From Methanobrevibacter millerae (GTDB lineage Archaea; Methanobacteriota; Methanobacteria; Methanobacteriales; Methanobacteriaceae): a stretch of DNA of 64,000 bases. The position numbers were made by a program, and so were the translations under genes. The notes under the pieces are model-generated. The model worked only from the letters and a program-made list of their open reading frames with translations, was not told the origin of the DNA and did not search any database. Position 1 is the stretch's first letter, and every line of letters starts with the position of its first letter. The stretch is from the NCBI RefSeq assembly GCF_900103415.1, contig NZ_FMXB01000011.1:1-64000 (forward strand), given 5' to 3'. Of the stretch, positions 1-64,000 are shown piece after piece.

Positions 1-1
1 T

Positions 2-295
2 ATTAAAATCCTCATTGGAGGAGAGCAAAACATGATATTTCCTCTATCGAGATTCATACAAAGACTTAAAGATAAATTCCAACTCTACAAACCCGAAGCA
101 GACGGTGTACAATTCACAAACGCAAAAAATACAAGCAAAACATGCCACCACTGCCAACACATCAATGAAGATTTGGATGTAAAAGAACGGGAATGGATGT
201 GTCCGAAATGTGGAAAAATACTTGATAGGGATGTAAATGCCGCAATTAATATACTGAACCGTTGGTGCGACGGGGATAGCCTAGTTCAGACTTAA
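2..295 (+). mobile_element. tnpB: TnpB (IS200/IS605-family OrfB), C-terminal part, cut by window edge
   Basis: This is the C-terminal end of a TnpB RNA-guided nuclease of an IS200/IS605-type transposon. The frame is open to the left edge of the window, so the gene continues outside it; the ATG at 32 is internal. Visible are the zinc-finger pairs CHHC and CPKC, followed by the DRDVNAA motif that carries the last RuvC-type catalytic aspartate. The C-terminus looks intact, with its stop just before the element's right end. Known for the family: TnpB cuts DNA guided by an omega RNA made from the transposon right end, overlapping the tnpB 3' region. Whether this copy is active cannot be judged because the N-terminal catalytic residues are out of view. 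Confidence 0.9.
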
Positions 296-327
296 TAGAC
301 TATTAAGCAAAAAAAAAATCTAGGAAT

Positions 328-350
328 CCCCGACCTCTAAAAGGTCGGGG
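328..350 (+). repeat. IS right-end hairpin, copy 1
   Basis: A perfect 9-bp stem (CCCCGACCT / AGGTCGGGG) with loop CTAAA lies 32 bp after the tnpB stop and is followed by aggttcaa. Position and form fit the subterminal hairpin of an IS200/IS605 right end and the scaffold of an omega RNA. The same 23 bp recur at 958-980. Confidence 0.75.
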
Positions 351-358
351 AGGTTCAA

Positions 359-950
359 GCCTATGATTGCGATTTGTCTGTGAATCAATCTTTATTTGAA
401 AATAATACTGAAGCTATTCATGGCGTTTTCCTTGGAAAGTATAATTTGAATAATACATATGTTAATAATGATGACTGCTTAAATGATACGGACTTTGTGA
501 TTTATGTTTCAGGCGTCGGAGAAACAATAGAACTTAAAAAAGACTCCATTTTTTCAGAAATTCCTAAAAGATTTGATTTACGCGATTGGAATTGGGTAAG
601 TGGTGTTAAAGATCAAGGCAAAATGAATTCTTGTTGGGCATTTTCATGCACTGGACCATTGGAATCCGCATTAATAAGAAGAACTGGTGTTGAATATGAT
701 TTTTCAGAAAATAATATTAAAAATAACATGTTAAAATATTCAAAATATGGAATCCAAGGATATCATGAAGGTGGAGATTACTTAACTGCCTTGCCGTATG
801 TAGTCAGCTGGCTTGGAATGCTTAACTATTATGATGACGAATATGATGAAGTCGGAAAAATGTCTCCAATAATCAACAGTTCAGAAAATATTCATGTTTT
901 TGATGCCGTTATCATACCTGCACGTGCCAATTCAACAGATAACACTAAAT
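359..950 (+). pseudogene. Papain-like (C1A) cysteine protease fragment between two IS ends
   Basis: The frame reads through from the IS right end with no proper start; the first possible start is TTG at 374. A papain-type active-site segment is clear: RFDLRDW, then DQGKMNSCWAFSC, where the Cys of SCWAF is the catalytic nucleophile preceded by the oxyanion Gln. The catalytic His and Asn half is missing, because the frame runs into a second copy of the IS hairpin and stops at 970 with residues encoded by the hairpin (NLPDL). Related proteases in methanogens of this group are large surface proteins. This is most likely the middle of such a gene, broken on both sides by the same IS family. A functional protease is very unlikely. 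Confidence 0.75.
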
Positions 951-951
951 T

Positions 952-986
952 GAACCTCCCCGACCTCTAAAAGGTCGGGGAGATTC
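952..986 (+). repeat. IS-type hairpin, copy 2 (solo end)
   Basis: It has the same 23-bp core as 328-350 in the same orientation. Here the stem extends outward (ctcccc/ggggag, then gaa/ttc after one mismatch) and it is followed by agattcaa. No transposase gene lies next to it. IS200/IS605 elements carry directly repeated hairpins at both ends, so this may be the remaining end of a deleted copy. Confidence 0.6.
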
Positions 987-1034
987 AATAAACAACCCAA
1001 TTCTTTTTAAAAACAAATAAATAATCTCCATTTT

Positions 1035-1751
1035 TCAGTAAATAGGTAGGTTATCAATGATTTCAACCAGTTTTCCTGCGGTTTCCATCTTTTGAGTCTT
1101 ATTATCCTTTTGAGCGGTTTCAAACAGTATTACAATGTGATTGTCTTTGGAAATCGGCATCGTTACCCATTCCGGTGAAGTGCCCGCATTAATCGTAAAT
1201 ATCGGATAATCCATGTAATTGCTCATCCTGTAGGCGTACTCCATTTCCAAAGCGGACCTGTTGTCAAGAACGCCTATATATCTCTGCTCTTCCCAATAGT
1301 CTTCCATTTCATGAACGTCAACTACAATATATGGGTCATAGTTATCGATATCGGGAACTACATAATCGTGAGCCAGCAGTTCGCCCATGTGCCGGTTGGT
1401 ATTGTAATCGCTTGTATTCTGTCCGCTGTCTTCAAAATTAAGTTTAATGAAGTATACGATGTACTTTCTGTTGAGACCGTCAGCTTTCGTAAGGTTCATT
1501 ATCGTTTCATTTGTTGCGTTATGGATGCCGCCTTCAAGGCTGTGAACGCCCAAAATAACTATCGCAGTATCATTTGATGAGTTGTTGCCGCAAACTATCT
1601 TATAAACGGTACCGTTTGAGTTTTTTCCCAGTATTGTTGTGTATTCATCTAAAACTTCGACGCTTTCAGTTTCTATCGTATAAGTTGCTATTACTGCGGC
1701 AATAATTAATAGAACTGCCAGTACCAATAGAATCTTATTTACAGTTTTCAT
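1035..1751 (-). CDS. Membrane-anchored M14 carboxypeptidase-like protein
   Basis: A 238-residue protein with an N-terminal hydrophobic segment (about residues 6-24), probably a signal anchor that places the rest outside the membrane. The pattern resembles zinc carboxypeptidases of the M14/succinylglutamate desuccinylase fold: a beta strand ending in GVHSLEGG gives an HxxE zinc pair, a later VVDVHEME gives a third His ligand, and ILFETA near the end could hold the catalytic Glu. At about 215 residues the domain is short for M14. Several N-x-S/T sites are present, as in secreted proteins of these archaea. The gene stands alone and points toward the IS remnant. The family call is inferred from motif order only. 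Confidence 0.5.
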   Translation of the reverse strand: MKTVNKILLVLAVLLIIAAVIATYTIETESVEVLDEYTTILGKNSNGTVYKIVCGNNSSNDTAIVILGVHSLEGGIHNATNETIMNLTKADGLNRKYIVYFIKLNFEDSGQNTSDYNTNRHMGELLAHDYVVPDIDNYDPYIVVDVHEMEDYWEEQRYIGVLDNRSALEMEYAYRMSNYMDYPIFTINAGTSPEWVTMPISKDNHIVILFETAQKDNKTQKMETAGKLVEIIDNLPIY

Positions 1752-2048
1752 GTAATCATTTATATTTTTATAAATATGATATATAAAAATTTAAGCCAAT
1801 TTGAATCTAGCTTTTAAAAGCTTAAATTAACATAATTAATGCATAAAAGTCCTTAATCTTTTTATTGGCCGTTATCATGTTGAATATTTTAATTCACGTC
1901 GATAATGTTCTTTGAAATCCTCTTAATTTATTGTTTTTTCCATTTATCCCACGTTAATTTGACCCATCGGCTGTTTAAACTTGCTTTTCAAAGCCCCTTC
2001 ATATATAAATAAAAAATTTTTAATAAATCAAATAATAAAGTATATCTT
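1752..2048. other. Intergenic region with partial copy of the ATTAAT element
   Basis: No gene is seen. The region separates the divergent M14-like gene and cstA. At about 1953-2015 a stretch reading aacttg-ttt--aaa-cccctt-atatat matches the central part of the repeat elements at 3464 and 4780, but its 3' half is missing. It looks like a decayed copy. The cstA start at 2049 has no clear Shine-Dalgarno sequence; tatatctt lies directly in front. Confidence 0.4.
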
Positions 2049-3443
2049 ATGTACAGTTTTGTCATTTGTTTTTTGGTTTTGGTTGCATCTTATTTTGTTT
2101 ACGGCAAAATCGTTGAAAGGACGGCAGGTGTTGATGAAACCCGCGAAACGCCTGCCTATAGGCTGAAGGATGGGGTTGACTACATACCGATGTCTACAAT
2201 CAAGAATTTCCTGGTTCATTTCCTGAACATTGCGGGCCTTGGGCCAATTTTTGGAGCAATACAGGGAGCGCTTTTTGGTCCGGCTGCATTCCTCTGGATC
2301 GTTTTAGGTACGATTTTCATCGGTGGAGTCCACGATTTCTTCTCTGGATTCATGTCCATGAGAGACGACGGATTCACGATGCCAGACATTGTTTCAAAGT
2401 ATTTGGGTCACAATCTCGAGAAATACGTTGCGGTTCTCATGGTAGTCACCGGAATTCTCGTTTCAGCCACTTTTGCAAGGGGAGCTGCGGATTTGCTTTC
2501 AAACCTGACCAATATTCCAGTACTTATCTGCATAACCGTAATATTCATTTACTTTTTGATTGCAACCGTATTTCCAGTTGACAAAATTATCGGAAGGGCA
2601 TATCCCGTTTTCGGAGTGTTATTGCTGGTTATGGCAATATTAATGACTGGTGGAGTAATAATAAATCCTGCATACAACATTCCCGAATTTACAACTCAGG
2701 GATTGTATCTCACCGACAAAAGCATTTTCCCATATATCTTCGTTACCATTGCATGCGGAGCGATTTCAGGCTTCCACGCATCACAGTCTCCGATTGTTGC
2801 ACGCTGTATTGAAAACGAAAAGGATGCAAGGCCTGTATTTTACGGCGCAATGGTTCTTGAAGGTCTCGTTGCTCTGTGCTGGGCAGCCATTGCAATGGCG
2901 TTCTTCCACGGCCAGCCACAGCTTGCGGCAATTTACAGCGCAGCCCCTGCAGTGGCAGTCAATGAAATGGCAACGGCATTGGTAGGGCCAATTGGTATGG
3001 CCTTAACCATCATTGGAGTTGTTATATGTCCTATTACCTCTGGTGATACCGCACTTCGAAGCGCAAGAATAACGATAGCCGATGAGCTTAAAATCAAGAA
3101 TGAGAAGGTTGTTTCCAGGCTAAAACTCGCTGTTCCTCTGTTTTTAATCGCCTTCGGTTTGACATTTGTTGATTTCAGTCTGATTTGGAGATATTTCGCA
3201 TGGTCTCAGCTGATAGTGGCTACGATAGTACTTTTCTCAGCAACTGCTTATCTGATTAAAGAGAAAAGGCAGTACATCATTACTTTTGTACCTGCACTTG
3301 TGTGTACTTTGATTGCATTTGCGTATATCCTGCAGGCTCCGGAAGGCTTGAGATTGCCTTCAATGATTGCTAACGTAATTTCAGTCATTGCAACGATTGC
3401 CGTTGCTGCGTTCTTCGTAAAGAAATACAAACTGGAAACTTAG
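2049..3443 (+). CDS. cstA: CstA-family transporter (carbon starvation protein A)
   Basis: This 464-residue multi-pass membrane protein matches the CstA family throughout, including AGVDETRETPAYRLKDGVDYIPM, the IAGLGPIFGAIQGALFGP segment and GGVHDFFSGFMSMR. Bacterial members import peptides or pyruvate, so uptake of a small organic nutrient is a fair inference here; the substrate is not certain. It is shorter than the ~700-residue E. coli CstA, as is common for the compact forms in anaerobes. About 12 hydrophobic segments are visible. It stands alone: repeat element E1 starts 21 bp after the stop, and the preceding intergenic region holds a decayed copy of the same element. Confidence 0.88.
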   Translation: MYSFVICFLVLVASYFVYGKIVERTAGVDETRETPAYRLKDGVDYIPMSTIKNFLVHFLNIAGLGPIFGAIQGALFGPAAFLWIVLGTIFIGGVHDFFSGFMSMRDDGFTMPDIVSKYLGHNLEKYVAVLMVVTGILVSATFARGAADLLSNLTNIPVLICITVIFIYFLIATVFPVDKIIGRAYPVFGVLLLVMAILMTGGVIINPAYNIPEFTTQGLYLTDKSIFPYIFVTIACGAISGFHASQSPIVARCIENEKDARPVFYGAMVLEGLVALCWAAIAMAFFHGQPQLAAIYSAAPAVAVNEMATALVGPIGMALTIIGVVICPITSGDTALRSARITIADELKIKNEKVVSRLKLAVPLFLIAFGLTFVDFSLIWRYFAWSQLIVATIVLFSATAYLIKEKRQYIITFVPALVCTLIAFAYILQAPEGLRLPSMIANVISVIATIAVAAFFVKKYKLET

Positions 3444-3463
3444 GCGTTGCAAATCAGATTTTC

Positions 3464-3590
3464 ATTAATGCTGGCCATTATTGGGTGAAAACTTGATTTC
3501 GAAAGCCCTTGGTATATATATCCCTGCTTTTAACAGGTCCTTTGGGTGAAGACCTCGGCATTAATTTGAATTCCTGATTGATTATATTGA
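3464..3590 (+). repeat. ATTAAT element E1 (upstream of ltrA)
   Basis: The core at 3464-3565 begins ATTAATGCTGGCC and ends CCTCGGCATTAAT, so its ends are imperfect inverted repeats. The middle carries a TATA-like block, ggtatatatatccctgc. Similarity to E2 continues past the core (gattgattat-ttgaa) to about 3590. No reading frame is present. It is in the same orientation as E2, E3 and E4. Confidence 0.75.
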
Positions 3591-3659
3591 ATGAAATCAT
3601 TGGCTTTTAGTTTATATTGAAGCAACATTTAATTACACGCTAACTCCATATATCTTAAT

Positions 3660-4778
3660 ATGGAAGTAGTCAAAAAGCCGGTTCAGCTGATTGAATTGTT
3701 TTACGATTTGATATTCGTTTACGCAATTTCACAGTTAACGGGCTTAATTAATGAGCCGATTGGGGGAATAATACCTCCATATAACTTTTTTGCCTATTTA
3801 ATCATCTGTTTTGTGATTCTTCAGGCCTGGCTCTATTTTACCAACTACGTCAATAGATACGGGCAGTGGAAGTCGTACGACTACATTCTGGTCTGCGTCA
3901 ACATGATTGCAGCAATATTCATGGCAAACACCATTTCGCTTGACTGGGCTTCAATGTATTTCGCTTTTGATATTTCAATGCTTATAATGCTTTTAACGGT
4001 CGTAATACTCTATGCAATTCAGGCAAGAAAGGAAGAATCAATGAGCGGAGCCGCAGGCAACTCAATATCCATTCTAAGCGTTGTCTGTACGATTTATGTA
4101 ATCGCAATATTGTGCCACATTTTCAGCTTTGAGGATTACGTTATCTGGATTAACGTGCTGGCTGTTTTAACGGGAGCATTTTTGCCGTTTTTCCTTAAGG
4201 GAAACTTCGACAAGAGCATAATCAATTTTCCCCATCTTGTTGAAAGGTTTGAGCTATTAACAATCATTACCTTTGGAGAAGCCGTTGTCGGCCTTACCCA
4301 TTTCTTTGACGTTACAAACTTCAATTTTGTACCGATTCTAGTGTTTCTGATTGTAATTACCATGTTCGGCTCATATGTGGTTCAGATTCATCGGTTAATG
4401 CAGCACGACAGGATTGAAAGGTCATTAAGGCTGATGTTTAGCCATTATTTTATTATCATCAGCATTAACCTGGTAACGGTTGCGCTGGAGCTGATTCATT
4501 CGGGAGAGGTTAATTACTACTTTGTTAGCGTGTTAATGATTGTTTCATTAATCGTTTTCTACATATCAATTCTGGCAAACAGCCAATATTACCGCAAAAA
4601 CGTTGAATTAACCAGAAAAGATCTCCTGTTAATGATAATCGTTACGGTTTGCGGAACGGCGGTCATTTTCATATTCATATCAAATCTCTACGCTTTTCTA
4701 ATCGGAACCCTGATTATAACGTTTGCCAACTTTGAAATATTGCTTATAAAATATCTTAAGTGCTTGAATGCCGGGTAG
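3660..4778 (+). CDS. LtrA-like (low temperature requirement A) membrane protein
   Basis: A 372-residue polytopic membrane protein with about 10-11 hydrophobic segments. The N-terminal signature ELFYDLIFVYAISQL is characteristic of the LtrA family, as is the later HLVERFELLTIITFGEAVVG block. LtrA was named from Listeria growth in the cold; its molecular function is unknown. The ATG at 3660 has no Shine-Dalgarno sequence, and a TATA-like catatatc lies only about 10 bp ahead, so the start or promoter is uncertain. The gene is alone and is bracketed by direct copies of one repeat element, E1 74 bp upstream of the start and E2 from the base after the stop, suggesting it sits here as a mobile or duplicated cassette. 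Confidence 0.85.
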   Translation: MEVVKKPVQLIELFYDLIFVYAISQLTGLINEPIGGIIPPYNFFAYLIICFVILQAWLYFTNYVNRYGQWKSYDYILVCVNMIAAIFMANTISLDWASMYFAFDISMLIMLLTVVILYAIQARKEESMSGAAGNSISILSVVCTIYVIAILCHIFSFEDYVIWINVLAVLTGAFLPFFLKGNFDKSIINFPHLVERFELLTIITFGEAVVGLTHFFDVTNFNFVPILVFLIVITMFGSYVVQIHRLMQHDRIERSLRLMFSHYFIIISINLVTVALELIHSGEVNYYFVSVLMIVSLIVFYISILANSQYYRKNVELTRKDLLLMIIVTVCGTAVIFIFISNLYAFLIGTLIITFANFEILLIKYLKCLNAG

Positions 4779-4779
4779 A

Positions 4780-4904
4780 ATTAATGCCGGCCATTAACGG
4801 GTGAAAACTTGATTTCGAAAACCCCTTGATATATCCCTGCCTTAAACAAAGCGTGACAGTTAAACCCTCGGCATTAATTTGAATCTTAGATTGATTATGT
4901 TGAA
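4780..4904 (+). repeat. ATTAAT element E2 (downstream of ltrA)
   Basis: The core at 4780-4878 begins ATTAATGCCGGCC and ends CCTCGGCATTAAT, giving a clearer inverted terminal repeat than E1. The middle block aaaacttgatttcgaaa is shared exactly with E1. The similarity again extends about 25 bp beyond the 3' terminus. It starts one base after the ltrA stop, so it is also the 3' flank of that transcript. Confidence 0.75.
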
Positions 4905-4951
4905 AGTTTCACTTTGGATTCAATATGCGTAAATGGAAATGTATTTTAAAT

Positions 4952-4990
4952 GCAAGTTAGCACCTGCACTCGAAAAACTATTTATATTCT
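4952..4990 (+). promoter_or_regulatory. Promoter region of the DUF2207-like gene
   Basis: An AT-rich TATA-like block (aactatttatattc, about 4976-4989) lies some 80 bp before the start at 5065. Just ahead is atgcaagttagcacctgca, whose half-site ATGCAAG also occurs in the inverted repeat at 8719-8738. The start codon has a good ribosome site, aaggtgg, at about 5054-5060. Confidence 0.35.
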
Positions 4991-5064
4991 TGATAATAAA
5001 CTAATTTTAAGTGTGATATAATATCATGCAATATTTACTGATTTAATCAAAAGAAGGTGGAAAT

Positions 5065-5886
5065 ATGTTAGGATTAGGCAATAAATTGGGATTAGGCAGC
5101 AAAGGTCAAATTAATGAAGATATTTGCATTCCGCCTAGTGATGATTCCTATCCTATGATATCCATGTTATATGCGAAAAATGACGAAATCGTAAACGCAT
5201 TATCACTTACAGTACTGGATTTAATTAACAAGGATCAAATCAAATGCGACATTGATTTGGATGATTCATATGAAGTCGGAAAAGAGCTGACTCCTGAAGA
5301 TATGGAAGTAATGAAAAAGATTACCCTTAGAATCGCAAACAAGGGTGAGCTGAAAACTTCCGAATCATTAGCAATCAAGCTGCTCAAGAACATGAACAAG
5401 AACAAGAAGAAATTCAACCTTAAGGCAATGGCAAAGCAGAGCAATATATCTGCAGTAGCCAATAAATTCGAAAATGACTTCGATGACTTCATCAACGCCG
5501 TTGACAAGGAAAACGGATACGACGGCAAGAATTATGGAGACGTTGTTGAAAACGGCAAATTTACTGACAAAGGAAAAGGGCTTAAAAATGAATGGATGAG
5601 CTATCAGAATTATTTGGCCTCGTCCAAGCTTACAGAAGAGCATCCTCCGCAATCCGATGATGAAAATTCAGCCCAAATCATTTACGCAGCATGCTTTGGC
5701 GTGGAAAGGGATGCATTGAAGATAAGGCAGAACAACACTCCTTTAACTGATTTCATTGATAAGGACGGTTATAAACTACTGAACATTATCTTCAACAACG
5801 CATTACGCAATGTAAGCGAAAAAAGAAGAGGAAACGGAATCTTTTATGGAGTAAATGATAAATACAGCATTCCTGGAGGAGCTTAA
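5065..5886 (+). CDS. DUF2207 C-terminal-like soluble protein
   Basis: A 273-residue protein without membrane segments, beginning with a short glycine-rich tract (MLGLGNKLGLG). The order of features (an N-terminal block ending in a winged-helix-like LSLTVLDLINKDQIKCD, a central charged helix region, a W-x2-Y-x2-YL stretch, and AQIIYAACFGVER) resembles the cytoplasmic C-terminal half of DUF2207 membrane proteins, standing here without the usual N-terminal domain and membrane helices. The function is unknown. The gene is alone; a hairpin of 9 bp (TTGAATATT/AATATTCAA, 5902-5926) followed by T-rich DNA likely ends its transcript. The family assignment is inferred from pattern only. Confidence 0.45.
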   Translation: MLGLGNKLGLGSKGQINEDICIPPSDDSYPMISMLYAKNDEIVNALSLTVLDLINKDQIKCDIDLDDSYEVGKELTPEDMEVMKKITLRIANKGELKTSESLAIKLLKNMNKNKKKFNLKAMAKQSNISAVANKFENDFDDFINAVDKENGYDGKNYGDVVENGKFTDKGKGLKNEWMSYQNYLASSKLTEEHPPQSDDENSAQIIYAACFGVERDALKIRQNNTPLTDFIDKDGYKLLNIIFNNALRNVSEKRRGNGIFYGVNDKYSIPGGA

Positions 5887-5901
5887 TCCTCTTTTAAAAT
5901 C

Positions 5902-5942
5902 TTGAATATTAACGCCAAATATTCAAAATCCATTCTTTTTTT
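5902..5942 (+). terminator. Terminator after the DUF2207-like gene
   Basis: A 9-bp inverted repeat TTGAATATT/AATATTCAA with a 7-base loop is followed by cattcttttttt, 16 bp after the stop codon. Confidence 0.5.
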
Positions 5943-6056
5943 AACTGATTTAAGCACCATATCAATTCTCGCCGGATAATTTCCGATTGTTATCTGAATT
6001 CATAGTTGAAATATTAAATAGAATAATGAGAAAATAATAATTAATGGAGGCAGAAC

Positions 6057-7358
6057 ATGGCCAATAGAAGGATGACGATAATCGGAGGTACCAGAGGTCT
6101 GGGAAAATGGATGGCAGAACACCTTAAAAATGATTTCACTATTACCATAACGAGCAGAAACGCTGAAAGCGGACAGAAAATTGCCGATGAATTGGACGTC
6201 GGCTACAGCAATGACAATATTAGGGCAGTAAAAGATGCAGAAATCATCGTATTCAGCGTTCCCATAGAAAACATGGCAGAAACGATTGCTCAGGTGGCTC
6301 CGCACGCTCCCGAAGGATCCCTTTTGATGGACGTTGCAAGCGTCAAGACGGAAGCCGCTGAAGCTTTGGAAAAATACGCACCGGAAAATGCGGAGATATT
6401 GCCGTGCCATCCGATGTTCGGTCCCCGCATTCCAACCCTTGAAAGGCAAATTATCGTGCTTACTCCAATCGAAAACAGGTCAGATAAATGGTTAGCTATC
6501 ATAAAGGAATATTTAACCGAAAAAAACTGTGAAATCGTCATAACGACGCCTGAAGAGCATGACAAGTACATGAGCATCGTTCAGGGATTGACCCATTTCT
6601 CATTCATCAGTCTCGCTTCAACAATCAGAAAGCTTAACATCAACGTTAAAAGGTCAAGGTCATTTTCAAGTCCGGTTTACAGCCTGATGCTTGACATGGT
6701 AAGTAGAATCGTATATCAGAATCCTCACCTTTACTATTCCATTCAAAAAAACAATAAGGAAACCTCAAATGCAAGAAAAGCGCTGATAAAGGAGGGCATT
6801 TACCTGTCAAACCTCATTGAAGAGGGCGATGAGGAGGACTTCGTTAAAAGCATTGTCGAATCGGCCGAGCATCTCGACGAGCGTGAAGAGGCATTAATCA
6901 GATCTGATAGGGCAATAGGAATGCTTGCGCAAAAGGCGAGTGCATTAACTAAATCAATGGGAAAGGAAGTCGGCTTAAGGGAATTGCAATCCGACGAGAT
7001 ACATGTAGGCACAGTAAGGAAAGTCACTTCAAAATGCGTAATTATAGAAAACGGTGAAAAGGAAGAAATTTCCTTGAAGCTCTCCGGCGTGGACCTATTG
7101 TCGAAAAAGGAACTCTTTGAATGGAAAAGGGACAATCTTGAGCTGGAAAAATTCGAATTATCGGTCTCATTTTCCTCAAAATGCGATGAAAAATACCTTT
7201 TAAAAATGTTTAAAAGCATCGAACCAATCATTGACGCTGAAATAGTTGACGTTAATGGTGATAAAACAAGCTATACCTTCAGATACAGGCTGTTCGATAA
7301 AAAGGACAACGATTATGTCGAAAAGTATGTTGAAGGCATCGGTGCAATAATACTTTAA
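6057..7358 (+). CDS. tyrA: Prephenate dehydrogenase (paralogue 1) with C-terminal regulatory domain
   Basis: A 433-residue TyrA-family protein. It oxidises prephenate to 4-hydroxyphenylpyruvate for tyrosine synthesis. The N-terminal Rossmann fold has the archaeal form IIGGTRGLGKW (about residues 8-18), followed by SVPIENMAETI, the HPMFGPR substrate-site segment and the helical TyrA domain with THFSFISLAST. Beyond residue ~300 there is a long extension rather than a typical chorismate mutase, probably a regulatory domain. The ribosome site tggagg sits 8 bases before ATG 6057. A second full-length paralogue on the opposite strand (12621-13913) shares the same architecture. Which one serves tyrosine synthesis cannot be told from sequence. 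Confidence 0.85.
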   Translation: MANRRMTIIGGTRGLGKWMAEHLKNDFTITITSRNAESGQKIADELDVGYSNDNIRAVKDAEIIVFSVPIENMAETIAQVAPHAPEGSLLMDVASVKTEAAEALEKYAPENAEILPCHPMFGPRIPTLERQIIVLTPIENRSDKWLAIIKEYLTEKNCEIVITTPEEHDKYMSIVQGLTHFSFISLASTIRKLNINVKRSRSFSSPVYSLMLDMVSRIVYQNPHLYYSIQKNNKETSNARKALIKEGIYLSNLIEEGDEEDFVKSIVESAEHLDEREEALIRSDRAIGMLAQKASALTKSMGKEVGLRELQSDEIHVGTVRKVTSKCVIIENGEKEEISLKLSGVDLLSKKELFEWKRDNLELEKFELSVSFSSKCDEKYLLKMFKSIEPIIDAEIVDVNGDKTSYTFRYRLFDKKDNDYVEKYVEGIGAIIL

Positions 7359-7396
7359 ATATTTCAATCTAAAATCAGATATAAAAAGTTAAGGTC

Positions 7397-7418
7397 CCGG
7401 CATTAATTCAAATGCCGG
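7397..7418. repeat. Fragment of the ATTAAT element forming a hairpin
   Basis: CCGGCATT/AATGCCGG form an 8-bp stem with a 6-base loop between the convergent ends of tyrA and the acetolactate decarboxylase gene. The sequence ggtcccggcattaattca matches the 3' terminus of elements E3 and E4, so this looks like a leftover element end. It could now serve as a two-way terminator, though no long T-run follows. Confidence 0.5.
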
Positions 7419-7432
7419 TTAATTATTTTCGT

Positions 7433-8236
7433 TTATTTCTCTGCGCCTTTGATTTTACTGGTCATGTCTTCGGTAAAATTCAGGTCTGAGAACTTGTCCG
7501 TCGTTGGAAGAACCATGTTGAATTCATGGATTTCATCGATTTCGGCAGTTCCGTTTGTAATGTTGAGTCCCAATATGTGTCCGCCTTTGTCCTTGGCGTC
7601 ATTGAGGAAATGGAAATGCCATCCTGCCATATTAATGTCTTTCATATGTTCAGGGAAATAGACTGCAACGATTGTTCCGCTTTGGTTGGTGTAATTGAAT
7701 ACCTTCTGGGACGTTTTGGCAACTTCGCTGAACTCCTTGTATGGCTGGTTCTGTTTTTCAACGCTTCTGACGGTTATGTTGTCGGCATAACATTTGATTT
7801 TAACCACATACATGTTGTTTTTGCCGAGCTTTTCGATTTCACCGTTAAGCTTGCTTGTCAAATCGTCAGTGCTGTTGGCTGAAATTCCTCCTAACTCGGC
7901 ATCCTTGTCAAAATAGGTTATGGTTGCAAACGGTATTGTTTCATTGTTAGGCGCAACTTTAACGCTGCCGTCGGCTTTTGCCTGATAAATGACGCCGTCC
8001 AAGATAATCATCTCTCCGTTCACGCCTTCAAATGTTCCGAGCCCCACGTCTCCATTGTATTTCATTTCTCCAACGCTTACAACACCTTCATAGGCTCCCT
8101 TCATGAATGTCTGCATCGTAGAGACCTGATGCATGCTGTCATCATTCTTAATAAATACGTTACCGGCGCTGACCGCTGATATGGCCAGTAAACTAGCCAG
8201 TAATATTGAAATTAATATGATTTTCCTGTTTGTCAA
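7433..8236 (-). CDS. alsD: Alpha-acetolactate decarboxylase, secreted form
   Basis: This enzyme converts acetolactate to acetoin. The 267-residue protein has the family blocks TMQTFMKGAYEG, GLGTFEGVNGEM-ILDG and the metal-site segment GWHFHFLNDAKDKGGHILG with its His residues. Residues 1-24 form a clear signal peptide (basic start, hydrophobic core, AVSAG cleavage region), so the enzyme probably acts outside the membrane, unlike acetolactate synthase, which is cytoplasmic. No acetolactate synthase gene is adjacent. It runs convergently with tyrA. Its upstream region (from 8237) holds a TATA-like block on the minus strand. A secreted enzyme might act on acetolactate released by neighbouring microbes; this is inference. 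Confidence 0.88.
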   Translation of the reverse strand: MTNRKIILISILLASLLAISAVSAGNVFIKNDDSMHQVSTMQTFMKGAYEGVVSVGEMKYNGDVGLGTFEGVNGEMIILDGVIYQAKADGSVKVAPNNETIPFATITYFDKDAELGGISANSTDDLTSKLNGEIEKLGKNNMYVVKIKCYADNITVRSVEKQNQPYKEFSEVAKTSQKVFNYTNQSGTIVAVYFPEHMKDINMAGWHFHFLNDAKDKGGHILGLNITNGTAEIDEIHEFNMVLPTTDKFSDLNFTEDMTSKIKGAEK

Positions 8237-8412
8237 TTTTCTTCCTCCCTTGATTGAAATGTTTGTAGATTAACTTATATTAATTATACCGTTGGATATT
8301 GCGAAGTCTTTCAATCTCCAATCTCACGGATTTTCAGTCAGTTAAACGGCCGCTAAAAAACAGGAAATGATTATGATCTGTTTAAAAAAAGTTGAATGGG
8401 GATAAAAAAAGA

Positions 8413-8447
8413 GTGATGGACTCATAATTGAGTTATCACCTTTTTTT
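8413..8447. terminator. Hairpin with T-run in the 8.2-8.9 kb gap
   Basis: GTGAT/ATCAC and ACTCA/TGAGT form a two-part stem around loop TAAT. Seven T follow on the plus strand, and seven A precede the stem, giving a T-run for minus-strand transcripts too. Nothing obvious is transcribed just upstream on the plus strand. Confidence 0.45.
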
Positions 8448-8505
8448 CGTGTTTTTTATTGACGAATCAACCTATTTTTGTGATTTTGTCTACGGGAGGT
8501 AAACT

Positions 8506-8550
8506 ATGAAGTCATGGTTTAATCCGCCAATGTCGAAACTTGGAGGATGA
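8506..8550 (+). CDS. Possible 14-residue peptide
   Basis: An ATG with a strong ribosome site, GGGAGG, six bases upstream opens a frame encoding MKSWFNPPMSKLGG and then stops. The ribosome site is as good as that of any gene in the window, which is unusual for a chance frame. There is no homology argument, and it could equally be a remnant or part of an untranslated RNA. Confidence 0.25.
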   Translation: MKSWFNPPMSKLGG

Positions 8551-8699
8551 GCGGATCTCGCCATTCTTTAATGATGGCAGAAATCATCTGCATCCTTTAA
8601 CACTAAAATGGATTAATGTTGTGTGTAGTAATTTTTATTTATTTCAATATTTTTCTCGGGAGCGGGAAGTAATTCCCGTTTAATATATATTATAAGCCT

Positions 8700-8738
8700 G
8701 GTATATAAAGATTTTCGCATGCAAGCACTCACTTGCAT
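8700..8738 (+). promoter_or_regulatory. TATA box with overlapping inverted repeat
   Basis: TATA-like ggtatataaag at 8700-8710 is followed at 8719-8738 by ATGCAAG, six bases, then CTTGCAT. The repeat covers the expected transcription start about 25 bp after the TATA box, a typical archaeal repressor position. Confidence 0.4.
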
Positions 8739-8870
8739 CGTAAAATGCAAAAATACTTGATATTTATTCTTTATAATTAAAAATAATTAATTTAAACTAA
8801 AATATTTCAAATCGGACAAATATATTTAAATAATTTCATTCAAATTTATTAACAAAGGTGGGAATTGACA

Positions 8871-9188
8871 ATGGCTTCAAGCAAGGAATATCTTGAATAT
8901 GTGCTCGAGCAGCTCTCTGATTTGGAAGAGATAACATACAGGGCAATGATGGGCGAATACATCATTTACTTCAAAGGAAAGATTATTGGGGGCGTTTATG
9001 ACGACCGTTTTCTCATAAAGCCGGTTAAGGCAGCTCGGGAGATGATGTGTGATGCGACCATGGAACTGCCGTATGAGGGCGCAAAGGAAATGATTCTGGT
9101 TGATAATATCGAAGATAAGGAATTTCTAAAGGAACTGATTGAATCAATGTATGATGAGCTTCCATCTCCAAGAAGAAGGCGCAAATAA
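8871..9188 (+). CDS. TfoX N-terminal domain protein
   Basis: A 105-residue single-domain protein of the TfoX/Sxy N-terminal family: ITYRAMMGEYIIYFKGKIIGGVYDDRFLIKP is the diagnostic core. In Proteobacteria the longer Sxy/TfoX protein activates competence genes together with CRP; short single-domain forms in archaea have no known role. ATG 8871 is chosen over TTG 8865 because ggtggg at about 8855-8860 is correctly spaced only for the ATG. The C-terminus is basic (RRRRK). The gene stands alone, downstream of the long regulatory gap and upstream of the flavodoxin gene. Confidence 0.8.
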   Translation: MASSKEYLEYVLEQLSDLEEITYRAMMGEYIIYFKGKIIGGVYDDRFLIKPVKAAREMMCDATMELPYEGAKEMILVDNIEDKEFLKELIESMYDELPSPRRRRK

Positions 9189-9215
9189 TTTGAAATTATC
9201 CAAATAATATTAATC

Positions 9216-9256
9216 GTTGCAAATGCAATAGTTGTAAATGCAACATTTATATATGA
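9216..9256 (+). promoter_or_regulatory. Tandem MarR-type operator and promoter of flavodoxin-marR
   Basis: GTTGCAAATGCAA (9216-9228) and GTTGTAAATGCAA (9231-9243) are near-identical tandem sites, each an imperfect palindrome of the form TTGCA-NN-TGCAA. They touch the TATA box atttatatatga at 9245-9256. Binding here would block TBP or polymerase. The MarR protein encoded two genes downstream is the obvious candidate. Confidence 0.6.
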
Positions 9257-9277
9257 TGAACTAATAATAGTTAATTC

Positions 9278-9733
9278 ATGAAATCATTAGTAGTATATTA
9301 TTCAAGGTCAAACATAACTAAAAAACTTGCAGAAAACATTGCCGCTAAAACCGGCGCAGACGTGGAAGAAATCGTACCTAAAGTCAATTATCAGGGTAAA
9401 CTGGGATACGCCCGTGGAGGAAAGGATGCAATATCCTCAAAAGTAATCGATTTGGAAAGCTTGAAATACAATCCTGAAGATTATGATGTAGTATACCTCG
9501 GCTGTCCGGTATGGGCTTCAAGGCCGGCAACGCCGTTATATTCATACATGAAAAAGAATGAAGGCAAATTCACTAACGTAAAATTCTTCGTAACTGCCGG
9601 AGGATCAGGATTTGACTCCACTCTTGAACATATGGAAAAGGCATCAGTAAAGCCCCTTAAAACCCTGGCATTAACCACCAAGGAAGTAAAAAAAGACCTC
9701 TATGAAGATAAGCTCTCCTCATTTTTAGAATAG
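9278..9733 (+). CDS. Flavodoxin-family protein
   Basis: A 151-residue flavodoxin: KSLVVYYSRSNITKKLAENIA is the FMN phosphate-binding start (S-x-S-N-x-T-K), followed by YDVVYLGCPVWASRPATP and the FFVTAGGSGFDSTLEHM strand-loop that closes over the flavin. It probably shuttles electrons or acts as a small quinone/flavin reductase. The ATG lies about 27 bp after the TATA centre and has no Shine-Dalgarno sequence, so the message is probably leaderless. The marR gene follows after 5 bp, so both are likely cotranscribed and under the operator at 9216-9243. Confidence 0.88.
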   Translation: MKSLVVYYSRSNITKKLAENIAAKTGADVEEIVPKVNYQGKLGYARGGKDAISSKVIDLESLKYNPEDYDVVYLGCPVWASRPATPLYSYMKKNEGKFTNVKFFVTAGGSGFDSTLEHMEKASVKPLKTLALTTKEVKKDLYEDKLSSFLE

Positions 9734-9738
9734 GTATC

Positions 9739-10200
9739 ATGTCAGTCGAAGAATTAAGGGAAATTGATGCAACGACAATTCCCGTCGGAAAACTCCTTTA
9801 TCTGATTGGAAAAGGCTACATCAACTACGTCAATCACCATATTTCAGAGTACGGTCTCAATTCGACGCAGCTCCACTTGCTCTTTGAAATATCACACGAA
9901 TCCAACATTAACCAGGAAAGGATAGCCTCAAGATACAACCTCAACAAGGGTTCGGTTGCAAGATCCATCAAGAAACTCGAAGACAAGGGGCTGGTTAAAA
10001 GGCAAATCGATGAAAACAACAGAAGGCAGAACAAGCTATCCCTAACCGAAAGCGGCCAGGAATTAATTAACAAGACAATCAAGATTTTCCACGACTGGGA
10101 AGACTCAGTAATCATAGATGACGGATATGTGGAAAAGGAACTCCTGCAAAAGGAATTGAAAGAAATAGCTATTAGAACCATGGAATTGAATTTGCATTAA
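9739..10200 (+). CDS. MarR-family transcriptional regulator 1
   Basis: A 153-residue winged-helix regulator. Residues ~30-100 have the MarR pattern: STQLHLLFEISHESNINQERIASRYNLNKGSVARSIKKLEDKGLVKR, then the wing RQIDENNRRQNKLSLTESG. The N- and C-terminal helices would form the dimer. It is encoded directly after the flavodoxin gene, and two palindromic sites overlap the shared promoter, which suggests autorepression relieved by a small ligand or redox signal. Its stop codon overlaps the first bases of repeat element E3. Confidence 0.9.
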   Translation: MSVEELREIDATTIPVGKLLYLIGKGYINYVNHHISEYGLNSTQLHLLFEISHESNINQERIASRYNLNKGSVARSIKKLEDKGLVKRQIDENNRRQNKLSLTESGQELINKTIKIFHDWEDSVIIDDGYVEKELLQKELKEIAIRTMELNLH

Positions 10201-10380
10201 TTACTGCCATTACCATTTGAAAAATCGATTTCAAAAAGGCTTTGATATATATCCCTGCCTCAAATCAGGCATGGTTGGTGAAAGCCCCGGCATTAATTCA
10301 AAATACAATCAATTAAATTAATGCTTAAAAATTTACTTTTCATTTGATTAACATCAACGTTAATTATTCGCCAGGCAATA
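10196..10380 (+). repeat. ATTAAT element E3 (beside the tannase-like gene)
   Basis: The core at 10196-10297 begins ATTAATTACTGCC and ends CCGGCATTAAT, with the TATA-like tttgatatatatccctgcc in the middle. Near-identity with E4 continues to about 10380 (ttattcgccaggcaat), so this subtype is about 185 bp long. Its first bases overlap the marR stop codon. Confidence 0.8.
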
Positions 10381-10433
10381 ACTATCGGTAAAAAAGAATA
10401 TTAAAAGAGTAAAAAGAAATCAGTATTGATTTC

Positions 10434-12278
10434 TTAATTTAAACAATTGTTTACCCAATTTATAAAGTTTGCAGTTGAATCTCCACTTCTTTCGGCTTGA
10501 GTATGGCCTTGACCCCAAACAGTGGAAAATTCGACATTATCTTTACCGACTTTGCTTAAAACAGCCAAATAAAGATTTATATCAACACATTGTGAAGTAT
10601 CTCCCTGTTCAATGCCTGTATTAATTCTCCAGTATTGGGCAACATCGGATGAACCGGCACCGTCATAATAATCGCATAAGTAATACATTGGATTATACAT
10701 GTTTACGCGCGTTTCCATTGTGTTGTTCTGGGTGTCATTTTTCGCCAAATCCTCGTTGTATTCGCTTGCATAGCTTGGGGAGTAATCGTCATATTTGGAG
10801 TATTTTTCGCTGTTATTGCCTAGAAGTTCGGCTACTGTCTTATCGAAATGGGCTGAATCATTAGCATCAAGGCCGAATAATCCATTTTCTGCTTGTGAAC
10901 GGTTTAAATCGTCAAATGCAGGAACAGATTTTGATGGATTTTTACAATGTTTCACAAAAGCTTCAAGGCTTTTGATTTTGGCAGTATTTGTGCTGGCATC
11001 ATATTCAATCCATGTTTCATTGCCATTCAATGAATTGATATACTCCTGTGCCGTTTGGTAGCTTTCTGAATCACTTGATTGTGATGAGCTGTCTGGTGCT
11101 TCTCCTGTTGGCATGTTTCCTGAGTCTGTTGGTGCTTCTCCTGTTGGCATGTTTCCTGAGTCTGTTGGTGCTTCTCCTGTTGGCATGTTTCCTGAGTCTG
11201 TTGGTGCTTCTCCTGTTGGCATGCCACCCATATTTTCTCCTGAAGATGGGGTGTATGGGAAGGAAGTATCGTTTAGGAAATTATTCAATGATTCTTCAGT
11301 TGTTTTCAATAAATAATCATAATAAGACCCTGAAGTATAAATTCCATTGTCGCTTTTCTCTAGCGTTAATTTGTTTCCATTCGGATTTTTTAAGCCTAAT
11401 TCATTAATGTATCCTGCATATTCGACTGCTAAATCATCACTTAAAGTACTGGTGAATGTATTTGAACCTCTAGCATATTGGCCCATATTCCATTCATATG
11501 CTTCGTCAGCATAATCAAGTGATGTTATAGGACACCAGCACATTGCTCCTGCAATTGCATTTGAAAGTCCGTTCCCATCTTTTCCAACCATCGCTGCACC
11601 AATACTTTCTAAATAAGGATTGTATAATTCACTGTTTCCTGAAGATCCCATTATTGCAGATTGGGCTCCCCCTCCGCTATGGCCAAAGGTAAATATTTTT
11701 TCTGTATTTCCCGGAAGCACATCACCGTTAAATCGGTAATAGGTTACAGCAGATTTTAAATCAGTCACTCCGTCAGGCGCTTCGGCATTGTCTCTTCCTC
11801 TACACCCGGCATCCAGATAGATAAATCCTGCATCAGTATAATCTTTCACTTCCCCTGCATTATAGCTTGTTGGAGCTTTGCATGATGAATAACCTGGCGT
11901 ATTTACCGGCATCACAATCGGTGCTTCGGATGCTGTGTAGTTTCCAACTTTCCCGTCACTTTTTACAGTGCATGAGTATGTTCCATTTGCATTTTTGCTT
12001 GCTTGGAAGTATTTTCCGGGAACATAGATTCCACATGACTCATAGTTAATATCCTCTGGTTCTGAACAGTATACGAGTCCTATTTGATAGTAAATATCGT
12101 TTGTTTCATCGTAACTCCAGTTATTCATGTCTATTGATAATTTTTCGCTTAGCGCTGTTGCATTATATGAGATTCCATTGCCTGTCGGATGGGTATTGCT
12201 GCCTGTAAAAGCAAATATGCTTCCAATGGCTATTGCAAGAATCCCTATGATTATGATGGCTTTATAAATGTCTTTCAT
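10434..12278 (-). CDS. Large secreted tannase/feruloyl-esterase-like alpha/beta hydrolase
   Basis: A 614-residue protein with an N-terminal signal anchor (about residues 6-25). An alpha/beta-hydrolase nucleophile elbow, FGHSGGGAQS, places the likely catalytic Ser at residue 201. AGCRGRDN before it and GQGHTQAER near the C-terminus (His ~592) complete a plausible triad in the order seen in subtype B tannases. A low-complexity insert of exact 12-residue repeats (NMPTGEAPTDSG) separates two halves at about residues 355-400. It likely cleaves ester bonds of plant or microbial polymers or phenolic esters at the cell surface; the substrate is not certain. The gene is alone and bracketed by directly repeated elements E3 and E4. 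Confidence 0.6.
   Translation of the reverse strand: MKDIYKAIIIIGILAIAIGSIFAFTGSNTHPTGNGISYNATALSEKLSIDMNNWSYDETNDIYYQIGLVYCSEPEDINYESCGIYVPGKYFQASKNANGTYSCTVKSDGKVGNYTASEAPIVMPVNTPGYSSCKAPTSYNAGEVKDYTDAGFIYLDAGCRGRDNAEAPDGVTDLKSAVTYYRFNGDVLPGNTEKIFTFGHSGGGAQSAIMGSSGNSELYNPYLESIGAAMVGKDGNGLSNAIAGAMCWCPITSLDYADEAYEWNMGQYARGSNTFTSTLSDDLAVEYAGYINELGLKNPNGNKLTLEKSDNGIYTSGSYYDYLLKTTEESLNNFLNDTSFPYTPSSGENMGGMPTGEAPTDSGNMPTGEAPTDSGNMPTGEAPTDSGNMPTGEAPDSSSQSSDSESYQTAQEYINSLNGNETWIEYDASTNTAKIKSLEAFVKHCKNPSKSVPAFDDLNRSQAENGLFGLDANDSAHFDKTVAELLGNNSEKYSKYDDYSPSYASEYNEDLAKNDTQNNTMETRVNMYNPMYYLCDYYDGAGSSDVAQYWRINTGIEQGDTSQCVDINLYLAVLSKVGKDNVEFSTVWGQGHTQAERSGDSTANFINWVNNCLN
11095..11223 (-). repeat. 36-bp perfect tandem repeat inside the hydrolase gene
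   Basis: Three identical 36-bp units and a 21-bp partial unit (unit start ggtgcttctcctgttggcat on the plus strand) encode repeats of NMPTGEAPTDSG. Exact identity of the units implies recent expansion or homogenisation. The length is a multiple of three, so copy changes keep the frame. Confidence 0.9.
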
Positions 12279-12421
12279 GGTTTCACCTCACTATTATTTC
12301 TATAAATAATGATAAATAAACATTTTTTTAAAAAACGGGGATTGTTGCTTAAGTTAATCTAATTTATACAAAAATAAACATTAATTATGGCTATTGTATG
12401 TAAATCTTATTGATTGGTAGC

Positions 12422-12606
12422 ATTAATTACGGCCATTACCATTTGATAAATCGATTTCAAAAAGGCTTTGATATATATCCCTGCCTCAAATCCGGCATGG
12501 TTGGTGAAAGCCCGGGCATTAATTTAAAATACAATCAATTAAATTAATGCTTAAAAATTTACTTTTAATTTAATTAATGTTAACGTTGATTATTCGGTAG
12601 GCAATG
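12422..12606 (+). repeat. ATTAAT element E4 (far side of the tannase-like gene)
   Basis: The core at 12422-12523 and the extension to about 12606 are nearly identical to E3 in the same orientation. Differences are scattered single bases. With E3 it forms a direct repeat around one gene. Confidence 0.8.
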
Positions 12607-12620
12607 AAATTAAATATAAC

Positions 12621-13913
12621 TTACCTTAAAACTCCGCCGAATCCGGTTAGAATGCTCTTAACATTCTGGATGGCTTCGTTTGAAAGGGCGGTAACCTCGA
12701 ATGTAAGGCTTTTAAAGCCCTCATCAATCTGCGGGCCCTGATAAATGTCGGTTAAAACGACTTCAATTACCTCATCAACCTTTTCCAGGGTTTCGACGAT
12801 GACGTTTGGAATCACGCTTTCGCTGAAAACGCAGCTGATGGACTGCTTTTTCCACTCAATATTGTCCAGCTTCCACTGATAAAGCTCCTCATCGCTTAAT
12901 ACTTCAACATTAGCCACTCTCAGCTTTGTTCCGTTATCTAAAATCGCTGTTTTTCCGTTTACCCTTTCAAGAACTCCGACATGAACCTTGCCGGAATAGA
13001 TGTGTTTCAGGGCAATTTCATGGCCGACTGATTCATTTAAGAGGCTGTATTCATGGCTTAATGCGGTAATCGCCTTGTCACTCATACCTAAAGCATTCTG
13101 AATGTCGCCCATGTTTTTAGTTGCGTTAATTGCTATTTCAACGAATTTTTCATCATCTTCTGAGTCAATGGCATCTCTGAGCTCATCAACAGCTTCGCTG
13201 AAGACTTTTCTGATTTTAGGGCCGTTATTGTTCATTGACTGGATGTAATAGGTAAGGTAAGGATTCTGAGATACGATACGCGCAATCATATCGATCATCA
13301 GATTGTAGATTGGACTTTCGTAGTCTTCGGTTTCGTTGATGTCTACTTTAAGCTTTTCCATCGCTGAAGCGGTTGAAATGAATGAAAAGTGGGTGAGAAC
13401 CTGGACGATGCTCATCATGTAGTCATGATGCTCGGCGGTGGTTTCTATTACCCTCATGTTCTTGCTTTCAAGATAATCATGAACTCTCTTGTACCATTCG
13501 CCCTTTTTGGTCGGCGTCAGGACAATAATCTGGTTGTCGAGCTCCGTTGTCCTCGGACCGAAAACGGGGTGTGTCGGAATGTATTCCACGTTTTCAGGTA
13601 GGCTTTCCTCCATTGCCCTTAACGGCTCTTCCTTGATTGAGGTAACGTCCACCATTACGGAACCCTTTCTCATGAAGGGACCGACTTCGCGGATAACGGA
13701 CACCGTGTTGTTAATCGGCACGGATATCACCAGCATGTCGCTCATGGCGGCCAGTTGGGTGTTCGATTCAACGTAGTCAACGTTCATTTCCTCTGCAACC
13801 TTACGGCCTTTAATGTGGTCCCTTGCACTTATCGCAACATCAAATTCGTCCCTAAAATAGTAAATGAGGGTTTTTCCCAAACCGTCACTTCCCCCTATTA
13901 TTCCAATCTTCAT
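12621..13913 (-). CDS. tyrA: Prephenate dehydrogenase (paralogue 2)
   Basis: A 430-residue TyrA-family protein with the Rossmann start MKIGIIGGSDGLGKT, SVPINNTVSVIREVGP, HPVFGPRTTELDNQI and VLTHFSFISTASAM, plus the same long C-terminal extension as paralogue 1. The start is placed at MKIGIIGG; the 42 codons upstream in frame overlap the divergent pelota promoter and lack family features. It is divergent from pelA with 42 bp between starts. Having two complete copies within 8 kb suggests an old duplication with divergence, for example toward arogenate or a different regulatory ligand; that is inference. Confidence 0.85.
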   Translation of the reverse strand: MKIGIIGGSDGLGKTLIYYFRDEFDVAISARDHIKGRKVAEEMNVDYVESNTQLAAMSDMLVISVPINNTVSVIREVGPFMRKGSVMVDVTSIKEEPLRAMEESLPENVEYIPTHPVFGPRTTELDNQIIVLTPTKKGEWYKRVHDYLESKNMRVIETTAEHHDYMMSIVQVLTHFSFISTASAMEKLKVDINETEDYESPIYNLMIDMIARIVSQNPYLTYYIQSMNNNGPKIRKVFSEAVDELRDAIDSEDDEKFVEIAINATKNMGDIQNALGMSDKAITALSHEYSLLNESVGHEIALKHIYSGKVHVGVLERVNGKTAILDNGTKLRVANVEVLSDEELYQWKLDNIEWKKQSISCVFSESVIPNVIVETLEKVDEVIEVVLTDIYQGPQIDEGFKSLTFEVTALSNEAIQNVKSILTGFGGVLR

Positions 13914-13955
13914 ATTAATAACTTTAATAAACATTACATATATAATATTAATACA

Positions 13956-15017
13956 ATGAAAATCATAAAGCAAGATACAAAAGAAGGAATTATGGAAGTC
14001 GTTCCCGAAACGCTGGACGATTTGTGGCATTTGTCCCATATCGTGGAAGTTACGGACAACGTTTCATCAAAAACAACCCGTCGTATTCAGGACAATACGG
14101 GAGATAAGTTAAGAAGCGACAGGGGTGTTAAAAAGACATTTTATCTGGGAATTGACGTTGAAAGCATTTCCTTTCATTTATTCACGGGCAAACTGAGGCT
14201 GACCGGAGTCATTACGAGAGGCCCTGAGGACCTCATTCCTTTAGGTTCCCACCACACATTGGAAGTGAAGCTGAACACTCCATTAAAGATTAAAAAGGTT
14301 AAATGGCCGAACTGGGCATTGAAAAGACTAAAGCAGGCAATTGACGCTTCCAAAAAATTATCCGCAATCATAGTGGTCATAGAGGACGATACCGCAACAT
14401 TAGGTTTGATGAGACAGTTCGGAATCGAATATTATGGTCCAATCAAGGGAAACATTTCCGGAAAGAGGATTTTGGACAAGAACAGAAACAAGAACATCGT
14501 CAAGTTCTATGAAACGATCGTTGATTCAATAAACAAGTTCGAATCGATTCAAAGCATTATCCTTGCGGGACCGGGCTTTTACAAAAACGATTTCTACGAT
14601 TATCTAAAGGACAAACATAAGGATTTGGCCGCCAAATCAATCATTGAAAATACCGGAACCGGAGGAAGGGTCGGAATTCATGAAGTGCTCAAAAAAGGAA
14701 CGGTTGAAAAGCTTACCGTTGAAAACAGGGTTGCAAGCGAAATGGCAGCCGTTAATAACCTTCTTGAGGAAATCGCCCGGAATTCATCAAAAGTTGCATA
14801 TGGTATTAAGGAGTGCAGCGAAGCCATCAATATTGGGGCCGTTGAAAAACTGCTGATACTTGACAAGATGGTCGCAACCAACAATCTGGGCCAGCAGATG
14901 GACATGGTTGAGAACATGAAGGGGGAAGTCATGGTTATAAGCAGCGAGCATGATGGCGGAAAGCAGCTGGAAAGTTTGGGCGGTATTGCGGCTATTTTAA
15001 GATACAGCCTATCATAG
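13956..15017 (+). CDS. pelA: Pelota, mRNA surveillance/ribosome rescue factor
   Basis: A 353-residue archaeal pelota (Dom34), the eRF1-like partner that enters stalled ribosomes and with ABCE1 (encoded at 51666-53444) splits them. It starts MKIIKQDTKEGIMEVVPETLDDLWHL with the LSm-like N-terminal domain and continues through the central and C-terminal eRF1-like domains (VGIHEVLKKGTVEKLTVE; ending GGIAAILRYSLS). Start 13956 is used because family proteins begin at this point; upstream in-frame codons lie inside the divergent tyrA gene. The catalytic GGQ motif of eRF1 is absent, as expected for pelota. Confidence 0.93.
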   Translation: MKIIKQDTKEGIMEVVPETLDDLWHLSHIVEVTDNVSSKTTRRIQDNTGDKLRSDRGVKKTFYLGIDVESISFHLFTGKLRLTGVITRGPEDLIPLGSHHTLEVKLNTPLKIKKVKWPNWALKRLKQAIDASKKLSAIIVVIEDDTATLGLMRQFGIEYYGPIKGNISGKRILDKNRNKNIVKFYETIVDSINKFESIQSIILAGPGFYKNDFYDYLKDKHKDLAAKSIIENTGTGGRVGIHEVLKKGTVEKLTVENRVASEMAAVNNLLEEIARNSSKVAYGIKECSEAINIGAVEKLLILDKMVATNNLGQQMDMVENMKGEVMVISSEHDGGKQLESLGGIAAILRYSLS

Positions 15018-15074
15018 ATTATATATAGGATTATAATTATAACTTATAAGTGATAAACCTAGTGAGTTAATATT

Positions 15075-16040
15075 ATGTACGAATCGATGTTATATGCATT
15101 TATATTCATTTTTATTGTTTGTGCAATAGGAACTGCTTTTATAGATGCCTTATTCAGATTTCTTGGTAAAAGGGGGTATTTAGGTAATTTATTCCCTAAT
15201 GTAAGGGGAGGAATACCTCGAGGTGTAGGAATTGTCCCGGCAATCATACTGTCTTTTTATATGCTGCCGAGCTGCACCGATCTGATTATAATAATCGCTA
15301 TTTGTGCATTCATAGATGATATATTCGGAAGAAGAAAGTTCAGCTTTGCAAACATTGAAATCGGCCAACTTTCACGTGGAATAGGCATGATTTTAGTAAT
15401 GATAGTTGGATTTATTGAAGGATTCGGATTTTCATCCATTCTGATCGCTTTCTTAATACAGCCTTTAAACATTTCAGACATGCAGCCAGGTTCATGTGCG
15501 ATGGTTACTATGGTAATGTCATTAATAACCGTGGCCTGCATGCTGATTGTTGCTTCACCTTCAATTGAAGAGTTGCCTGCTGTCTACACTCCGTTATTGA
15601 TTTTTGTAGTCTGTCTGGCTTATTCTCCATTGGATTTCCTTGGAAAAATCATGCTGGGGGAAGTCGGAAACCACACCTTCGCGGTAGCTTTGGGAATCGC
15701 CTTCTACTATATCGGAGGATTCTGGTGGGTTGCACTGCTTTTCATATTCACGGTCTGCTTTACTGCATTTGTCAGAAGAAGCACGCTCAAGGTATTCTTC
15801 AGGCAAAGGTTGAGGCTTCTTGACCCGACATTCGGAGACTACGTTATGGATGTCCTCACAGGAGGGGGATTGGGAGACCTTGTACGCAAATGGGTTCTTG
15901 GAGATAAACAGATTGAAGTTACAAGTGACATTCTAATTGCTTTCGGATTTAGAAGACTTTTATACAATCCTCATGCCGACAATCCAAAGGGATTCACTCC
16001 CAGTCAAAAAGAAATCCCTTCCCTTAACAGGAGGCTTTAG
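15075..16040 (+). CDS. MraY/GlcNAc-phosphotransferase-like membrane protein
   Basis: A 321-residue polytopic membrane protein of the glycosyltransferase family 4 type (MraY/WecA superfamily), which moves a phospho-sugar from a UDP-sugar onto a polyprenyl phosphate. Features include RGGIPRGVGIVPA near the cytoplasmic side, an acidic FIDDIFGRRKFSF loop, which resembles the DDxxG region, and PLDFLGKIMLGEVGNHTFAVALG, which matches the NAxNxxDG-GD region only in part. The next gene, starting the base after its stop, is a MurG-like transferase. Together they suggest a lipid-linked sugar pathway, plausibly for pseudomurein, the wall polymer of this order; the exact step is not proven. Confidence 0.7.
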   Translation: MYESMLYAFIFIFIVCAIGTAFIDALFRFLGKRGYLGNLFPNVRGGIPRGVGIVPAIILSFYMLPSCTDLIIIIAICAFIDDIFGRRKFSFANIEIGQLSRGIGMILVMIVGFIEGFGFSSILIAFLIQPLNISDMQPGSCAMVTMVMSLITVACMLIVASPSIEELPAVYTPLLIFVVCLAYSPLDFLGKIMLGEVGNHTFAVALGIAFYYIGGFWWVALLFIFTVCFTAFVRRSTLKVFFRQRLRLLDPTFGDYVMDVLTGGGLGDLVRKWVLGDKQIEVTSDILIAFGFRRLLYNPHADNPKGFTPSQKEIPSLNRRL

Positions 16041-17099
16041 GTGAAGGCGTTAGTCGTAATTACCGGAAGGGGGCTTGGGGGCGATGCCGTTATAGCATAC
16101 AATGTCATCACAGCCCTTGAAGCGAGAGGAGTCCAGTGCGAACTTGCCCTTGACGAATCCGCACCGGGAATACTTTTCAAAAAGAAAGGCTACACATGGC
16201 ACAATATTTCAATACCTCAGGCAGGAGGACATGCCGCAACCAAGCTGTCATCAGTTAAGGCAGCATTAAAAATGATAACCGCCACCTTTAAAGCAAGAAA
16301 ACTAATCAATAAATTAAACGTTGACTTTGTTGTGGGAATAATCGGCGGAGGAGCAATTGTAGCAAGCGTAGGTTCCAAATTATCCAAAAAGCCCTGCGTA
16401 ACATTGTGCTGCACGCCGTTGGACATGAAAGTATGTCCTAAACTTAACCATTGTATTATTTTGCCGGAATATGATTTGTTCAGGCAAGATACATTGCCCG
16501 AAAACCTGTCCAAGACATATTATCCTTTAAATGATGACGTTAATTCAGGCAATAGGGAAATCGCCTTTGAAAAGCTTAAGGAATTTCCACTCTTTGATGA
16601 AAGAAAAAAAACAATACTTTTTTCTTCAGGATCATCCCTTTTTAAGGGCATGATTGAGGCCGCAAACAATTTCGCCGAATTCAGCGACGAATACAACGTT
16701 CTTCTTGTCGGCTATCCGATGCATGACGAGTATCTTGAACTGATCAATGAAGAAAAAGTTATCTATCTGGGATATATAGATTGGCTTAACCATATTTTCA
16801 ATTTTGCCGATTTGGCGGTTTTAACAGATGATGGGGTAATGATTGAAGAGGTTTTAGCCTGCAGACTCCCGATTGTCACCGTAACAAAAATAAAATGGGG
16901 AAGATACCATAACATGGCAGGACTTTTCGAAGGTGCAATACTGGAAACTGACATTGAAGATGCCAATGAAACCATCTTAAAGGCCTTTGAAAACTACGAT
17001 TCCCTTAAGGAACACACCAATGACTATGCTGACGAGCTGTTAGCCACCAAATCAAAACTTGCCGGAAAAATAATTGACATTTGTGGAAATGAATCATAA
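16041..17099 (+). CDS. MurG-like glycosyltransferase (GT28 type)
   Basis: A 352-residue two-domain GT-B glycosyltransferase. The N-terminal domain begins ALVVITGRGLGGDAVIAYNVITALEARG, with the glycine-rich loop of MurG-like enzymes; the C-terminal domain has LFSSGSSLFKGMIEAANNF and the donor-site segment TDDGVMIEEVLACRLPIVTV. The GTG start at 16041 directly follows the upstream stop, with aggagg about 8 bases ahead, so translation is coupled to the MraY-like gene. MurG adds GlcNAc to lipid I in bacteria; here a matching role on a pseudomurein lipid intermediate is inferred. Its last 6 bp overlap the convergent reductase gene. Confidence 0.72.
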   Translation: MKALVVITGRGLGGDAVIAYNVITALEARGVQCELALDESAPGILFKKKGYTWHNISIPQAGGHAATKLSSVKAALKMITATFKARKLINKLNVDFVVGIIGGGAIVASVGSKLSKKPCVTLCCTPLDMKVCPKLNHCIILPEYDLFRQDTLPENLSKTYYPLNDDVNSGNREIAFEKLKEFPLFDERKKTILFSSGSSLFKGMIEAANNFAEFSDEYNVLLVGYPMHDEYLELINEEKVIYLGYIDWLNHIFNFADLAVLTDDGVMIEEVLACRLPIVTVTKIKWGRYHNMAGLFEGAILETDIEDANETILKAFENYDSLKEHTNDYADELLATKSKLAGKIIDICGNES

Positions 17100-18389
17100 C
17101 CACAAAGTCTTGATGATTTTATAGTTGGTATCCGTAGACGGATGCACTTCAATGAAATTTGAATAGTCATCCAGAGGATAGTCCATTCTCATTAAATAGG
17201 ATAAATATGCAATATCGCTTGTTGATGAAGGTGATATTGAGTTGATTTTCTTGATTTTATTGTTTTCGCTGTCAAATTCGATTTTCGTATATCCGGTTTC
17301 TCCGGTAAGTATTTTCCAGAATGCGTTAGGCCCTCCGATTCCCGGAAACGCTATGGTTTCGCTTTCAACGTCCCCGATTTTCTTGTTTTCAACAAAGCTC
17401 ACTTCAGTGTTCAGACTTATCGTTTGGGGAACTGACTCGTAGCTTATCTTGTTGAGGTATCCGGCCATGTTTCTTGCAGCGCAGATTCCCTCCATTCTTG
17501 CTACGGGTGTTAATTGCCAGCCTCCGGTAACGTCTCCGGCGGCGTATATGTTATCTCTGGAAGTCTGCATGAATTCATTGACTTTGATGGTCTTGTCTGG
17601 ATTCAGCTCAACAAAGCCTTCAGCAATCTCTGAATTCGGAACCCTTCCTGTTGCAAAGAAAGGCACTCCTTCCAAAGACTCTCCATTGTCCAAAACAACA
17701 CTGTTCTTTCCACATTCAACAATATCTGTGTTTTCAATCACGTTAACGTCTTTAAGAATCTTTTTTAAGATGTAACTTTTGGCGTCCTCGTCAATTTCCT
17801 TTAAAAACTGGCTTCTTACAATGACGTTGACTTCACTTCCCAGAGTTGAGAAGATATTGGCTATTTCGCTTGCGATGACTCCTCCGCCAATAATATTGAG
17901 TTTTTCTGGAATATCATCGAGCTTTAAAATGTCTTTATTAGTTAATCCATATTCATTTCCTTTAATCTCTGGAATATGTGGTCTTGCGCCGGTAGCTATC
18001 AATAGATTGTCGTATTCGTAGCTTTCATTATTAACATTAACTTCATTTTCATTGATGCTTGCCTCTCCGTATATTACGGTATTTCCAACGCTTTCGTTTT
18101 CCATCTGGTTTAGTTTTCTAAGCATTTCCTGTGTTTCAACAATTTTAGCAGCTATCTTGTCGTAACTGACATCAACCTGGCTTTTGATAAAGCCGTATTC
18201 ATTGAATCTTTTGTTTGAATCTATAAATTTTGATATGTCGCTTAATGCACAGATAACCATGCAGCCTTCATTTAAGCATGTACCTGCAATATGGGCTTTT
18301 TCAATCAAAATAACTTCTTTTCCTAATTTTCCAAGCTCGTATGAGCCTAATCTTCCTGCTGGACCGGATCCTATTATAATATTCGCCAT
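17094..18389 (-). CDS. Class I pyridine nucleotide-disulfide oxidoreductase (Lpd-like)
   Basis: A 431-residue FAD enzyme. IIGSGPAGRLGSYELGKLGKEVILIE is the FAD-binding Rossmann motif, GTCLNEGC holds the redox-active Cys pair (C-x4-C), LNIIGGGVIASEIANIFSTLGSEV binds NAD(P)H, and IYAAGDVTGGWQLTPVA is the second FAD motif. The C-terminal interface domain is present but its last part is divergent (ending FIEVHPSTDTNYKIIKTLWL), and the HxxxxE pair of dihydrolipoamide dehydrogenase is not clear. No 2-oxoacid dehydrogenase genes are nearby, so a role with another disulfide or thiol substrate is likely. Confidence 0.85.
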   Translation of the reverse strand: MANIIIGSGPAGRLGSYELGKLGKEVILIEKAHIAGTCLNEGCMVICALSDISKFIDSNKRFNEYGFIKSQVDVSYDKIAAKIVETQEMLRKLNQMENESVGNTVIYGEASINENEVNVNNESYEYDNLLIATGARPHIPEIKGNEYGLTNKDILKLDDIPEKLNIIGGGVIASEIANIFSTLGSEVNVIVRSQFLKEIDEDAKSYILKKILKDVNVIENTDIVECGKNSVVLDNGESLEGVPFFATGRVPNSEIAEGFVELNPDKTIKVNEFMQTSRDNIYAAGDVTGGWQLTPVARMEGICAARNMAGYLNKISYESVPQTISLNTEVSFVENKKIGDVESETIAFPGIGGPNAFWKILTGETGYTKIEFDSENNKIKKINSISPSSTSDIAYLSYLMRMDYPLDDYSNFIEVHPSTDTNYKIIKTLWL

Positions 18390-18474
18390 ATTTTCACCAT
18401 TAGATAATTATATATAATGAATTATAATATATTTTATTTATTAACTAATTTAATTATATTGGAGATGGAAAAAT

Positions 18475-18753
18475 ATGTGTATTGCCGCACCGGCGCAAAT
18501 TGTAAAAATAGACAGGGAAGCCAATTTGCTCTACGCCGACTTCGGCGGGGCAAGACAGGAGGCTAAAATGGATCTTCTTCCTGACGTGGAGCTTGGAGAT
18601 TACGTTTTAATCCATGCTGGTTACGCTATCGAAAAGTTATCCGAGGAAGCCGCCAAGGAATCTTTGGAAGCTTGGGAAGAGCTTTTGGAAGTTCTTGAGG
18701 AAGAAGACAAAGAAATGGAACAGGCTAGAAAAGAAGCCGGTTTAGATCAATAG
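18475..18753 (+). CDS. hypC: Hydrogenase maturation chaperone HypC/HupF
   Basis: A 92-residue protein starting MCIAAPAQI, where the Cys-2 is the essential residue that carries the Fe(CN)2CO precursor with HypD. It acts in assembly of [NiFe] hydrogenases, central to hydrogenotrophic methanogenesis. The OB-like core (YADFGGARQEAKMDLLPDVELGDYVLIHAGYAIEKL) is typical; the C-terminus is a charged helix. A good ribosome site, ggagatgg, precedes the start. No other hyp genes are in view. It converges with the ACT-domain gene, overlapping by 7 bp. Confidence 0.93.
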   Translation: MCIAAPAQIVKIDREANLLYADFGGARQEAKMDLLPDVELGDYVLIHAGYAIEKLSEEAAKESLEAWEELLEVLEEEDKEMEQARKEAGLDQ

Positions 18754-19250
18754 ATTGACACTCTATTGATTCCTTTTATTTTTAAGAATTCACTAATCAA
18801 ATCACCGTTTATAGGATTTTCTGTAATTATCGTAAGGATTGGAGTTTCCTGCATCTGACTGTCCTCGGCATAAGCCTGCCTTATGTTAATTCCCTTTTTT
18901 GAAATCAAATCTGTCGTTGCAGCAAGTATTCCCTCGTTGTCAGACCCCACTTCTATTTCTATAACTCCCAAATCGACGATTTTGGCAATGTTTTTAAGTA
19001 ATGTTCCCGCAGGCATTATGTTGTTGAAAAGGTCAAATAATTCAGGGTCTTCCTCAATGATTTTAATCGTTGATTTTATTGCACGCCTGTCGACGCCTGC
19101 CGCTGTGGCAAGTGCTTTATCGCTGATTTTTAAATTTCCACAATAGACTTTGCCGTTTTCATGAACGGATAATCCCAGTTCAATCATTTTTTCCGCAACA
19201 CGTATCCTTGCCGGATATTTCTTGAATTTTTCCTCTATAATTTCCCACAT
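18747..19250 (-). CDS. ACT-domain regulator of amino acid metabolism (COG2150-like)
   Basis: A 167-residue protein. Residues 1-75 look like a helix-turn-helix or related helical domain (ISDKALATAAGVDRRAIKSTIKIIEEDPELFDLF); residues ~90-167 form an ACT domain (IVDLGVIEIEVGSDNEGILAATTDLISKKGINIRQAYAED). ACT domains bind amino acids, so a ligand-sensing regulator is likely; targets are unknown. It converges on hypC, and its start faces the tRNA-Ile gene. Confidence 0.75.
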   Translation of the reverse strand: MWEIIEEKFKKYPARIRVAEKMIELGLSVHENGKVYCGNLKISDKALATAAGVDRRAIKSTIKIIEEDPELFDLFNNIMPAGTLLKNIAKIVDLGVIEIEVGSDNEGILAATTDLISKKGINIRQAYAEDSQMQETPILTIITENPINGDLISEFLKIKGINRVSIY

Positions 19251-19383
19251 TTTTATACTCCATTACACTTTTTTGTACATTTAAGTAATATTATGTAGAA
19301 CATGGTATATAAATAATTTGGTAAAATGACGAGAAAATTATCATGTAAAAAAAAGTTATTTTCAAAAAAAATAGTTTTAGAAG

Positions 19384-19458
19384 TAGGCTAGATGGGATTC
19401 GAACCCACGACCTCCCGGTTATCAGCCGAGCGCGCTAACCATGCTGTGCCACTAGCCT
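19384..19458 (-). tRNA. tRNA-Ile (GAT)
   Basis: Read on the minus strand, AGGCTAG pairs with CTAGCCT to form a 7-bp acceptor stem with discriminator A. The anticodon arm CTCGG-CTGATAA-CCGGG gives anticodon GAT. The T arm GTGGGTTCGAATCCCAT is standard. CCA is not encoded and no intron is seen. Confidence 0.95.
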
Positions 19459-19540
19459 ATATACAACAAATATATTTATGGTAATTATCAATATATAAGT
19501 GTTTTGGTTTTTCGACTTTTTCAGCGAAAAATTGAAAAAA

Positions 19541-19570
19541 TTCAAGTTAATTAGTTTAAACTAACTTGAA
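19541..19570 (-). terminator. Terminator of the MIP18-like gene
   Basis: TTCAAGTTA/TAACTTGAA form a 9-bp stem around a 12-base loop that itself contains AGTTTAAACT. On the minus strand it is followed by gaattttttcaattttt. It lies 27 bp after the stop of the gene at 19597. Confidence 0.6.
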
Positions 19571-19596
19571 AAGTGATGTGGTGTTTGAAATTAAAT

Positions 19597-19881
19597 TTAC
19601 CTGTTGATCATTTCATTAATGGAATCTGCCATTATGTGTCCTTCGACAGTGATTACGGCTTTGGATATTCCTTCAACTTTTTCTGCTTGAATTTTAGCGT
19701 CAGCAGCAATACGGGTAACACTCATACAGCCAGGGTTGGTTGGCTTAATGACAATGTTTGCAACGTCGCCGTCAACGCTTATGTCCTGTACAATTCCCAT
19801 TTCAACAATACTGATACCCATGTGAGGGTCGTTAATTACCGCAACTGCGTCTCTGATTGAATTGACTAATTCTTCTGACAT
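19597..19881 (-). CDS. MIP18/DUF59-family Fe-S assembly protein
   Basis: A 94-residue single-domain protein: LVNSIRDAVAVINDPHMGISIVEMGIVQDISV and PTNPGCMSVTRIAADAKIQAEKV are the two conserved blocks of the MIP18 family, the second holding the single conserved Cys. Eukaryotic and bacterial relatives help deliver Fe-S clusters to target proteins, fitting a methanogen rich in Fe-S enzymes. It is monocistronic with a clear downstream terminator hairpin. Confidence 0.88.
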   Translation of the reverse strand: MSEELVNSIRDAVAVINDPHMGISIVEMGIVQDISVDGDVANIVIKPTNPGCMSVTRIAADAKIQAEKVEGISKAVITVEGHIMADSINEMINR

Positions 19882-19968
19882 TTAATATTCACCTCTAGAA
19901 TAATAATATAACAACTAATATAGTTATGTTTATGCTTAATGTATTTATACATTATTGTTTTTCAAAAA

Positions 19969-20877
19969 TTATTTTACGCGATGCTTGAGCTTAACACCAA
20001 TGCCGTTGCTACATAATTCCATTTCACGACCGGTTAAAATTGCCTTTCCAACGCCTACAACGTCTCCGTTTCGAACAACAACGACTTCGTCATTAGGAAT
20101 GATATTGTGGTCGGCCTTTTCTATTCCCGGCGCAAATACGGTGTTTGTTGTGAGGTCAAAATCGATATTGACAATGTTAATGCCTAAATCCCTTAAAATC
20201 TCTCCTCCGGCCAGATTCAATCGGTAAAGGCCGTAATCCTTATTTAAAAGAGCTATCTGAACGCCGTCAACGGTAATCTTTTTGTGATATCTTCCTTTCG
20301 TTTTCACGTTGTCTGGAATGAAATCTTTCGCTTTTGGACCGAACTGATAAACTGCAATTGACCTGAGCTCATTTAAAACCTTGTCTCTTCTGTTAATCTT
20401 TTCATGATTTTTAAGCTCCATCCTTAGGTTGTAAAGTGAATCCGGAGATGTCGGCTTGCCGTTTTGGCACGTAAGCGTAAAGTCATCGAGGTAGGCTTCA
20501 CAGGACTCTAGATATCCTCCGTGAAGATGTGCAACAACCCTTTTTCCCTCGCAGTACTTCTTAATTAGCTGGCCGGTTTCCTTAATTTCGTTTTCAGACC
20601 ATGATCCGGTCGTGCTGACGTCATAGGATTGTATCGGGAAGGTATTTTCAAGTTCCCTTGGACATATTCCAAAGGGGGAAGTTACGATAAGCTCCTGAAA
20701 TGATCTTGTCAGCTTTCTGAAGGCTTGATGGGATTTGGAGTCGGAATAAGGTTTTTTCATGCTGCATGGAAGCAGAACGACGCTGTCTCCAACAGGCTTC
20801 ATCATTTCCATCCTTTCTCTCCATCTGACCGCTTCGGGCCTGTACAAAGATTCTTCACTTGAACATATCACTTTCAT
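19969..20877 (-). CDS. arcS: Archaeosine synthase, short form (core plus PUA domain)
   Basis: A 302-residue protein with the archaeosine synthase signature PC-x3-KPY-x2-S-x2-H (PCSMKKPYSDSKSH, about residues 37-50), which is specific for ArcS and absent from the transglycosylase TGT. The C-terminal ~75 residues form a PUA RNA-binding domain (NTVFAPGIEKADHNIIPNDEVVVVRNGDVVGVGKAI). ArcS converts preQ0 at position 15 of tRNA toward archaeosine. Full-length ArcS has an extra TGT-like N-terminal half; it is missing here, so either this is a split version whose partner is elsewhere or the core suffices. It starts 2 bp after the HD-domain gene stop, in one operon with it and tfe. Confidence 0.85.
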   Translation of the reverse strand: MKVICSSEESLYRPEAVRWRERMEMMKPVGDSVVLLPCSMKKPYSDSKSHQAFRKLTRSFQELIVTSPFGICPRELENTFPIQSYDVSTTGSWSENEIKETGQLIKKYCEGKRVVAHLHGGYLESCEAYLDDFTLTCQNGKPTSPDSLYNLRMELKNHEKINRRDKVLNELRSIAVYQFGPKAKDFIPDNVKTKGRYHKKITVDGVQIALLNKDYGLYRLNLAGGEILRDLGINIVNIDFDLTTNTVFAPGIEKADHNIIPNDEVVVVRNGDVVGVGKAILTGREMELCSNGIGVKLKHRVK

Positions 20878-20879
20878 CG

Positions 20880-21377
20880 CTAATCATCCTCAAAAGCTTT
20901 AATCAATTCATTATCCATTACAATAAGTCGTTTAATGTTGTCTTCAGGCTCATCCATTCTGGAGCGCCATTTCTTAATCACGTAGTCAACGTCAACCTCT
21001 TTCGTTCCGCTGATGAGATTGTCGGCATGGGCGACGATTTTTTCCTCCAAGGTCTCAGGAACATATGATTTTTCAGGAAGACCTAACTTTTTAGCCTCAT
21101 CTTTTGTGATTCCGGCGCCTATATGCCTTTCAATGATATTTAAAACGTCCTCGCCGTATCCGTATTGCTGGGCAATCTTTCGCCCTTCAACGGCATGGGA
21201 AATCCCGTGGGTTTTAGACCTTCCGATATCATGCAGGAGAGCACCCTTTCTAATCAAATCCTTATCAGCTTCAGGAAAATTCAGGGCAATCTCTGATGCC
21301 TTTTTGCAAACCGCTATTGAGTGGGCAATCACGTTTTCAGGGGTTTTTTCTTTTTTAAGAATTTCAATTTCCATCAT
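20880..21377 (-). CDS. HD-domain phosphohydrolase-like protein (TIGR00295-like)
   Basis: A 165-residue HD-superfamily protein. Metal-site residues are visible: an H in VIAHSIAVCKKA, LLHDIGRSKTHG with the HD pair, and IERHIGAGIT with a further His. It most likely hydrolyses a nucleotide or phosphate ester; the substrate is unknown. It lies between tfe and arcS, 6 bp after tfe and 2 bp before arcS, so the three form an operon. Confidence 0.82.
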   Translation of the reverse strand: MMEIEILKKEKTPENVIAHSIAVCKKASEIALNFPEADKDLIRKGALLHDIGRSKTHGISHAVEGRKIAQQYGYGEDVLNIIERHIGAGITKDEAKKLGLPEKSYVPETLEEKIVAHADNLISGTKEVDVDYVIKKWRSRMDEPEDNIKRLIVMDNELIKAFEDD

Positions 21378-21383
21378 ATCAGT

Positions 21384-21920
21384 TTATTCTTGAATTGAAT
21401 CTTCAAATTTCTTGAAATTCTTTTTGTCGATAGTTATTCTTCTTTTCAATAGGCTTTTTTCCTTTTTGGCATCATAGGGTTCCAGTTCATAGTCGCAAAC
21501 CGGACAGTAGAATTCGTATTCGGAAGATTCGGTGTAATCTCCCTTAAAATGTTCAGGTTCCATACAGCAAACGAAGTACAAATTGTTCTCCAAATTGTCA
21601 AGCAAGTCTTCTCTTTCCTTTAATCTTTCAGTATAAAAATCAGTGACTTCTTTTACATATTCTTCCTTGTCGAATTTCCATGTGTATGTGAACCATTGAG
21701 TTTCAGGGTCTTTGTTTCTTTTGTATGTAGCTATTGAAGCGTCATGAAGCTTGTATAAAAGTTTTCTGACGGTATTTAATTTGATGTCCGTTTTTTCGTG
21801 GATTGCCTCATCGGTTTCAATCCCGTCAATTAATGCTTGGATGATGGCTTTAATATTTTTCAAGTCTTCCGGTGCTACAATTTGTACTAGAAAATCGTTA
21901 ACTATTGGATTGTTTATCAT
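21384..21920 (-). CDS. tfe: Transcription factor E (TFE alpha)
   Basis: A 178-residue homologue of the TFIIE alpha N-terminus. Residues 1-95 form the winged-helix domain (AIIQALIDGIETDEAIHEKTDIKLNTVRKLLYKLHDASI), a coiled helix follows, and residues ~110-150 form the zinc ribbon with FVCCMEPEHF and FYCPVCDYELE. It assists promoter opening by archaeal RNA polymerase. It heads the tfe-HD-arcS operon; TATA-like DNA (ataatatatttatgt) lies just upstream on the minus strand. Confidence 0.95.
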   Translation of the reverse strand: MINNPIVNDFLVQIVAPEDLKNIKAIIQALIDGIETDEAIHEKTDIKLNTVRKLLYKLHDASIATYKRNKDPETQWFTYTWKFDKEEYVKEVTDFYTERLKEREDLLDNLENNLYFVCCMEPEHFKGDYTESSEYEFYCPVCDYELEPYDAKKEKSLLKRRITIDKKNFKKFEDSIQE

Positions 21921-21982
21921 TTGATTACCCCTAAAACTATAACAATAATATATTTATGTCAATACTATTATAAAAATGTTAG

Positions 21983-22834
21983 TTACTTTTTCCTTATGAT
22001 GACGGCTGGGGTATGGGTTATGCTGTCCAGATCTTCAACAGTAACTTCCTTTTCGGAGGTACCTAAAACCTTTTTAACGTCGTGTATGGTTTTCATTTCA
22101 CTGGAGAGGGATTTCTGATAATCCTCGGCAATGTTGGCTATTTCAAGACCCTTTTCGACGCTGATTTCTTCGCTGCAGCCTAGGGGCGTTGAACCCATGT
22201 TCTCGCTTAACTGGCCTTTAACGTATCCGAAAAATCCTCTGTCGGCTTCGATTCCGTTAATGGCTATCGGCAAACCTGTAAAGTACTTGCCGTTTTTCAT
22301 GTATGTGGCGTCGGTATCGATAATCATCACGCAGACTTCCTTTCCGATTTGAGCTTTAATTTCCTTTGCCACTTTTTCGGGATTGTCTGGAAGAAGGGAA
22401 ACGCATGTTCCTGGAGCGTTACTTAAATCAATTCCTGCTTCGGAAGCCGGCTTTAATGCATGCTTTAAGCCGTATAGCTGCAGAACCACTTCTTTATGGG
22501 CTTTAGTCTCTTCGGGTAATTTTCTCAAGTTATTGATGGTTCTTTTTTTGATTTTCAAAAGGGGTCCGAACACGTAGCCCCAGAGGTACTTGCTCCACAC
22601 TACCGTCAGGAATTTGGCGGTTAATGAAGGCGTATACTCGGATTCGTCCACCAGACGTCCCTGGGATATGGCAATTGGAGTTTCTGCAATGACCAGATAG
22701 TCTCCGTCTTCCATCAGTTCCCGTGCGGGATTAATAATCGAGCTTAAATCCTCATTCGGCTTAATGTATCCCGTTTCAATCGGAATAACAATGTAGTCCC
22801 CGTTAATCACATGCTTTATATTATCATCAATCAT
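21983..22834 (-). CDS. F420:gamma-glutamyl ligase-like protein (CofE superfamily)
   Basis: A 283-residue protein related to coenzyme F420-0:L-glutamate ligase. Supporting segments are IPIETGYIKPNEDLSSIINPARELMEDGDYLVIAETPIAISQGR, PGTCVSLLPDNPEKVAKEIKAQIG and VMIIDTDATY. It is longer than CofE (~250) and its C-terminus differs, so it is probably the methanogen paralogue of uncertain substrate. The start is placed at ATG 22834, with aaggat ahead, because the 61 upstream in-frame codons lie inside the divergent gene and its promoter. It is divergent from the pyruvate-kinase-like gene. Confidence 0.75.
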   Translation of the reverse strand: MIDDNIKHVINGDYIVIPIETGYIKPNEDLSSIINPARELMEDGDYLVIAETPIAISQGRLVDESEYTPSLTAKFLTVVWSKYLWGYVFGPLLKIKKRTINNLRKLPEETKAHKEVVLQLYGLKHALKPASEAGIDLSNAPGTCVSLLPDNPEKVAKEIKAQIGKEVCVMIIDTDATYMKNGKYFTGLPIAINGIEADRGFFGYVKGQLSENMGSTPLGCSEEISVEKGLEIANIAEDYQKSLSSEMKTIHDVKKVLGTSEKEVTVEDLDSITHTPAVIIRKK

Positions 22835-22884
22835 ATAAATCCTTAAATAATATATGCCCATTAATATTATATAAAGGTGAGATG

Positions 22885-23448
22885 ATGAAAATAACGTATT
22901 TTGAAAAAGAAGGTGAAGATTACACTGATGAACTTGTAGCTGCTGTAAAGGAAAGACTGGACGAATCCGATGAAATAGATACCATTGTAATAGCTTCTGC
23001 AACCGGAAAATCTGCATTGAAACTCTATGATGCCGTTGAAGGCGACGCTGAAATAATCAATGTTACCCACCATTCCGGATTTAAGGAAGAAAACACCCTT
23101 GATATCACCGATGAAATGCTGGAAACTCTTGAAGAGAAAGGAATTTCAACATTAATCGGATGCCATGCTTTCAGCGGAGCAAACCGTGGAGTAACCAATA
23201 AATACGGAGGTTTCGCTCCTTTAGATATTGTTTCAGACACTCTTCGTATGATTTCTCATGGAGTTAAAGTGGCCTGTGAAATTTCAATCATGGCTGCTGA
23301 TGCCGGTTTAATCTCCGTTGGCGAAGAAATCATAGCAATTGGTGGAAGAGGCTCAGGCGTGGACACTGCAGTCATATTGACTCCGGTCAATGCCAAGGAT
23401 TTATTCAATCTGAAAATCCATGAGATTATTGCAATGCCTAGAGATTAA
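22885..23448 (+). CDS. Pyruvate kinase C-terminal-domain-like protein
   Basis: A ~187-residue stand-alone relative of the pyruvate kinase alpha/beta C-terminal domain: IDTIVIASATGKSALKLYDAVEG, IINVTHHSGFKEENT and GGRGSGVDTAVILTPVNAKDLFNLKIHEIIAMPR. There is no catalytic TIM barrel, so it is not a kinase by itself; the domain usually binds allosteric nucleotides or sugars. ATG 22885 follows ggtgag by a better spacing than the tandem ATG at 22882. The role is unknown. Confidence 0.75.
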   Translation: MKITYFEKEGEDYTDELVAAVKERLDESDEIDTIVIASATGKSALKLYDAVEGDAEIINVTHHSGFKEENTLDITDEMLETLEEKGISTLIGCHAFSGANRGVTNKYGGFAPLDIVSDTLRMISHGVKVACEISIMAADAGLISVGEEIIAIGGRGSGVDTAVILTPVNAKDLFNLKIHEIIAMPRD

Positions 23449-23536
23449 TTTTATAAATTATAGTTGCATTTAAATATAAGTTTAAATAGAAATATTTACA
23501 AATATTTTTTTTAAGCAGAGTATGTGGGGTTAATTC

Positions 23537-24676
23537 GTGAAATTTATAGATGATGCAATTAAAGAATCTGAAGAAAGAATGGAAAAGGTAGATTCCAAAA
23601 AAACTATTCCGTCCACAGCAGACGATGATCTTTTACCATTTATCCAAAAAACTAATATTTTTGTTGTTGGAGCCGGTGGTGCTGGAAACAACACTATTTC
23701 AAGATTATCAGAAATCGGTATTGAAGGTGCAGCAACTATTACTGTAAATACTGATGCACAAGACTTGTATTACAGTCAATCCGATAAAAAAATTCTTTTA
23801 GGTAGAAAAACTTCCGGTGGATTAGGTGCAGGTGGAGATCCAGCTATCGGTGAAGAATGTGCTGAAGAAACCGAAGATGAAATAAGAGAAGCTCTCGAAG
23901 GCGCAGACATGGTATTCGTTACCTGCGGTCTTGGTGGAGGAACCGGTACAGGTTCAGCTCCTATCGTAGCTAAAATCGCTAAAAAATTAGGCGCCTTAAC
24001 CGTAGCTGTTGTTACCATGCCGTTCTCAGCTGAAGGTATTAGAAGAAGAAACAATGCTGATGAAGGTTTTGAAAAGCTTAAAGAAGCAGCCGACACTGTT
24101 ATCGTCATTCCAAATGATAAATTGCTGGAAGTAGCTCCAAACCTTCCATTGACTAAAGCATTTTTAGTTTCCGATGAAATTTTAGGCAGAGCGGTTAAAG
24201 GAATCACCGAATTGATTACAAAACCTGGTATTGTCAGTTTGGACTTTGCTGATATTAAGAGTATCATGGAAGGCTCCGGAATGGCAATGATTGGTATGGG
24301 TGAATCCGACTCCGGAGACAGAGCATTGGAATCAGTGCATGAAGCTTTAAGCAGTCCTTTACTTGACATTGATATTTCAAACGCTACCGGTGCTTTAATT
24401 AACATTTCAAGTGGAGAAGACTTGACATTGCACGAATCCGAAAAAATCGTGCAGGTTGTTGCTGACAAACTTGACCCTGAAGCAAACATCATTTGGGGTG
24501 CTCAACTTGATCCTGCATTGCAAAGCACTGTCAGAACGACTATTGTTGTTTCAGGTATTGAATCCGGTGACGGAAGCTCTTCTTCTGTTGATTTTGAGGA
24601 TGATAGCGAGGTATCAACCGATGAAGCAAAAAGCACCAACGATCAGTTAGATGATTTTATTGATGGAATTTTCTAA
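23537..24676 (+). CDS. ftsZ: Cell division protein FtsZ
   Basis: A 379-residue Fts[16 protein letters not shown] (residues ~43-57) begins the GTP-binding domain, GGGTGTGS (133-140) is the tubulin signature, and NADEGF with the synergy-loop region follow. A short flexible tail ends DDFIDGIF, the probable partner-binding peptide. It forms the division ring. The start is GTG at 23537, with ggggtt ahead. The N-terminal ~36 residues are a charged extension typical of archaeal FtsZ1. It is followed by secE and the ribosomal cluster, the usual order in this group. Confidence 0.97.
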
Positions 24677-24797
24677 ATCCATCAAAATTTATATATTTTT
24701 TTCAGTTTATAGAAAACTATATAAATAAATAAATTTATAATATTGTATATTACTATTTTATTATAATTTACTAAATTTTTTATTTCGGGTTATTTAA

Positions 24798-24977
24798 ATG
24801 GATATAAAAGAACGTTTTGATAAATTTGTTAAAGACAGTAAAAGGGTATTAAAAGTAGCAAGAAAACCAGATAAGGCAGAATATCTAGATTTAGTTAAAA
24901 TTACCGCTCTCGGTATTCTAGTTATCGGTGCTGTCGGTTTTGTTATAGTTTTAATTGGTAATTTAGTAGGTTTATAA
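24798..24977 (+). CDS. secE: Protein translocase subunit SecE/Sec61 gamma
   Basis: A 59-residue protein starting MDIKERFDKFVKDSKRVLKV, an amphipathic helix lying on the membrane, followed by KPDKAEYLDLVKI and one transmembrane helix (ALGILVIGAVGFVIVLIGNLVGL). This is the standard archaeal SecE form. It clamps SecY in the translocon. Its place directly before spt5 matches the conserved secE-spt5-L11 order. Confidence 0.93.
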   Translation: MDIKERFDKFVKDSKRVLKVARKPDKAEYLDLVKITALGILVIGAVGFVIVLIGNLVGL

Positions 24978-25118
24978 AACCTTTCTTTTATTTTTTTAAA
25001 TTAGATCGCCCAAAATAAATTATAATGAAATTTTAATTTCTTTTCAAAATCTCGTTTTTTTTGAAAACTTTATATACTATAATTAATAGATATATAGATA
25101 TTATAGAAATCTATTTTG

Positions 25119-25137
25119 CAAGATTTTTTTAATCTTG
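25119..25137 (+). promoter_or_regulatory. Hairpin in the spt5-ribosomal operon leader
   Basis: CAAGATT/AATCTTG form a 7-bp stem with a loop of five T about 80 bp before spt5, after a TATA-like stretch near 25070-25110. It may end upstream transcripts or structure the leader. Confidence 0.35.
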
Positions 25138-25216
25138 TTACATTGTTTTTATAATAACTTTTAACTTAATATATGATTTTATTAACAGTAAGAATATTTA
25201 AATAGGTGAATTTTTC

Positions 25217-25684
25217 ATGGAAGATACTAATAGTTCCATATATGCTCTTAAAACATCCGTAGGTCAAGAAAGAAACGTAGCTAGACTTTTAGCACGCAAA
25301 GCTAAAATGCCTGGTGTTGGCATTTTATCAATTCTTGTTCCTGAATCTTTAAAAGGGTATATCTTAGTTGAATCTGTAACAAAAATAGATTTAAGAAATC
25401 CTAATTTGAAAGTACAGCATTTAAGAGGTGTTGTCGAAGGAAAAGGTGGTATAACCTTTGATGAAGCTAAAAGATTCTTAAAGCCAGAACCTATTATTTC
25501 CTCAATTCAAAAGGGAAGTATTGTTGAACTCATTTCTGGTCCTTTCAAGGGTGAAAGAGCTAAAGTGGTTCGTATTGATGAATCACGTGAAGAAGTTGTT
25601 CTTGAGTTAATAGAAGCAGCAGTTCCAATTCCGGTAACTGTTAAAGCTGATCAAATAAGAATAATTCAAAAGGAGGCTGACTGA
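25217..25684 (+). CDS. spt5: Transcription elongation factor Spt5 (NusG family)
   Basis: A 155-residue archaeal Spt5: an NGN domain ([23 protein letters not shown] to KGYILVE) followed by a KOW domain ([37 protein letters not shown]). With Spt4 it clamps RNA polymerase for processive elongation. It is the first gene of the ribosomal operon: its stop overlaps the rpl11 start by one base (TGATG), so translation is coupled. Confidence 0.96.
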
Positions 25685-26166
25685 TGGCTAAAGATACAGT
25701 CGAAGTTCTTATCGAAGGTGGAAGCGCTACTCCGGGACCTCCATTGGGCCCAGCTTTAGGACCTTTCGGTATTAACATGATGCAGGTAGTTGATGAAATT
25801 AACAAAAAAAGTGCTGACTTTGCAGGAATGAAAGTGCCTATCAAAGTCACCATTGATAGAGATACCAAAGATTTCGAAATTGAAATCGGTACTCCGCCAA
25901 CTACAGCTTTAATCATGCAAGAATTAGGCATCGAAAAGGCTTCTCACGAACCGGGTTTAGACATTGTCAATGACTTACCTATCGAAACTGCATTGAAAAT
26001 CGCTAGAATGAAGTACGATTCATTACTTTCTAACGATTACAAGGCTGCAACCAAAGAGGTTATGGGAACCTGTGTAAGTATGGGAATTTCCGTAGACGGC
26101 AAAGACCCAAGAGAAGCACAAAAAGACGTCGATGCCGGCGTATATGATGATATCTTAGTAGAATAG
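25684..26166 (+). CDS. rpl11: Ribosomal protein L11 (uL11)
   Basis: A 160-residue uL11 with the N-terminal [28 protein letters not shown] and the rRNA-binding C-terminal domain ([23 protein letters not shown]). It supports the GTPase-associated centre with the L10/L12 stalk. It overlaps spt5 by one base. An unusually long gap of 178 bp with a structured leader separates it from rpl1. Confidence 0.97.
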
Positions 26167-26344
26167 ATATCGGTTAATAAAATTTAAGTTAATATGTAAA
26201 ACGGTGTATATGATGTTATAATTTACGGATTATAATTGATATACTGTTTTTTAATTCATGCAATCGTGAAGAATTTTTTCTTGCAAACGATCTCATGAAA
26301 CCAAAAATAAACCACTGAACAGAAAATGTTCATGGGGGACGAAT
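26167..26344 (+). promoter_or_regulatory. Structured leader before rpl1, candidate L1 autoregulatory site
   Basis: The 178-bp gap contains TATA-like blocks and, next to the start, TGAACA (26316-26321) and TGTTCA (26327-26332), forming a 6-bp hairpin directly before the ribosome site ggggg. The preceding catgaa (about 26294-26299) could pair instead with ttcatg. In several archaea L1 represses its own mRNA by binding an rRNA-like structure near the start; a similar role here is inference. Confidence 0.4.
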
Positions 26345-26983
26345 ATGACACAAGATATAGTTAATGCGGTGAAGGAGGCTAAAGAACAATCTAAGCCGAG
26401 AAACTTCACTGAGTCCGTAGATATTATTATTAATATCCGTGACTTAGATGTCAAAAGGCCAGAAAATAGGTTTAATGAGGAAGTTACTCTTCCTAAAGGC
26501 CGTGGCAAAGAGGTAAAAATCGGAGTCATAGCTGATGGGGAACTTATTGTTCAAGCTAAAGATGCAGGCCTCGATCTTGTAATCAACAAAAACGATTTAG
26601 AAGAGTTAGGAAAAGATAGAAAAGCTGCCAAAAAAATGGCAAACTCTGTCGATTTCTTCATAGCTCAAGCTGATATGATGCCACTCGTTGGTAGGTTCCT
26701 TGGTCCGGTTCTCGGTCCTCGTAACAAAATGCCAAAACCAGTTCCGGCAAGTATCAAACTTGACCCTCTTTTAGAAAGATTACAAAGTACTGTCAAAGTT
26801 GGCGTAAAACAACAGCCACTCATTCAAATTGTTGTTGGAAGCCAGGACATGTCCGAGGATGATATAGCTGAAAATGTGGAAACTGTTCTTACAGTCTTAG
26901 ACCGCAATTTAGAAAAAGGAAGAAGTCAAATAAAATCCATGTTTATTAAAACAACTATGGGTCCAAGCGTGAGGGTGATCTAA
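26345..26983 (+). CDS. rpl1: Ribosomal protein L1 (uL1)
   Basis: A 212-residue uL1: [24 protein letters not shown] at the N-terminus, the inserted domain II with [19 protein letters not shown], and the C-terminal TTMGPSVRV. It forms the mobile L1 stalk that helps release deacylated tRNA. Its stop overlaps the rpl10 start by one base. It is likely self-regulated through the leader just upstream. Confidence 0.97.
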
Positions 26984-27996
26984 TGGCTCATGTTGCTGAA
27001 TGGAAAAAAGAAGAAGTTTTAGAGCTCAAAGGTCTCATAGACAAATATGATGTCGTTGGTATTGTCGATTTACTCAACATTCCAGCAAAACAGCTTCAGG
27101 AAATGAGAAGAAATCTCAAGGACAAGGCTGTTATCAGAATGTCTAAGAAAAACCTTATTGATTTAGCTCTCGAAGATTGTAATGCTAGCAAAAACAACAT
27201 TGTTGATTTGTCTGGACATATGGACGGTCAAGTTGCAATTATCGCAACCGAAATGAATCCGTTCAAGTTATACAAAATCCTAGAAGATAGTAAGACCTCT
27301 GCTCCTGCTAAGCCAGGAACTATCGCTCCGGAAGATATTGTAGTACCTGCCGGTGATACAGGATTCGAACCTGGTCCGTTTTTAGGTGAATTGCAGCAAG
27401 TTGGAATTCCTGCAAAGATCGATAAAGGAAAAATTGTTGTTCAAAAAGATACTGTTGTTGTCGAAGCAGGCGAAGCAGTACCTAAAGATGTTGCAGCAAC
27501 CTTATCAAGATTGGATATTAATCCAATGGAAGTGGGAATTGATTTAAAAGCAGTATATGAAGATGAAGCAGTTTATACTTCAGACTTACTTGCAATCGAT
27601 GAAGAACAAACAATGGCTGACTTACAAGGCGCAATCAGAAGCGCATTTAACTTGTCTATTAACGCAGCTATACCTACTGATGAAACTATTTCCAGCATTA
27701 TTACTCTAGCTTACACCAGAGCAATTAATGTCGGTGTAGAAGCAGCAATATTAACTTCAGAAACTTCAGGACCAATTATCGGACTCGCACAAGCTAAGAT
27801 GTTAGCTATCGCATCAGCTGTCGCTGACAAAGCAGGTGCTATTGACGATGAATTAGCTGAAAAACTATCAAACGTTGCTGTTGCAGCAGCTCCAGTAGTT
27901 GAAGAAGTTGAAGAAGAGGAAGTAGAAGAAGAGGAAGAAGAGGAAGAAGTATCCGAAGAAACAGCAGCAGCTGGTTTAGGAGCTCTCTTTGGTTAA
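26983..27996 (+). CDS. rpl10: Ribosomal protein L10 / P0 (uL10)
   Basis: A 337-residue archaeal P0-type protein. The N-terminal rRNA-binding domain is [24 protein letters not shown] to [11 protein letters not shown], the inserted domain is [23 protein letters not shown], and long helices bind L12 dimers. It ends with an acidic, Glu-rich stretch and the shared stalk tail [10 protein letters not shown], which recruits translation factors. It is part of the L1-L10-L12 operon. Confidence 0.97.
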
Positions 27997-28056
27997 AATT
28001 AAATTTAAAATTTTTTGATTTAAACATTATAATTTAAATAAACTAATGGTGATAAC

Positions 28057-28365
28057 ATGGAATATATATATGCGGCAATGATTTTGCACAGTGCAGAAAA
28101 AGATATTAACGAAGAAAATGTTAAAAGTATTATTGAAGCAGCAGGAATCGAAGCAGACGATGCTAGAATCAAAGCTTTAATCGCAGCTTTAGAAGATGTT
28201 GACATCGACGAAGCTATGGAAACTACTGCTATGGCAGCAGCAGCTCCTGCAGCAGCAGCTCCAGCAGCAGCTGAAGCTGTCGAAGAGGAAGAAGAAGAGG
28301 AAGAAGAGGAAGAAGAAGTTACCGAAGAAGCAGCAGCAGCTGGTTTAGGTGCTTTATTCGGATAG
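28057..28365 (+). CDS. rpl12: Ribosomal protein L12 / P1 (stalk)
   Basis: A 102-residue stalk protein: the helical dimerisation domain [30 protein letters not shown], an Ala-rich hinge, a run of glutamates, and the C-terminal [11 protein letters not shown] identical in kind to that of L10. Multiple copies bind L10 and capture elongation factors. It ends the operon, with its stop inside the terminator stem. Confidence 0.97.
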
Positions 28366-28402
28366 ATTTTTTTAAATCTATCACCTTTATTTCTTTTTTT
28401 TA
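28361..28402 (+). terminator. Terminator of the ribosomal operon
   Basis: GATAGATTT/AAATCTATC form a 9-bp stem with loop TTTT, followed by acctttatttctttttttt. The stem overlaps the rpl12 stop codon. Confidence 0.75.
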
Positions 28403-28443
28403 ATTAACCAAAACCGATTACCAAATAAATTACCATCAGAGCC

Positions 28444-29574
28444 ATGACTATCACACAGATTAATATTTGCCAATACTATAAGTTAAATGAGGAAGAATGG
28501 CATGATAATTTTCTAGTATATCTTGATGAAAAGCTTGCTAATTGGGATTTCAGAAATTACTGGAAGTCAAATGAGGATTCCAAAACTAATCTTATTGGAG
28601 GTCATCATAATGAATATCTTGATATTATTAGAAAAAAGGTGTCCTATGATGTTTATCATTTAGATGATGCTAAAATTAATGTATTTTTGGAGAAATTAAA
28701 TGATTTTGAAGATATTTTTAAACCTAATTCTGAACCAACATTTTTTGCGAAATTAACATATTCCGTATGTGTTGAATTTTATGATGAGAATGGTATGTGG
28801 TTCAATAATATTTTCTGGCAATTTCCAAAAAACTGGATTGATTTCGGGATTTTGCTGGAATATCTCATTGGCTTTGATGTTTTGAATATTGATTACTCTA
28901 AACAATTCATCACAACAATTAATTATGACATTAAAAAAGAAGGAATATTTGATTTAACTACTAATAGAAAGTTAGACCTTAAAAAAATCAATTTTAAACA
29001 TTATTCTAGTGATTATTCATTTTTCACTAAATTCTGCATTGATTTTCAAGAATCAAAAATGTATAGGCTATTTGATGATAACTGTGTTTTTTCCTCTCAG
29101 AACTTAACGGATTTTGAATTAAACAAGATTAATGAGCTATTAATTGAACATAATATATTTCTATGGAATCAAAAAGAGTCATGGGCTCCAGTTAATGAGG
29201 ATAATCCTCAATGCATGTGGGATATCGAGCTTATATTTGATAATGATGCTATTTTTCATGCAGGATCTTCGGATAGTTATACTTTAACATATTTCGATTT
29301 CGGTTCAGCCCTGCTTGATTTATTTGGAAAAGATTTGCTGAAAATCGCCGAACCGGATTATGGGAAATTTAAATGTAAATATGCTCTTAAATATGAATGT
29401 AATCAATACAAAAAAGGATTTATTGAAGGTTTAAATTTCGGAGCTCTTGAAGTAATTGAAAATAATAAGTTTGAGATAGCCAAATACATGTTCTACGAAG
29501 GATGGTCTTTTGATGCCATTTCTGAGATTACTGGATTGAATTTTGATGAAATCAAATCTTTACCTTTACATTAA
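28444..29574 (+). CDS. Orphan protein with a Rpn/transposase-like C-terminal tail
   Basis: I do not recognise the main part of this 376-residue protein. It is rich in aromatic and acidic residues (many W, Y, F, D) with no signal or membrane segments. The last ~45 residues (KGFIEGLNFGALEVIENNKFEIAKYMFYEGWSFDAISEITGLNFDEIKSL) closely resemble the helical tail of Rpn-type PD-(D/E)XK nucleases (EIAKKLL-EGLSIEEIAKITGLSIEEI). The upstream part lacks a visible nuclease motif in that fold's order. The start at 28444 has no ribosome site, so it may be leaderless. It is more AT-rich than the ribosomal genes before it and opens an accessory island. Confidence 0.5.
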   Translation: MTITQINICQYYKLNEEEWHDNFLVYLDEKLANWDFRNYWKSNEDSKTNLIGGHHNEYLDIIRKKVSYDVYHLDDAKINVFLEKLNDFEDIFKPNSEPTFFAKLTYSVCVEFYDENGMWFNNIFWQFPKNWIDFGILLEYLIGFDVLNIDYSKQFITTINYDIKKEGIFDLTTNRKLDLKKINFKHYSSDYSFFTKFCIDFQESKMYRLFDDNCVFSSQNLTDFELNKINELLIEHNIFLWNQKESWAPVNEDNPQCMWDIELIFDNDAIFHAGSSDSYTLTYFDFGSALLDLFGKDLLKIAEPDYGKFKCKYALKYECNQYKKGFIEGLNFGALEVIENNKFEIAKYMFYEGWSFDAISEITGLNFDEIKSLPLH

Positions 29575-29690
29575 TGGCTGTCGGCTTGTTGACTATTGTG
29601 TGTTTTTTTTATTTATTGAAGGAGGAAATTTTTAAATATTATTAATTTGTATATATATATCCTTTTAATGATAATTATAGGAGGTATTTC

Positions 29691-30218
29691 TTGGACAAAA
29701 AATATGCAATAATTATTGGTATTATTTTAGCTGTATTTCTCATTTCATCAAGTTATGCACTTTTAACTAATGATAATGCAGATTCCACTACTAAAAATAC
29801 TAATAATGTTACAAAAGACACTAATATTACCGCAGATAAATCTGTTAGTGTAGATAATAATAGTACGGATAAATCAGTTGCCGTTGATAAATCTATAGAT
29901 GCAGATAAATCCGTCGGTTTAAAATCTGTAATGGAAGATATAACTCCTAACTCTAATATTGTTAGTGAAAATCCTCCGGCAGATAGAATATACCGTGAAA
30001 ACGGCACACTATTTTTCGAAGGATATGGCGGAAATGGAAATAGATTTTTCTCAGAAATGCAAGATTTGCCTAATGAGCATCACCCTGTTGATGGTGATTT
30101 TGTAAATCCTGATAATTCTGAAGAAAAACTCGATCCGGCTGATAATCCTGTCATGAAAAATAAAGGAGATATCTATAACCAACTAAAATTAACTCCGGAA
30201 ACTATGGTTTATATTTAG
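29691..30218 (+). CDS. Secreted, Ser/Asp/Lys-rich low-complexity protein
   Basis: A 175-residue protein. Residues 1-24 are a signal peptide or anchor (IIIGIILAVFLISSSYALLT). Residues ~25-80 are low complexity with short repeats of the type DKSV/DNNST (ADKSVSVDNN, DKSVAVDKS, DADKSVGLK). The C-terminal ~90 residues (PPADRIYRENGTLFFEGYGGNGNRFFSEM and DPADNPVMKNKGDIYNQLKLTP) look folded but unknown to me. The start is TTG at 29691 because a near-perfect ribosome site, taggaggt, lies 6 bases upstream and no ATG is suitable. A clear terminator follows. Confidence 0.65.
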   Translation: MDKKYAIIIGIILAVFLISSSYALLTNDNADSTTKNTNNVTKDTNITADKSVSVDNNSTDKSVAVDKSIDADKSVGLKSVMEDITPNSNIVSENPPADRIYRENGTLFFEGYGGNGNRFFSEMQDLPNEHHPVDGDFVNPDNSEEKLDPADNPVMKNKGDIYNQLKLTPETMVYI

Positions 30219-30245
30219 GTTAGATTATTCTAACCTCTTTTTTTA
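30217..30245 (+). terminator. Terminator after the secreted low-complexity gene
   Basis: AGGTTAGA/TCTAACCT form an 8-bp stem with loop TTAT, followed by ctttttttatt, overlapping the stop codon. Confidence 0.75.
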
Positions 30246-30484
30246 TTACTGCCATCATAAAGTCTTTAATATTATTATTTCTATAACTCACAGTATTTCA
30301 TCTTCTAAACAGTATTTTATCTAAATCATTTCTGATTATAATTATTTTAAATCTTTTTAAATTAAAAAGAAGTTATAAACTCATATGATGTATTAATAGG
30401 GAAAATATGGTTATATGCAATAAGAAAGAAAATTTTTATATATTTTAATATTATTAATAAATATTAATTAATTATTGTCTATGG

Positions 30485-30769
30485 GTGATTTTAATTAAAT
30501 TGAAAATTGTTTTGATTTTGACTTGTTTTTTATTTCTTTTTTGTATGTCTTCGGTTTATGCTTTTGAAGATAATAGTACTGATGTATTAATGATTGGTAA
30601 TGAATCTGGTTTTGATGATGAGCTTAGTTCTAATGGGGGTAATAATTTGCCTGTTGATACGTTTTTGAATTCTTCTGATCTTGTTAAGTATTATGGTGGA
30701 AATCAATGTTTTAGTGTTTCATTATTGGATTGTGATGGTAATGCTTTATCTAATAAAAATATTAATTAG
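30485..30769 (+). pseudogene. Truncated adhesin-like protein (signal peptide and start only)
   Basis: GTG 30485 opens a 94-residue frame with a signal peptide (LIKLKIVLILTCFLFLFCMSSVYA) and a Ser/Asn/Asp-rich start. Its end, YYGGNQCFSVSLLDCDGNALSNKNIN, matches the first strands of the Ig-like repeats in the large adhesin-like proteins of these methanogens (the usual continuation, -FTINGVTY-, is missing). The frame stops abruptly and a different sequence follows. It reads as the surviving 5' end of a much longer surface protein. Confidence 0.65.
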
Positions 30770-30906
30770 GCAATACAGATGATGAGATTATAAAGTATCT
30801 TTTTGTAAATGTATTTAGTAAAATTAAAAGTGTAATATTAGATTATTATTATAATAAAGAAGATTCTTGGATTTATTCATATGTTGGTGAGATATTATGC
30901 ACTTAA
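30769..30906 (+). pseudogene. 45-codon 3' remnant of an unknown gene
   Basis: After the adhesin stop a frame without a start codon encodes GNTDDEIIKYLFVNVFSK and then a Tyr-rich tail to a stop at 30904-30906. It overlaps the next gene's ATG (30897), and that gene's ribosome site ggtgag lies inside it, as in a natural operon. This suggests the true 3' end of a gene whose 5' part was deleted in fusion with the adhesin start. Confidence 0.4.
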
Positions 30907-31226
30907 AAGATTTTTTTAGAATTATGTTATCAAGTAAAAATAAGTTATCTTCTAAAGAAAGAATATATTCTATTGAATTTAAATTAATGTTTGGATGTTT
31001 GTTTTCCTTAATTTTAGCATTAATGTTGTTTTTAATTTATAAATCTATTCGCTCTATTATTTATGGCAGTTCCATATTTATGTTAACGTTTATTCTTTTG
31101 GAATTTTATTCATTTTACGCATTTAATATTGAATCTATTAATGGTAATCCATCAGACTTAGTTTATTATAATTACATCTTATTCGGATTTTTCTTATTAA
31201 TTTTTATTTTCTTAAAATCGGTTTAA
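30897..31226 (+). CDS. Small three-helix membrane protein, copy A1
   Basis: I do not recognise the family. This 109-residue protein has a charged N-terminus containing SSKERIYSIEFK and three hydrophobic segments (about 36-52, 58-80, 92-108). ATG 30897 follows ggtgag at good spacing. It is followed after 14 bp by B1; a related but frameshifted A2-B2 pair comes next. The very AT-rich composition matches the island. A transport, immunity or toxin-like role are all possible; nothing in the sequence decides. Confidence 0.6.
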   Translation: MHLKDFFRIMLSSKNKLSSKERIYSIEFKLMFGCLFSLILALMLFLIYKSIRSIIYGSSIFMLTFILLEFYSFYAFNIESINGNPSDLVYYNYILFGFFLLIFIFLKSV

Positions 31227-31240
31227 AGGAGCTTGTTAAT

Positions 31241-31495
31241 ATGAAATTATTGAATATAATAATGTTAATTTGTGTAGTATTGTCTTTTTTATTATCATTA
31301 TTAATTTTATTTTTATATAATTTTTCCCTATGCATTATTTTTTATTTATTTTCTATGGGATTAATCTTGACGCTTATTTTAATATCTGGCAAAAGAATAT
31401 TTCACATAAATAAATATAATATTGAATTGAAGAAATTAATTTTTATTTGGATAATTATTATTGTTATTCTATTCATAATCAAATTTTATTTGTAA
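31241..31495 (+). CDS. Small three-helix membrane protein, copy B1
   Basis: 84 residues, almost entirely hydrophobic: three predicted helices, with the cytoplasm-like loop SGKRIFHINKYNIELKK before the last. Its counterpart B2 (31845-32145) keeps the pattern KKDYAIGKYKFKCDIFIFIW. The ribosome site aaaggag lies 9 bases before ATG 31241. It is cotranscribed with A1. Family and function are unknown. Confidence 0.6.
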   Translation: MKLLNIIMLICVVLSFLLSLLILFLYNFSLCIIFYLFSMGLILTLILISGKRIFHINKYNIELKKLIFIWIIIIVILFIIKFYL

Positions 31496-31505
31496 GGTGG
31501 ATCTT

Positions 31506-31811
31506 ATGGATATTGATTATTTTAAAAAATATTATTTAGTAAATATAATGATTTGGATTCAAAAGAGCGTGTTGATAATATTAAATTAAGATTAATTATA
31601 TTTTCTATTTTTACCGATTATTTTTTGTTTGATTGTATTTTTCTTATCTGGGTTCTCTATTTTATTTTTCCTTAGTATTTTCATTGCATTTTTTATAATA
31701 CTTTTCATGCTGAAATATTTAACCTCTTTATTATCCGTTGAATTATTTGGAAAAAACAATCATTCAAATATCAATTCATTTATCTTATTGATAACTGGTT
31801 TTATATGTTAA
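31506..31811 (+). pseudogene. Frameshifted duplicate of A1 (A2)
   Basis: ATG 31506 begins MDIDYFKKYY, then the frame is lost after about 11 codons. In other frames the sequence goes on with SKYNDLDSKERVDNIKLRLIIFSIF, parallel to the SSKERIYSIEFKLMFGCLFS part of A1, and then with LIVFFLSGFSILFFLSIFIA to a stop at 31811. At least two frameshifts are needed to restore it, so it is a decayed copy. Confidence 0.65.
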
Positions 31812-31844
31812 TAATAATTTACTTTTAAGGTAGGTGTAGGTAAA

Positions 31845-32145
31845 ATGGATATTTTAAATTCTTTGTTGGTAACGGATAAGACTAATTTCATGCGTTTAAT
31901 ATTTTTTGTTTTATTCTGTGATATCGTTATTCGCTTTTTTATGTTCGAATTTTTATAATCAAAAAATTTTATTAATCATATATTTATTTTTAATTGGATT
32001 ACTTTTATTATTTTTAGTAATATTTGATAAAAAAGATTATGCTATCGGAAAATATAAATTTAAATGCGATATATTTATTTTCATATGGTTTTTTATTGTT
32101 TTAATCTTTTTATATCGGTCCATTAAGAATTATTTGGGAATCTGA
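31845..32145 (+). pseudogene. Frameshifted duplicate of B1 (B2)
   Basis: ATG 31845 has a good ribosome site (aaggtagg region) and runs 38 codons. The homologous continuation is in another frame from about 31906: ILLIIYLFLIGLLLLFLVIF, then KKDYAIGKYKFKCDIFIFIWFFIVLIFLY, matching the end of B1. One frameshift near 31915-31925 separates the parts. It could still yield a 79-residue product from TTG 31906, but no ribosome site is seen there. Confidence 0.6.
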
Positions 32146-32304
32146 ATCTAATTAAAAATTATTAATACTATCCCTTGTGGATTAATGATGATTTAAATAA
32201 GGGAGGATTTATTAATCGGGTGTTGATTTTATTTGTTTTAACCAATCAATCCTTTTCTATATGGAAATTTAAAATTATATCTTTCATTATTGCTTAATTA
32301 AAAT

Positions 32305-32318
32305 GTTGTTGACAACAA
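32305..32318 (+). promoter_or_regulatory. Inverted repeat upstream of alaS
   Basis: GTTGTTGACAACAA is a near-palindrome 60 bp before the alaS start. The half TTGACAAC also occurs in the putative operator of the MarR gene at 55161-55175. AT-rich promoter-like DNA surrounds it. Confidence 0.3.
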
Positions 32319-32377
32319 GTTATTTTGAAAGTTATTTATTATATTAACAACATACAATTTACTAATAAATCTTTAAA

Positions 32378-35077
32378 ATGATTAATATGGTAGAAATATT
32401 TAATGAACTTGGTTATAAAAAGCAAACATGTAAAACCTGCGGACAGGAGTTTTACTCTCAGGTAGACAGAGATACCTGCGGGGACGCTCCCTGTGACGAG
32501 TATGAGTTTATTGCAAATCCTGCAACCGATAAAGCATATAACTTATATGAAATCCAGCAGGTTTTTAGAGAATTTTTAGAAAGTAACGGACATACTCATG
32601 TCCCAAGATATCCCGTTCTTGCCAAAAGATGGAGAGATGACGTGTTTTTGGTTGGAGCATCAATCTTCTGTTTCCAGCCATGGATAACATCAGGCCTTGT
32701 CAAGCCTCCGGCAAATCCTATAGAAATGGCTCAGCCGTCAATCAGGCTCAACGACGTTGACAATGTGGGAAGAACCGGAAGGCACATGACCTGCTTTACG
32801 ATGGGAACCCACACAGTAATCAACAAGGAAGACGATTTCATTTACTGGGAAGACGAAACCATCAGGCTCTGCCACGAGTTTTTCGCATATATTGGAATCA
32901 ACACAGAAGAGATCACTTTCATCAAGTCATGGTGGGCCGGCGGAGGTAACGAAGGGCCTTGCTATGAAGTCTGCTGCAGAGGAGTGGAACTGGCCACTTT
33001 AGTATTTATCCAATACGAAACTTTAGAGGACGGATCCAAAAAGGAAATTCCAATCAAGGTTGTGGATACCGGTTACGGTCTTGAAAGAATTGCATGGATT
33101 TCCCAGGGAACTCCAACAGCTTATGATGCATGTTTCGCACCTGTTGTCGATAAACTGAAAGAATTGACTGGCGTTGAAATCAATGAGGACATTCAGGGAA
33201 GAAACGCCCAGATTGCCGGAATGATGGACATTGAAGATATTGGGGATTTGAAGGAATTAAGAAAACAGGTTGCAGAAAGCCTAAACCTTTCACTGGAAGA
33301 ATACTTGAAGGCAGCAGAACCTATGGAAGCTATTTACATTATCGCAGACCACACAAGATGTCTTGCATTCATGCTGGCCGACGGAATCATCCCGTCAAAC
33401 GTAAAGGAAGGCTACCTTGCAAGACTGGTTTTAAGAAGAACAATCAGATTCATGAAAGACTTAAACATGAAGGAATCACTGGCTGACGTAATGGCAATAC
33501 AGCTGGATTTCCTGTCAAAATTCTATCCTGAAATCAGGGACTCCGAAGACCATATCATGAATATCATTACCTTAGAAGAAGAAAGGTATGCAAACACTGT
33601 CAAGAAAGGTAAAAGCATCGTTAAAAGAACTATCAAAAGGCTTAAAAAAGAAGGAAAAGACGAAATGCCTCTTGATATTCTAATCGATTTATACGATGCC
33701 CATGGAATTCCTCCAGAAACTGTTGTTGAAATGGCAGGTGACTCATTTACCGTTAACGTTCCGGATAATTTCTTTACTCAGGTTGCCGGAGCCCACGAAA
33801 AGGACACTTCACATAAAAAATCAACGTTCACCGTCGATTATCCTGAAACCGATTTACTGTTCTATAAAGATTTCTACCAGAAAGAATTTGAAGCCGAAGT
33901 TTTAGGAGTAGTCGAGAAGGACGGCAAGAATTGTCTCATCTTCGATAAAACCGTGTTCTACCCTGAAGGAGGAGGCCAACCTTCAGACATAGGTGAAGTT
34001 AAAATTGATGGAACTTCATTTAAAATGGCACATGCCGAAAAGGTTAACAATGTTGTGCTGCATCATGTAGATAAAGACATTCCAAATGATGTAGTCGGCA
34101 AAAAAGTTGAAGGCAAACTTGACTGGGACAGAAGAATAACACTTGCGCGCCACCACACCGGAACTCACCTGGTGATTGCAGCTGCAAGAAAGGTTTTAGG
34201 CCAGCACATATGGCAGGCAGGATCTCAAAACGGCCTTACAAGGGCACGTATCGACCTGTCACACTACAAACGTATAACTCAGGAAGAGCTCAACGAAATC
34301 GAAAAGCTTGCAAACGAATACGTGATGGACAACATCGATTTGGATATCCAGTTCCATACAAGGGATGAAGCGCAGGAACTCTACGGTTTCGTGCTTTACC
34401 AGGGTGGTATCGTTCCTGGAAAAATGATTCGTGTCGTTAAAATTCCTGGAATCGACGTTCAGGCCTGTGCAGGTACGCATGTATTAAGGACTGGTGTTGT
34501 CGGACCGATTAAAATCAACAAGACCGAAAGAGTTCAGGACGGCGTTGAAAGGATTGATTTCTCAGCCGGTTTAGCGGCAATAGATTCAATGCAGCATGAT
34601 GAGGAATTATTGCGTGAAAGCGCTAACATCTTTAAGGTTGAAAACGATCAGCTTCCGAAAACCTGTGACAGATTCTTCAGCGAATGGAAATCACAGAAAA
34701 ACCAAATCGATAAGCTCAAATCAGAAATAGCCAATTTAAAAATGAATTCTCTGGCCGATGATTTCGTTGAAATCAAGGGACTTAAGGTTGTCAGTCAGCT
34801 CATAGACGGTGACTTTAAGGAGCTTCAAAAGATTGCCACTGACTTTACCGACAACGGCAAGGCTGACGTTGTCATTATGGGAAACAACGACGGTAAAATC
34901 GTTGGGGCAGCATCTGAGAAAGCCATTGATGAAGGCGTTAAAATAAATGAAATCATTAAAACCGCTGCAGGCGTTTTAGGCGGTGGCGGCGGAGGCCGTT
35001 TGACCCTTGCACAGGGTGCAGGTAAAGACACAGATAAAATGGATGAAGCCATTAAAACCGCTGTCGATTTAATCTAA
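32378..35077 (+). CDS. alaS: Alanyl-tRNA synthetase (archaeal type)
   Basis: An 899-residue archaeal AlaRS. The N-terminal Cys cluster (CKTCGQEFYSQVDRDTC) precedes the class II catalytic core (FLVGASIFCFQPWITSG; TCFTMGTHTV). The editing domain has RHHTGTHLVIAAA with the HxxxH metal motif and CAGTHV, and the C-Ala/DHHA1 domain ends in GVLGGGGGGRLTLAQGAG. It charges tRNA-Ala and clears mischarged Ser/Gly. The start could be ATG 32378 or 32387; no ribosome site distinguishes them. It stands alone with a terminator downstream. Confidence 0.97.
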   Translation: MINMVEIFNELGYKKQTCKTCGQEFYSQVDRDTCGDAPCDEYEFIANPATDKAYNLYEIQQVFREFLESNGHTHVPRYPVLAKRWRDDVFLVGASIFCFQPWITSGLVKPPANPIEMAQPSIRLNDVDNVGRTGRHMTCFTMGTHTVINKEDDFIYWEDETIRLCHEFFAYIGINTEEITFIKSWWAGGGNEGPCYEVCCRGVELATLVFIQYETLEDGSKKEIPIKVVDTGYGLERIAWISQGTPTAYDACFAPVVDKLKELTGVEINEDIQGRNAQIAGMMDIEDIGDLKELRKQVAESLNLSLEEYLKAAEPMEAIYIIADHTRCLAFMLADGIIPSNVKEGYLARLVLRRTIRFMKDLNMKESLADVMAIQLDFLSKFYPEIRDSEDHIMNIITLEEERYANTVKKGKSIVKRTIKRLKKEGKDEMPLDILIDLYDAHGIPPETVVEMAGDSFTVNVPDNFFTQVAGAHEKDTSHKKSTFTVDYPETDLLFYKDFYQKEFEAEVLGVVEKDGKNCLIFDKTVFYPEGGGQPSDIGEVKIDGTSFKMAHAEKVNNVVLHHVDKDIPNDVVGKKVEGKLDWDRRITLARHHTGTHLVIAAARKVLGQHIWQAGSQNGLTRARIDLSHYKRITQEELNEIEKLANEYVMDNIDLDIQFHTRDEAQELYGFVLYQGGIVPGKMIRVVKIPGIDVQACAGTHVLRTGVVGPIKINKTERVQDGVERIDFSAGLAAIDSMQHDEELLRESANIFKVENDQLPKTCDRFFSEWKSQKNQIDKLKSEIANLKMNSLADDFVEIKGLKVVSQLIDGDFKELQKIATDFTDNGKADVVIMGNNDGKIVGAASEKAIDEGVKINEIIKTAAGVLGGGGGGRLTLAQGAGKDTDKMDEAIKTAVDLI

Positions 35078-35084
35078 AATCAGT

Positions 35085-35112
35085 GGAGAAAAGATTATTT
35101 CTTTTCTCATTA
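35085..35112. terminator. Terminator between alaS and the EF-hand protein gene
   Basis: GAGAAAAGA/TCTTTTCTC form a 9-bp stem with a 5-base loop, followed by attaattactttttttt. It lies between two convergent genes and may serve both. Confidence 0.65.
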
Positions 35113-35123
35113 ATTACTTTTTT

Positions 35124-35870
35124 TTAAAGCCCATAACTGCTTTTATCATAGTTCAGCTTGTACATGAACTTGTAGTATTCATTGTGATTCAGTCTGCCGT
35201 CATGGTCATCGTCTGAATCGGAAAACATCTGCTTTACAATGTTTTGTGGAGTATGTGCAATGTTCATATCACTTAAATAAACATAACCGTCCCCATTGGT
35301 GTCAGTATCCTCAAATGAATGTGGATAACTGAAGGACTCGTAATCCGGTTCCGTTCTGGTCGATGTTACCTGACTGTCAATTTCAGTCGCTTTTGCCTCG
35401 ACTTTATAGCTTGCTGTGGCACTTGATGATTTGTAATCGTTATCTCCGGCAAAAGAGGCCGTAACCTCATAATCTCCTTCCTCAACGTTTGCAACGACAT
35501 TGACAAGGCCGACATTATCCGTTACTCCATTGAAAGTATAGCTGTTCTTATCGTTTTTAAATGTTATTTCAAGCTCTTTGCCGCTGATACCCTGAGAACC
35601 GGAGGTTAATTCAACGGTAAAGTTTCCGGAGTTGGCTACCGGCGATTCGCTAATAAATATTATTGAAGTGTTTTCTCCAAAAAGGCCAAATCCTCCTGTG
35701 ATGAATCCTATAGCTAAAATAAGTATTATAACAGCACCAATCAATCCTAAAATCAGCGCTTTATTGTTTTTTTCGGATTTATTCACATTCTCTGATTTTG
35801 CCCCGCAATTTTGACAGAATGACGCATCATCATCCATCTTTTCGCCGCATTCGCTGCAATATTTCACCAT
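35124..35870 (-). CDS. Zinc-ribbon / membrane / Ig-like / EF-hand surface protein
   Basis: A 248-residue modular protein. Residues 1-25 form a zinc ribbon (YCSECGEKMDDDASFCQNCGA), ~36-60 a transmembrane helix (ALILGLIGAVIILILAIGFIT), ~70-150 an Ig-like beta domain (SGNFTVELTSGSQGISGKELEITF), then two EF-hand loops, DTNGDGYVYLSD and DSDDDHDGRLNH, with calcium-ligand spacing. The start is ATG 35870; the 15 upstream codons lack features. The order suggests an inside zinc ribbon and an outside calcium-binding part. Partners are unknown. It is alone, convergent with alaS. Confidence 0.7.
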   Translation of the reverse strand: MVKYCSECGEKMDDDASFCQNCGAKSENVNKSEKNNKALILGLIGAVIILILAIGFITGGFGLFGENTSIIFISESPVANSGNFTVELTSGSQGISGKELEITFKNDKNSYTFNGVTDNVGLVNVVANVEEGDYEVTASFAGDNDYKSSSATASYKVEAKATEIDSQVTSTRTEPDYESFSYPHSFEDTDTNGDGYVYLSDMNIAHTPQNIVKQMFSDSDDDHDGRLNHNEYYKFMYKLNYDKSSYGL

Positions 35871-35986
35871 AATAATAGTATTTCCGATAAAAATATTTAT
35901 AAATTTTGAAAACAAAAAAATATACTTGCTGTTATATTTTAGGCAAATTAAGGGATTCAGTTAAATTAATTTAAAGAGATGTTTTA

Positions 35987-37141
35987 ATGAAGTATGATTT
36001 AATTATTGCAAGGTACGGGGAAGTGGGCTTAAAAAGCACAAAGGTACGTTCCCGTTTTGAAAAGAAACTGGTTAATAACATTAAGGCAGCTATTGACTGC
36101 GATGTGGACAGAAATCAGGGAAGAATTTATATCTTTCCAAAAAACTTTGATGAAGCTGTAGAAAACTTAAACAGGGTTTTCGGTATCGTTTCATATTCTC
36201 CGGCAATTTCAACATACAGCAACTATGAAGACATTGACAAAACTTTAGGCGAATACGTTTTAAATCTGGCCAGTGAAGGAATCATTGATGAGGAAACCAA
36301 ATTCGCAATAAAATGCAGAAGGGTGGGCACACATGACTTTACCTCACAGGAAATGGCTGCTTTCTGCGGAGGAGTCGTCAGAAAAAGAATCCTTGCGCCT
36401 GTTGATTTAACCAATCCCGAATTGACAATATTTGTTGAAGTAAGGGACGATGATACGTTCATTTATCATGAAAAGATTCCAGGTCCTGGAGGATTGCCTC
36501 TGGGAACTCAGGGAAAAGTGGTCTGTCTTGTATCAAGCGGAATAGACTCTCCTGTTGCAGCATATCTCATGATGAAAAGGGGCTGTGAGGTTATAGCGCT
36601 GTACTGCGATAATGATCCGTATACCAGTAAAATGGCACTTGAAAACTATAACAAACTGGTTGACCAGCTTCAAAAATATGCTGCCGGCGTTCCTATCAAA
36701 AAACGCATCGTAAAATATGGCGATTACCTCAAAAAGGCAAAGGAAGGCGCTCCAGAAAAGATGACTTGTGTGTTGTGCAAGTCAGGAATGTATAAGCTTG
36801 CAGAAAAACTGGCCAATGAAATGGGAGCATTGGCCATTGTTGATGGAAGCAGCGTTGGTCAGGTCGCATCACAGACTCTCGACAATATCCTGGCAACCAG
36901 ATACGGCGTTGACATGCCGATTCTATCTCCATTAATAGGATTGGACAAACTGGAAATCACCAGAATCGCTGAAGAAATCGGAACGTTTGAAATATCAAAA
37001 ATCGATGATGGAGGATGTTCTGCAGTTCCAAGATATCCTGAAACCAGGGGGGATTTGGACAGGGTAATTGAAGCCTGTGAAGCCATGAATCAGGATGAAG
37101 CTATTGAAGAAGCCTTCAAAAGCATCAGTAGAAATGAGTAA
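35987..37141 (+). CDS. thiI: tRNA 4-thiouridine sulfurtransferase ThiI
   Basis: A 384-residue ThiI without the C-terminal rhodanese domain, as usual in archaea. ARYGEVGLKSTKVRSRFEKKL opens the NFLD-THUMP part; the PP-loop LVSSGIDSPVAAYLMMKRG (about residues 180-198) activates U8 of tRNA with ATP; CVLCKSGMY and GGCSAVPRYPETRG supply conserved Cys residues that may carry the sulfur. It makes s4U8. Its last 17 bp overlap the convergent DUF2142 gene. Confidence 0.95.
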   Translation: MKYDLIIARYGEVGLKSTKVRSRFEKKLVNNIKAAIDCDVDRNQGRIYIFPKNFDEAVENLNRVFGIVSYSPAISTYSNYEDIDKTLGEYVLNLASEGIIDEETKFAIKCRRVGTHDFTSQEMAAFCGGVVRKRILAPVDLTNPELTIFVEVRDDDTFIYHEKIPGPGGLPLGTQGKVVCLVSSGIDSPVAAYLMMKRGCEVIALYCDNDPYTSKMALENYNKLVDQLQKYAAGVPIKKRIVKYGDYLKKAKEGAPEKMTCVLCKSGMYKLAEKLANEMGALAIVDGSSVGQVASQTLDNILATRYGVDMPILSPLIGLDKLEITRIAEEIGTFEISKIDDGGCSAVPRYPETRGDLDRVIEACEAMNQDEAIEEAFKSISRNE

Positions 37142-38609
37142 TCGGCAACAGGAACAATCCCGTTAAGCAGATTATAATGAATGTAAATATATAGATTTCC
37201 TTATTTTCTATTTTTTTATTTTTCAAATTAATTATTAATGGTAACAGTGCAATTACCGGTATGAAATACCTTGCCTGGACTCCCAGAATCGTTAATGACC
37301 CTACCGGACTCCAGGTTATGTAAAAGATGGCGTATATTCCAAAGTATGTGATTAAAAATATAAGTGCCAATATTAACCTTTTCTTTTTTTCCAATTCAAT
37401 GTCCAGCTTATAGAATAGTGAAAATCCGATAAAGAACAATACGTAGATTAAATTAACCAGTTTTATTCCCTTATATCCCGTATAGTGGAAGAAATTGGAT
37501 TTCAATACAAAAAGATTCGGAACTGAAAAGAGTGTGTTCTTAATTAATGCGAGTATGATTGCCGGATTTGAGAGGATAAAGCTAATCTGTCCGCTTGAAG
37601 ATACGTTTGCCGGAACTGAAGGGTTATGTGAAGTGACTGCACTTTGAGTAAACAATGGCGTGAAAAATGAACTCTCGCTTAACATTATCGCTGCGGCTGC
37701 AATCAACACGGCAATTAAGCTAATTTTCTTGAGTTTTTCATCCTCGAAAGGAACGACAAGCAATAGGAATCCCAGCATTACGTATGGCGGCTTAATCAGG
37801 CTGATTAATATGAGCGAAATGAAAAATATTGCCAGATTCTTCCCGTTGACCTCGCCGCAGTACATTTTAATGAAATAGGTTAATATGACCAGCGTAAACG
37901 TTAATATGAATGCATCATAGCTTACTGAAGATACCTGTGAAATGCACAAGGGCATCGTTGCGATAACCAGCAGCGGCAGTTTGTATTTCGGAATTATCTT
38001 TATCATGAAATAGGCAACGGCACCATAGAATATTAAATTGGCCATTCTTGACAAGTACATTGCCCATATTGCAGTCAAATTCAATAATTTAGCTATTAAA
38101 ATGCCTAATGCAGAAAGCAAATATGAATAAAAAGGGGACGATGTTGTCCATCCGTAATAGCCCTTATCTGCATCAATTGGATCATTATATTGGTTTTCAG
38201 GTGAAAGTATTGTTACTCCGTGATAGGAATCCTGAAAAACGAAATAGTAATTGTCAACGTAAATTCCATTGTCGCTGAATTCCGGATAGAGGTAACCTTC
38301 TGTCATTAATTCGGCCCTTGTAAAGTGGGCGGCTTCATCGGGAAAGCTTAGCGGCGGTGTGAAAAATACCATCAGCAGTCCAAAAACCAGTATAAATACC
38401 AGTGCAACTTTATGCAGTTCCATTTCGCGTTTATATGAATAATATATTCCTATTAATCCTAAAACAGTTGCCAATCCTATAAAAACTGCCTCATTTTCAA
38501 AATGTGCGAAATTCTCTGCGGTAGACATTGCAAGAACAAATATTATGATGAATGCCAGAAAAATTAACATGCACTTTTTGTAATCATTAAAGCAGTTTTT
38601 AATATCCAT
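37125..38609 (-). CDS. DUF2142 polytopic membrane protein (GT-C-like)
   Basis: A 494-residue membrane protein with about 12 hydrophobic segments. PPLSFPDEAAHFTRA after the second segment is the DUF2142 signature, with the acidic DE pair placed as in GT-C glycosyltransferases; an external loop with YGWTTSSPFYSYLLSALG follows. Such proteins are thought to transfer lipid-linked sugars outside the membrane, for example in surface glycan or glycoprotein synthesis. That role is inferred. It is convergent with thiI. Confidence 0.8.
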   Translation of the reverse strand: MDIKNCFNDYKKCMLIFLAFIIIFVLAMSTAENFAHFENEAVFIGLATVLGLIGIYYSYKREMELHKVALVFILVFGLLMVFFTPPLSFPDEAAHFTRAELMTEGYLYPEFSDNGIYVDNYYFVFQDSYHGVTILSPENQYNDPIDADKGYYGWTTSSPFYSYLLSALGILIAKLLNLTAIWAMYLSRMANLIFYGAVAYFMIKIIPKYKLPLLVIATMPLCISQVSSVSYDAFILTFTLVILTYFIKMYCGEVNGKNLAIFFISLILISLIKPPYVMLGFLLLVVPFEDEKLKKISLIAVLIAAAAIMLSESSFFTPLFTQSAVTSHNPSVPANVSSSGQISFILSNPAIILALIKNTLFSVPNLFVLKSNFFHYTGYKGIKLVNLIYVLFFIGFSLFYKLDIELEKKKRLILALIFLITYFGIYAIFYITWSPVGSLTILGVQARYFIPVIALLPLIINLKNKKIENKEIYIFTFIIICLTGLFLLPITHFY

Positions 38610-38663
38610 GTAAATATCTTTTTAAATTATAAGTATAAATATTTAATATAAAAGGTGTTAAAA

Positions 38664-39062
38664 ATGGGTACTTTCAGTTCAATAGAAGAAGCAAGGGAAT
38701 TTTTTAAAAACGATAGGTTTGCAACCAATGCAGGCATTCGCATAGACGAGTTAAATGAGGATTCATGCCAGTGCAGTCTGACATTAACTGACGATCATAA
38801 AAACGCAGTTGGCGGAGTTATGGGTGGAGTGATGTTTACATTGGCAGATTTTTCTTTTGCAGTATTGTCCAACCATATGCACTCACCGACTGTGGCTCAG
38901 CAGGTCAGCATTAATTATTTAAGCGCTCCGAAGGGAGAAAAGCTCATTGCAAAAGCCATATGCAAGAAAAACGGAAGGAGTTCATCAATCATCAATGTGG
39001 ATGTTGTTGATGATACCGGAAGGGATATTGTGCAGTTTATCGGCACGGGATTTAAATTATAG
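38664..39062 (+). CDS. PaaI-type hotdog-fold thioesterase
   Basis: A 132-residue single hotdog domain: CSLTLTDDHKNAVGGVMGGVMFTLADFSFAVLSN is the PaaI core (H-x-N-x2-G-x3-GG, with the catalytic D in TLADFSFA), then SINYLSAPKGEKLIAKA. It probably hydrolyses an acyl- or aryl-CoA thioester. ATG 38664 is preferred over GTG 38655 because aggtg is correctly spaced to it. It is divergent from the DUF2142 gene and monocistronic. Confidence 0.88.
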   Translation: MGTFSSIEEAREFFKNDRFATNAGIRIDELNEDSCQCSLTLTDDHKNAVGGVMGGVMFTLADFSFAVLSNHMHSPTVAQQVSINYLSAPKGEKLIAKAICKKNGRSSSIINVDVVDDTGRDIVQFIGTGFKL

Positions 39063-39096
39063 GTTGTTTTTATATTTTGGGAAAATGAATGTTAAT

Positions 39097-39956
39097 CTAT
39101 TTTCCCGTTAAATCTCTTTCTTTTTTTTCAAGGATTTCAAATATCTCATCGGCTGTAATTTCTGGATTTTTGGATATTTCCTCTTTTATGTTTTGAATAT
39201 TTTCAATTTTTCCTTCTTTTTTGCTTTCTCTTATCATTCTGTTGTATTCTGGTATAAATGCGTCATCCATTTTAAGCATCTCCGTTAGTTCGTCTCTTTT
39301 TTTCTTGTCTGTTATGTAATAGTCTATGCTCAAGTTAATTATGGTGGTTAATTCTCTTCTGTTTTCTTCTGGAATTATTCCATCTTTAATGACATAGCAT
39401 AATTCTTCGATTACGTTACTCATATTCCGATTGAATTTCATCTCGGGAATAAGATCGATTATTCCACAGTCATCGCTGGTGAAGAGTTCGTTATCTTCAA
39501 CTTTCTTCTTGCATATATTTAAATATTTTTCACCATCGAATTTTTTAATCTCCACTAAAAATGGTTTAAATGTGAAACAATATTCTCCGTTGAAGACATT
39601 CTTATTATTTCCTTCAGCTAAGACAATAATTACTGAAATTACTTCTTTTTTAGTGGTACAATTTAATTCTCTTGAATATCCTAATGTTTTTTTTAATGCC
39701 GGATCTCTACTACATCACTTTCACCTTCTACATTCAAGCTTTTTCCTGAGTTTAACCGGGCTCTAAAGTCTAATTTTATGTTTTCTCCTTCTAAAGTTGT
39801 CATATCTCTTTCTTCAATCTCTTCTATCTGTTCGTCAATGCCAATATGTTTAAGAAGCATATTTCCATGATTATGCAGTCCGATTTTGATTCGGGTATCC
39901 TTATTATGATAATTAATCCTGTCTTTGTTAACTTCCATAATATCACTGTTTTTCAT
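39097..39956 (-). pseudogene. PD-(D/E)XK nuclease/transposase-like gene broken by a frameshift
   Basis: The 5' part (from 39956) encodes RIKIGLHNHGNMLLKHIGIDEQIEEIEERDMTTLEGENIKLDFRARLNSGKSLNVEGES and stops at 39693. Reading on in another frame from about 39715 gives DPALKKTLGYSRELNCTTKKEVISVIIVLAEG and runs without a break to 39097. The joined product (~285 residues) has the order of Rpn-type PD-(D/E)XK proteins: LDF, the E of VEGES in place of the usual E-Q pair, and a helical C-terminal half. One indel near 39690-39720, close to a run of eight A, explains the break; a sequencing error cannot be excluded. Confidence 0.6.
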
Positions 39957-39988
39957 TTTTCATTAACTAAAATGATGTAAATCTATTT

Positions 39989-40130
39989 GAAACTTCTTAT
40001 TAATAAATTATTCCGCGAAAATTCCCTTAATATTGCCTTAAACTTCCATTAAAGTTCTATGAAACTTCCCTTAATATTCCATGAAAATTCCCTGAAAATA
40101 TTTTGGTGAAAATCTAAAAAAATTGGAATT
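39989..40130 (+). repeat. ~22-bp degenerate tandem repeats upstream of fbp
   Basis: About six units begin GAAA(A/C)TTCC or close variants, at 39989, 40017, 40040, 40061, 40083 and 40108, with 21-28 bp spacing. Typical unit: gaaacttcccttaatattcc. The array lies between the broken nuclease gene and the fbp promoter. Units are too degenerate and too tightly packed for CRISPR. Confidence 0.65.
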
Positions 40131-40246
40131 AACTTGCTCGGCATTAAATCCATAATTATTAAATACTAAACTAATCAAAAATAATATCATATCTAAATTA
40201 ATTCTATAAGTTTTATAGTAAACTTAATTTTTTAGAGGTATTTAAA

Positions 40247-41341
40247 ATGAAAACAACTGTTAGTGTAATTAAAGCTGATATTGGAAGTGTTTCTGGTCAC
40301 TGTGTTGCACACCCAGAATTAATGGATATTTGTGATGAAGTTTTAAACGAAGCTTTAGAAACCGGTATCTTAAAAGATTATTATGTTTCACGTTGTGGAG
40401 ATGATATTGACTTAATCATGACCCACGATAAAGGTGAAGAAAACGAAGAAGTACACAAAACCGCATATAGCGCATTCATGAAAGCTACTGAAAGAGCACG
40501 TGAATTGAAATTATACGGTGCAGGTCAGGACTTATTGTCCGACACTTTCTCAGGAAACATCAAAGGTATGGGTCCGGGCGTAGCAGAAATGGAATTCGAA
40601 GAAAGGCCATCCGATCCTGTTTTAGTGTTCTGCTGTGACAAAACCGAACCTGGTGCATTCAACATGCCAATCTTCAGAATGTTTGCAGACCCATTCAACA
40701 CTGCAGGTCTTGTAATCGACCCAAGTTTACACGACGGATTCAAATTTGAAGTATTCGACGTAATCGAACACAGAAAAGTTATCCTGAACTGTCCTGAAGA
40801 AATGTACGACTTGCTCGCATTAATCGGTTCAACCGGAAGATACGTCATTAAAAGAGTATGGAAGAAAAACGGTGAAATCGCATCCGCAATAAGTACCGAA
40901 AGATTAAACTTAATGGCCGGTGAATACGTCGGTAAAGACGACCCTGTAGCTATTGTAAGAGCACAGTCAGGATTCCCTGCAAACGGTGAATGTGTAGATC
41001 CATTTGCATTCCCACACATGGTAAGCGGATGGATGAGAGGATCACACAACGGTCCTATGATGCCTGTTTCAGAAGCAGAAGCAAACCCAATCAGATTTGA
41101 CGGACCACCTAGAGTTGTCGGTTTAGGTTTCCAAGTAGCTAACGGTGAATTAATCGGTCCTGTAGACTTATTCGATGACCCTGCATTTGACCCTACCCGT
41201 GAACAGGCTGCTAAAATCGCAACTTACATCAGAAGACACGGTCCATTCGAACCTCACAGATTACCTGCTGAAGAAATGGAATATACTTCACTTCCTGGTG
41301 TAATGACCAAACTCGAAGAAAGATTCGAGGACATGGAATAA
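40247..41341 (+). CDS. fbp: Bifunctional fructose-1,6-bisphosphate aldolase/phosphatase
   Basis: A 364-residue archaeal FBPA/P: MKTTVSVIKADIGSVSGHCVAHPEL at the metal site, CGDDIDLIMTHDKGE, GPGVAEMEFEERPSDPVLVFCCDKTEPGAFN, and PFEPHRLPAEEMEYT at the C-terminus. A single active site condenses triose phosphates and then removes phosphate, committing carbon to gluconeogenesis, the main sugar route in an autotroph. Ribosome site agaggt. A strong terminator (AAGAGAT/ATCTCTT plus T-runs) follows within 40 bp. Codon use looks like that of the ribosomal genes, implying high expression. Confidence 0.97.
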   Translation: MKTTVSVIKADIGSVSGHCVAHPELMDICDEVLNEALETGILKDYYVSRCGDDIDLIMTHDKGEENEEVHKTAYSAFMKATERARELKLYGAGQDLLSDTFSGNIKGMGPGVAEMEFEERPSDPVLVFCCDKTEPGAFNMPIFRMFADPFNTAGLVIDPSLHDGFKFEVFDVIEHRKVILNCPEEMYDLLALIGSTGRYVIKRVWKKNGEIASAISTERLNLMAGEYVGKDDPVAIVRAQSGFPANGECVDPFAFPHMVSGWMRGSHNGPMMPVSEAEANPIRFDGPPRVVGLGFQVANGELIGPVDLFDDPAFDPTREQAAKIATYIRRHGPFEPHRLPAEEMEYTSLPGVMTKLEERFEDME

Positions 41342-41347
41342 ATTTAA

Positions 41348-41390
41348 AGAGATTTTTTATCTCTTATTTACTTTTTTTTAACTTTTTTTT
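41348..41390 (+). terminator. Terminator of fbp
   Basis: A short inverted repeat AAGAGAT/ATCTCTT with a T-rich loop, followed by two long T-runs, just after the stop. Confidence 0.65.
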
Positions 41391-41543
41391 CAATTATTTG
41401 CTTATTTTAATTGTTTTTTAACTTATAAAAATCATTTTTGGGCATATTTTATTAATTTCTAAAATTTTGTATTTTTTTACAATATTGTAATTTTAGTAAA
41501 ATATTTATATTTGAATTTTCCAATATATTAATTGAGGTTTGTT

Positions 41544-41960
41544 ATGATATTGCGAGATTTATTAGGTGATAGTGCAAGAATTAAAATCCTTGAAGAGTTA
41601 ATTTCTAATTGGGATTATTTTTTATCAGTAGAAGAAATTGCCCGAATGTCTGATGTATCTAAAAAAAGTGTTTATATTCACATAAAAGAATTAAACAATA
41701 TAGGTATTTTATCAGTTGATGAAGAAGGCAGTAAAAAATTCAAATTAAATCCTAATGATAAAAGAGCTATTGCTTTAGCATTAATAGAATCTGATGAATT
41801 TTTAAGAAAACTAGACGAATTTGAATTAAATATTGATTCCACTAAAGAATCATTGCCTTTATCTGTATCTTCAATGGAAAATTATGATTTATTAAATGTT
41901 AATTCTCAAAGAACGAATGATGCTATGAAATCAATTTCATTAATTACTTTAATTATGTAG
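41544..41960 (+). CDS. Winged-helix regulator (ArsR-like)
   Basis: A 138-residue protein. Residues 5-70 form a winged helix (DSARIKILEELISNWDYFLSVEEIARMSDVSKKSVYIHIKELNNIGIL, wing SVDEEGSKKFKLNP). The C-terminal half is a helix and a Ser/Asn-rich tail. ATG 41544 is used because gaggt lies at the right distance. It is followed after 8 bp by a DUF3467-like gene, so the two form an operon; similar HTH plus DUF3467 pairs suggest a regulatory module. Ligand and target are unknown. Confidence 0.78.
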   Translation: MILRDLLGDSARIKILEELISNWDYFLSVEEIARMSDVSKKSVYIHIKELNNIGILSVDEEGSKKFKLNPNDKRAIALALIESDEFLRKLDEFELNIDSTKESLPLSVSSMENYDLLNVNSQRTNDAMKSISLITLIM

Positions 41961-41968
41961 GTGTTTTT

Positions 41969-42241
41969 ATGAGCGAAAATCAGTTAAATTTTTTTATTCC
42001 GGAACATATGGATGAAATTAATGTTGTTGGAGGTGCTGTTACTTCCACGCCGTTCAATATCAGATTATTGTTATTCAATGATGAAATTGAACGAAATTGT
42101 GATATTGTAAAAGATAATGTTAAAATTATTAGAACAGGCAAAGCTGAAATTGTTATGCATCCTCAGGTTGCAAAAAATATTGCAGAATTATTATTAAAAG
42201 AAGTAGAAAATTATCAAAATAAATTTACCTTAGATAAATAA
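41969..42241 (+). CDS. DUF3467-like small protein
   Basis: 90 residues, a single beta-rich domain: INVVGGAVTSTPFNIRLLLFNDEIER, then AEIVMHPQVAKNIAELLLKEVENYQNKF. The V-x-MHPQ-x-AK-x2-AELL-x4-NY pattern is that of DUF3467, whose role is unknown. It probably works with the winged-helix protein encoded just before it. Confidence 0.7.
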   Translation: MSENQLNFFIPEHMDEINVVGGAVTSTPFNIRLLLFNDEIERNCDIVKDNVKIIRTGKAEIVMHPQVAKNIAELLLKEVENYQNKFTLDK

Positions 42242-42261
42242 CCACACCATTATTAGATAGT

Positions 42262-42582
42262 ATGTCTCAAAAAAAAGATTATGAATCAATCTATAAAGAT
42301 TTAACGGAAATTGAGGAAAAAATACTGTTGGAATGCATTAAAAATAATGTTTCTGTTAAGAAAAATATTAGTGAAGAAACAATTAAAAAGAAATTGCCTG
42401 ATGAATATTTAATTGGTTTCAAGAAAGCGATAAAAAGTCTTTTAGCTAAAGGATTGTTAGTTAAGTACCGTCCGCATAATTATGGATTATCAAAAGATGG
42501 AAGAATACTTTCTCGTAGAATTCAAGATACGCATCAAAAAAAGTTTTATTCCAATTTGAGAATATTGGTTCTTGTTGATTAA
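42262..42582 (+). CDS. Small winged-helix-like protein
   Basis: A 106-residue basic protein with a predicted winged-helix pattern: EIEEKILLECIKNNVSVKKNISEETIKKKLP, then FKKAIKSLLAKGLLVKYRPHNYGLSKDGRILSRRI. It lies 20 bp after the DUF3467 gene and could be cotranscribed. A DNA-binding accessory factor is likely, but the family is not recognised. Confidence 0.6.
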   Translation: MSQKKDYESIYKDLTEIEEKILLECIKNNVSVKKNISEETIKKKLPDEYLIGFKKAIKSLLAKGLLVKYRPHNYGLSKDGRILSRRIQDTHQKKFYSNLRILVLVD

Positions 42583-42596
42583 TTCTTTTTTCATCA

Positions 42597-42842
42597 TTAT
42601 TTATTTTTATGCGCAGTTATTATGGTATAGCTTGACGCGTTAACGGTAATAATGCAGTCGTCAACTTCCACATAGTAGTTTTTGCCTTCGCGATTAACTG
42701 CAGATTCCTTTTTAAGGATTTTTGACTTGCAGTATTCAACCACATCTCCATCAATTCCCAAATTTCTTGAAATTCTTCCAACGCCCATCTCCGTGGTGTG
42801 GACCTTGTCAATGTTTTGTATTAGAATGTCCTTGGATTGCAT
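42597..42842 (-). CDS. DUF3781 family protein
   Basis: An 81-residue protein: ILIQNIDKVHTTEMGVGRISRNLGIDGDVVEYCKSKILKKESAVNREGKNYYVEVDDCIITVNASSYTIITAHK is the whole DUF3781 domain (the H-T-T-E-x-G-x2-RI-x-RN motif is diagnostic). Function is unknown. It is convergent with the winged-helix gene and divergent from the ABC transporter. Confidence 0.8.
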   Translation of the reverse strand: MQSKDILIQNIDKVHTTEMGVGRISRNLGIDGDVVEYCKSKILKKESAVNREGKNYYVEVDDCIITVNASSYTIITAHKNK

Positions 42843-42915
42843 CTTAACACCACTTTTGTGTATGTTACATCATAGTTAAATAATTTATTTATATAGTCAA
42901 GTCCAATGTATTAGT

Positions 42916-44025
42916 ATGTCATTCTTAAAATTCATTATTAAAAATCCATTCAGGAGAAGAAATAGCGCTATACTGTCAATTGTAGGCATTTGTATAGGCA
43001 TTATAGTAATTGTTGCTCTTGGTGGAATCACAACAGGTCTCGTATCGACTTTCGAGGAGACCATCCATGCGGGAGATGCTGACTTTTCGATTTCGGGAAA
43101 GGAATCCGGAAACTCAGCATACGGAACAAATACGATTGACGCCAACTGGACTGATAAGATTGCCAACGTCAGCGGCGTCGATGAGGCCTATCCGATTTAT
43201 GTCGTTTTGACATCTGTGGGCGATGACTATATGAATACGCTGATAGGAATCGATCCGAACGGCACCCAGCTGGCGGACATGTCCATGACTGAAGGTCGCC
43301 TCTTTAAGGACAACTCCTCTGAAGTCGTTTTGGGCAAGATTTATGCCGAAGACAATAACATTTCAGTAGGCGACTCCATAAGGGTCAGCGGAGAGGACTT
43401 TGACGTTGTGGGAATATTTGAATCCGGTGACACTAATACTGCCGGTGCAGTTTTCACTTCAATCAAGAAGGTCGGAGACCTGATGGGTGATGAGGACAGC
43501 ATCTCAAATATCTACGTTAAGGTCGAAAAGGGTGAAGATCCACAGGCTGTTGCAGACAGGATAGATTCAATGTACGGCGACAATATCACTACTGTTTCAT
43601 CCGTCATGGAAATGGAGCAGATGGCCACTATGTTAAACATGCTTCAGGCTGCCTCCTGGGGAATTTCACTTCTGGCCATTGTAGTCGGAGGATTGGGCAT
43701 TATCAATACGATGCTGATGTCAGTCTTTGAGAGAACCCGTGAAATCGGAGTTTTAAAGGCTGTCGGATGGTCAAACAGAAAGATTTTGACAATGATTGTC
43801 GGCGAATCCCTGGTTATCACCATCGTATCTGCCATATTCGGTTCAATCATCGGGGTTATCGCATGTACGGTTCTGGGTCCTATGATGGGGCTTACGCCGA
43901 TATTCACGATAGACACCTTTATACAGGCATTTGGAATAGCTATAGTTGTTGGAATTATCGGAGGATTATATCCTGCCATTAAGGCAATTAATTTACCTCC
44001 TACAGAAGCATTGAGGTATGAATAG
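42916..44025 (+). CDS. ABC transporter permease, MacB/FtsX type
   Basis: A 369-residue permease: one N-terminal helix (AILSIVGICIGIIVIVALGGITTGL), a large extracellular MacB-like periplasmic core domain (~45-235), then three helices, with SVFERTREIGVLKAVGWSNRKIL before the coupling region. It ends LPPTEALRYE, the usual MacB tail. With the ATPase that follows after 8 bp it would form a type VII mechanotransmission exporter or surface-lipid/peptide exporter. The substrate is unknown. Confidence 0.9.
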   Translation: MSFLKFIIKNPFRRRNSAILSIVGICIGIIVIVALGGITTGLVSTFEETIHAGDADFSISGKESGNSAYGTNTIDANWTDKIANVSGVDEAYPIYVVLTSVGDDYMNTLIGIDPNGTQLADMSMTEGRLFKDNSSEVVLGKIYAEDNNISVGDSIRVSGEDFDVVGIFESGDTNTAGAVFTSIKKVGDLMGDEDSISNIYVKVEKGEDPQAVADRIDSMYGDNITTVSSVMEMEQMATMLNMLQAASWGISLLAIVVGGLGIINTMLMSVFERTREIGVLKAVGWSNRKILTMIVGESLVITIVSAIFGSIIGVIACTVLGPMMGLTPIFTIDTFIQAFGIAIVVGIIGGLYPAIKAINLPPTEALRYE

Positions 44026-44033
44026 GTGATTTG

Positions 44034-44738
44034 ATGAGTAATATTGTAGAAATCCGCAATCTTGTAAAATCCTATGAGGACGGCCACATCAAGGCCTTGA
44101 ACGGAATTGACTTGACGATAGGTGAAGGTGAATTCGTTTCCATTATAGGACCTTCAGGTTCAGGCAAATCAACCCTGCTCAACATGCTCGGTGCCCTTGA
44201 TCTGCCGGATTCAGGTTCGATTAACGTTGCAGGCTATGACCTGCTTGCCAACAGTAAACTGAATGAGTTCAGGGCACAGAAAATAGGCTTTGTTTTCCAG
44301 CTCCACAATCTGATTCCTAACCTGTCCGTTGTTGAAAACATTGAAATCCCGATGTTTACAGCTAAAATGTCAAACTCCGAGATGCGTGAAAAGGCATTGA
44401 ACCTCCTGGATTCCGTAGGCTTAAAGGAAAAGGCGTCACAAAAGCCATCCAAACTCTCAGGAGGTGAAAGGCAAAGGGTCGCAATAGCCCGTGCGCTTGC
44501 CAATGACCCTTCAATAATATTGGCAGATGAACCTACAGGATCTCTGGATTCAAAGACAAGCAACAAAATCCTCAAGCAACTGATTGATCTGCACAGGGAA
44601 AAGAACGTAACTTTAATAATCGTAACTCACGATATGGATGTTGCAAAACTTGCAGACAGAATCATTGAAGTTTTGGACGGCAAACTTGTCAATGCAAATG
44701 ACGGTTCGCTTCTTGAAAATTCAATTAGTGTGGAATGA
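44034..44738 (+). CDS. ABC transporter ATPase, MacB/LolD type
   Basis: 234 residues: Walker A GPSGSGKST (~37-45), signature LSGGERQRVAIARAL, Walker B IILADEPTGSLDS and switch His in IVTHDMDVAKLADRI, all as in the LolD/MacB group. ATG 44034 follows ggtgatttg. It is coupled to the permease gene and powers that exporter. Confidence 0.93.
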   Translation: MSNIVEIRNLVKSYEDGHIKALNGIDLTIGEGEFVSIIGPSGSGKSTLLNMLGALDLPDSGSINVAGYDLLANSKLNEFRAQKIGFVFQLHNLIPNLSVVENIEIPMFTAKMSNSEMREKALNLLDSVGLKEKASQKPSKLSGGERQRVAIARALANDPSIILADEPTGSLDSKTSNKILKQLIDLHREKNVTLIIVTHDMDVAKLADRIIEVLDGKLVNANDGSLLENSISVE

Positions 44739-44815
44739 TTCAATTCCACTTTATTTTTCTTTCAAATGCAAAAAAGTATATAATAAATAAATTACATAAC
44801 AATAATTATAATAAA

Positions 44816-45379
44816 ATGTGGGGGAAAAAATTGAATTTCAAACATTTATCAGTAATATTGCTTTTAATATTGGTATTGTTTTCAATATCTGCGGTAAGCG
44901 CTGCTAATGAAACGGCAACTGGCAATGATGCTGTTGAATCTGATAATACAACAAATACTATTGTTGCAGACAATACTACTATCGCTTCCAATGTTTCTGG
45001 AGATTCATATAGTGGAAATATTGGTTATGCTAATGCATCCTCTTCTTCCGGTATTGACCTTCCGTTTCTCCAGGTTGCAGTTGTCTCTGATGAAGACAGT
45101 CCGCTTAATCAATATCTCGACATATCAGTAGGATATGGAGAAAATTCAGTCAATATAAATAATAAGAATTACTTCTTCTCATTGGCTTCGCAGGTTAACG
45201 GCAATACGCCAGGTAATAACAATCTAATTGATGTGATACTCTTCAATAGAAATAACTCTTATGCTTTTAACATTAGTATGTTAAATAAGGCTCATCAGGA
45301 AGCGAATTTAACTGCCCCTAATTTCTTTTGGGATTTCATAAACAAGTTAATTTCCGCTTTCTTCTCTTTATTTAACTAA
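44816..45379 (+). CDS. Secreted protein of unknown function beside the exporter
   Basis: A 187-residue protein with a signal peptide (FKHLSVILLLILVLFSISAVSAANE) and a Thr/Asn-rich start with many N-x-T sites. The body (LPFLQVAVVSDEDSPLNQYLDISVGYGENSVNI) looks like a beta domain; the last 20 residues are amphipathic. Start choice is open: ATG 44816, or TTG 44831 after ggggg. It lies about 80 bp after the ABC ATPase gene and could be its cargo or simply a surface protein. Family unknown. Confidence 0.6.
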   Translation: MWGKKLNFKHLSVILLLILVLFSISAVSAANETATGNDAVESDNTTNTIVADNTTIASNVSGDSYSGNIGYANASSSSGIDLPFLQVAVVSDEDSPLNQYLDISVGYGENSVNINNKNYFFSLASQVNGNTPGNNNLIDVILFNRNNSYAFNISMLNKAHQEANLTAPNFFWDFINKLISAFFSLFN

Positions 45380-45393
45380 AATCTTATTTTTTT

Positions 45394-45645
45394 TTAATAA
45401 TCATCGATGGTATCATGTATTATGCGCAGGGCATCAAGCAAACCGTGTGAATACTCAATACAGCCGAATGCTGTTCTCATTTCTTCTTTTTCAAGATAAT
45501 ACTTTGAATCGTTCCAGTAGTCAACGGCTCTGTCATATACGTCCTTTTCCTTTTCGACAAATTCGATATTGGCTACCTGATTTAAGTTCCTTTCCAGTTT
45601 CTGAATATCCTTTGCTATCTTTTCTGCACTTTCCAAATCACTCAT
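45394..45645 (-). CDS. DUF357 helical protein
   Basis: An 83-residue all-helical archaeal protein: MSDLESAEKIAKDIQKLERNL, then AVDYWNDSKYYLEKEEMRTAFGCIEYSHGLLDALRII is the DUF357 pattern. ATG 45645 is preferred over 45660 because ggaagg is spaced for it and it gives a 4-bp ATGA overlap with the lipid synthase gene. Function is unknown; linkage to the phospholipid gene is by translation coupling. Confidence 0.8.
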   Translation of the reverse strand: MSDLESAEKIAKDIQKLERNLNQVANIEFVEKEKDVYDRAVDYWNDSKYYLEKEEMRTAFGCIEYSHGLLDALRIIHDTIDDY

Positions 45646-46208
45646 TTTAACGCCTTCCAAACATGATAAACTCTTTGTCCAACAGTAATGTATGATAAAA
45701 TCACTAGGATTATTATGATATATGTAAAGTAAATAGGCTGGGTAAAGTATCCTACAATCGCACCGACCATTAATATAATCATGCGCACAGCCCTTTCGGC
45801 AATCCCGACACTGCAGTCAACTCCCTGGGACTCTGCCCTTGCCCTGACGTAGCTGACGGTAATCGCTGAGTGGATTGCCAGAACGCCTATAAACCAGTCG
45901 CAGTACCCTCCGAATATTATCCCGATGTATATTATCGCATCAGCAAAGCGATCCATGGTGGAATCGAGAAAGGCTCCGAATTTGGATGTTCTATTGTGAT
46001 ATCTTGCAACGGCACCGTCAATGACATCCAGAAAGCCTGAAAGCAGAATGGCGATAAAACCTAAAATCAGCATGTGATTGGCAAATCCATATGCTGCCAG
46101 AATGGCAATGAACGGTGAAATGACGGTCACTATATTAGGATTGATATTTAAATTTCGAGCAACGGGATTCAATATTTTTGTCAATAAGGGTCTGAGACTT
46201 TCAAGCAT
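45642..46208 (-). CDS. CDP-alcohol phosphatidyltransferase, archaetidylinositol phosphate synthase type
   Basis: 188 residues with six hydrophobic segments and the catalytic motif DGAVARYHNRTSKFGAFLDSTMD (D-G-x2-AR-x8-G-x3-D-x3-D). The family condenses CDP-archaeol with inositol phosphate or another alcohol to make polar archaeal lipids. The archaetidylinositol phosphate role is inferred from similarity to the methanobacterial enzyme. It is in an operon with DUF357. Confidence 0.85.
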   Translation of the reverse strand: MLESLRPLLTKILNPVARNLNINPNIVTVISPFIAILAAYGFANHMLILGFIAILLSGFLDVIDGAVARYHNRTSKFGAFLDSTMDRFADAIIYIGIIFGGYCDWFIGVLAIHSAITVSYVRARAESQGVDCSVGIAERAVRMIILMVGAIVGYFTQPIYFTYIIIILVILSYITVGQRVYHVWKALK

Positions 46209-46269
46209 ACTTTAATATATGAAGAAATTATCATATATAATTATTTAAAAAATCAAGGATTAATTTAAA

Positions 46270-46851
46270 ATGAAAATATTAAAAACCGACAATGATGCAC
46301 CGGATTATAAGGTAATTGATGAGGCTTTGGATACTTTGGCTTCGGGTGGAGTTGTAATCTATCCGACAGATACTGTTTACGGTTTGGGTGCCAATATTTT
46401 CAACAATAAGGCCGTGCGCCGTGTTTTTAAAATTAAACAAAGAAATCTGTTAAAGCCAGTGTCAATACTGGTTCATGACACTGATTCCATTCAGCTTGTT
46501 TCAAAAATTTCCATTTATCAAAAGAAGGTTCTCGATACATATCTTCCGGGGCCTTATACATTCATTTTAAACAAATCCCCAATCGTTCCGAGAGTCGTCA
46601 CAAGCGGACTGGACCATGTCGGCGTAAGGGTGCCTGAAAACGAGATTGCCTGCAGTCTGGCAAGGCTCTTTCCGATAACAACTACAAGCGCTAATTTATC
46701 CGATTATGCGGTAATGTCCACTCCTGAAGAAATCCTGGACCAGCTGGAATGTGACGTTGATTTGGTGATTGACGTGGGACCGCTTGATTCTAAAGGCGCA
46801 TCAACAATCGTTGACTTAACCAAGCCTCAGCCAACATTCATTAGAAGATAA
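46270..46851 (+). CDS. Threonylcarbamoyl-AMP synthase (Sua5/YrdC family)
   Basis: A 193-residue YrdC domain: ASGGVVIYPTDTVYGLGANIFN, RVFKIKQRNLLKPVSILVHD, LPGPYTFIL, and TTTSANLSDYAVMSTPEEIL. It makes threonylcarbamoyl-AMP for the t6A37 modification of ANN-decoding tRNAs. The Sua5 C-terminal domain is absent, so it is the YrdC-like short form. It is divergent from the lipid synthase gene. Confidence 0.92.
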   Translation: MKILKTDNDAPDYKVIDEALDTLASGGVVIYPTDTVYGLGANIFNNKAVRRVFKIKQRNLLKPVSILVHDTDSIQLVSKISIYQKKVLDTYLPGPYTFILNKSPIVPRVVTSGLDHVGVRVPENEIACSLARLFPITTTSANLSDYAVMSTPEEILDQLECDVDLVIDVGPLDSKGASTIVDLTKPQPTFIRR

Positions 46852-47023
46852 TTACATTATCTACACAATCAACGTCCAAATTAACCTCTATTGGGCAATT
46901 GAACTCATCAGAATTTCTTACTGTAAATTTCTAGTAAATCATTTTTCGTTGATATTTTCTGATTTTGGCTTATTTTTTGGCTTTTCATTAATTATATATT
47001 TTAGTAAAAACAAAGGTTTTTTC

Positions 47024-47728
47024 ATGAAAGTATTAGCTAATTTCGAGGATAATCTTAAAATTCCTACCAATTCAAGTATCGATAATCTGTTGAATGGGGG
47101 ATTTGAAAAGGGTACGGTCACCCAGATTTTCGGCCCTCCAAGTTCGGGTAAAAGTAACATTGCATTATGTCTGGCTGTTAACGTAGCTAAAAACGGTAAA
47201 AAAGCCATTTACATTGATACTGAAGGTGGAATTTCAATCGATCGAATTAGACAAATTGCAGGAAGCGATTTTCCACAAGTCGCCAATAACATAATGGTTT
47301 TTGAACCCACAACCTTCCAGGAACAGGGTGAAAACATCGCAGCTATCGAAATGTGGCTTAGAAAGAACCATACCGACACGGATTTATTAATTCTCGATTC
47401 CGCAGTTGCGCTCTATCGTGTCGATGACATGAAATCCTCAAAGCTCAACAAGGAACTGGGCAAGCAGATAGGAATTCTCTCCAGAATAGCCAGAAGCTAT
47501 GACATTGCCGTTATCGTAACCAATCAGATTTACAACGCCTTTGACGATGAAGGAAACAATGATATCCGGGCAGTTGGGGGCACAATACTTCAATATAGAA
47601 GCAAGGTCATCATCCAGCTTGAACGTGGGGAGGAAACCAATCAGAGGGTTGCAACTTTAAAGCGCCACAGGAGTATTGGCGAAGGCCGGCAAGCCGTTTT
47701 CCGAATCACTTCCAGGGGAATTAGTTAG
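47024..47728 (+). CDS. radB: DNA repair and recombination protein RadB
   Basis: 234 residues, a RecA-fold ATPase without the N-terminal domain of RadA. Walker A is GPPSSGKS (residues 37-44), Walker B LLILDSAVALYR, and VTNQIYNAFDD is the later conserved segment. RadB is a euryarchaeal RadA mediator. ATG 47024 begins the family-conserved sequence; the 25 upstream codons in frame lie in promoter-like DNA. Confidence 0.93.
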   Translation: MKVLANFEDNLKIPTNSSIDNLLNGGFEKGTVTQIFGPPSSGKSNIALCLAVNVAKNGKKAIYIDTEGGISIDRIRQIAGSDFPQVANNIMVFEPTTFQEQGENIAAIEMWLRKNHTDTDLLILDSAVALYRVDDMKSSKLNKELGKQIGILSRIARSYDIAVIVTNQIYNAFDDEGNNDIRAVGGTILQYRSKVIIQLERGEETNQRVATLKRHRSIGEGRQAVFRITSRGIS

Positions 47729-47786
47729 CATTAATTTTATAAATGACTTAAAATAAATTATTATTACGTAGTTACATGTGATTATT

Positions 47787-48950
47787 ATGAGCGATATAAA
47801 AAACCCTAAGAAAAAATTTAAAAAGACAGAAAGGGTACCGCCGGAAGGTTATGATTCTTCTAATGATTTCTTTGAAGACGTATTCATGGATAAAGATATG
47901 ATTTGGATGGGTCAGAATACCAATCATCTGCACGGTGACATTATAGCTGATGCTATGGCCGACTGTGTTCATGAGAAGGAATATTGCAAGTACCCGCCTC
48001 CAGAAGGTTTTTCAGAACTCAGACAGTTGATTTTGGACGATTTGAAATTCGACAACTGTGAAGTGTTGTTGACTGCAGGAGCGACAGAATCATTATATTT
48101 ATGTATGCAGGCATTAATTGAACCTGGAGACAATGTAATCTTATCCGATCCGGGTTATTTCATTATCGGTGACTTTGCAAACCGTTTCACAGATGACGTA
48201 AGGTATGTTCCAATCTATAATGATGAATGCGGATACAAGCTGACTCCTAAGCTCTTAAGGGAAAACATGGATGAAAATACCAAGATGGTAATATTGATTG
48301 ACCCTTTAAACCCGTTAGGTTCATCATATACGGAAGAGGAACTGAAGGAATTTGCTCAAATAGCTATTGAAGAAGGCATGTACTTAATGCATGATGTAAC
48401 CTATAAGGATTTTGCAAGGGAACACTTCCTTGTTGAAAAGTATGCTCCGGCCCAGACATTAACGATTTACAGCTTTTCCAAAATATTCGGAATGGCCGGA
48501 TTGAGGATAGGAAGCGTTGTGGCATCAAAAAGGCTGATTGACGTCATTAAAAATGCGGTTGTAAACGACCTCGGTGTAAATATCATAGCCCAGTACGGAG
48601 CGATTGCAGGATTGAAATCCAAAGACCAGTGGGAAGACGAAATCCGTGAAATATCATTCACCAATCAGAAGCTTATTAAGGAAATGGTGGATGAGATTGA
48701 CGGTGTGTTTTTACCGGTTTATCCGTCTGATGCAAACATGATGGCCGTAGACGTCTCAGGCGCAGGCATAAATCCTAAAGTATTGTCAAATTACTTATTC
48801 AAACGTGGAATTTTCGCAAGGGAAGGCGAATACACTTCCGAACTCTTCGGAGACAAATATCTGCGTATAAGCTTTTCAATTCCAACCGAGCAGATAAAGG
48901 TATTTTGTGAAGAATTCCCGAAAGCTATTGAAGCTTTAAGACAAAAATAA
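47787..48950 (+). CDS. PLP-dependent aminotransferase class I/II
   Basis: A 387-residue fold-type I aminotransferase: LLTAGATESLYLCMQALIEPGDNV, IDPLNPLGSSYTEEEL (the NPxG site), YSFSKIFGMAGLRIG with the PLP-binding Lys, and a C-terminal Arg region (KYLRISFSIP). It resembles histidinol-phosphate or LL-DAP-type enzymes, but the substrate cannot be fixed. ATG 47787 is preferred to the ATT/ATG start three codons earlier. It heads a tight three-gene operon with a ferredoxin-domain protein (2 bp gap) and a DGC protein (no gap), so its amino acid product may belong to an unrecognised pathway. Confidence 0.88.
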   Translation: MSDIKNPKKKFKKTERVPPEGYDSSNDFFEDVFMDKDMIWMGQNTNHLHGDIIADAMADCVHEKEYCKYPPPEGFSELRQLILDDLKFDNCEVLLTAGATESLYLCMQALIEPGDNVILSDPGYFIIGDFANRFTDDVRYVPIYNDECGYKLTPKLLRENMDENTKMVILIDPLNPLGSSYTEEELKEFAQIAIEEGMYLMHDVTYKDFAREHFLVEKYAPAQTLTIYSFSKIFGMAGLRIGSVVASKRLIDVIKNAVVNDLGVNIIAQYGAIAGLKSKDQWEDEIREISFTNQKLIKEMVDEIDGVFLPVYPSDANMMAVDVSGAGINPKVLSNYLFKRGIFAREGEYTSELFGDKYLRISFSIPTEQIKVFCEEFPKAIEALRQK

Positions 48951-48952
48951 CT

Positions 48953-49690
48953 ATGAAGGTTAATGATATGCGTATCAGATATCATCAACCTATTCCTAAT
49001 TTTTTTAAAATCGAAAACCCGATTAACCCGCTCAATTCGATTTCAGATGATGTTTTAAATGAGTTGAATCAGTTAATTAACGAAAAAGACTTCTTTAATG
49101 CAAGCTTTTCAAGATTGTCGGAGGAATTCAAAAACGAATGGGGCATTGATTGGGATAATATCATTATTTTGAAATATAAAATGTCTGATGACATATTAAC
49201 GATGGAGCCTTCCCGTGAAAAATGCGTACTTGAAGATAAGGAATTTCAGGAATTCGGCAAAAAGGCCTTTGAGATTGCCGATTACCTGAGGCAAAAGGGT
49301 TTCAGGGCGGATCTGATTCATCCGTTGGATGATGCGGTCAGCTTGAGAGCCATTGCAATGCAGTCAAATGACTGTATCATTACAAGAAGCAATATGTGCA
49401 TGTTTAAGGAAGCGCTGAACGTCGGATTTTTCATGATTGAAACGTCAATTGAAAATCTGCCATTCAAAAGCGAAAACGACATGCAGTGGGTGGAGGATTT
49501 CTGTTCGGCGTGTGGGGTCTGCGTTGACAGGTGTCCCGAAAACGCATTTGACGAGGAAGGAAAATTTCAAAGAAAGCTATGCACGGCCCATAAAGAAGGA
49601 TGCAGCAAGTGCGTTCTATTATGTCCTTTTTACAAAAGGGGCTACGATAAGGTTAAAAAAAGATATGAAAGAAAACAAGGAGTGTTATGA
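48953..49690 (+). CDS. Ferredoxin-domain protein linked to the aminotransferase
   Basis: A 245-residue protein. The first ~165 residues have the outline of epoxyqueuosine-reductase-like or corrinoid-reductase-like proteins but are not assignable. Then FCSACGVCVDRCPENAF and CSKCVLLCPFYKRG provide eight Cys for two [4Fe-4S] clusters. A soluble electron-transfer or reductive role is likely. The start is ATG 48953, two bases after the aminotransferase stop; ATG 48968 is also possible. Confidence 0.7.
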   Translation: MKVNDMRIRYHQPIPNFFKIENPINPLNSISDDVLNELNQLINEKDFFNASFSRLSEEFKNEWGIDWDNIIILKYKMSDDILTMEPSREKCVLEDKEFQEFGKKAFEIADYLRQKGFRADLIHPLDDAVSLRAIAMQSNDCIITRSNMCMFKEALNVGFFMIETSIENLPFKSENDMQWVEDFCSACGVCVDRCPENAFDEEGKFQRKLCTAHKEGCSKCVLLCPFYKRGYDKVKKRYERKQGVL

Positions 49691-50068
49691 ATGGATGAAA
49701 AAATTGCATTGGTGTCATGCAGTGGATTAAGTCCGCTGGGATTGGTTGTAAGGGCAGCTACAGTTGAACTAGCCTTGGATAATGAAAACATTGTTGCGGC
49801 ATGCATTACTGAATATTCCGCACAGCCCAACAACTGTTCACCGATATTGGATGATGCAAAGATAGTGTCAATCACGGGATGCAGCGATGATTGCGTTTCA
49901 GTGATTCTCAAAGAGAAGGATATTGAGGTTATAAAAAATATTGATGCTGAAACGTTGGTTAAGGCATATGACTTGAATCCTAACGATTCAATAAGGCTTG
50001 ATGACGACGGAGAAGAAGCCGTTAAAGTATTGAAAAGGTTCATATTGAGCGAATTGGAATCCCTTTAG
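49691..50068 (+). CDS. DGC-domain (putative zinc-binding) protein
   Basis: A 125-residue protein starting EKIALVSCSGLSPLGLVVRAATVELA, with further Cys in AACITEYSAQPNNCSPIL and SITGCSDDCVSVIL. The spacing fits the DGC/putative zinc-binding family (conserved Cys, N-terminal C-x-G). Its ATG follows the upstream stop without a gap. It probably binds a metal or Fe-S and serves the same pathway as the two genes before it. Its end overlaps the convergent AAA ATPase by 4 bp. Confidence 0.65.
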   Translation: MDEKIALVSCSGLSPLGLVVRAATVELALDNENIVAACITEYSAQPNNCSPILDDAKIVSITGCSDDCVSVILKEKDIEVIKNIDAETLVKAYDLNPNDSIRLDDDGEEAVKVLKRFILSELESL

Positions 50069-51327
50069 ATTTCATCGCCCAATAGGAAATCAATAATATT
50101 CAAGTGTTTAACTCCTTTGTATGATAAATCGTGGGGGTCTGTTGTAATGATATAAGCATCATATCTGTCCGGAATCTTAAAGAAGGGTTTGATTTCTCTT
50201 TTCATTGTTTTTTCTTGAGCTATTGTGTATGATACTTGTATATAGATATATTTGCCAGATTTTTCACATACGAAATCCATTTCTATTTCTTTATTGTTGT
50301 CATCATTTCTCTCTTCACCTAGTCTCCCAACAGTTACTTCGTATCCTCTTCTTAAAAGCTCAATATATACTATATTTTCAATTATTCTAGGGAGCCATAA
50401 ACTATTTTTTTCAACAATTGTATGATGAAAACCATGATCCATTAAGTAATATTTTTCTTTTATTTTCATCATCTTTTTACCTTTTAAATCATATCTCCTA
50501 CATTTTGAAATAAAAAAGGTTTGTTGTAAATAGTCATTATATTTTAATAAGGTATTTAGTGTTGTGTATATGTCATTACTTTTTAGATAATTCTTAATTT
50601 TTTCAGAGGAATATGTCTGACCAATTGAATTAACCATAAATTTAATATACCTTTTTAATAAATCTATATTTTTTATATTAAAACGAGCTATTATGTCATT
50701 AAGTAATATTGAATCATAAATATCAGTTAATGCAGTTTTTTTACTTTCATCATTTTTTAAAGACAATATGCTTGGCATTCCTCCATAATTAATATAATAT
50801 TCATTAAATAAAGAGGTTATATTTTCTTTGGTTAATTCTATATTTTCTATTTCTTCTTTATATTGTAATAATTCTTTGAAAGAAAATGGATAAACTCTAA
50901 TATTCACATATCTTCCTGCAAGGTGTGTAGCCAATTCTCCAGATAATAATTTAGAGTTTGAACCAGATATGTATATATCACAATCTAAGGTGACTCTATA
51001 TCCATTTATACTTTTTTCCCATTCTTTTACTTCTTGTATTTCATCAAAAAATAAATATATCTTTCCTTCAATATTTTTTGTTTTTTCGTATATAATTTTA
51101 TCTAAGTCATTATTATTGTCAATCGAATTATATTTTGGTGATTCAAAGGAAATAAATATTATATTCTCTTTATTTATTCCTTTTTTCTCAAGTTCATCTG
51201 CCCAACTGTGGAGTAAACTTGTTTTTCCAGATCTTCTTATCCCTGTGAATACTTTTACAAAATCAGAGTCTTTATAATCTTCTAATTTTTCTAAATAATT
51301 ATTTCGTTTAATTGTATTTTGAAGCAT
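50065..51327 (-). CDS. AAA-type ATPase with DUF4143 domain
   Basis: A 420-residue archaeal ATPase of the AAA_14/DUF4143 kind. The start KVFTGIRRSGKTSLLHSW contains Walker A (GIRRSGKTS), and FFDEIQEVKEWEKSINGYR is the Walker B region. The C-terminal half has a nuclease-like KEIEMDFVCEKSGKYIYIQVSY. Such genes are abundant, variable and often mobile in methanogens; the function is unknown and a defence or toxin role has been suggested only by their distribution. A tandem repeat lies directly upstream. Very AT-rich compared with neighbours, suggesting acquisition. Confidence 0.85.
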   Translation of the reverse strand: MLQNTIKRNNYLEKLEDYKDSDFVKVFTGIRRSGKTSLLHSWADELEKKGINKENIIFISFESPKYNSIDNNNDLDKIIYEKTKNIEGKIYLFFDEIQEVKEWEKSINGYRVTLDCDIYISGSNSKLLSGELATHLAGRYVNIRVYPFSFKELLQYKEEIENIELTKENITSLFNEYYINYGGMPSILSLKNDESKKTALTDIYDSILLNDIIARFNIKNIDLLKRYIKFMVNSIGQTYSSEKIKNYLKSNDIYTTLNTLLKYNDYLQQTFFISKCRRYDLKGKKMMKIKEKYYLMDHGFHHTIVEKNSLWLPRIIENIVYIELLRRGYEVTVGRLGEERNDDNNKEIEMDFVCEKSGKYIYIQVSYTIAQEKTMKREIKPFFKIPDRYDAYIITTDPHDLSYKGVKHLNIIDFLLGDEI

Positions 51328-51353
51328 GTTTTCATTCCCATTTTTTTATAAAT

Positions 51354-51636
51354 TTATTTTTATAAGCATATAAATTTTGATTTTTTTCTAGTTATTATTC
51401 TTATATAAATATAGATTTTTAAATTATATAAATTTTTATTTTTATAAACATATGAATTTTGATTTCTTTAAATTTTTTATTTATACTAAAATATTAATTT
51501 AATATATTTCAAATTTTTTATTCCTATAGGAATATAAATTTCATGATTTTCAAATTCTTTATTCCTATAGAAATATTAATTTCATATTTTTCTAAATTGA
51601 TATTCCTACACGAATATAAATTTCATAAAATAATGG
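51354..51636 (-). repeat. AT-rich 41-43 bp degenerate tandem repeat upstream of the AAA ATPase
   Basis: About seven units share the pattern tttattcctataggaatat followed by aaatttcat and an aaatt-rich spacer. Unit starts are near 51354, 51393, 51432, 51475, 51515, 51557 and 51600. Units nearest abcE1 are best conserved and hold the palindrome ATTCCTATAGGAAT; units near the ATPase start are more decayed. On the minus strand each unit carries a TATA-like aaatttatatt, so the array is in promoter position for the ATPase gene. Confidence 0.75.
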
Positions 51637-51665
51637 ATGAGGTTAATGATTAGAATGGTTAAATT

Positions 51666-53444
51666 CTAATCTGATAAGTAATAATATTCGCCTTTTTCTT
51701 TCTGTTCACGGTCAAGGTAACTGTCAAGCTTATTAACTCTTGGACGCTTGGTTTCCTTATCACGTCTGAAAGTAATGTTGAGATTGCCTAAAAATTCGTT
51801 CATTGAGGTTCTCAAATCTGTTGGCTTTGACGCATGACCTTCAAGACCTGGAATTCCGTTAAATACCATTGCCCTGTCTGAAATGTAATCAATGAACACG
51901 ATATCGTGGTCTACAATAAGTGATGCAGCATTTCTGCTTTCAACCATCTTGCGGATAACACGGGCAGCAACCAGTCTTTGCTCAACATCCAAAAATGCCG
52001 TCGGTTCGTCAAAGAGATAGATTTCAGCATCCTTTGATAATGTTGCGGCTATTGCCAGTCTCTGAAGTTCCCCACCACTTAATTTTGAAACCTTTTTCTC
52101 AAGCATGTCTTCAAGCGCAAAAGGTGTCATTATTTCACTTTCAAAGATTTTGCTTCCGTAGGTAGGTGCATTCATGTATAAAAAGTCACTTACGCTTCCT
52201 TCAAAGTCGCTGACCAGATATTGCGGTTTGTATGCAATAGTGACTTCCTCATCGACTTCACCGCTTGTAGGCTTTTCAACGCCTGCCAGCATCTTTGCGA
52301 AAGTGGTTTTTCCGATACCGTTTGATCCGAATGCGGTTACTATTTCATCGTAGAATATGTCTCCGGCATCTGCGCTCAGCTTAAATCCGTCATAATCTTT
52401 TGAAATGTCTGAATAGCTTGCAAGAGGGTCTCCTTCATCTTCAGGGGTCGGAGGCCTTATGGTAAATTCGATAGGATTTTTACGTATCCTTACGTTTTCT
52501 TCTGTTAAAAATCCATTAATATACGCATTAATACCAATTCTTACTCCTTTTCTTCCGGACACGACACCGTATCCTCCAGGTTCACCATATAAGATATGAA
52601 CATTATCGGATAATGCATCCAATGTAGCAAGGTCGTGCTCGATTACCAGAACGCTTTTTCCTTCTTCTGCAAGTGACCTGATGACCTTTACGGCGTTAAG
52701 CCTTTGTGAAACGTCGAGCCATGATGTCGGTTCGTCAAAGTAATAGAAATCGCCTTGCCTTAAGACTGTGGCAGCTATTGCAACCCTTTGAAGTTCTCCA
52801 CCACTCAGGTTTTCCATTTTCCTGTCCAGAACGTTTTCAAGCATCAGTTCCTTACAAACGTAGTCGAGCTTGTCCCTTTCATTAACGTTTTCAAGAAGGT
52901 CTTTCACTTTTCCCTTAACGACTTTCGGAAGCTGGTCGACCATCTGTGGCTTCAGGATGGCCTTGATTTCTCCGCTTGCCAGTTTTGAGAAATATGTCTG
53001 AAGGGATGAACCCTTGTAATGCTCGATTACCCTGTCCCAGTTTTCGGGAGGGTTTTCATAGTCTCCGAAGTTTGGAATCAGCGTTCCTGACAGTATATTC
53101 ATTATTGTGGATTTACCGATACCGTTAGGTCCCAAAAGACCGAGTACAGTTCCCTCTTCAAGATTCGGAAGACCGAAAAGTTCGAACTGGTTCTGTCCGA
53201 ATCTGTGGATTGGTTCTCCAACGGCTTCAGGTAAGTTAATAATGCTTATTGCATCAAACGGGCATCTGTTTGTACAGATACCGCAACCTTCGCATAGCTG
53301 TTCTGAAATTAAAGGTTTTTTGGTATCTTCGTCAATAACAATGGTGTCTTCATCCATTCTGACGCCCGGACAGTAGCTGATACAAAGATAATCACATTTT
53401 TTCGGTTGACATCTGTCCTTGTCAAGTATTGAAATACGACTCAT
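51666..53444 (-). CDS. ABCE1 / Rli1 ribosome-splitting ATPase
   Basis: A 592-residue ABCE1. The N-terminal Fe-S domain has two [4Fe-4S] motifs ([24 protein letters not shown]). Two ABC domains follow with Walker [10 protein letters not shown] and GSNGIGKTT, and signature [12 protein letters not shown] and [12 protein letters not shown]. It dissociates ribosomes after termination or rescue, working with pelota (pelA at 13956). It is monocistronic. The C-terminus extends a little ([22 protein letters not shown]). Confidence 0.97.
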
Positions 53445-53601
53445 TATAATCTCCTTAATTAAAAAATAATCTTTAATATTAAAATTATGTATTTACTGAT
53501 TTTTAAAGTTTAAGAAATTTGGGGCAATTTTGACAATTAATATTATATACTAATCAAAACCAAATAATAATTGTTAATCAATCATCATAGAAGTGGTTTT
53601 T

Positions 53602-53943
53602 ATGAAACAGGTAATGGTAGTAAGAACAGATTTGAAAATGCGTAAAGGTAAGATTGCCGCCCAATGCTGCCACGGTTCCATTGGGGCATACAAGAAGTCA
53701 GACAAGGAAAAAATCAGAAAATGGGAAAAGGAGTCTGCATATGCCAAGGTTGTATGCAAGGTACAGACCGTAGAGGAATTATTAGCCTTAAAGAAGCTGG
53801 CCGATGAAAAGGGCCTGGCCAATTATCTGGTAGTTGACGCCGGAAGGACACAGATACCTACATCAAGCGTCACGGTTTTGGCAATCGGTCCTGATGAAGA
53901 TGAAATTATCGATGAAGTGACAGGGGATTTAAAACTTTTATAG
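53602..53943 (+). CDS. pth2: Peptidyl-tRNA hydrolase 2
   Basis: A 113-residue archaeal Pth2: KQVMVVRTDLKMRKGKIAAQCCHGS, GLANYLVVDAGRTQIPTSSVTVLAIGPD. It frees tRNA from dropped-off peptidyl-tRNA. ATG 53602 is used because family proteins start here and the upstream GTG 53593 lacks a ribosome site. Confidence 0.95.
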   Translation: MKQVMVVRTDLKMRKGKIAAQCCHGSIGAYKKSDKEKIRKWEKESAYAKVVCKVQTVEELLALKKLADEKGLANYLVVDAGRTQIPTSSVTVLAIGPDEDEIIDEVTGDLKLL

Positions 53944-53982
53944 CATAACTATCAATTTAATTGAGTCTACTTTTAATTAAAC

Positions 53983-54657
53983 GTGGGTGTGATTGAAATC
54001 ATAAAACAGGTTGTAAAAATTGGGGGAAGTCTCTTCCCGGATCATGCAATAAATCTGGCTAAAAAACTGGAAAACACCAATTCATTAATCGTTTTGGGCG
54101 GGGGAGAGTTTGCAAACCTGATTCGAAAATATGACTTGAAGCAGAACTTCTCTTCCGAGGTAACCCATTACACGGCCATCGATTGCATGGACATCATATC
54201 AAAGCTTGTAAACGACAAGGTTGAATCCTCCGAACTGGTTTATTCGCTTGAAGATGCGATTGATGTATCTGATAAGGGTTTGACTCCGATTTTTGCGGTT
54301 TCCGAATTTTTAAGGGATGAAGATCCATTCGAATGTTCATGGGACGTCACTTCTGATTCCATTGCGGCCTACATTTCACACTCTTTAAATGCAAAACTTT
54401 TAATAGTAACAAATGTAAATGGTATATATACCCGAGAACCAAGTGAGGAAGGTTCTGAGTTCATTAGTGAAATTGATGCAAAAAAACTACTGACTTTTGA
54501 AGAATCGTCAATTGACTTAATGCTGCCTTCTCTATTAATAGAATTCGGGACTAATTGTTATGTTGTAAATGGAATGTATCCTGAAAGGGTTTTATCTCTT
54601 ATAGATGATAATATAAATGATTACAATTTCGATTACACACTAATAACAGGTGATTAA
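53983..54657 (+). CDS. mfnE: Methanofuran biosynthesis kinase MfnE (amino acid kinase family)
   Basis: A 224-residue member of the amino acid kinase family: [21 protein letters not shown] at the phosphate site, [13 protein letters not shown], and [18 protein letters not shown]. MfnE phosphorylates 5-(aminomethyl)-3-furanmethanol phosphate in methanofuran synthesis. Its place before a zinc-ribbon gene and aEF-1 beta matches the arrangement in other methanogens. The start is GTG 53983 or the GTG two codons later. Confidence 0.88.
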
Positions 54658-54659
54658 GA

Positions 54660-54821
54660 ATGAAAACTGTTGAATGTATTTCATGTAAACAAGAAATCCC
54701 GTTAACTGGTCCGTTCGTTGAATTCGAATGCCCAGAATGCGGAGCAATTATTGCAAGATGTGAAAAATGTCGTACCTTCGGTCACGCTTACAAATGCGAA
54801 TGCGGATTTGAAGGTCCTTAG
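54660..54821 (+). CDS. Small archaeal zinc-ribbon protein (DUF1610-like)
   Basis: 53 residues: four zinc-ribbon pairs CISCK, CPECG, CEKCR and CECGFEG. The aEF-1 beta gene follows after 21 bp, and it overlaps the mfnE region by near-contact (2 bp gap). The constant linkage to EF-1 beta suggests a translation role, unproven. Confidence 0.85.
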
Positions 54822-54842
54822 ATATTTAATGGAGGAATTAGA

Positions 54843-55112
54843 ATGGGTGAAGTATTAACTACTATGAAAATCATGCCAGAAAGTCCGGAAGAAGATTTAG
54901 AAGCTATCAAAGCAACCATCGAAAGTTCAATGCCTGAAGGCGCTAAAATTCACGATATTGCTGAAGAACCTATTGCATTCGGTTTAGTAGCTATTATCTT
55001 AAACTTCATCACCGAAGACGGTGAAGGCGGATCTGAATCTGTTGAAGAAATGGTTTCAGCTATTGACGGTGTTGCCAGTATTGAAATTACTGGTGTAGGA
55101 AGATTAATGTAA
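54843..55112 (+). CDS. ef1b: Translation elongation factor aEF-1 beta
   Basis: 89 residues: VLTTMKIMPESPEEDLEAIKATIESSMPEGAKIHDIAEEPIAFGLVAIILNFITEDGEGG is the guanine-exchange domain. It recycles aEF-1 alpha from GDP to GTP form. Ribosome site ggagg 6 bases before ATG. Strong codon bias fits high expression. Confidence 0.95.
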   Translation: MGEVLTTMKIMPESPEEDLEAIKATIESSMPEGAKIHDIAEEPIAFGLVAIILNFITEDGEGGSESVEEMVSAIDGVASIEITGVGRLM

Positions 55113-55160
55113 ATAATTTTTCATTTTTTACTCTTTTTTTTATTTTAAAATTTTAAAATT

Positions 55161-55184
55161 GTTGCGTTTGACAACATTTAAATA
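55161..55184 (+). promoter_or_regulatory. Inverted repeat and TATA box of MarR gene 2
   Basis: GTTGCGTTTGACAAC (55161-55175) has GTTG/CAAC arms and directly touches a TATA-like atttaaata. The MarR protein encoded 40 bp further is the likely binder. The half TTGACAAC is also found upstream of alaS. Confidence 0.45.
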
Positions 55185-55221
55185 TGATGGGTCATAATAA
55201 TTATATTCATCGGTGATTGTT

Positions 55222-55683
55222 ATGGTGGATTATGAAGACATTATTAAATTTTCTCCTTTTATCTTGAATCATTTGATTTCACTTAAGGAAACTCACGATT
55301 ACTATTTGAAGCAGTTTTTAAAAAGCGAAACTGAAATAAGCTATTCCCAATATTACATGTTTATGCTGCTCTATTACCAGCCTGACGTTAACCAGTCAGA
55401 CATTGCCAAGGCATGTTTCATGAATAGAAGCGGCGTGTCAAGGGCTTTTGCAGATTTTGAAAAGAAAGGATTAATCGAAAGGCAAACCAATCCCAAAAAT
55501 AAGCGCGAAAACATCATCACATTAACCGATAAGGGCCTTAAAATGGCAAAATTTCTGGAAGAAAAGGAAATAGAATGGGACAATATGATCTGCGAGGAAT
55601 TAAATATTTCCCGTGAAAATCTATTGAAAATATTGTCCGAACTATCTTTGAAATCATTATACTTTAACAGGGAGAAATTCTAG
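55222..55683 (+). CDS. MarR-family transcriptional regulator 2
   Basis: A 153-residue MarR protein: YYQPDVNQSDIAKACFMNRSGVSRAFADFEKKGLIERQTNPKNKRENIITLTDKG is the winged helix with its wing; outer helices form the dimer. ATG 55222 is chosen because ggtga is spaced to it. A palindrome covers the promoter, so autoregulation is likely. The stop overlaps the convergent zinc-ribbon gene by 4 bp (CTAG). Confidence 0.88.
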   Translation: MVDYEDIIKFSPFILNHLISLKETHDYYLKQFLKSETEISYSQYYMFMLLYYQPDVNQSDIAKACFMNRSGVSRAFADFEKKGLIERQTNPKNKRENIITLTDKGLKMAKFLEEKEIEWDNMICEELNISRENLLKILSELSLKSLYFNREKF

Positions 55684-55820
55684 AAGTCATCATCATCTTC
55701 GTAGTCGTCTTCCTCATACATTGCCATTAATTCACTTTCGTCAATTAAATCGGAGCCGCATTCTTCACAGACCGCATTTGAAGGGTCATTGAGGCATCCG
55801 CAAACGGAACATGTAATCAT
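55680..55820 (-). CDS. Small zinc-ribbon protein with acidic tail
   Basis: 46 residues: MITCSVCGCLNDPSNAVCEECGSD (a C-x2-C pair, then another C-x2-C) forms one zinc ribbon, followed by an acidic tail rich in E, D and Y. This short double-Cys protein type is common in methanogens and of unknown role. It overlaps the MarR gene's stop in convergent orientation and has no obvious partner. Confidence 0.7.
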   Translation of the reverse strand: MITCSVCGCLNDPSNAVCEECGSDLIDESELMAMYEEDDYEDDDDF

Positions 55821-55897
55821 TTAAAAACCTCCATCATTTGGTATATACTTTGTGCATACCTATATATTAAAGGTTTTTCTCATGACAATTCTTAGAA

Positions 55898-57196
55898 GTG
55901 AGCTCAACAACTTTTAAAAATCATCCCATCCAAGCAATAGCTATGATAGGATTAGTAATTGCATGTTTTATAGGAATAATGATAGGTACGATGACGGGCA
56001 TGGTGCCGGGCATTCACGTCAATACTGCCGGAGCAATACTGTTTGCTTCATCAACGTTTCTTTTAGGTTTTTTAAGCCCGGAATTCCTTTGCGTGGTAAT
56101 GGTTGCAATGTCAATAGCCCATGCATTAATCGAATTCGTTCCGTCGATGCTTCTGGGAGTTCCGCAGGAAGGAACGGCCACGTCGGTTTTGCCGGGCCAC
56201 AGGATGGTTCTGCAGGGCCGTGCCAAGGAAGTGATAAGGATAGTCTGCGTCGGAGGATTCGGAGCCATTCTGGTTACTATATTAATGCTTCCGATTTTCA
56301 ATTTCGCCCTTCCAATACTCCATGACATATCAAAGCCCTACACATGGATGATACTGCTTTTCGCTTCAATTTACTTGACATACAGCCTGACGAGCACTAC
56401 AAGGGACTTTCTATGGTCGCTTCTTTTATTTGTGGTTTCGGGAATCCTCGGATGGACGATTTTTCAAACGCCGATATCTTCGGGGGTCACGTTAATGTGC
56501 ACCTTCTCGGGACTATTCGGAATAAGCACAATCCTTTTCAGCCTGAATGAAAGCTCGATACTGCCCCATCAGAATTCATTTTATGATCTGGACGTTGACT
56601 TCAACAAGTTCAAAAGCATATTCGCCGGAGGAATTACCGGAGCCATTCTAGGTTTTCTTCCGGGGTTCGGGCCTGCCCAGGGAACCGTCATAGCCCAGGC
56701 TGCCGCCGGTGCAAGCGACACGGACGATGACGATACGGTCAACTTTCTTCTTGCAACATCCGGGCTTAACATTTCGGACTGTCTCTTTTCATTAATGGCG
56801 ATATATATCATAGGAAACCCGAGAAGCGGAATTGCGGTTTACATGTCATATCTTGTTTCGCAAATGACATTGAATCACCTTGTAATCTATATTTTCGCTT
56901 CATTGCTGGCGGTTTCGGTATCGCTGGTTCTGGCTTTAAAATTGGGGGATTCCTTTTCCTCATTAATGGCTAAGGTCAACTATAAAAAACTCTCAATCGG
57001 TGTCATACTGCTTCAAATCGTGATATTATACATTTTCGTATTCTATTATCAGGCGCCTGTGGGCTACATGACTCTTGCACTGATAACGTCAACTGCAATG
57101 GGAATGTTGCCTCATTATCTCGGCGTCGGCAAATCACATCTCATGGGTGTGCTTATAATTCCTGCCATCGTAATCTATATGCAGATGTTTCTTTAG
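55898..57196 (+). CDS. TctA-family carrier (DUF112), standing alone
   Basis: A 432-residue membrane protein with ~11 hydrophobic segments and the TctA/DUF112 motif set: GIMIGTMTGMVPGIHVNTAGAILFASSTF, PSMLLGVPQEGTATSVLPGHRM, and GAILGFLPGFGPAQGTVIAQAAA. In bacteria TctA with TctB and a binding protein TctC takes up tricarboxylates; here no TctB or TctC gene is near, and archaeal DUF112 proteins often occur alone. The substrate is unknown. GTG 55898 is the start; ATG 55943 is an alternative. Confidence 0.85.
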   Translation: MSSTTFKNHPIQAIAMIGLVIACFIGIMIGTMTGMVPGIHVNTAGAILFASSTFLLGFLSPEFLCVVMVAMSIAHALIEFVPSMLLGVPQEGTATSVLPGHRMVLQGRAKEVIRIVCVGGFGAILVTILMLPIFNFALPILHDISKPYTWMILLFASIYLTYSLTSTTRDFLWSLLLFVVSGILGWTIFQTPISSGVTLMCTFSGLFGISTILFSLNESSILPHQNSFYDLDVDFNKFKSIFAGGITGAILGFLPGFGPAQGTVIAQAAAGASDTDDDDTVNFLLATSGLNISDCLFSLMAIYIIGNPRSGIAVYMSYLVSQMTLNHLVIYIFASLLAVSVSLVLALKLGDSFSSLMAKVNYKKLSIGVILLQIVILYIFVFYYQAPVGYMTLALITSTAMGMLPHYLGVGKSHLMGVLIIPAIVIYMQMFL

Positions 57197-57211
57197 AAAA
57201 AATGGCCATTT

Positions 57212-58150
57212 TTAGATAATCAGCACATTATCGGCTATTTTTTCTGCTTTTTTTATTATTTCTTCGGCATCATCCTTTGGAAATGCATCAATTACACAGA
57301 TATCTGCCTTTTCAACTTCCAAATCTTCAAAGGCTTCATTGTATATCTCATAACCTTCAGATATTCCATTGACTTCAAGATTTTCTTTTAAATTCTCAAT
57401 AGCTTCTGGATAAATGTCATTGAAAATTACCTTTTCGAAGCCATATTCTAAGAGGCATATTCCTATTGCGCCACTGCCACACATTGCATCCACTGCCACT
57501 CCCTTTTTTATTTCATTATTTGAAAGATAATTGTGCAGCTTGACCAGCTTTCCTTCGGTTGTTGAAGCCACTTCTATATGGTGTTTGCTCTGATTCTTGT
57601 TGATGATTATCTTTTCACCGATTAACGTTCTCATGACATTTGTTTGCATATCACAGCCAATGAGAAGCTCGTAATTTTTGATTTCACTTTCACGGTTTAA
57701 CTGTCCGACAGTATCTTGCGGATTTCCCTTTAAGACTCCTTTGACTTCGGGAACCTCTTCATAAAGCCTTAAAGCAGTTTTTTGAGTAAAATCTGGATGG
57801 AGAAGTATGAGTGATTTTTCGTTAATGAACTGGGGATTCAAATCTCCGTAATAGAACTCTGAAAGCGGCACAGGGCTGTTTCTTCGAAGAGTGGCTTTCT
57901 CAGGCACGATTTCCTCTTCAATCATGATTTTTAAAATGTGGCTCATAACTATATCCAACGGCCTCTTTTTGCACGTGCACTTCATATAGTCTCCAGTAAG
58001 CTCATCGAAATCTATCAAATCCCTTAAAGGTGAAAATTTCTTGATTTGAACGTCTTCACATTTATCGCAGGGATTCAACGCATCAATCTTCTCGCCTAAA
58101 TTTTCGCCAGTCGTTATACAATTTCCGCCACAATCGCATTTTCCACTCAT
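57212..58150 (-). CDS. Class I SAM-dependent methyltransferase with Cys-rich N-terminus
   Basis: 312 residues. The C-terminal half is a Rossmann methyltransferase: VAVDAMCGSGAIGICLLEYGFEKVIFNDIYPEAIENLKENL, then CVIDAFPKDD. The N-terminal ~60 residues hold 10 Cys (CDCGGNC, CDKCED, CTCKKR), a possible metal or Fe-S site. It resembles archaeal RNA/protein methyltransferases; the target is unknown. It is convergent with the TctA-like gene and divergent from the Tad-like pair. Confidence 0.75.
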   Translation of the reverse strand: MSGKCDCGGNCITTGENLGEKIDALNPCDKCEDVQIKKFSPLRDLIDFDELTGDYMKCTCKKRPLDIVMSHILKIMIEEEIVPEKATLRRNSPVPLSEFYYGDLNPQFINEKSLILLHPDFTQKTALRLYEEVPEVKGVLKGNPQDTVGQLNRESEIKNYELLIGCDMQTNVMRTLIGEKIIINKNQSKHHIEVASTTEGKLVKLHNYLSNNEIKKGVAVDAMCGSGAIGICLLEYGFEKVIFNDIYPEAIENLKENLEVNGISEGYEIYNEAFEDLEVEKADICVIDAFPKDDAEEIIKKAEKIADNVLII

Positions 58151-58259
58151 ATTATAATATTGATTTCACTTTGTAATTATAACTTGGGTCGTAATAAAAA
58201 TTTATAAATGGGTAATACTAATCTATTTTTACAAAAATTTCTCAAAAAAGGTGATATTA

Positions 58260-59699
58260 ATGAACAATAAAATGAACGCCAATAGCTCAATGCCAATTTA
58301 TAAAGTTTATAAACAGAAATTCACACCTGAAGAAAAAGTAATTTTGGCCGAACTGAGGGAAAACCTTGTGGATTTGGCAATATCAAGTGGGGAAAATCTG
58401 CAGCTTAATGAAGCGAGGCTTTTAAACGACATCAAGAATTTCCTCTATGCAAGGCTGTCCTACGACCCCGCAAGGATTTCAAACGAATATGTCGATACTC
58501 TGTCTCGCAAGCTGCTTCAGGATATCGTCGGATATGGCCAAATCGACCCACTTATTCATGACGACGAGCTGGAAGAAATCATGATAATAGGCATCAACAA
58601 GCCGATTTTCGTCTATCATAGGAAATACGGAATGATGAAAACCGACATTGAATATAAAAGCTCTGAGGAACTAATTGAGCTCATCGACCAGATGGCAAGA
58701 CAAATCAACAGAAGAATCGACCAGGAATCCCCAATACTTGACGGCAGGCTGCCAGACGGTTCAAGAATCAACGCTACAATTCCTCCGGTGTCCGCCGACG
58801 GTCCTTCACTCACAATCCGTAAATTCAAAAGGGATCCATTAACGATAATCGATTTGATTAACTTCAAAACTATTTCCGTTGAACTGGCAGCGTTTTTCTG
58901 GCTGTGCTTTGACGGTTTGGGCGTAAAGTCAGCCAACGCAATCATATCTGGCGGTACAAGTTCCGGAAAGACCACGACGCTTAACGCATTAACAGCATTA
59001 ATCAATCCTAAGGAGAGGATAATAACGATTGAAGACACCCTGGAGCTTCAGATTCCTCATGAACACGTAATCAGGATGGAAACAAGGCCTTCAAACACTG
59101 AAAACAAGGGAGAACTGACCATGAATGACCTGGTTAAGAACTCATTAAGGCAAAGGCCGGATAGGATAATTGTTGGGGAAGTGAGAGCCGATGAGGCAAT
59201 CACGTTATTTACCGCCCTCAATACCGGACACTCAGGATTCGGGACACTGCATTCAAACGATGCAAGAGAAACAATTACCCGTTTAACCAATGAACCGATG
59301 TCAGTTCCTGAAATAATGATTACTGCAATCGATTTTATTATCATGCAGAACAGGATTTATCGCTCCGACGGCGTTTCATTAAGAAGAATCAGCGAGGTTG
59401 CAGAAGTCGTCGGCATTGAGGAGGGAACCGTTCAGCTCAACAAGATATTCGAATGGAATCCCGAAAGCGATAAAATCGAAAACATAAGCGTTTCTTCAAA
59501 TACCTTATCTGAAATAGCCAAGTTAAGCGGAAACTCATTGAACGATTTGTATAAGGAGATGGGCAACCGCCAGATTGTGCTGCAGCACATGGTCAATCAT
59601 AACATCCGCTCCGTCGATGGCGTAAAGGCGGTACTGGAAATGTATTACGCCAACCCTGACGAGGTATTGAATCAGATTATCTTAAACGGAGGAGGTTAA
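58260..59699 (+). CDS. Secretion/pilus-type ATPase (TadA/CpaF/GspE family)
   Basis: A 479-residue hexameric ATPase: [20 protein letters not shown] (Walker A), [23 protein letters not shown] (Asp box), [39 protein letters not shown] (Walker B and His box). ATG 58260 follows ggtgat. The membrane partner gene follows with no gap, so they form a type IV filament or type II/IV secretion motor. No pilin or prepilin peptidase genes are in the window. Confidence 0.92.
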
Positions 59700-60572
59700 A
59701 TGTTCGACAAGCTTTTTATCGGTGTCGGAAATGTTGCATTAATGATTTATAGTCTAATCATTAATTTCAGGCTTCCTAAATTCAAATCCGAAGATTCCAA
59801 GGTCAATACCGATATCTTAAAGAACAAAAGTGAAGAGAGCTTTCTTGACCGCTTAAGGGCGAAATTTATGGAAAAGTTTTTATCCAAACAAATAATAGCT
59901 ATTTGGATATTGATTGCATCTATTCTTCTTGTATTGGTTGGCATTGAAGTTTCAGGAATATTTTTGGTCTCTGTTGGAATGATATATGTTTTCATGATAA
60001 AGTATCCTCAGATAAAGCAGCAGAGAAGCTATAACGATTTGAGCTTCGAGCTTCCATACGCATTAAGGCATATGGGTGTTGAGCTGAAATCCGGAAAGGG
60101 CCTGCACGATACGTTAATTACCGTTTCAAATGCAGATTACGGATCATTTTCCAATGAATTAACAAGGGCACTTGAGGAGGTTCGATACGGCAAATCAACC
60201 GAAAATGCTCTTTTGGAGATGTCCAATCGCGTTAATTCCGAAGGACTTTCAAGATGTGTTCAGCAAATTGTCGGAACCTTGCGTGTAGGGGGCAATCTGG
60301 CCAATAACCTGGAGATAATAGCTGATGATATCTCTTTTGACATGCACATAAAATTGAAGGACTATTCCCAAAGATTGAATGCGTTCATACTGATTTATAC
60401 ATTTATTGCCATTCTCGCTCCGGTAATATTATTAATCATGCTGATGGCGGCATCCACAGTTATGGGTGACATTGTCTCTTCTGAGGTGATAATGCTTATG
60501 TATGGTGGACTATTTCCGATGATAGTCGTTTTCATGGGTGTTTTCATTAAAAAATTAGAACCTAAAATTTAA
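59700..60572 (+). CDS. Tad/GspF-like membrane platform protein
   Basis: 290 residues: two hydrophobic segments near the middle (AIWILIASILLVLVGIEVSGIF) and two at the end (FILIYTFIAILAPVILLIMLMAAS). Between them lies the T2SF domain LPYALRHMGVELKSGKGLHDTL and RCVQQIVGTLRVGGNLANNLE. It is the inner-membrane partner of the ATPase. Its ATG directly follows the ATPase stop. Confidence 0.88.
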   Translation: MFDKLFIGVGNVALMIYSLIINFRLPKFKSEDSKVNTDILKNKSEESFLDRLRAKFMEKFLSKQIIAIWILIASILLVLVGIEVSGIFLVSVGMIYVFMIKYPQIKQQRSYNDLSFELPYALRHMGVELKSGKGLHDTLITVSNADYGSFSNELTRALEEVRYGKSTENALLEMSNRVNSEGLSRCVQQIVGTLRVGGNLANNLEIIADDISFDMHIKLKDYSQRLNAFILIYTFIAILAPVILLIMLMAASTVMGDIVSSEVIMLMYGGLFPMIVVFMGVFIKKLEPKI

Positions 60573-60604
60573 TAGATTAGGATATCTATTAAATTAGGTT
60601 TTTT
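60571..60604. terminator. Terminator between the Tad-like pair and the DUF4012 gene
   Basis: AATAGAT/ATCTATT form a stem (loop taggat) followed by aaattaggtttttt, at the convergent ends of the two transcripts. Confidence 0.5.
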
Positions 60605-60610
60605 CAATCG

Positions 60611-61327
60611 TTAAAGTATGTTTTCAATACCTTTGGTTGCCAGCAATCCGACAAACGAACCTTGCGGCGTCATTACAATGTTTCCTTTGGAATATTGGTT
60701 TAGGGCAACGTTAATCATGTCAGCTTTTTTGCTGGAGTCTGTTGCAGATTGGGCAACGGCCTTTACGATGTTTATTACAGCATCTCCTCTTGATTCTCCG
60801 CCGCTGTCCTGTTCTTCACGGATAATGTCAAGACCGCTTGCGTTAATAGGTGTTCCGTTGAGTTCCAGAGGTTTTGCAGCATCCATTATTCCGTCTAGTC
60901 CTTTCGTATTGATTGCTACAACGGCATCAATTGGAGTTCGGGTCTGATATTCCACGATTTCCTTTGCCAGTTTCATTGATTTTTCATTATTACTGTCCCA
61001 AAATGCATCGTGGAGTAACAATCTTGATCCTGCACCTTGCGCCTGTGCTTCAGCGGGCTCTGATGCGTTAGGGTGAGTCATTCCATGAGGATAAATTGCA
61101 GTATAATTCTTTATTTCCCCATCCTTCAGTGTAACGATGAAAGCCATGTCGCAGGCCCCCATTCCAGGTCTCGGCTCGGTTTCATCAATTGCGCATACTA
61201 GGATATTGCCGTTTCCGGAAGCCAAATCTCCTCCTGTATTAATAAAAAGAACGCCGGCAACGATAATGAGTATGCCTATAAGAATAACAATTAATATTGC
61301 TAAAATCAGTTTTTTGCTCCTTTTCAT
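60611..61327 (-). CDS. DUF4012 family membrane-anchored protein
   Basis: A 238-residue protein with an N-terminal anchor (KKLILAILIVILIGILIIVAGVLFI). The body has ILVCAIDETEPRPGMGACDMAFIVTLKDGEIKNYTAIYPHG, the DUF4012 start (R-P-G-x-G-x-x-x), and PLELNGTPINASGLDIIREEQ. The domain is found on the cell surface of many archaea and bacteria and is related to LytR-CpsA-Psr-type folds in outline; function is unknown. Methanobacteria have it near secretion genes, as here. Confidence 0.8.
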   Translation of the reverse strand: MKRSKKLILAILIVILIGILIIVAGVLFINTGGDLASGNGNILVCAIDETEPRPGMGACDMAFIVTLKDGEIKNYTAIYPHGMTHPNASEPAEAQAQGAGSRLLLHDAFWDSNNEKSMKLAKEIVEYQTRTPIDAVVAINTKGLDGIMDAAKPLELNGTPINASGLDIIREEQDSGGESRGDAVINIVKAVAQSATDSSKKADMINVALNQYSKGNIVMTPQGSFVGLLATKGIENIL

Positions 61328-61453
61328 ATGTCATTACCTACATATTTTTGTTATTAATTAATTTTTTAAATTTATTATTATTTATAAATATGTATGATTA
61401 TGGTGTATTTGCGCAAGTTCGGTGTTTGCATAAAAAAATAAGTTAAGGGTTTT

Positions 61454-61570
61454 TCAGCCGCAGTTGCATCCAAAGAAGAATGTCCAAATTTTCTTTAGAA
61501 TCCTTTTTGCGGTGTTCTGTTCTTCTTCTGCTGCCTGACAGCATTTTGATTTTTTAGCGTTTTTTGCCAT
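61454..61570 (-). CDS. Small basic Cys-rich protein
   Basis: 38 residues: MAKNAKKSKCCQAAEEEQNTAKRI, a basic amphipathic stretch, ending FFFGCNCG. The CC and CNCG pairs could bind a metal. ATG 61570 has ggtgat 4-9 bases upstream. It is oriented away from feoB and lies between the DUF4012 gene and the iron-responsive promoter array. No match is known to me. Confidence 0.5.
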   Translation of the reverse strand: MAKNAKKSKCCQAAEEEQNTAKRILKKIWTFFFGCNCG

Positions 61571-61748
61571 TTCATCACCAGTGTGGTAAATAGGTGAAAT
61601 TAAATATGATTGACATATTTAATTTCTTGAGAGTAGTTATATGCTTTTTATTAAATTAGAAAAGAGAGTTAAACTAATTTAATAATAATCGGAGTGTAGT
61701 AATATGGTTTAAAACCAACAACACATCAGCAATATCAAATCAGATATT

Positions 61749-62099
61749 TTGGTTTACCTAATTTTTCATCGCTATTTATGATGTAGTTGGTCATGGTATA
61801 TAAAACTTTTCATTTTTTTAGGTTTACCTAAATTTATAAAGATTATAATAAAAAATAGTAAAAGAAGTTTAATTTTGGCTTTAAACTTCTTTCAAATCAA
61901 GGAAAAATATTATGGAGTTTTTGCACTAGTTTTTTTGGAAAGTATTAATATACTTGCCCTGATTTATAATTGTTAAGTTAACATTTATAAAACTTTCTAT
62001 TTTTTTTAGGTATACCTAAAATCTAAGGTATTAATTTGGTATGCCTAAACATTTAAATAAGATAAAAATATAACTTTATATATGTTTAGGTTAACCTAA
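61749..62099 (+). promoter_or_regulatory. Three TATA boxes with DtxR-type operators upstream of feoB
   Basis: Palindromes of the TTAGGTNNACCTAA type occur at 61749-61761 (partial), 61817-61832, 62004-62021 (TTTTAGGTATACCTAAAA, perfect), 62035-62049 (imperfect) and 62086-62099 (TTAGGTTAACCTAA, perfect). TATA boxes at 61795-61806, 61983-61993 and 62075-62084 each stand about 2-12 bp before one of the three good sites, so each operator covers a start. This matches the sequence bound by iron-sensing DtxR/IdeR-family regulators and places feoB under metal repression. Confidence 0.75.
61833..61936 (+). ncRNA. Possible short regulated RNA ahead of feoB
   Basis: The first promoter (TATA 61795-61806, operator 61817-61832) points into a stretch without a gene. 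It holds a 12-bp perfect hairpin, AAAGAAGTTTAA (61861-61872) with TTAAACTTCTTT (61881-61892), and a T-run at 61930-61936. A transcript of about 105 nt ending there is plausible. The hairpin might equally be a terminator or attenuator element. Confidence 0.3.
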
Positions 62100-62152
62100 C
62101 TTTTTAATAAAAAAGTAGGTCGAAACTTGGACTAAGATGATTTTTTTAAGAA

Positions 62153-62227
62153 ATGGGTGACATTATTGGGATTAATTCAATCCCAATGGATTTCATCCAT
62201 AATTCAATTAAATGGGAGAATGGTTAA
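62153..62227 (+). CDS. Possible 24-codon leader ORF overlapping feoB
   Basis: ATG 62153 opens a frame beginning [14 protein letters not shown] whose TAA overlaps the feoB ATG by one base (TAATG). Such contact would allow coupling. The frame spans two hairpins: ATTGGGATT/AATCCCAAT (9-bp stem, about 62165-62187) and ATGGAT/ATCCAT (about 62186-62200). It does not resemble FeoA. The ribosome site is weak (aag), so it may be chance; the hairpins themselves are clear. Confidence 0.3.
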
Positions 62228-64000
62228 TGAAAGAATTAATTGTAGGATTGGCTGGAAACCCGAACGTGGGTAAAACTACAGTTTTCAATCAATTAACCGG
62301 TATGCGTCAGCATGTAGGAAACTGGCCTGGAAAAACGGTCGAAAGGGCCGAAGGAAGTTTCAAGCATGGGGATTATGAATATGATGTTGTCGACTTGCCG
62401 GGTAATTATGCATTGAGTGCTCATTCTATGGAGGAGATCGTTTCTAGGGATTTCATTGTAGATGATGACTCCGACGTAATCATTAATGTAGTTGATGCAG
62501 CTAATCTGGAACGTAATTTGTATTTAACGGTTCAAATGATGGAACTGGGTGCCAACCTTGTTTTAGCTCTTAACATGAACGATTTTGCTAAGAAAAAAGA
62601 TCATATCATCAACATCGACTTGATGAGTGAGCTTTTAGGATTCCCTGTAATCGAAATCAATGCTAAAAACAAAGACGGTTTCGATGAATTGCTTACTACT
62701 GTGGAAAAAGCTTCTGCTAATCCGGTAGATTCCAGTTTAAAGTTATCATATGGGAATGAATTGAAGCAACATTTAGGCGAACTTCAAGAACTTATAGAGC
62801 AGGACTCAAATTTATTGGATGTTCCATCTGTTTGGACGGCAATTAAGTTATTAGAAAAAGATTCAATAGTTATTCAAAAGGTTCAACAGTCCAGCATGAG
62901 CTCAAAAATCATGAGGGAAGTTGACAAGGTAGCAAAGCACCTCTCTGACGTATACGACGAGGGTGCGGAAGAAGTTATTGCAAATGCAAGATATGCATTT
63001 ATTGATGGATTGATGGCCGAAGCTGTTAAAAGGCCGGCTGTCGAAAAGGAAACTACGACTGATAAGATTGATAAGATTGTAACCAACAGGCTTTTGGCTC
63101 CATTCATATTTCTTATTATAATGTGGGCATTGTTCCAGTTAACGTTTACAATAGGCGCTCCTTTCCAGGACATGATTGATGAACTGTTCGGCGTTATTGC
63201 CGAATGGGTTGGAGGATTCATTGCCAATGAATATCTCGCTTCATTCATCTGTGACGGTATCATCGGAGGAGTAGGTGGAGTTCTCACGTTCCTGCCGATT
63301 ATTATTCTGATGTTTCTGTTCCTGAGTATTCTGGAAGACTGCGGTTACCTTGCAAGGGCTGCATTTACCTTGGATATTGTAATGCACAAGATTGTAGGGC
63401 TCCACGGTAAGGCATTTATTCCAATGATTTTAGGATTCGGATGTGGTGTACCGGCTATTATGGCAACCAGAACCATGGAAAACGAAGGAGACCGTATGCT
63501 TGCCATGATGCTTGTTCCATTCATGTCATGTACAGCACGGTTGCCGATTTATGCTATTTTCATCGCCGCATTCTTCGCTGAAAATCAAGGTAACGTATTG
63601 CTTGCTATTTATTTATTAGGTATTGTTGTGGCACTTATTGTTGCAGCTATCCTCAAAAGAACCATGTTTAAAGGACTGTCCACTCCATTCGTTATGGAAT
63701 TGCCGACATACAAGATACCTTCCGTAAAGGGTGTTTTGTTACACACCTGGGAAAAGGTAAAAGGATTCTTAAGAAAAGCAGGTACTATCATTCTTGCCTG
63801 TTCCATCGTTTTATGGATTTTACAGAATATCTATCCATGGGGCGGATCAGATCCTCAAATGAGTATTTTAGGTATGATAGGTACTGTCATAGCTCCAATT
63901 TTCGCTCCGTTAGGATTTGGAACCTGGCAGGCTGCTGTAGCTATCATTGCAGGTCTGGCCGCTAAGGAAGTTGTGGTTGCAACCTTCGGTACATTGGCAG
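62227..64000 (+). CDS. feoB: Ferrous iron transporter FeoB (cut by window end)
   Basis: 591 codons are visible and the frame is open at 64000. The G domain begins [18 protein letters not shown] (G1, residues ~7-24), with [13 protein letters not shown] (G3) and [10 protein letters not shown] (G4 NxxD). The membrane part has [48 protein letters not shown], the GFGCxVP gate, and [16 protein letters not shown]. It imports Fe2+. No feoA gene lies upstream. Ribosome site gggaga about 9 bases before ATG 62227. Control is by the operator array before it. Confidence 0.96.

Follow-up and report, generated by a model that had tools for sequence, protein, structure and literature searches.

A dispersed repeat family of Methanobrevibacter and its proviruses whose direct copies bracket exchangeable accessory genes

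The dif modules are bounded by 28-bp XerC/XerD sites. The attC sites of integrons are recognised via a folded single strand and are variable in sequence, and the stoperators of cluster A mycobacteriophages are 13-bp repressor sites, which are repeated in one orientation in the narrow gaps between the genes of temperate viruses. Besides the stoperators, the described systems closest to the element studied here are the dif (pdif) modules of Acinetobacter plasmids (PMC6449649, PMC13141974), integron cassettes with their attC sites, archaeal integrons included (PMC9668308), and BOX, RUP, ERIC and other MITE-like intergenic repeats (PMC3049150, PMC10969869).

In this work, we characterized E, a dispersed non-coding DNA family of Methanobrevibacter and its proviruses, approximately 100-187 bp in length. 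The family is apparently undescribed, as no description of it was found in the open-access literature, a coverage outside which most subscription papers lie. Direct copies of E were shown to enclose accessory genes, from one to a few at a time, the cargo was found to differ in the same slot, and synteny was found to break at E. We consider E to be a recombination joint of double-stranded DNA, at which Methanobrevibacter and its tailed proviruses exchange accessory-gene cassettes, a reading to which we assign a probability of approximately 0.55.

In its arrangement, E resembles integron cassettes and dif modules, yet it fails the defining features of each. As in dif modules, genes are organised as discrete, site-bounded modules, but in place of a 28-bp site E measures 104-187 bp, has another sequence and comprises two dyad blocks at a fixed long spacing. 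It also occurs mostly in archaeal proviruses and host chromosomes, nearly always in direct orientation, and with a candidate recombinase only. With attC sites, E has in common a dyad of approximately 100 bp with outer AAC...GTT boxes, a single orientation, a position by gene ends and interchangeable cargo. In contrast to attC, its sequence is conserved without covariation, so that a foldable single strand is not apparent, and its crossovers appear not to be confined to the GTT box, several estimated breakpoints lying at columns 176-178 and others at the centre or elsewhere. Neither IntI nor attI was identified; a 377-aa protein of the phage-integrase family neighbours E in several proviruses. 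Like BOX, RUP and ERIC, E is dispersed, short, non-coding, intergenic, modular and dyad-symmetric, but it lacks a target-site duplication and its direct copies systematically bracket exchangeable cargo. As for stoperators, E shares their repetition in one orientation and their intergenic position in temperate virus genomes, whereas it is far larger, is also chromosomal and is linked to cargo variation.

The window, that is, the whole 64-kb stretch analysed, belongs to contig C11 of a 2.72-Mb genome in 48 contigs. The preliminary description had reported four copies in one orientation, and all four were re-found at the same places on the minus strand by profile search (E-values 2e-20 to 1e-36; Table 1). 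A profile based solely on 137 copies from other genomes also recovered the four window copies (E-values 3e-12 to 1e-29), and the same profile gave zero matches in 30 simulated windows (1.92 Mb) with the dinucleotide content of the window. The two subtypes proposed earlier are real, E3 and E4 being 93% identical over 184 bp and E1 and E2 79% over 125 bp; a degenerate form of the 80-bp extension is also retained in E1. None of the copies contains an ORF reaching 100 aa, in agreement with the initial observation that no ORF is present. That the rest of the window is devoid of copies holds for full copies beyond 12.6 kb, but two half copies had been overlooked, both broken near the central TATATATA; the left-half fragment also includes part of the extension. 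The window copies end in ATTAATGCCGG and CCGGCATTAAT, and the family consensus in CATTAACG and GTTAATG; the ATTAAT ends of the window copies are those of a host subfamily.

Table 1. Copies of E, half copies and genes in the first part of the window (columns refer to the family profile)
Feature	Position	Strand	Remarks
Right-half fragment	1951..2007	-	Columns 130-187, begins at dyad centre; upstream of CstA
CstA-family gene	2049..3443	+	Cargo, right-half fragment to E1; Pfam PF02554
E1	3463..3634	-	Core and degenerate extension; right end 20 bp past CstA stop codon
LtrA-family gene	3660..4778	+	Cargo, sole gene between E1 and E2; Pfam PF06772
E2	4777..4919	-	Core and degenerate extension; starts at LtrA gene stop codon
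DUF2207_C protein	5065..5886	+	Cargo, between E2 and left-half fragment
Prephenate-dehydrogenase-like (PDH) paralogue	6057..7358	+	Between E2 and left-half fragment
Left-half fragment	7359..7425	-	Columns 66-132, stops at dyad centre; between two convergent genes
Alpha-acetolactate decarboxylase (AldC)	7433..8236	-	Between left-half fragment and E3
TfoX-N domain protein	8865..9188	+	Between left-half fragment and E3
Flavodoxin (9278-9733) and MarR regulator (9739-10200)	9278..10200	+	Ends at E3
E3	10193..10378	-	Full-length; right end overlaps stop codon of MarR gene (9739-10200)
BD-FAE-type hydrolase	10434..12278	-	Cargo, sole gene between E3 and E4
E4	12418..12604	-	Full-length, columns 3-189; 17 bp separate its left end from conserved chromosomal gene starting at 12621
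Conserved backbone gene, prephenate-dehydrogenase-like	12621..14039	-	Beside E4; synteny with relatives stops here

The family profile comprises 187 columns. The core spans columns 82-185 and forms a dyad of 104 bp around GATATATATG, with CATTAACG and GTTAATG at its ends and a near-fixed spacing (CATTAACG-37-GATATATAT-43-GTTAATG), and its centre is the sequence that had been taken for an internal TATA box. A second dyad makes up the left extension and has a CATTAAC box in common with the core (self-inverse match, E-value 5e-8). E is thus a double-stranded DNA element with two dyad-symmetric blocks at a fixed spacing, and its conserved dyads probably bind a protein. A fixed spacing is also compatible with a regulatory site. 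The earlier proposal of a mobile non-coding RNA had to be abandoned, as the element had no match in Rfam, the RNAalifold consensus fold contained 0 pairs, and antiparallel covariation among 139 non-redundant copies did not exceed the parallel control. These results speak against a structured non-coding RNA and indicate that any function of E is exerted by the DNA duplex. The position at gene 3' ends and a T-rich stretch close to the left end could still be explained by a non-coding RNA or a transcription terminator; nevertheless, with a strong duplex sequence symmetry in place of a match, a conserved fold or covariation, such a function is highly improbable.

With regard to genomic context, the centre of E lies outside ORFs in 153 of the 159 copies for which flanks were available. 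Copies favour gene 3' ends, and for 50 of them a stop codon facing the right end lies at most 30 bp away from it. Of 32 pairs of neighbouring copies separated by less than 8 kb, 31 are direct repeats and one is opposite, a count that overstates the independent evidence since some of the pairs are kin. Tandem copies separated by 14-20 bp also exist. Many clusters of E were found in tailed proviruses, near terminase and HK97-type capsid genes. The cargo between copies is typical accessory and defence DNA, including a MutH-type restriction enzyme with a C5 methylase, GmrSD, UzuA (GIY-YIG), PDC-S18 and PDC-S01 among the defence genes, as well as pseudomurein endoisopeptidase, adhesins, GNAT, MFS, flavodoxin and TrmB regulators.

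One such slot was observed in three proviruses with the arrangement integrase, E, cargo, E and a 164-aa gene. In G048, G058 and G024, the stretch running from the integrase gene up to the left E and the one that follows the right E are 96-99% identical, and the cargo is unrelated or almost absent, consisting of a UzuA gene, of two unrelated ORFs or of 163 bp. A single E was also found where another locus with the same outer flanks carries E, cargo and E (L130 versus L230, with 3.2 kb of cargo, and L091 versus L076, with 1.2 kb). In both cases the lone copy matches the left member of the pair along its whole length, a pattern more in keeping with a break at the right end. When only the left flank is common to two loci, the left half of E is 82% identical and the right half 69%, whereas the values are 67% and 76%, respectively, when only the right flank is common. 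The background identities of the two halves are 56% and 62%. When both flanks are common, they reach 94% and 96%, which indicates that E is not simply fast-evolving. Right-shared and left-shared disjoint pairs differed with a Mann-Whitney p of 0.002-0.016, depending on the flank threshold; the disjoint right-shared pairs alone were not significant at flank thresholds of 80-85%. Sequence comparison weakly suggests, at group level, that a flank and the part of E adjoining it tend to move together. In two provirus cases (L153 versus L081 and L088), the switch occurs at the centre. Crossover at one central point only would fit these two clean cases, but was rejected because maximum-likelihood breakpoints are spread over the centre (columns ~127-147), the right end (~176-178) and columns ~9-22, ~60-112 and ~154-166. 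In view of this spread, we refer to E as a recombination joint and not as a proven crossover site.

In the window, E or half of an E occurs every one to four genes between 1.95 and 12.6 kb, in the order CstA, E1, LtrA, E2, DUF2207_C and PDH, then, past the left-half fragment, AldC, TfoX-N, flavodoxin and MarR, and finally BD-FAE between E3 and E4. To the right of the backbone gene beside E4, the neighbourhood is conserved in relatives; in these, a different gene follows its homologue, and no gene of the E1-E4 stretch is present there. For three dispersed copies of the same genome, the flanking gene pairs were never adjacent in 12 relatives, wherever both genes could be placed, whereas a control 20-kb stretch of the window was largely colinear in five relatives. 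Together with the location of E4 at the edge of the backbone, these observations make the 1.95-12.6 kb region look like an accessory island. The first 12.6 kb of the window would represent a chromosomal, partly decayed cassette island that ends at E4. An orthologous empty site beside E4 was sought and discarded, the relatives being too divergent between genes and the spot being occupied by another gene.

Under the recombination-joint reading, recombination of two direct copies would excise, insert or swap the intervening DNA. The recombining copies may sit on a provirus, on the chromosome or on an incoming DNA circle, and proviruses could serve as vehicles carrying cassettes from host to host. 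The exchange would either be site-specific or take place by ordinary homologous recombination over short shared sequences. A bolder possibility, which we hold only tentatively and consider doubtful, is that methanogen viruses and their hosts possess a dedicated and novel system for recombining cassettes that differs from both integrons and Xer modules. Its specific enzyme would act in or close to the central TATATATA, or else at the GTTAATG end, and the system would assemble and shuffle genes for antiviral defence and lysogenic conversion. The 377-aa phage-integrase-family protein is a tyrosine recombinase that adjoins E in several proviruses. Its family has no member in the genome of the window despite the 10-26 copies of E in that genome, and it also occurs in genomes without E, both of which weaken the case for this recombinase as sole agent. 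Its absence implies that the copies of this genome are remnants, or that another enzyme or homologous recombination acts on them.

A different explanation is that E is a non-autonomous transposable element, MITE-like or BOX/ERIC-like, which inserts itself by transposition at the 3' ends of genes; accessory regions would tolerate such insertions, and the dispersed repeats would recombine later. The preliminary description had likewise inferred a miniature transposable element, of which the dispersed and non-coding character stands. Terminal inverted repeats without an ORF are indeed present, in the form of the core dyad with its CATTAAC/GTTAATG ends, copy number reaches ~46 per genome, and the placement is intergenic with a preference for convergent gene ends. 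However, direct repeats flanking the copies did not exceed those of shuffled pairings, which rules out a MITE with target-site duplication. Moreover, the empty-site search found no locus wholly without E, the flanks of the copies of this genome being non-adjacent in relatives, a result that weighs on the recombination-joint reading as well, and no transposase is linked. Neighbouring copies are almost always direct, internal spacing is fixed and the element is conserved across divergent hosts. We therefore regard transposition as rather unlikely.

E may instead be an operator or an architectural protein-binding site through which accessory genes are silenced or insulated, for instance by a winged-helix repressor of viral origin. 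This would account for the fixed dyads and spacing and for the placement of copies between transcription units. A gene of one winged-helix subfamily (91-95 aa; matches of at least 57% identity, plus a truncated match of 47% in the genome of the window) lies immediately to the left of a copy of E in seven genomes, and its product is a candidate E-binding regulator. The winged-helix gene was dismissed as a tracker of E, since the broad family occurs in 59 of 60 genomes and only a subfamily is adjacent to E. Most copies have no winged-helix gene alongside, related winged-helix genes are also found in genomes without E, and the orientation of E is independent of gene orientation. As such a site would also leave the exchange of cargo at E unexplained, we consider this explanation improbable.

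E provides a sequence handle on accessory-gene exchange among gut methanogens and their viruses. Looking between direct copies enriches for defence cargo, namely type II restriction-modification, UzuA, GmrSD/HEC-06 and the PADLOC candidates PDC-S01 and PDC-S18, and also for pseudomurein endoisopeptidases, which are relevant to methane control. If a dedicated recombinase were found, it would constitute a new archaeal cassette system and possibly an engineering tool for Methanobrevibacter, for which genetic tools are scarce.

The preliminary description would have taken an absence of further copies as a refutation, and this outcome did not occur, as a sequence-only model found the family in 53 of 60 genomes of the genus, with 26 in the genome of the window (E-value at most 0.01) and a maximum of ~46 in a single genome. 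With E3 as query, blastn gave six copies in the genome of the window and matches in 24 of the 60 genomes, this one included (E-value at most 0.001). E is missing from some members of the genus, such as G034 and G011, and the best E-value was only 0.003 among thirteen genomes of other families of the same order or class and two more distant archaea. A pattern scan of GTDB r220, with one genome per species, returned 23 stretches, 22 of which are from Methanobrevibacter. The remaining one is a genuine copy on a 3.9-kb contig of a rumen MAG labelled Erysipelotrichaceae, which is probably misbinned. In the complete genome G029, two clusters of E adjoin integrase genes, and four copies are present in the public virus vir323 (BK063679), whose host belongs to Methanobacteriales. 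Among 21 pattern matches in IMG/VR, one was a true record; as its element scores are identical to those of vir323, it is probably the same virus.

A subfamily of winged-helix genes (91-95 aa) was found directly to the left of a copy of E, the dispersed non-coding element, in all genomes in which close members were detected. This subfamily is a candidate for an E-binding regulator. In L158, L166 and L179, two to three E copies lie in tandem, spaced by 14-20 bp, without cargo and adjoining virus genes; these could be arrays that lost their cargo.

Features associated with E outside the window
Feature	Locus or contig	Coordinates
Winged-helix gene left of E	L152	7180-7461
Winged-helix gene left of E	L154	254-535
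Winged-helix gene left of E	L157	3520-3795
Winged-helix gene left of E	G037:C24	310-579
Winged-helix gene left of E	G016:C24	32072-32338
Winged-helix gene left of E	G039:C24	218806-219000
Tandem E copies	L158	9599-10191
Tandem E copies	L166	828-1421
Tandem E copies	L179	4025-4415

Many draft contigs carry an E copy near an end (L229, L240, L252, L264, L276, L280), as if the repeat had caused assembly breaks; counts from MAGs probably miss some of the cargo bounded by E. A genuine copy (L315, 1415-1593) was found on a 3.9-kb contig of the rumen MAG RUG13941, labelled Erysipelotrichaceae, which is probably misbinned Methanobrevibacter DNA.

Within the window, two prephenate-dehydrogenase-like paralogues (6057-7358 and 12621-14039; mutual identity ~36-38%) flank part of the E-punctuated stretch, one per side; the latter shows conserved synteny, whereas the former does not. 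The BD-FAE-type hydrolase gene contains perfect 36-bp coding repeats (GEAPTDSGNMPT units, 11094-11223), possibly a length-variable linker. An AT-rich tandem array of approximately seven 41-bp units (51342-51628) lies in the intergenic gap between the genes at 50065-51327 and 51666-53444, and a 123-nt direct repeat (27878-28378; 80% identical, spacing 369 bp) partly overlaps coding sequence.
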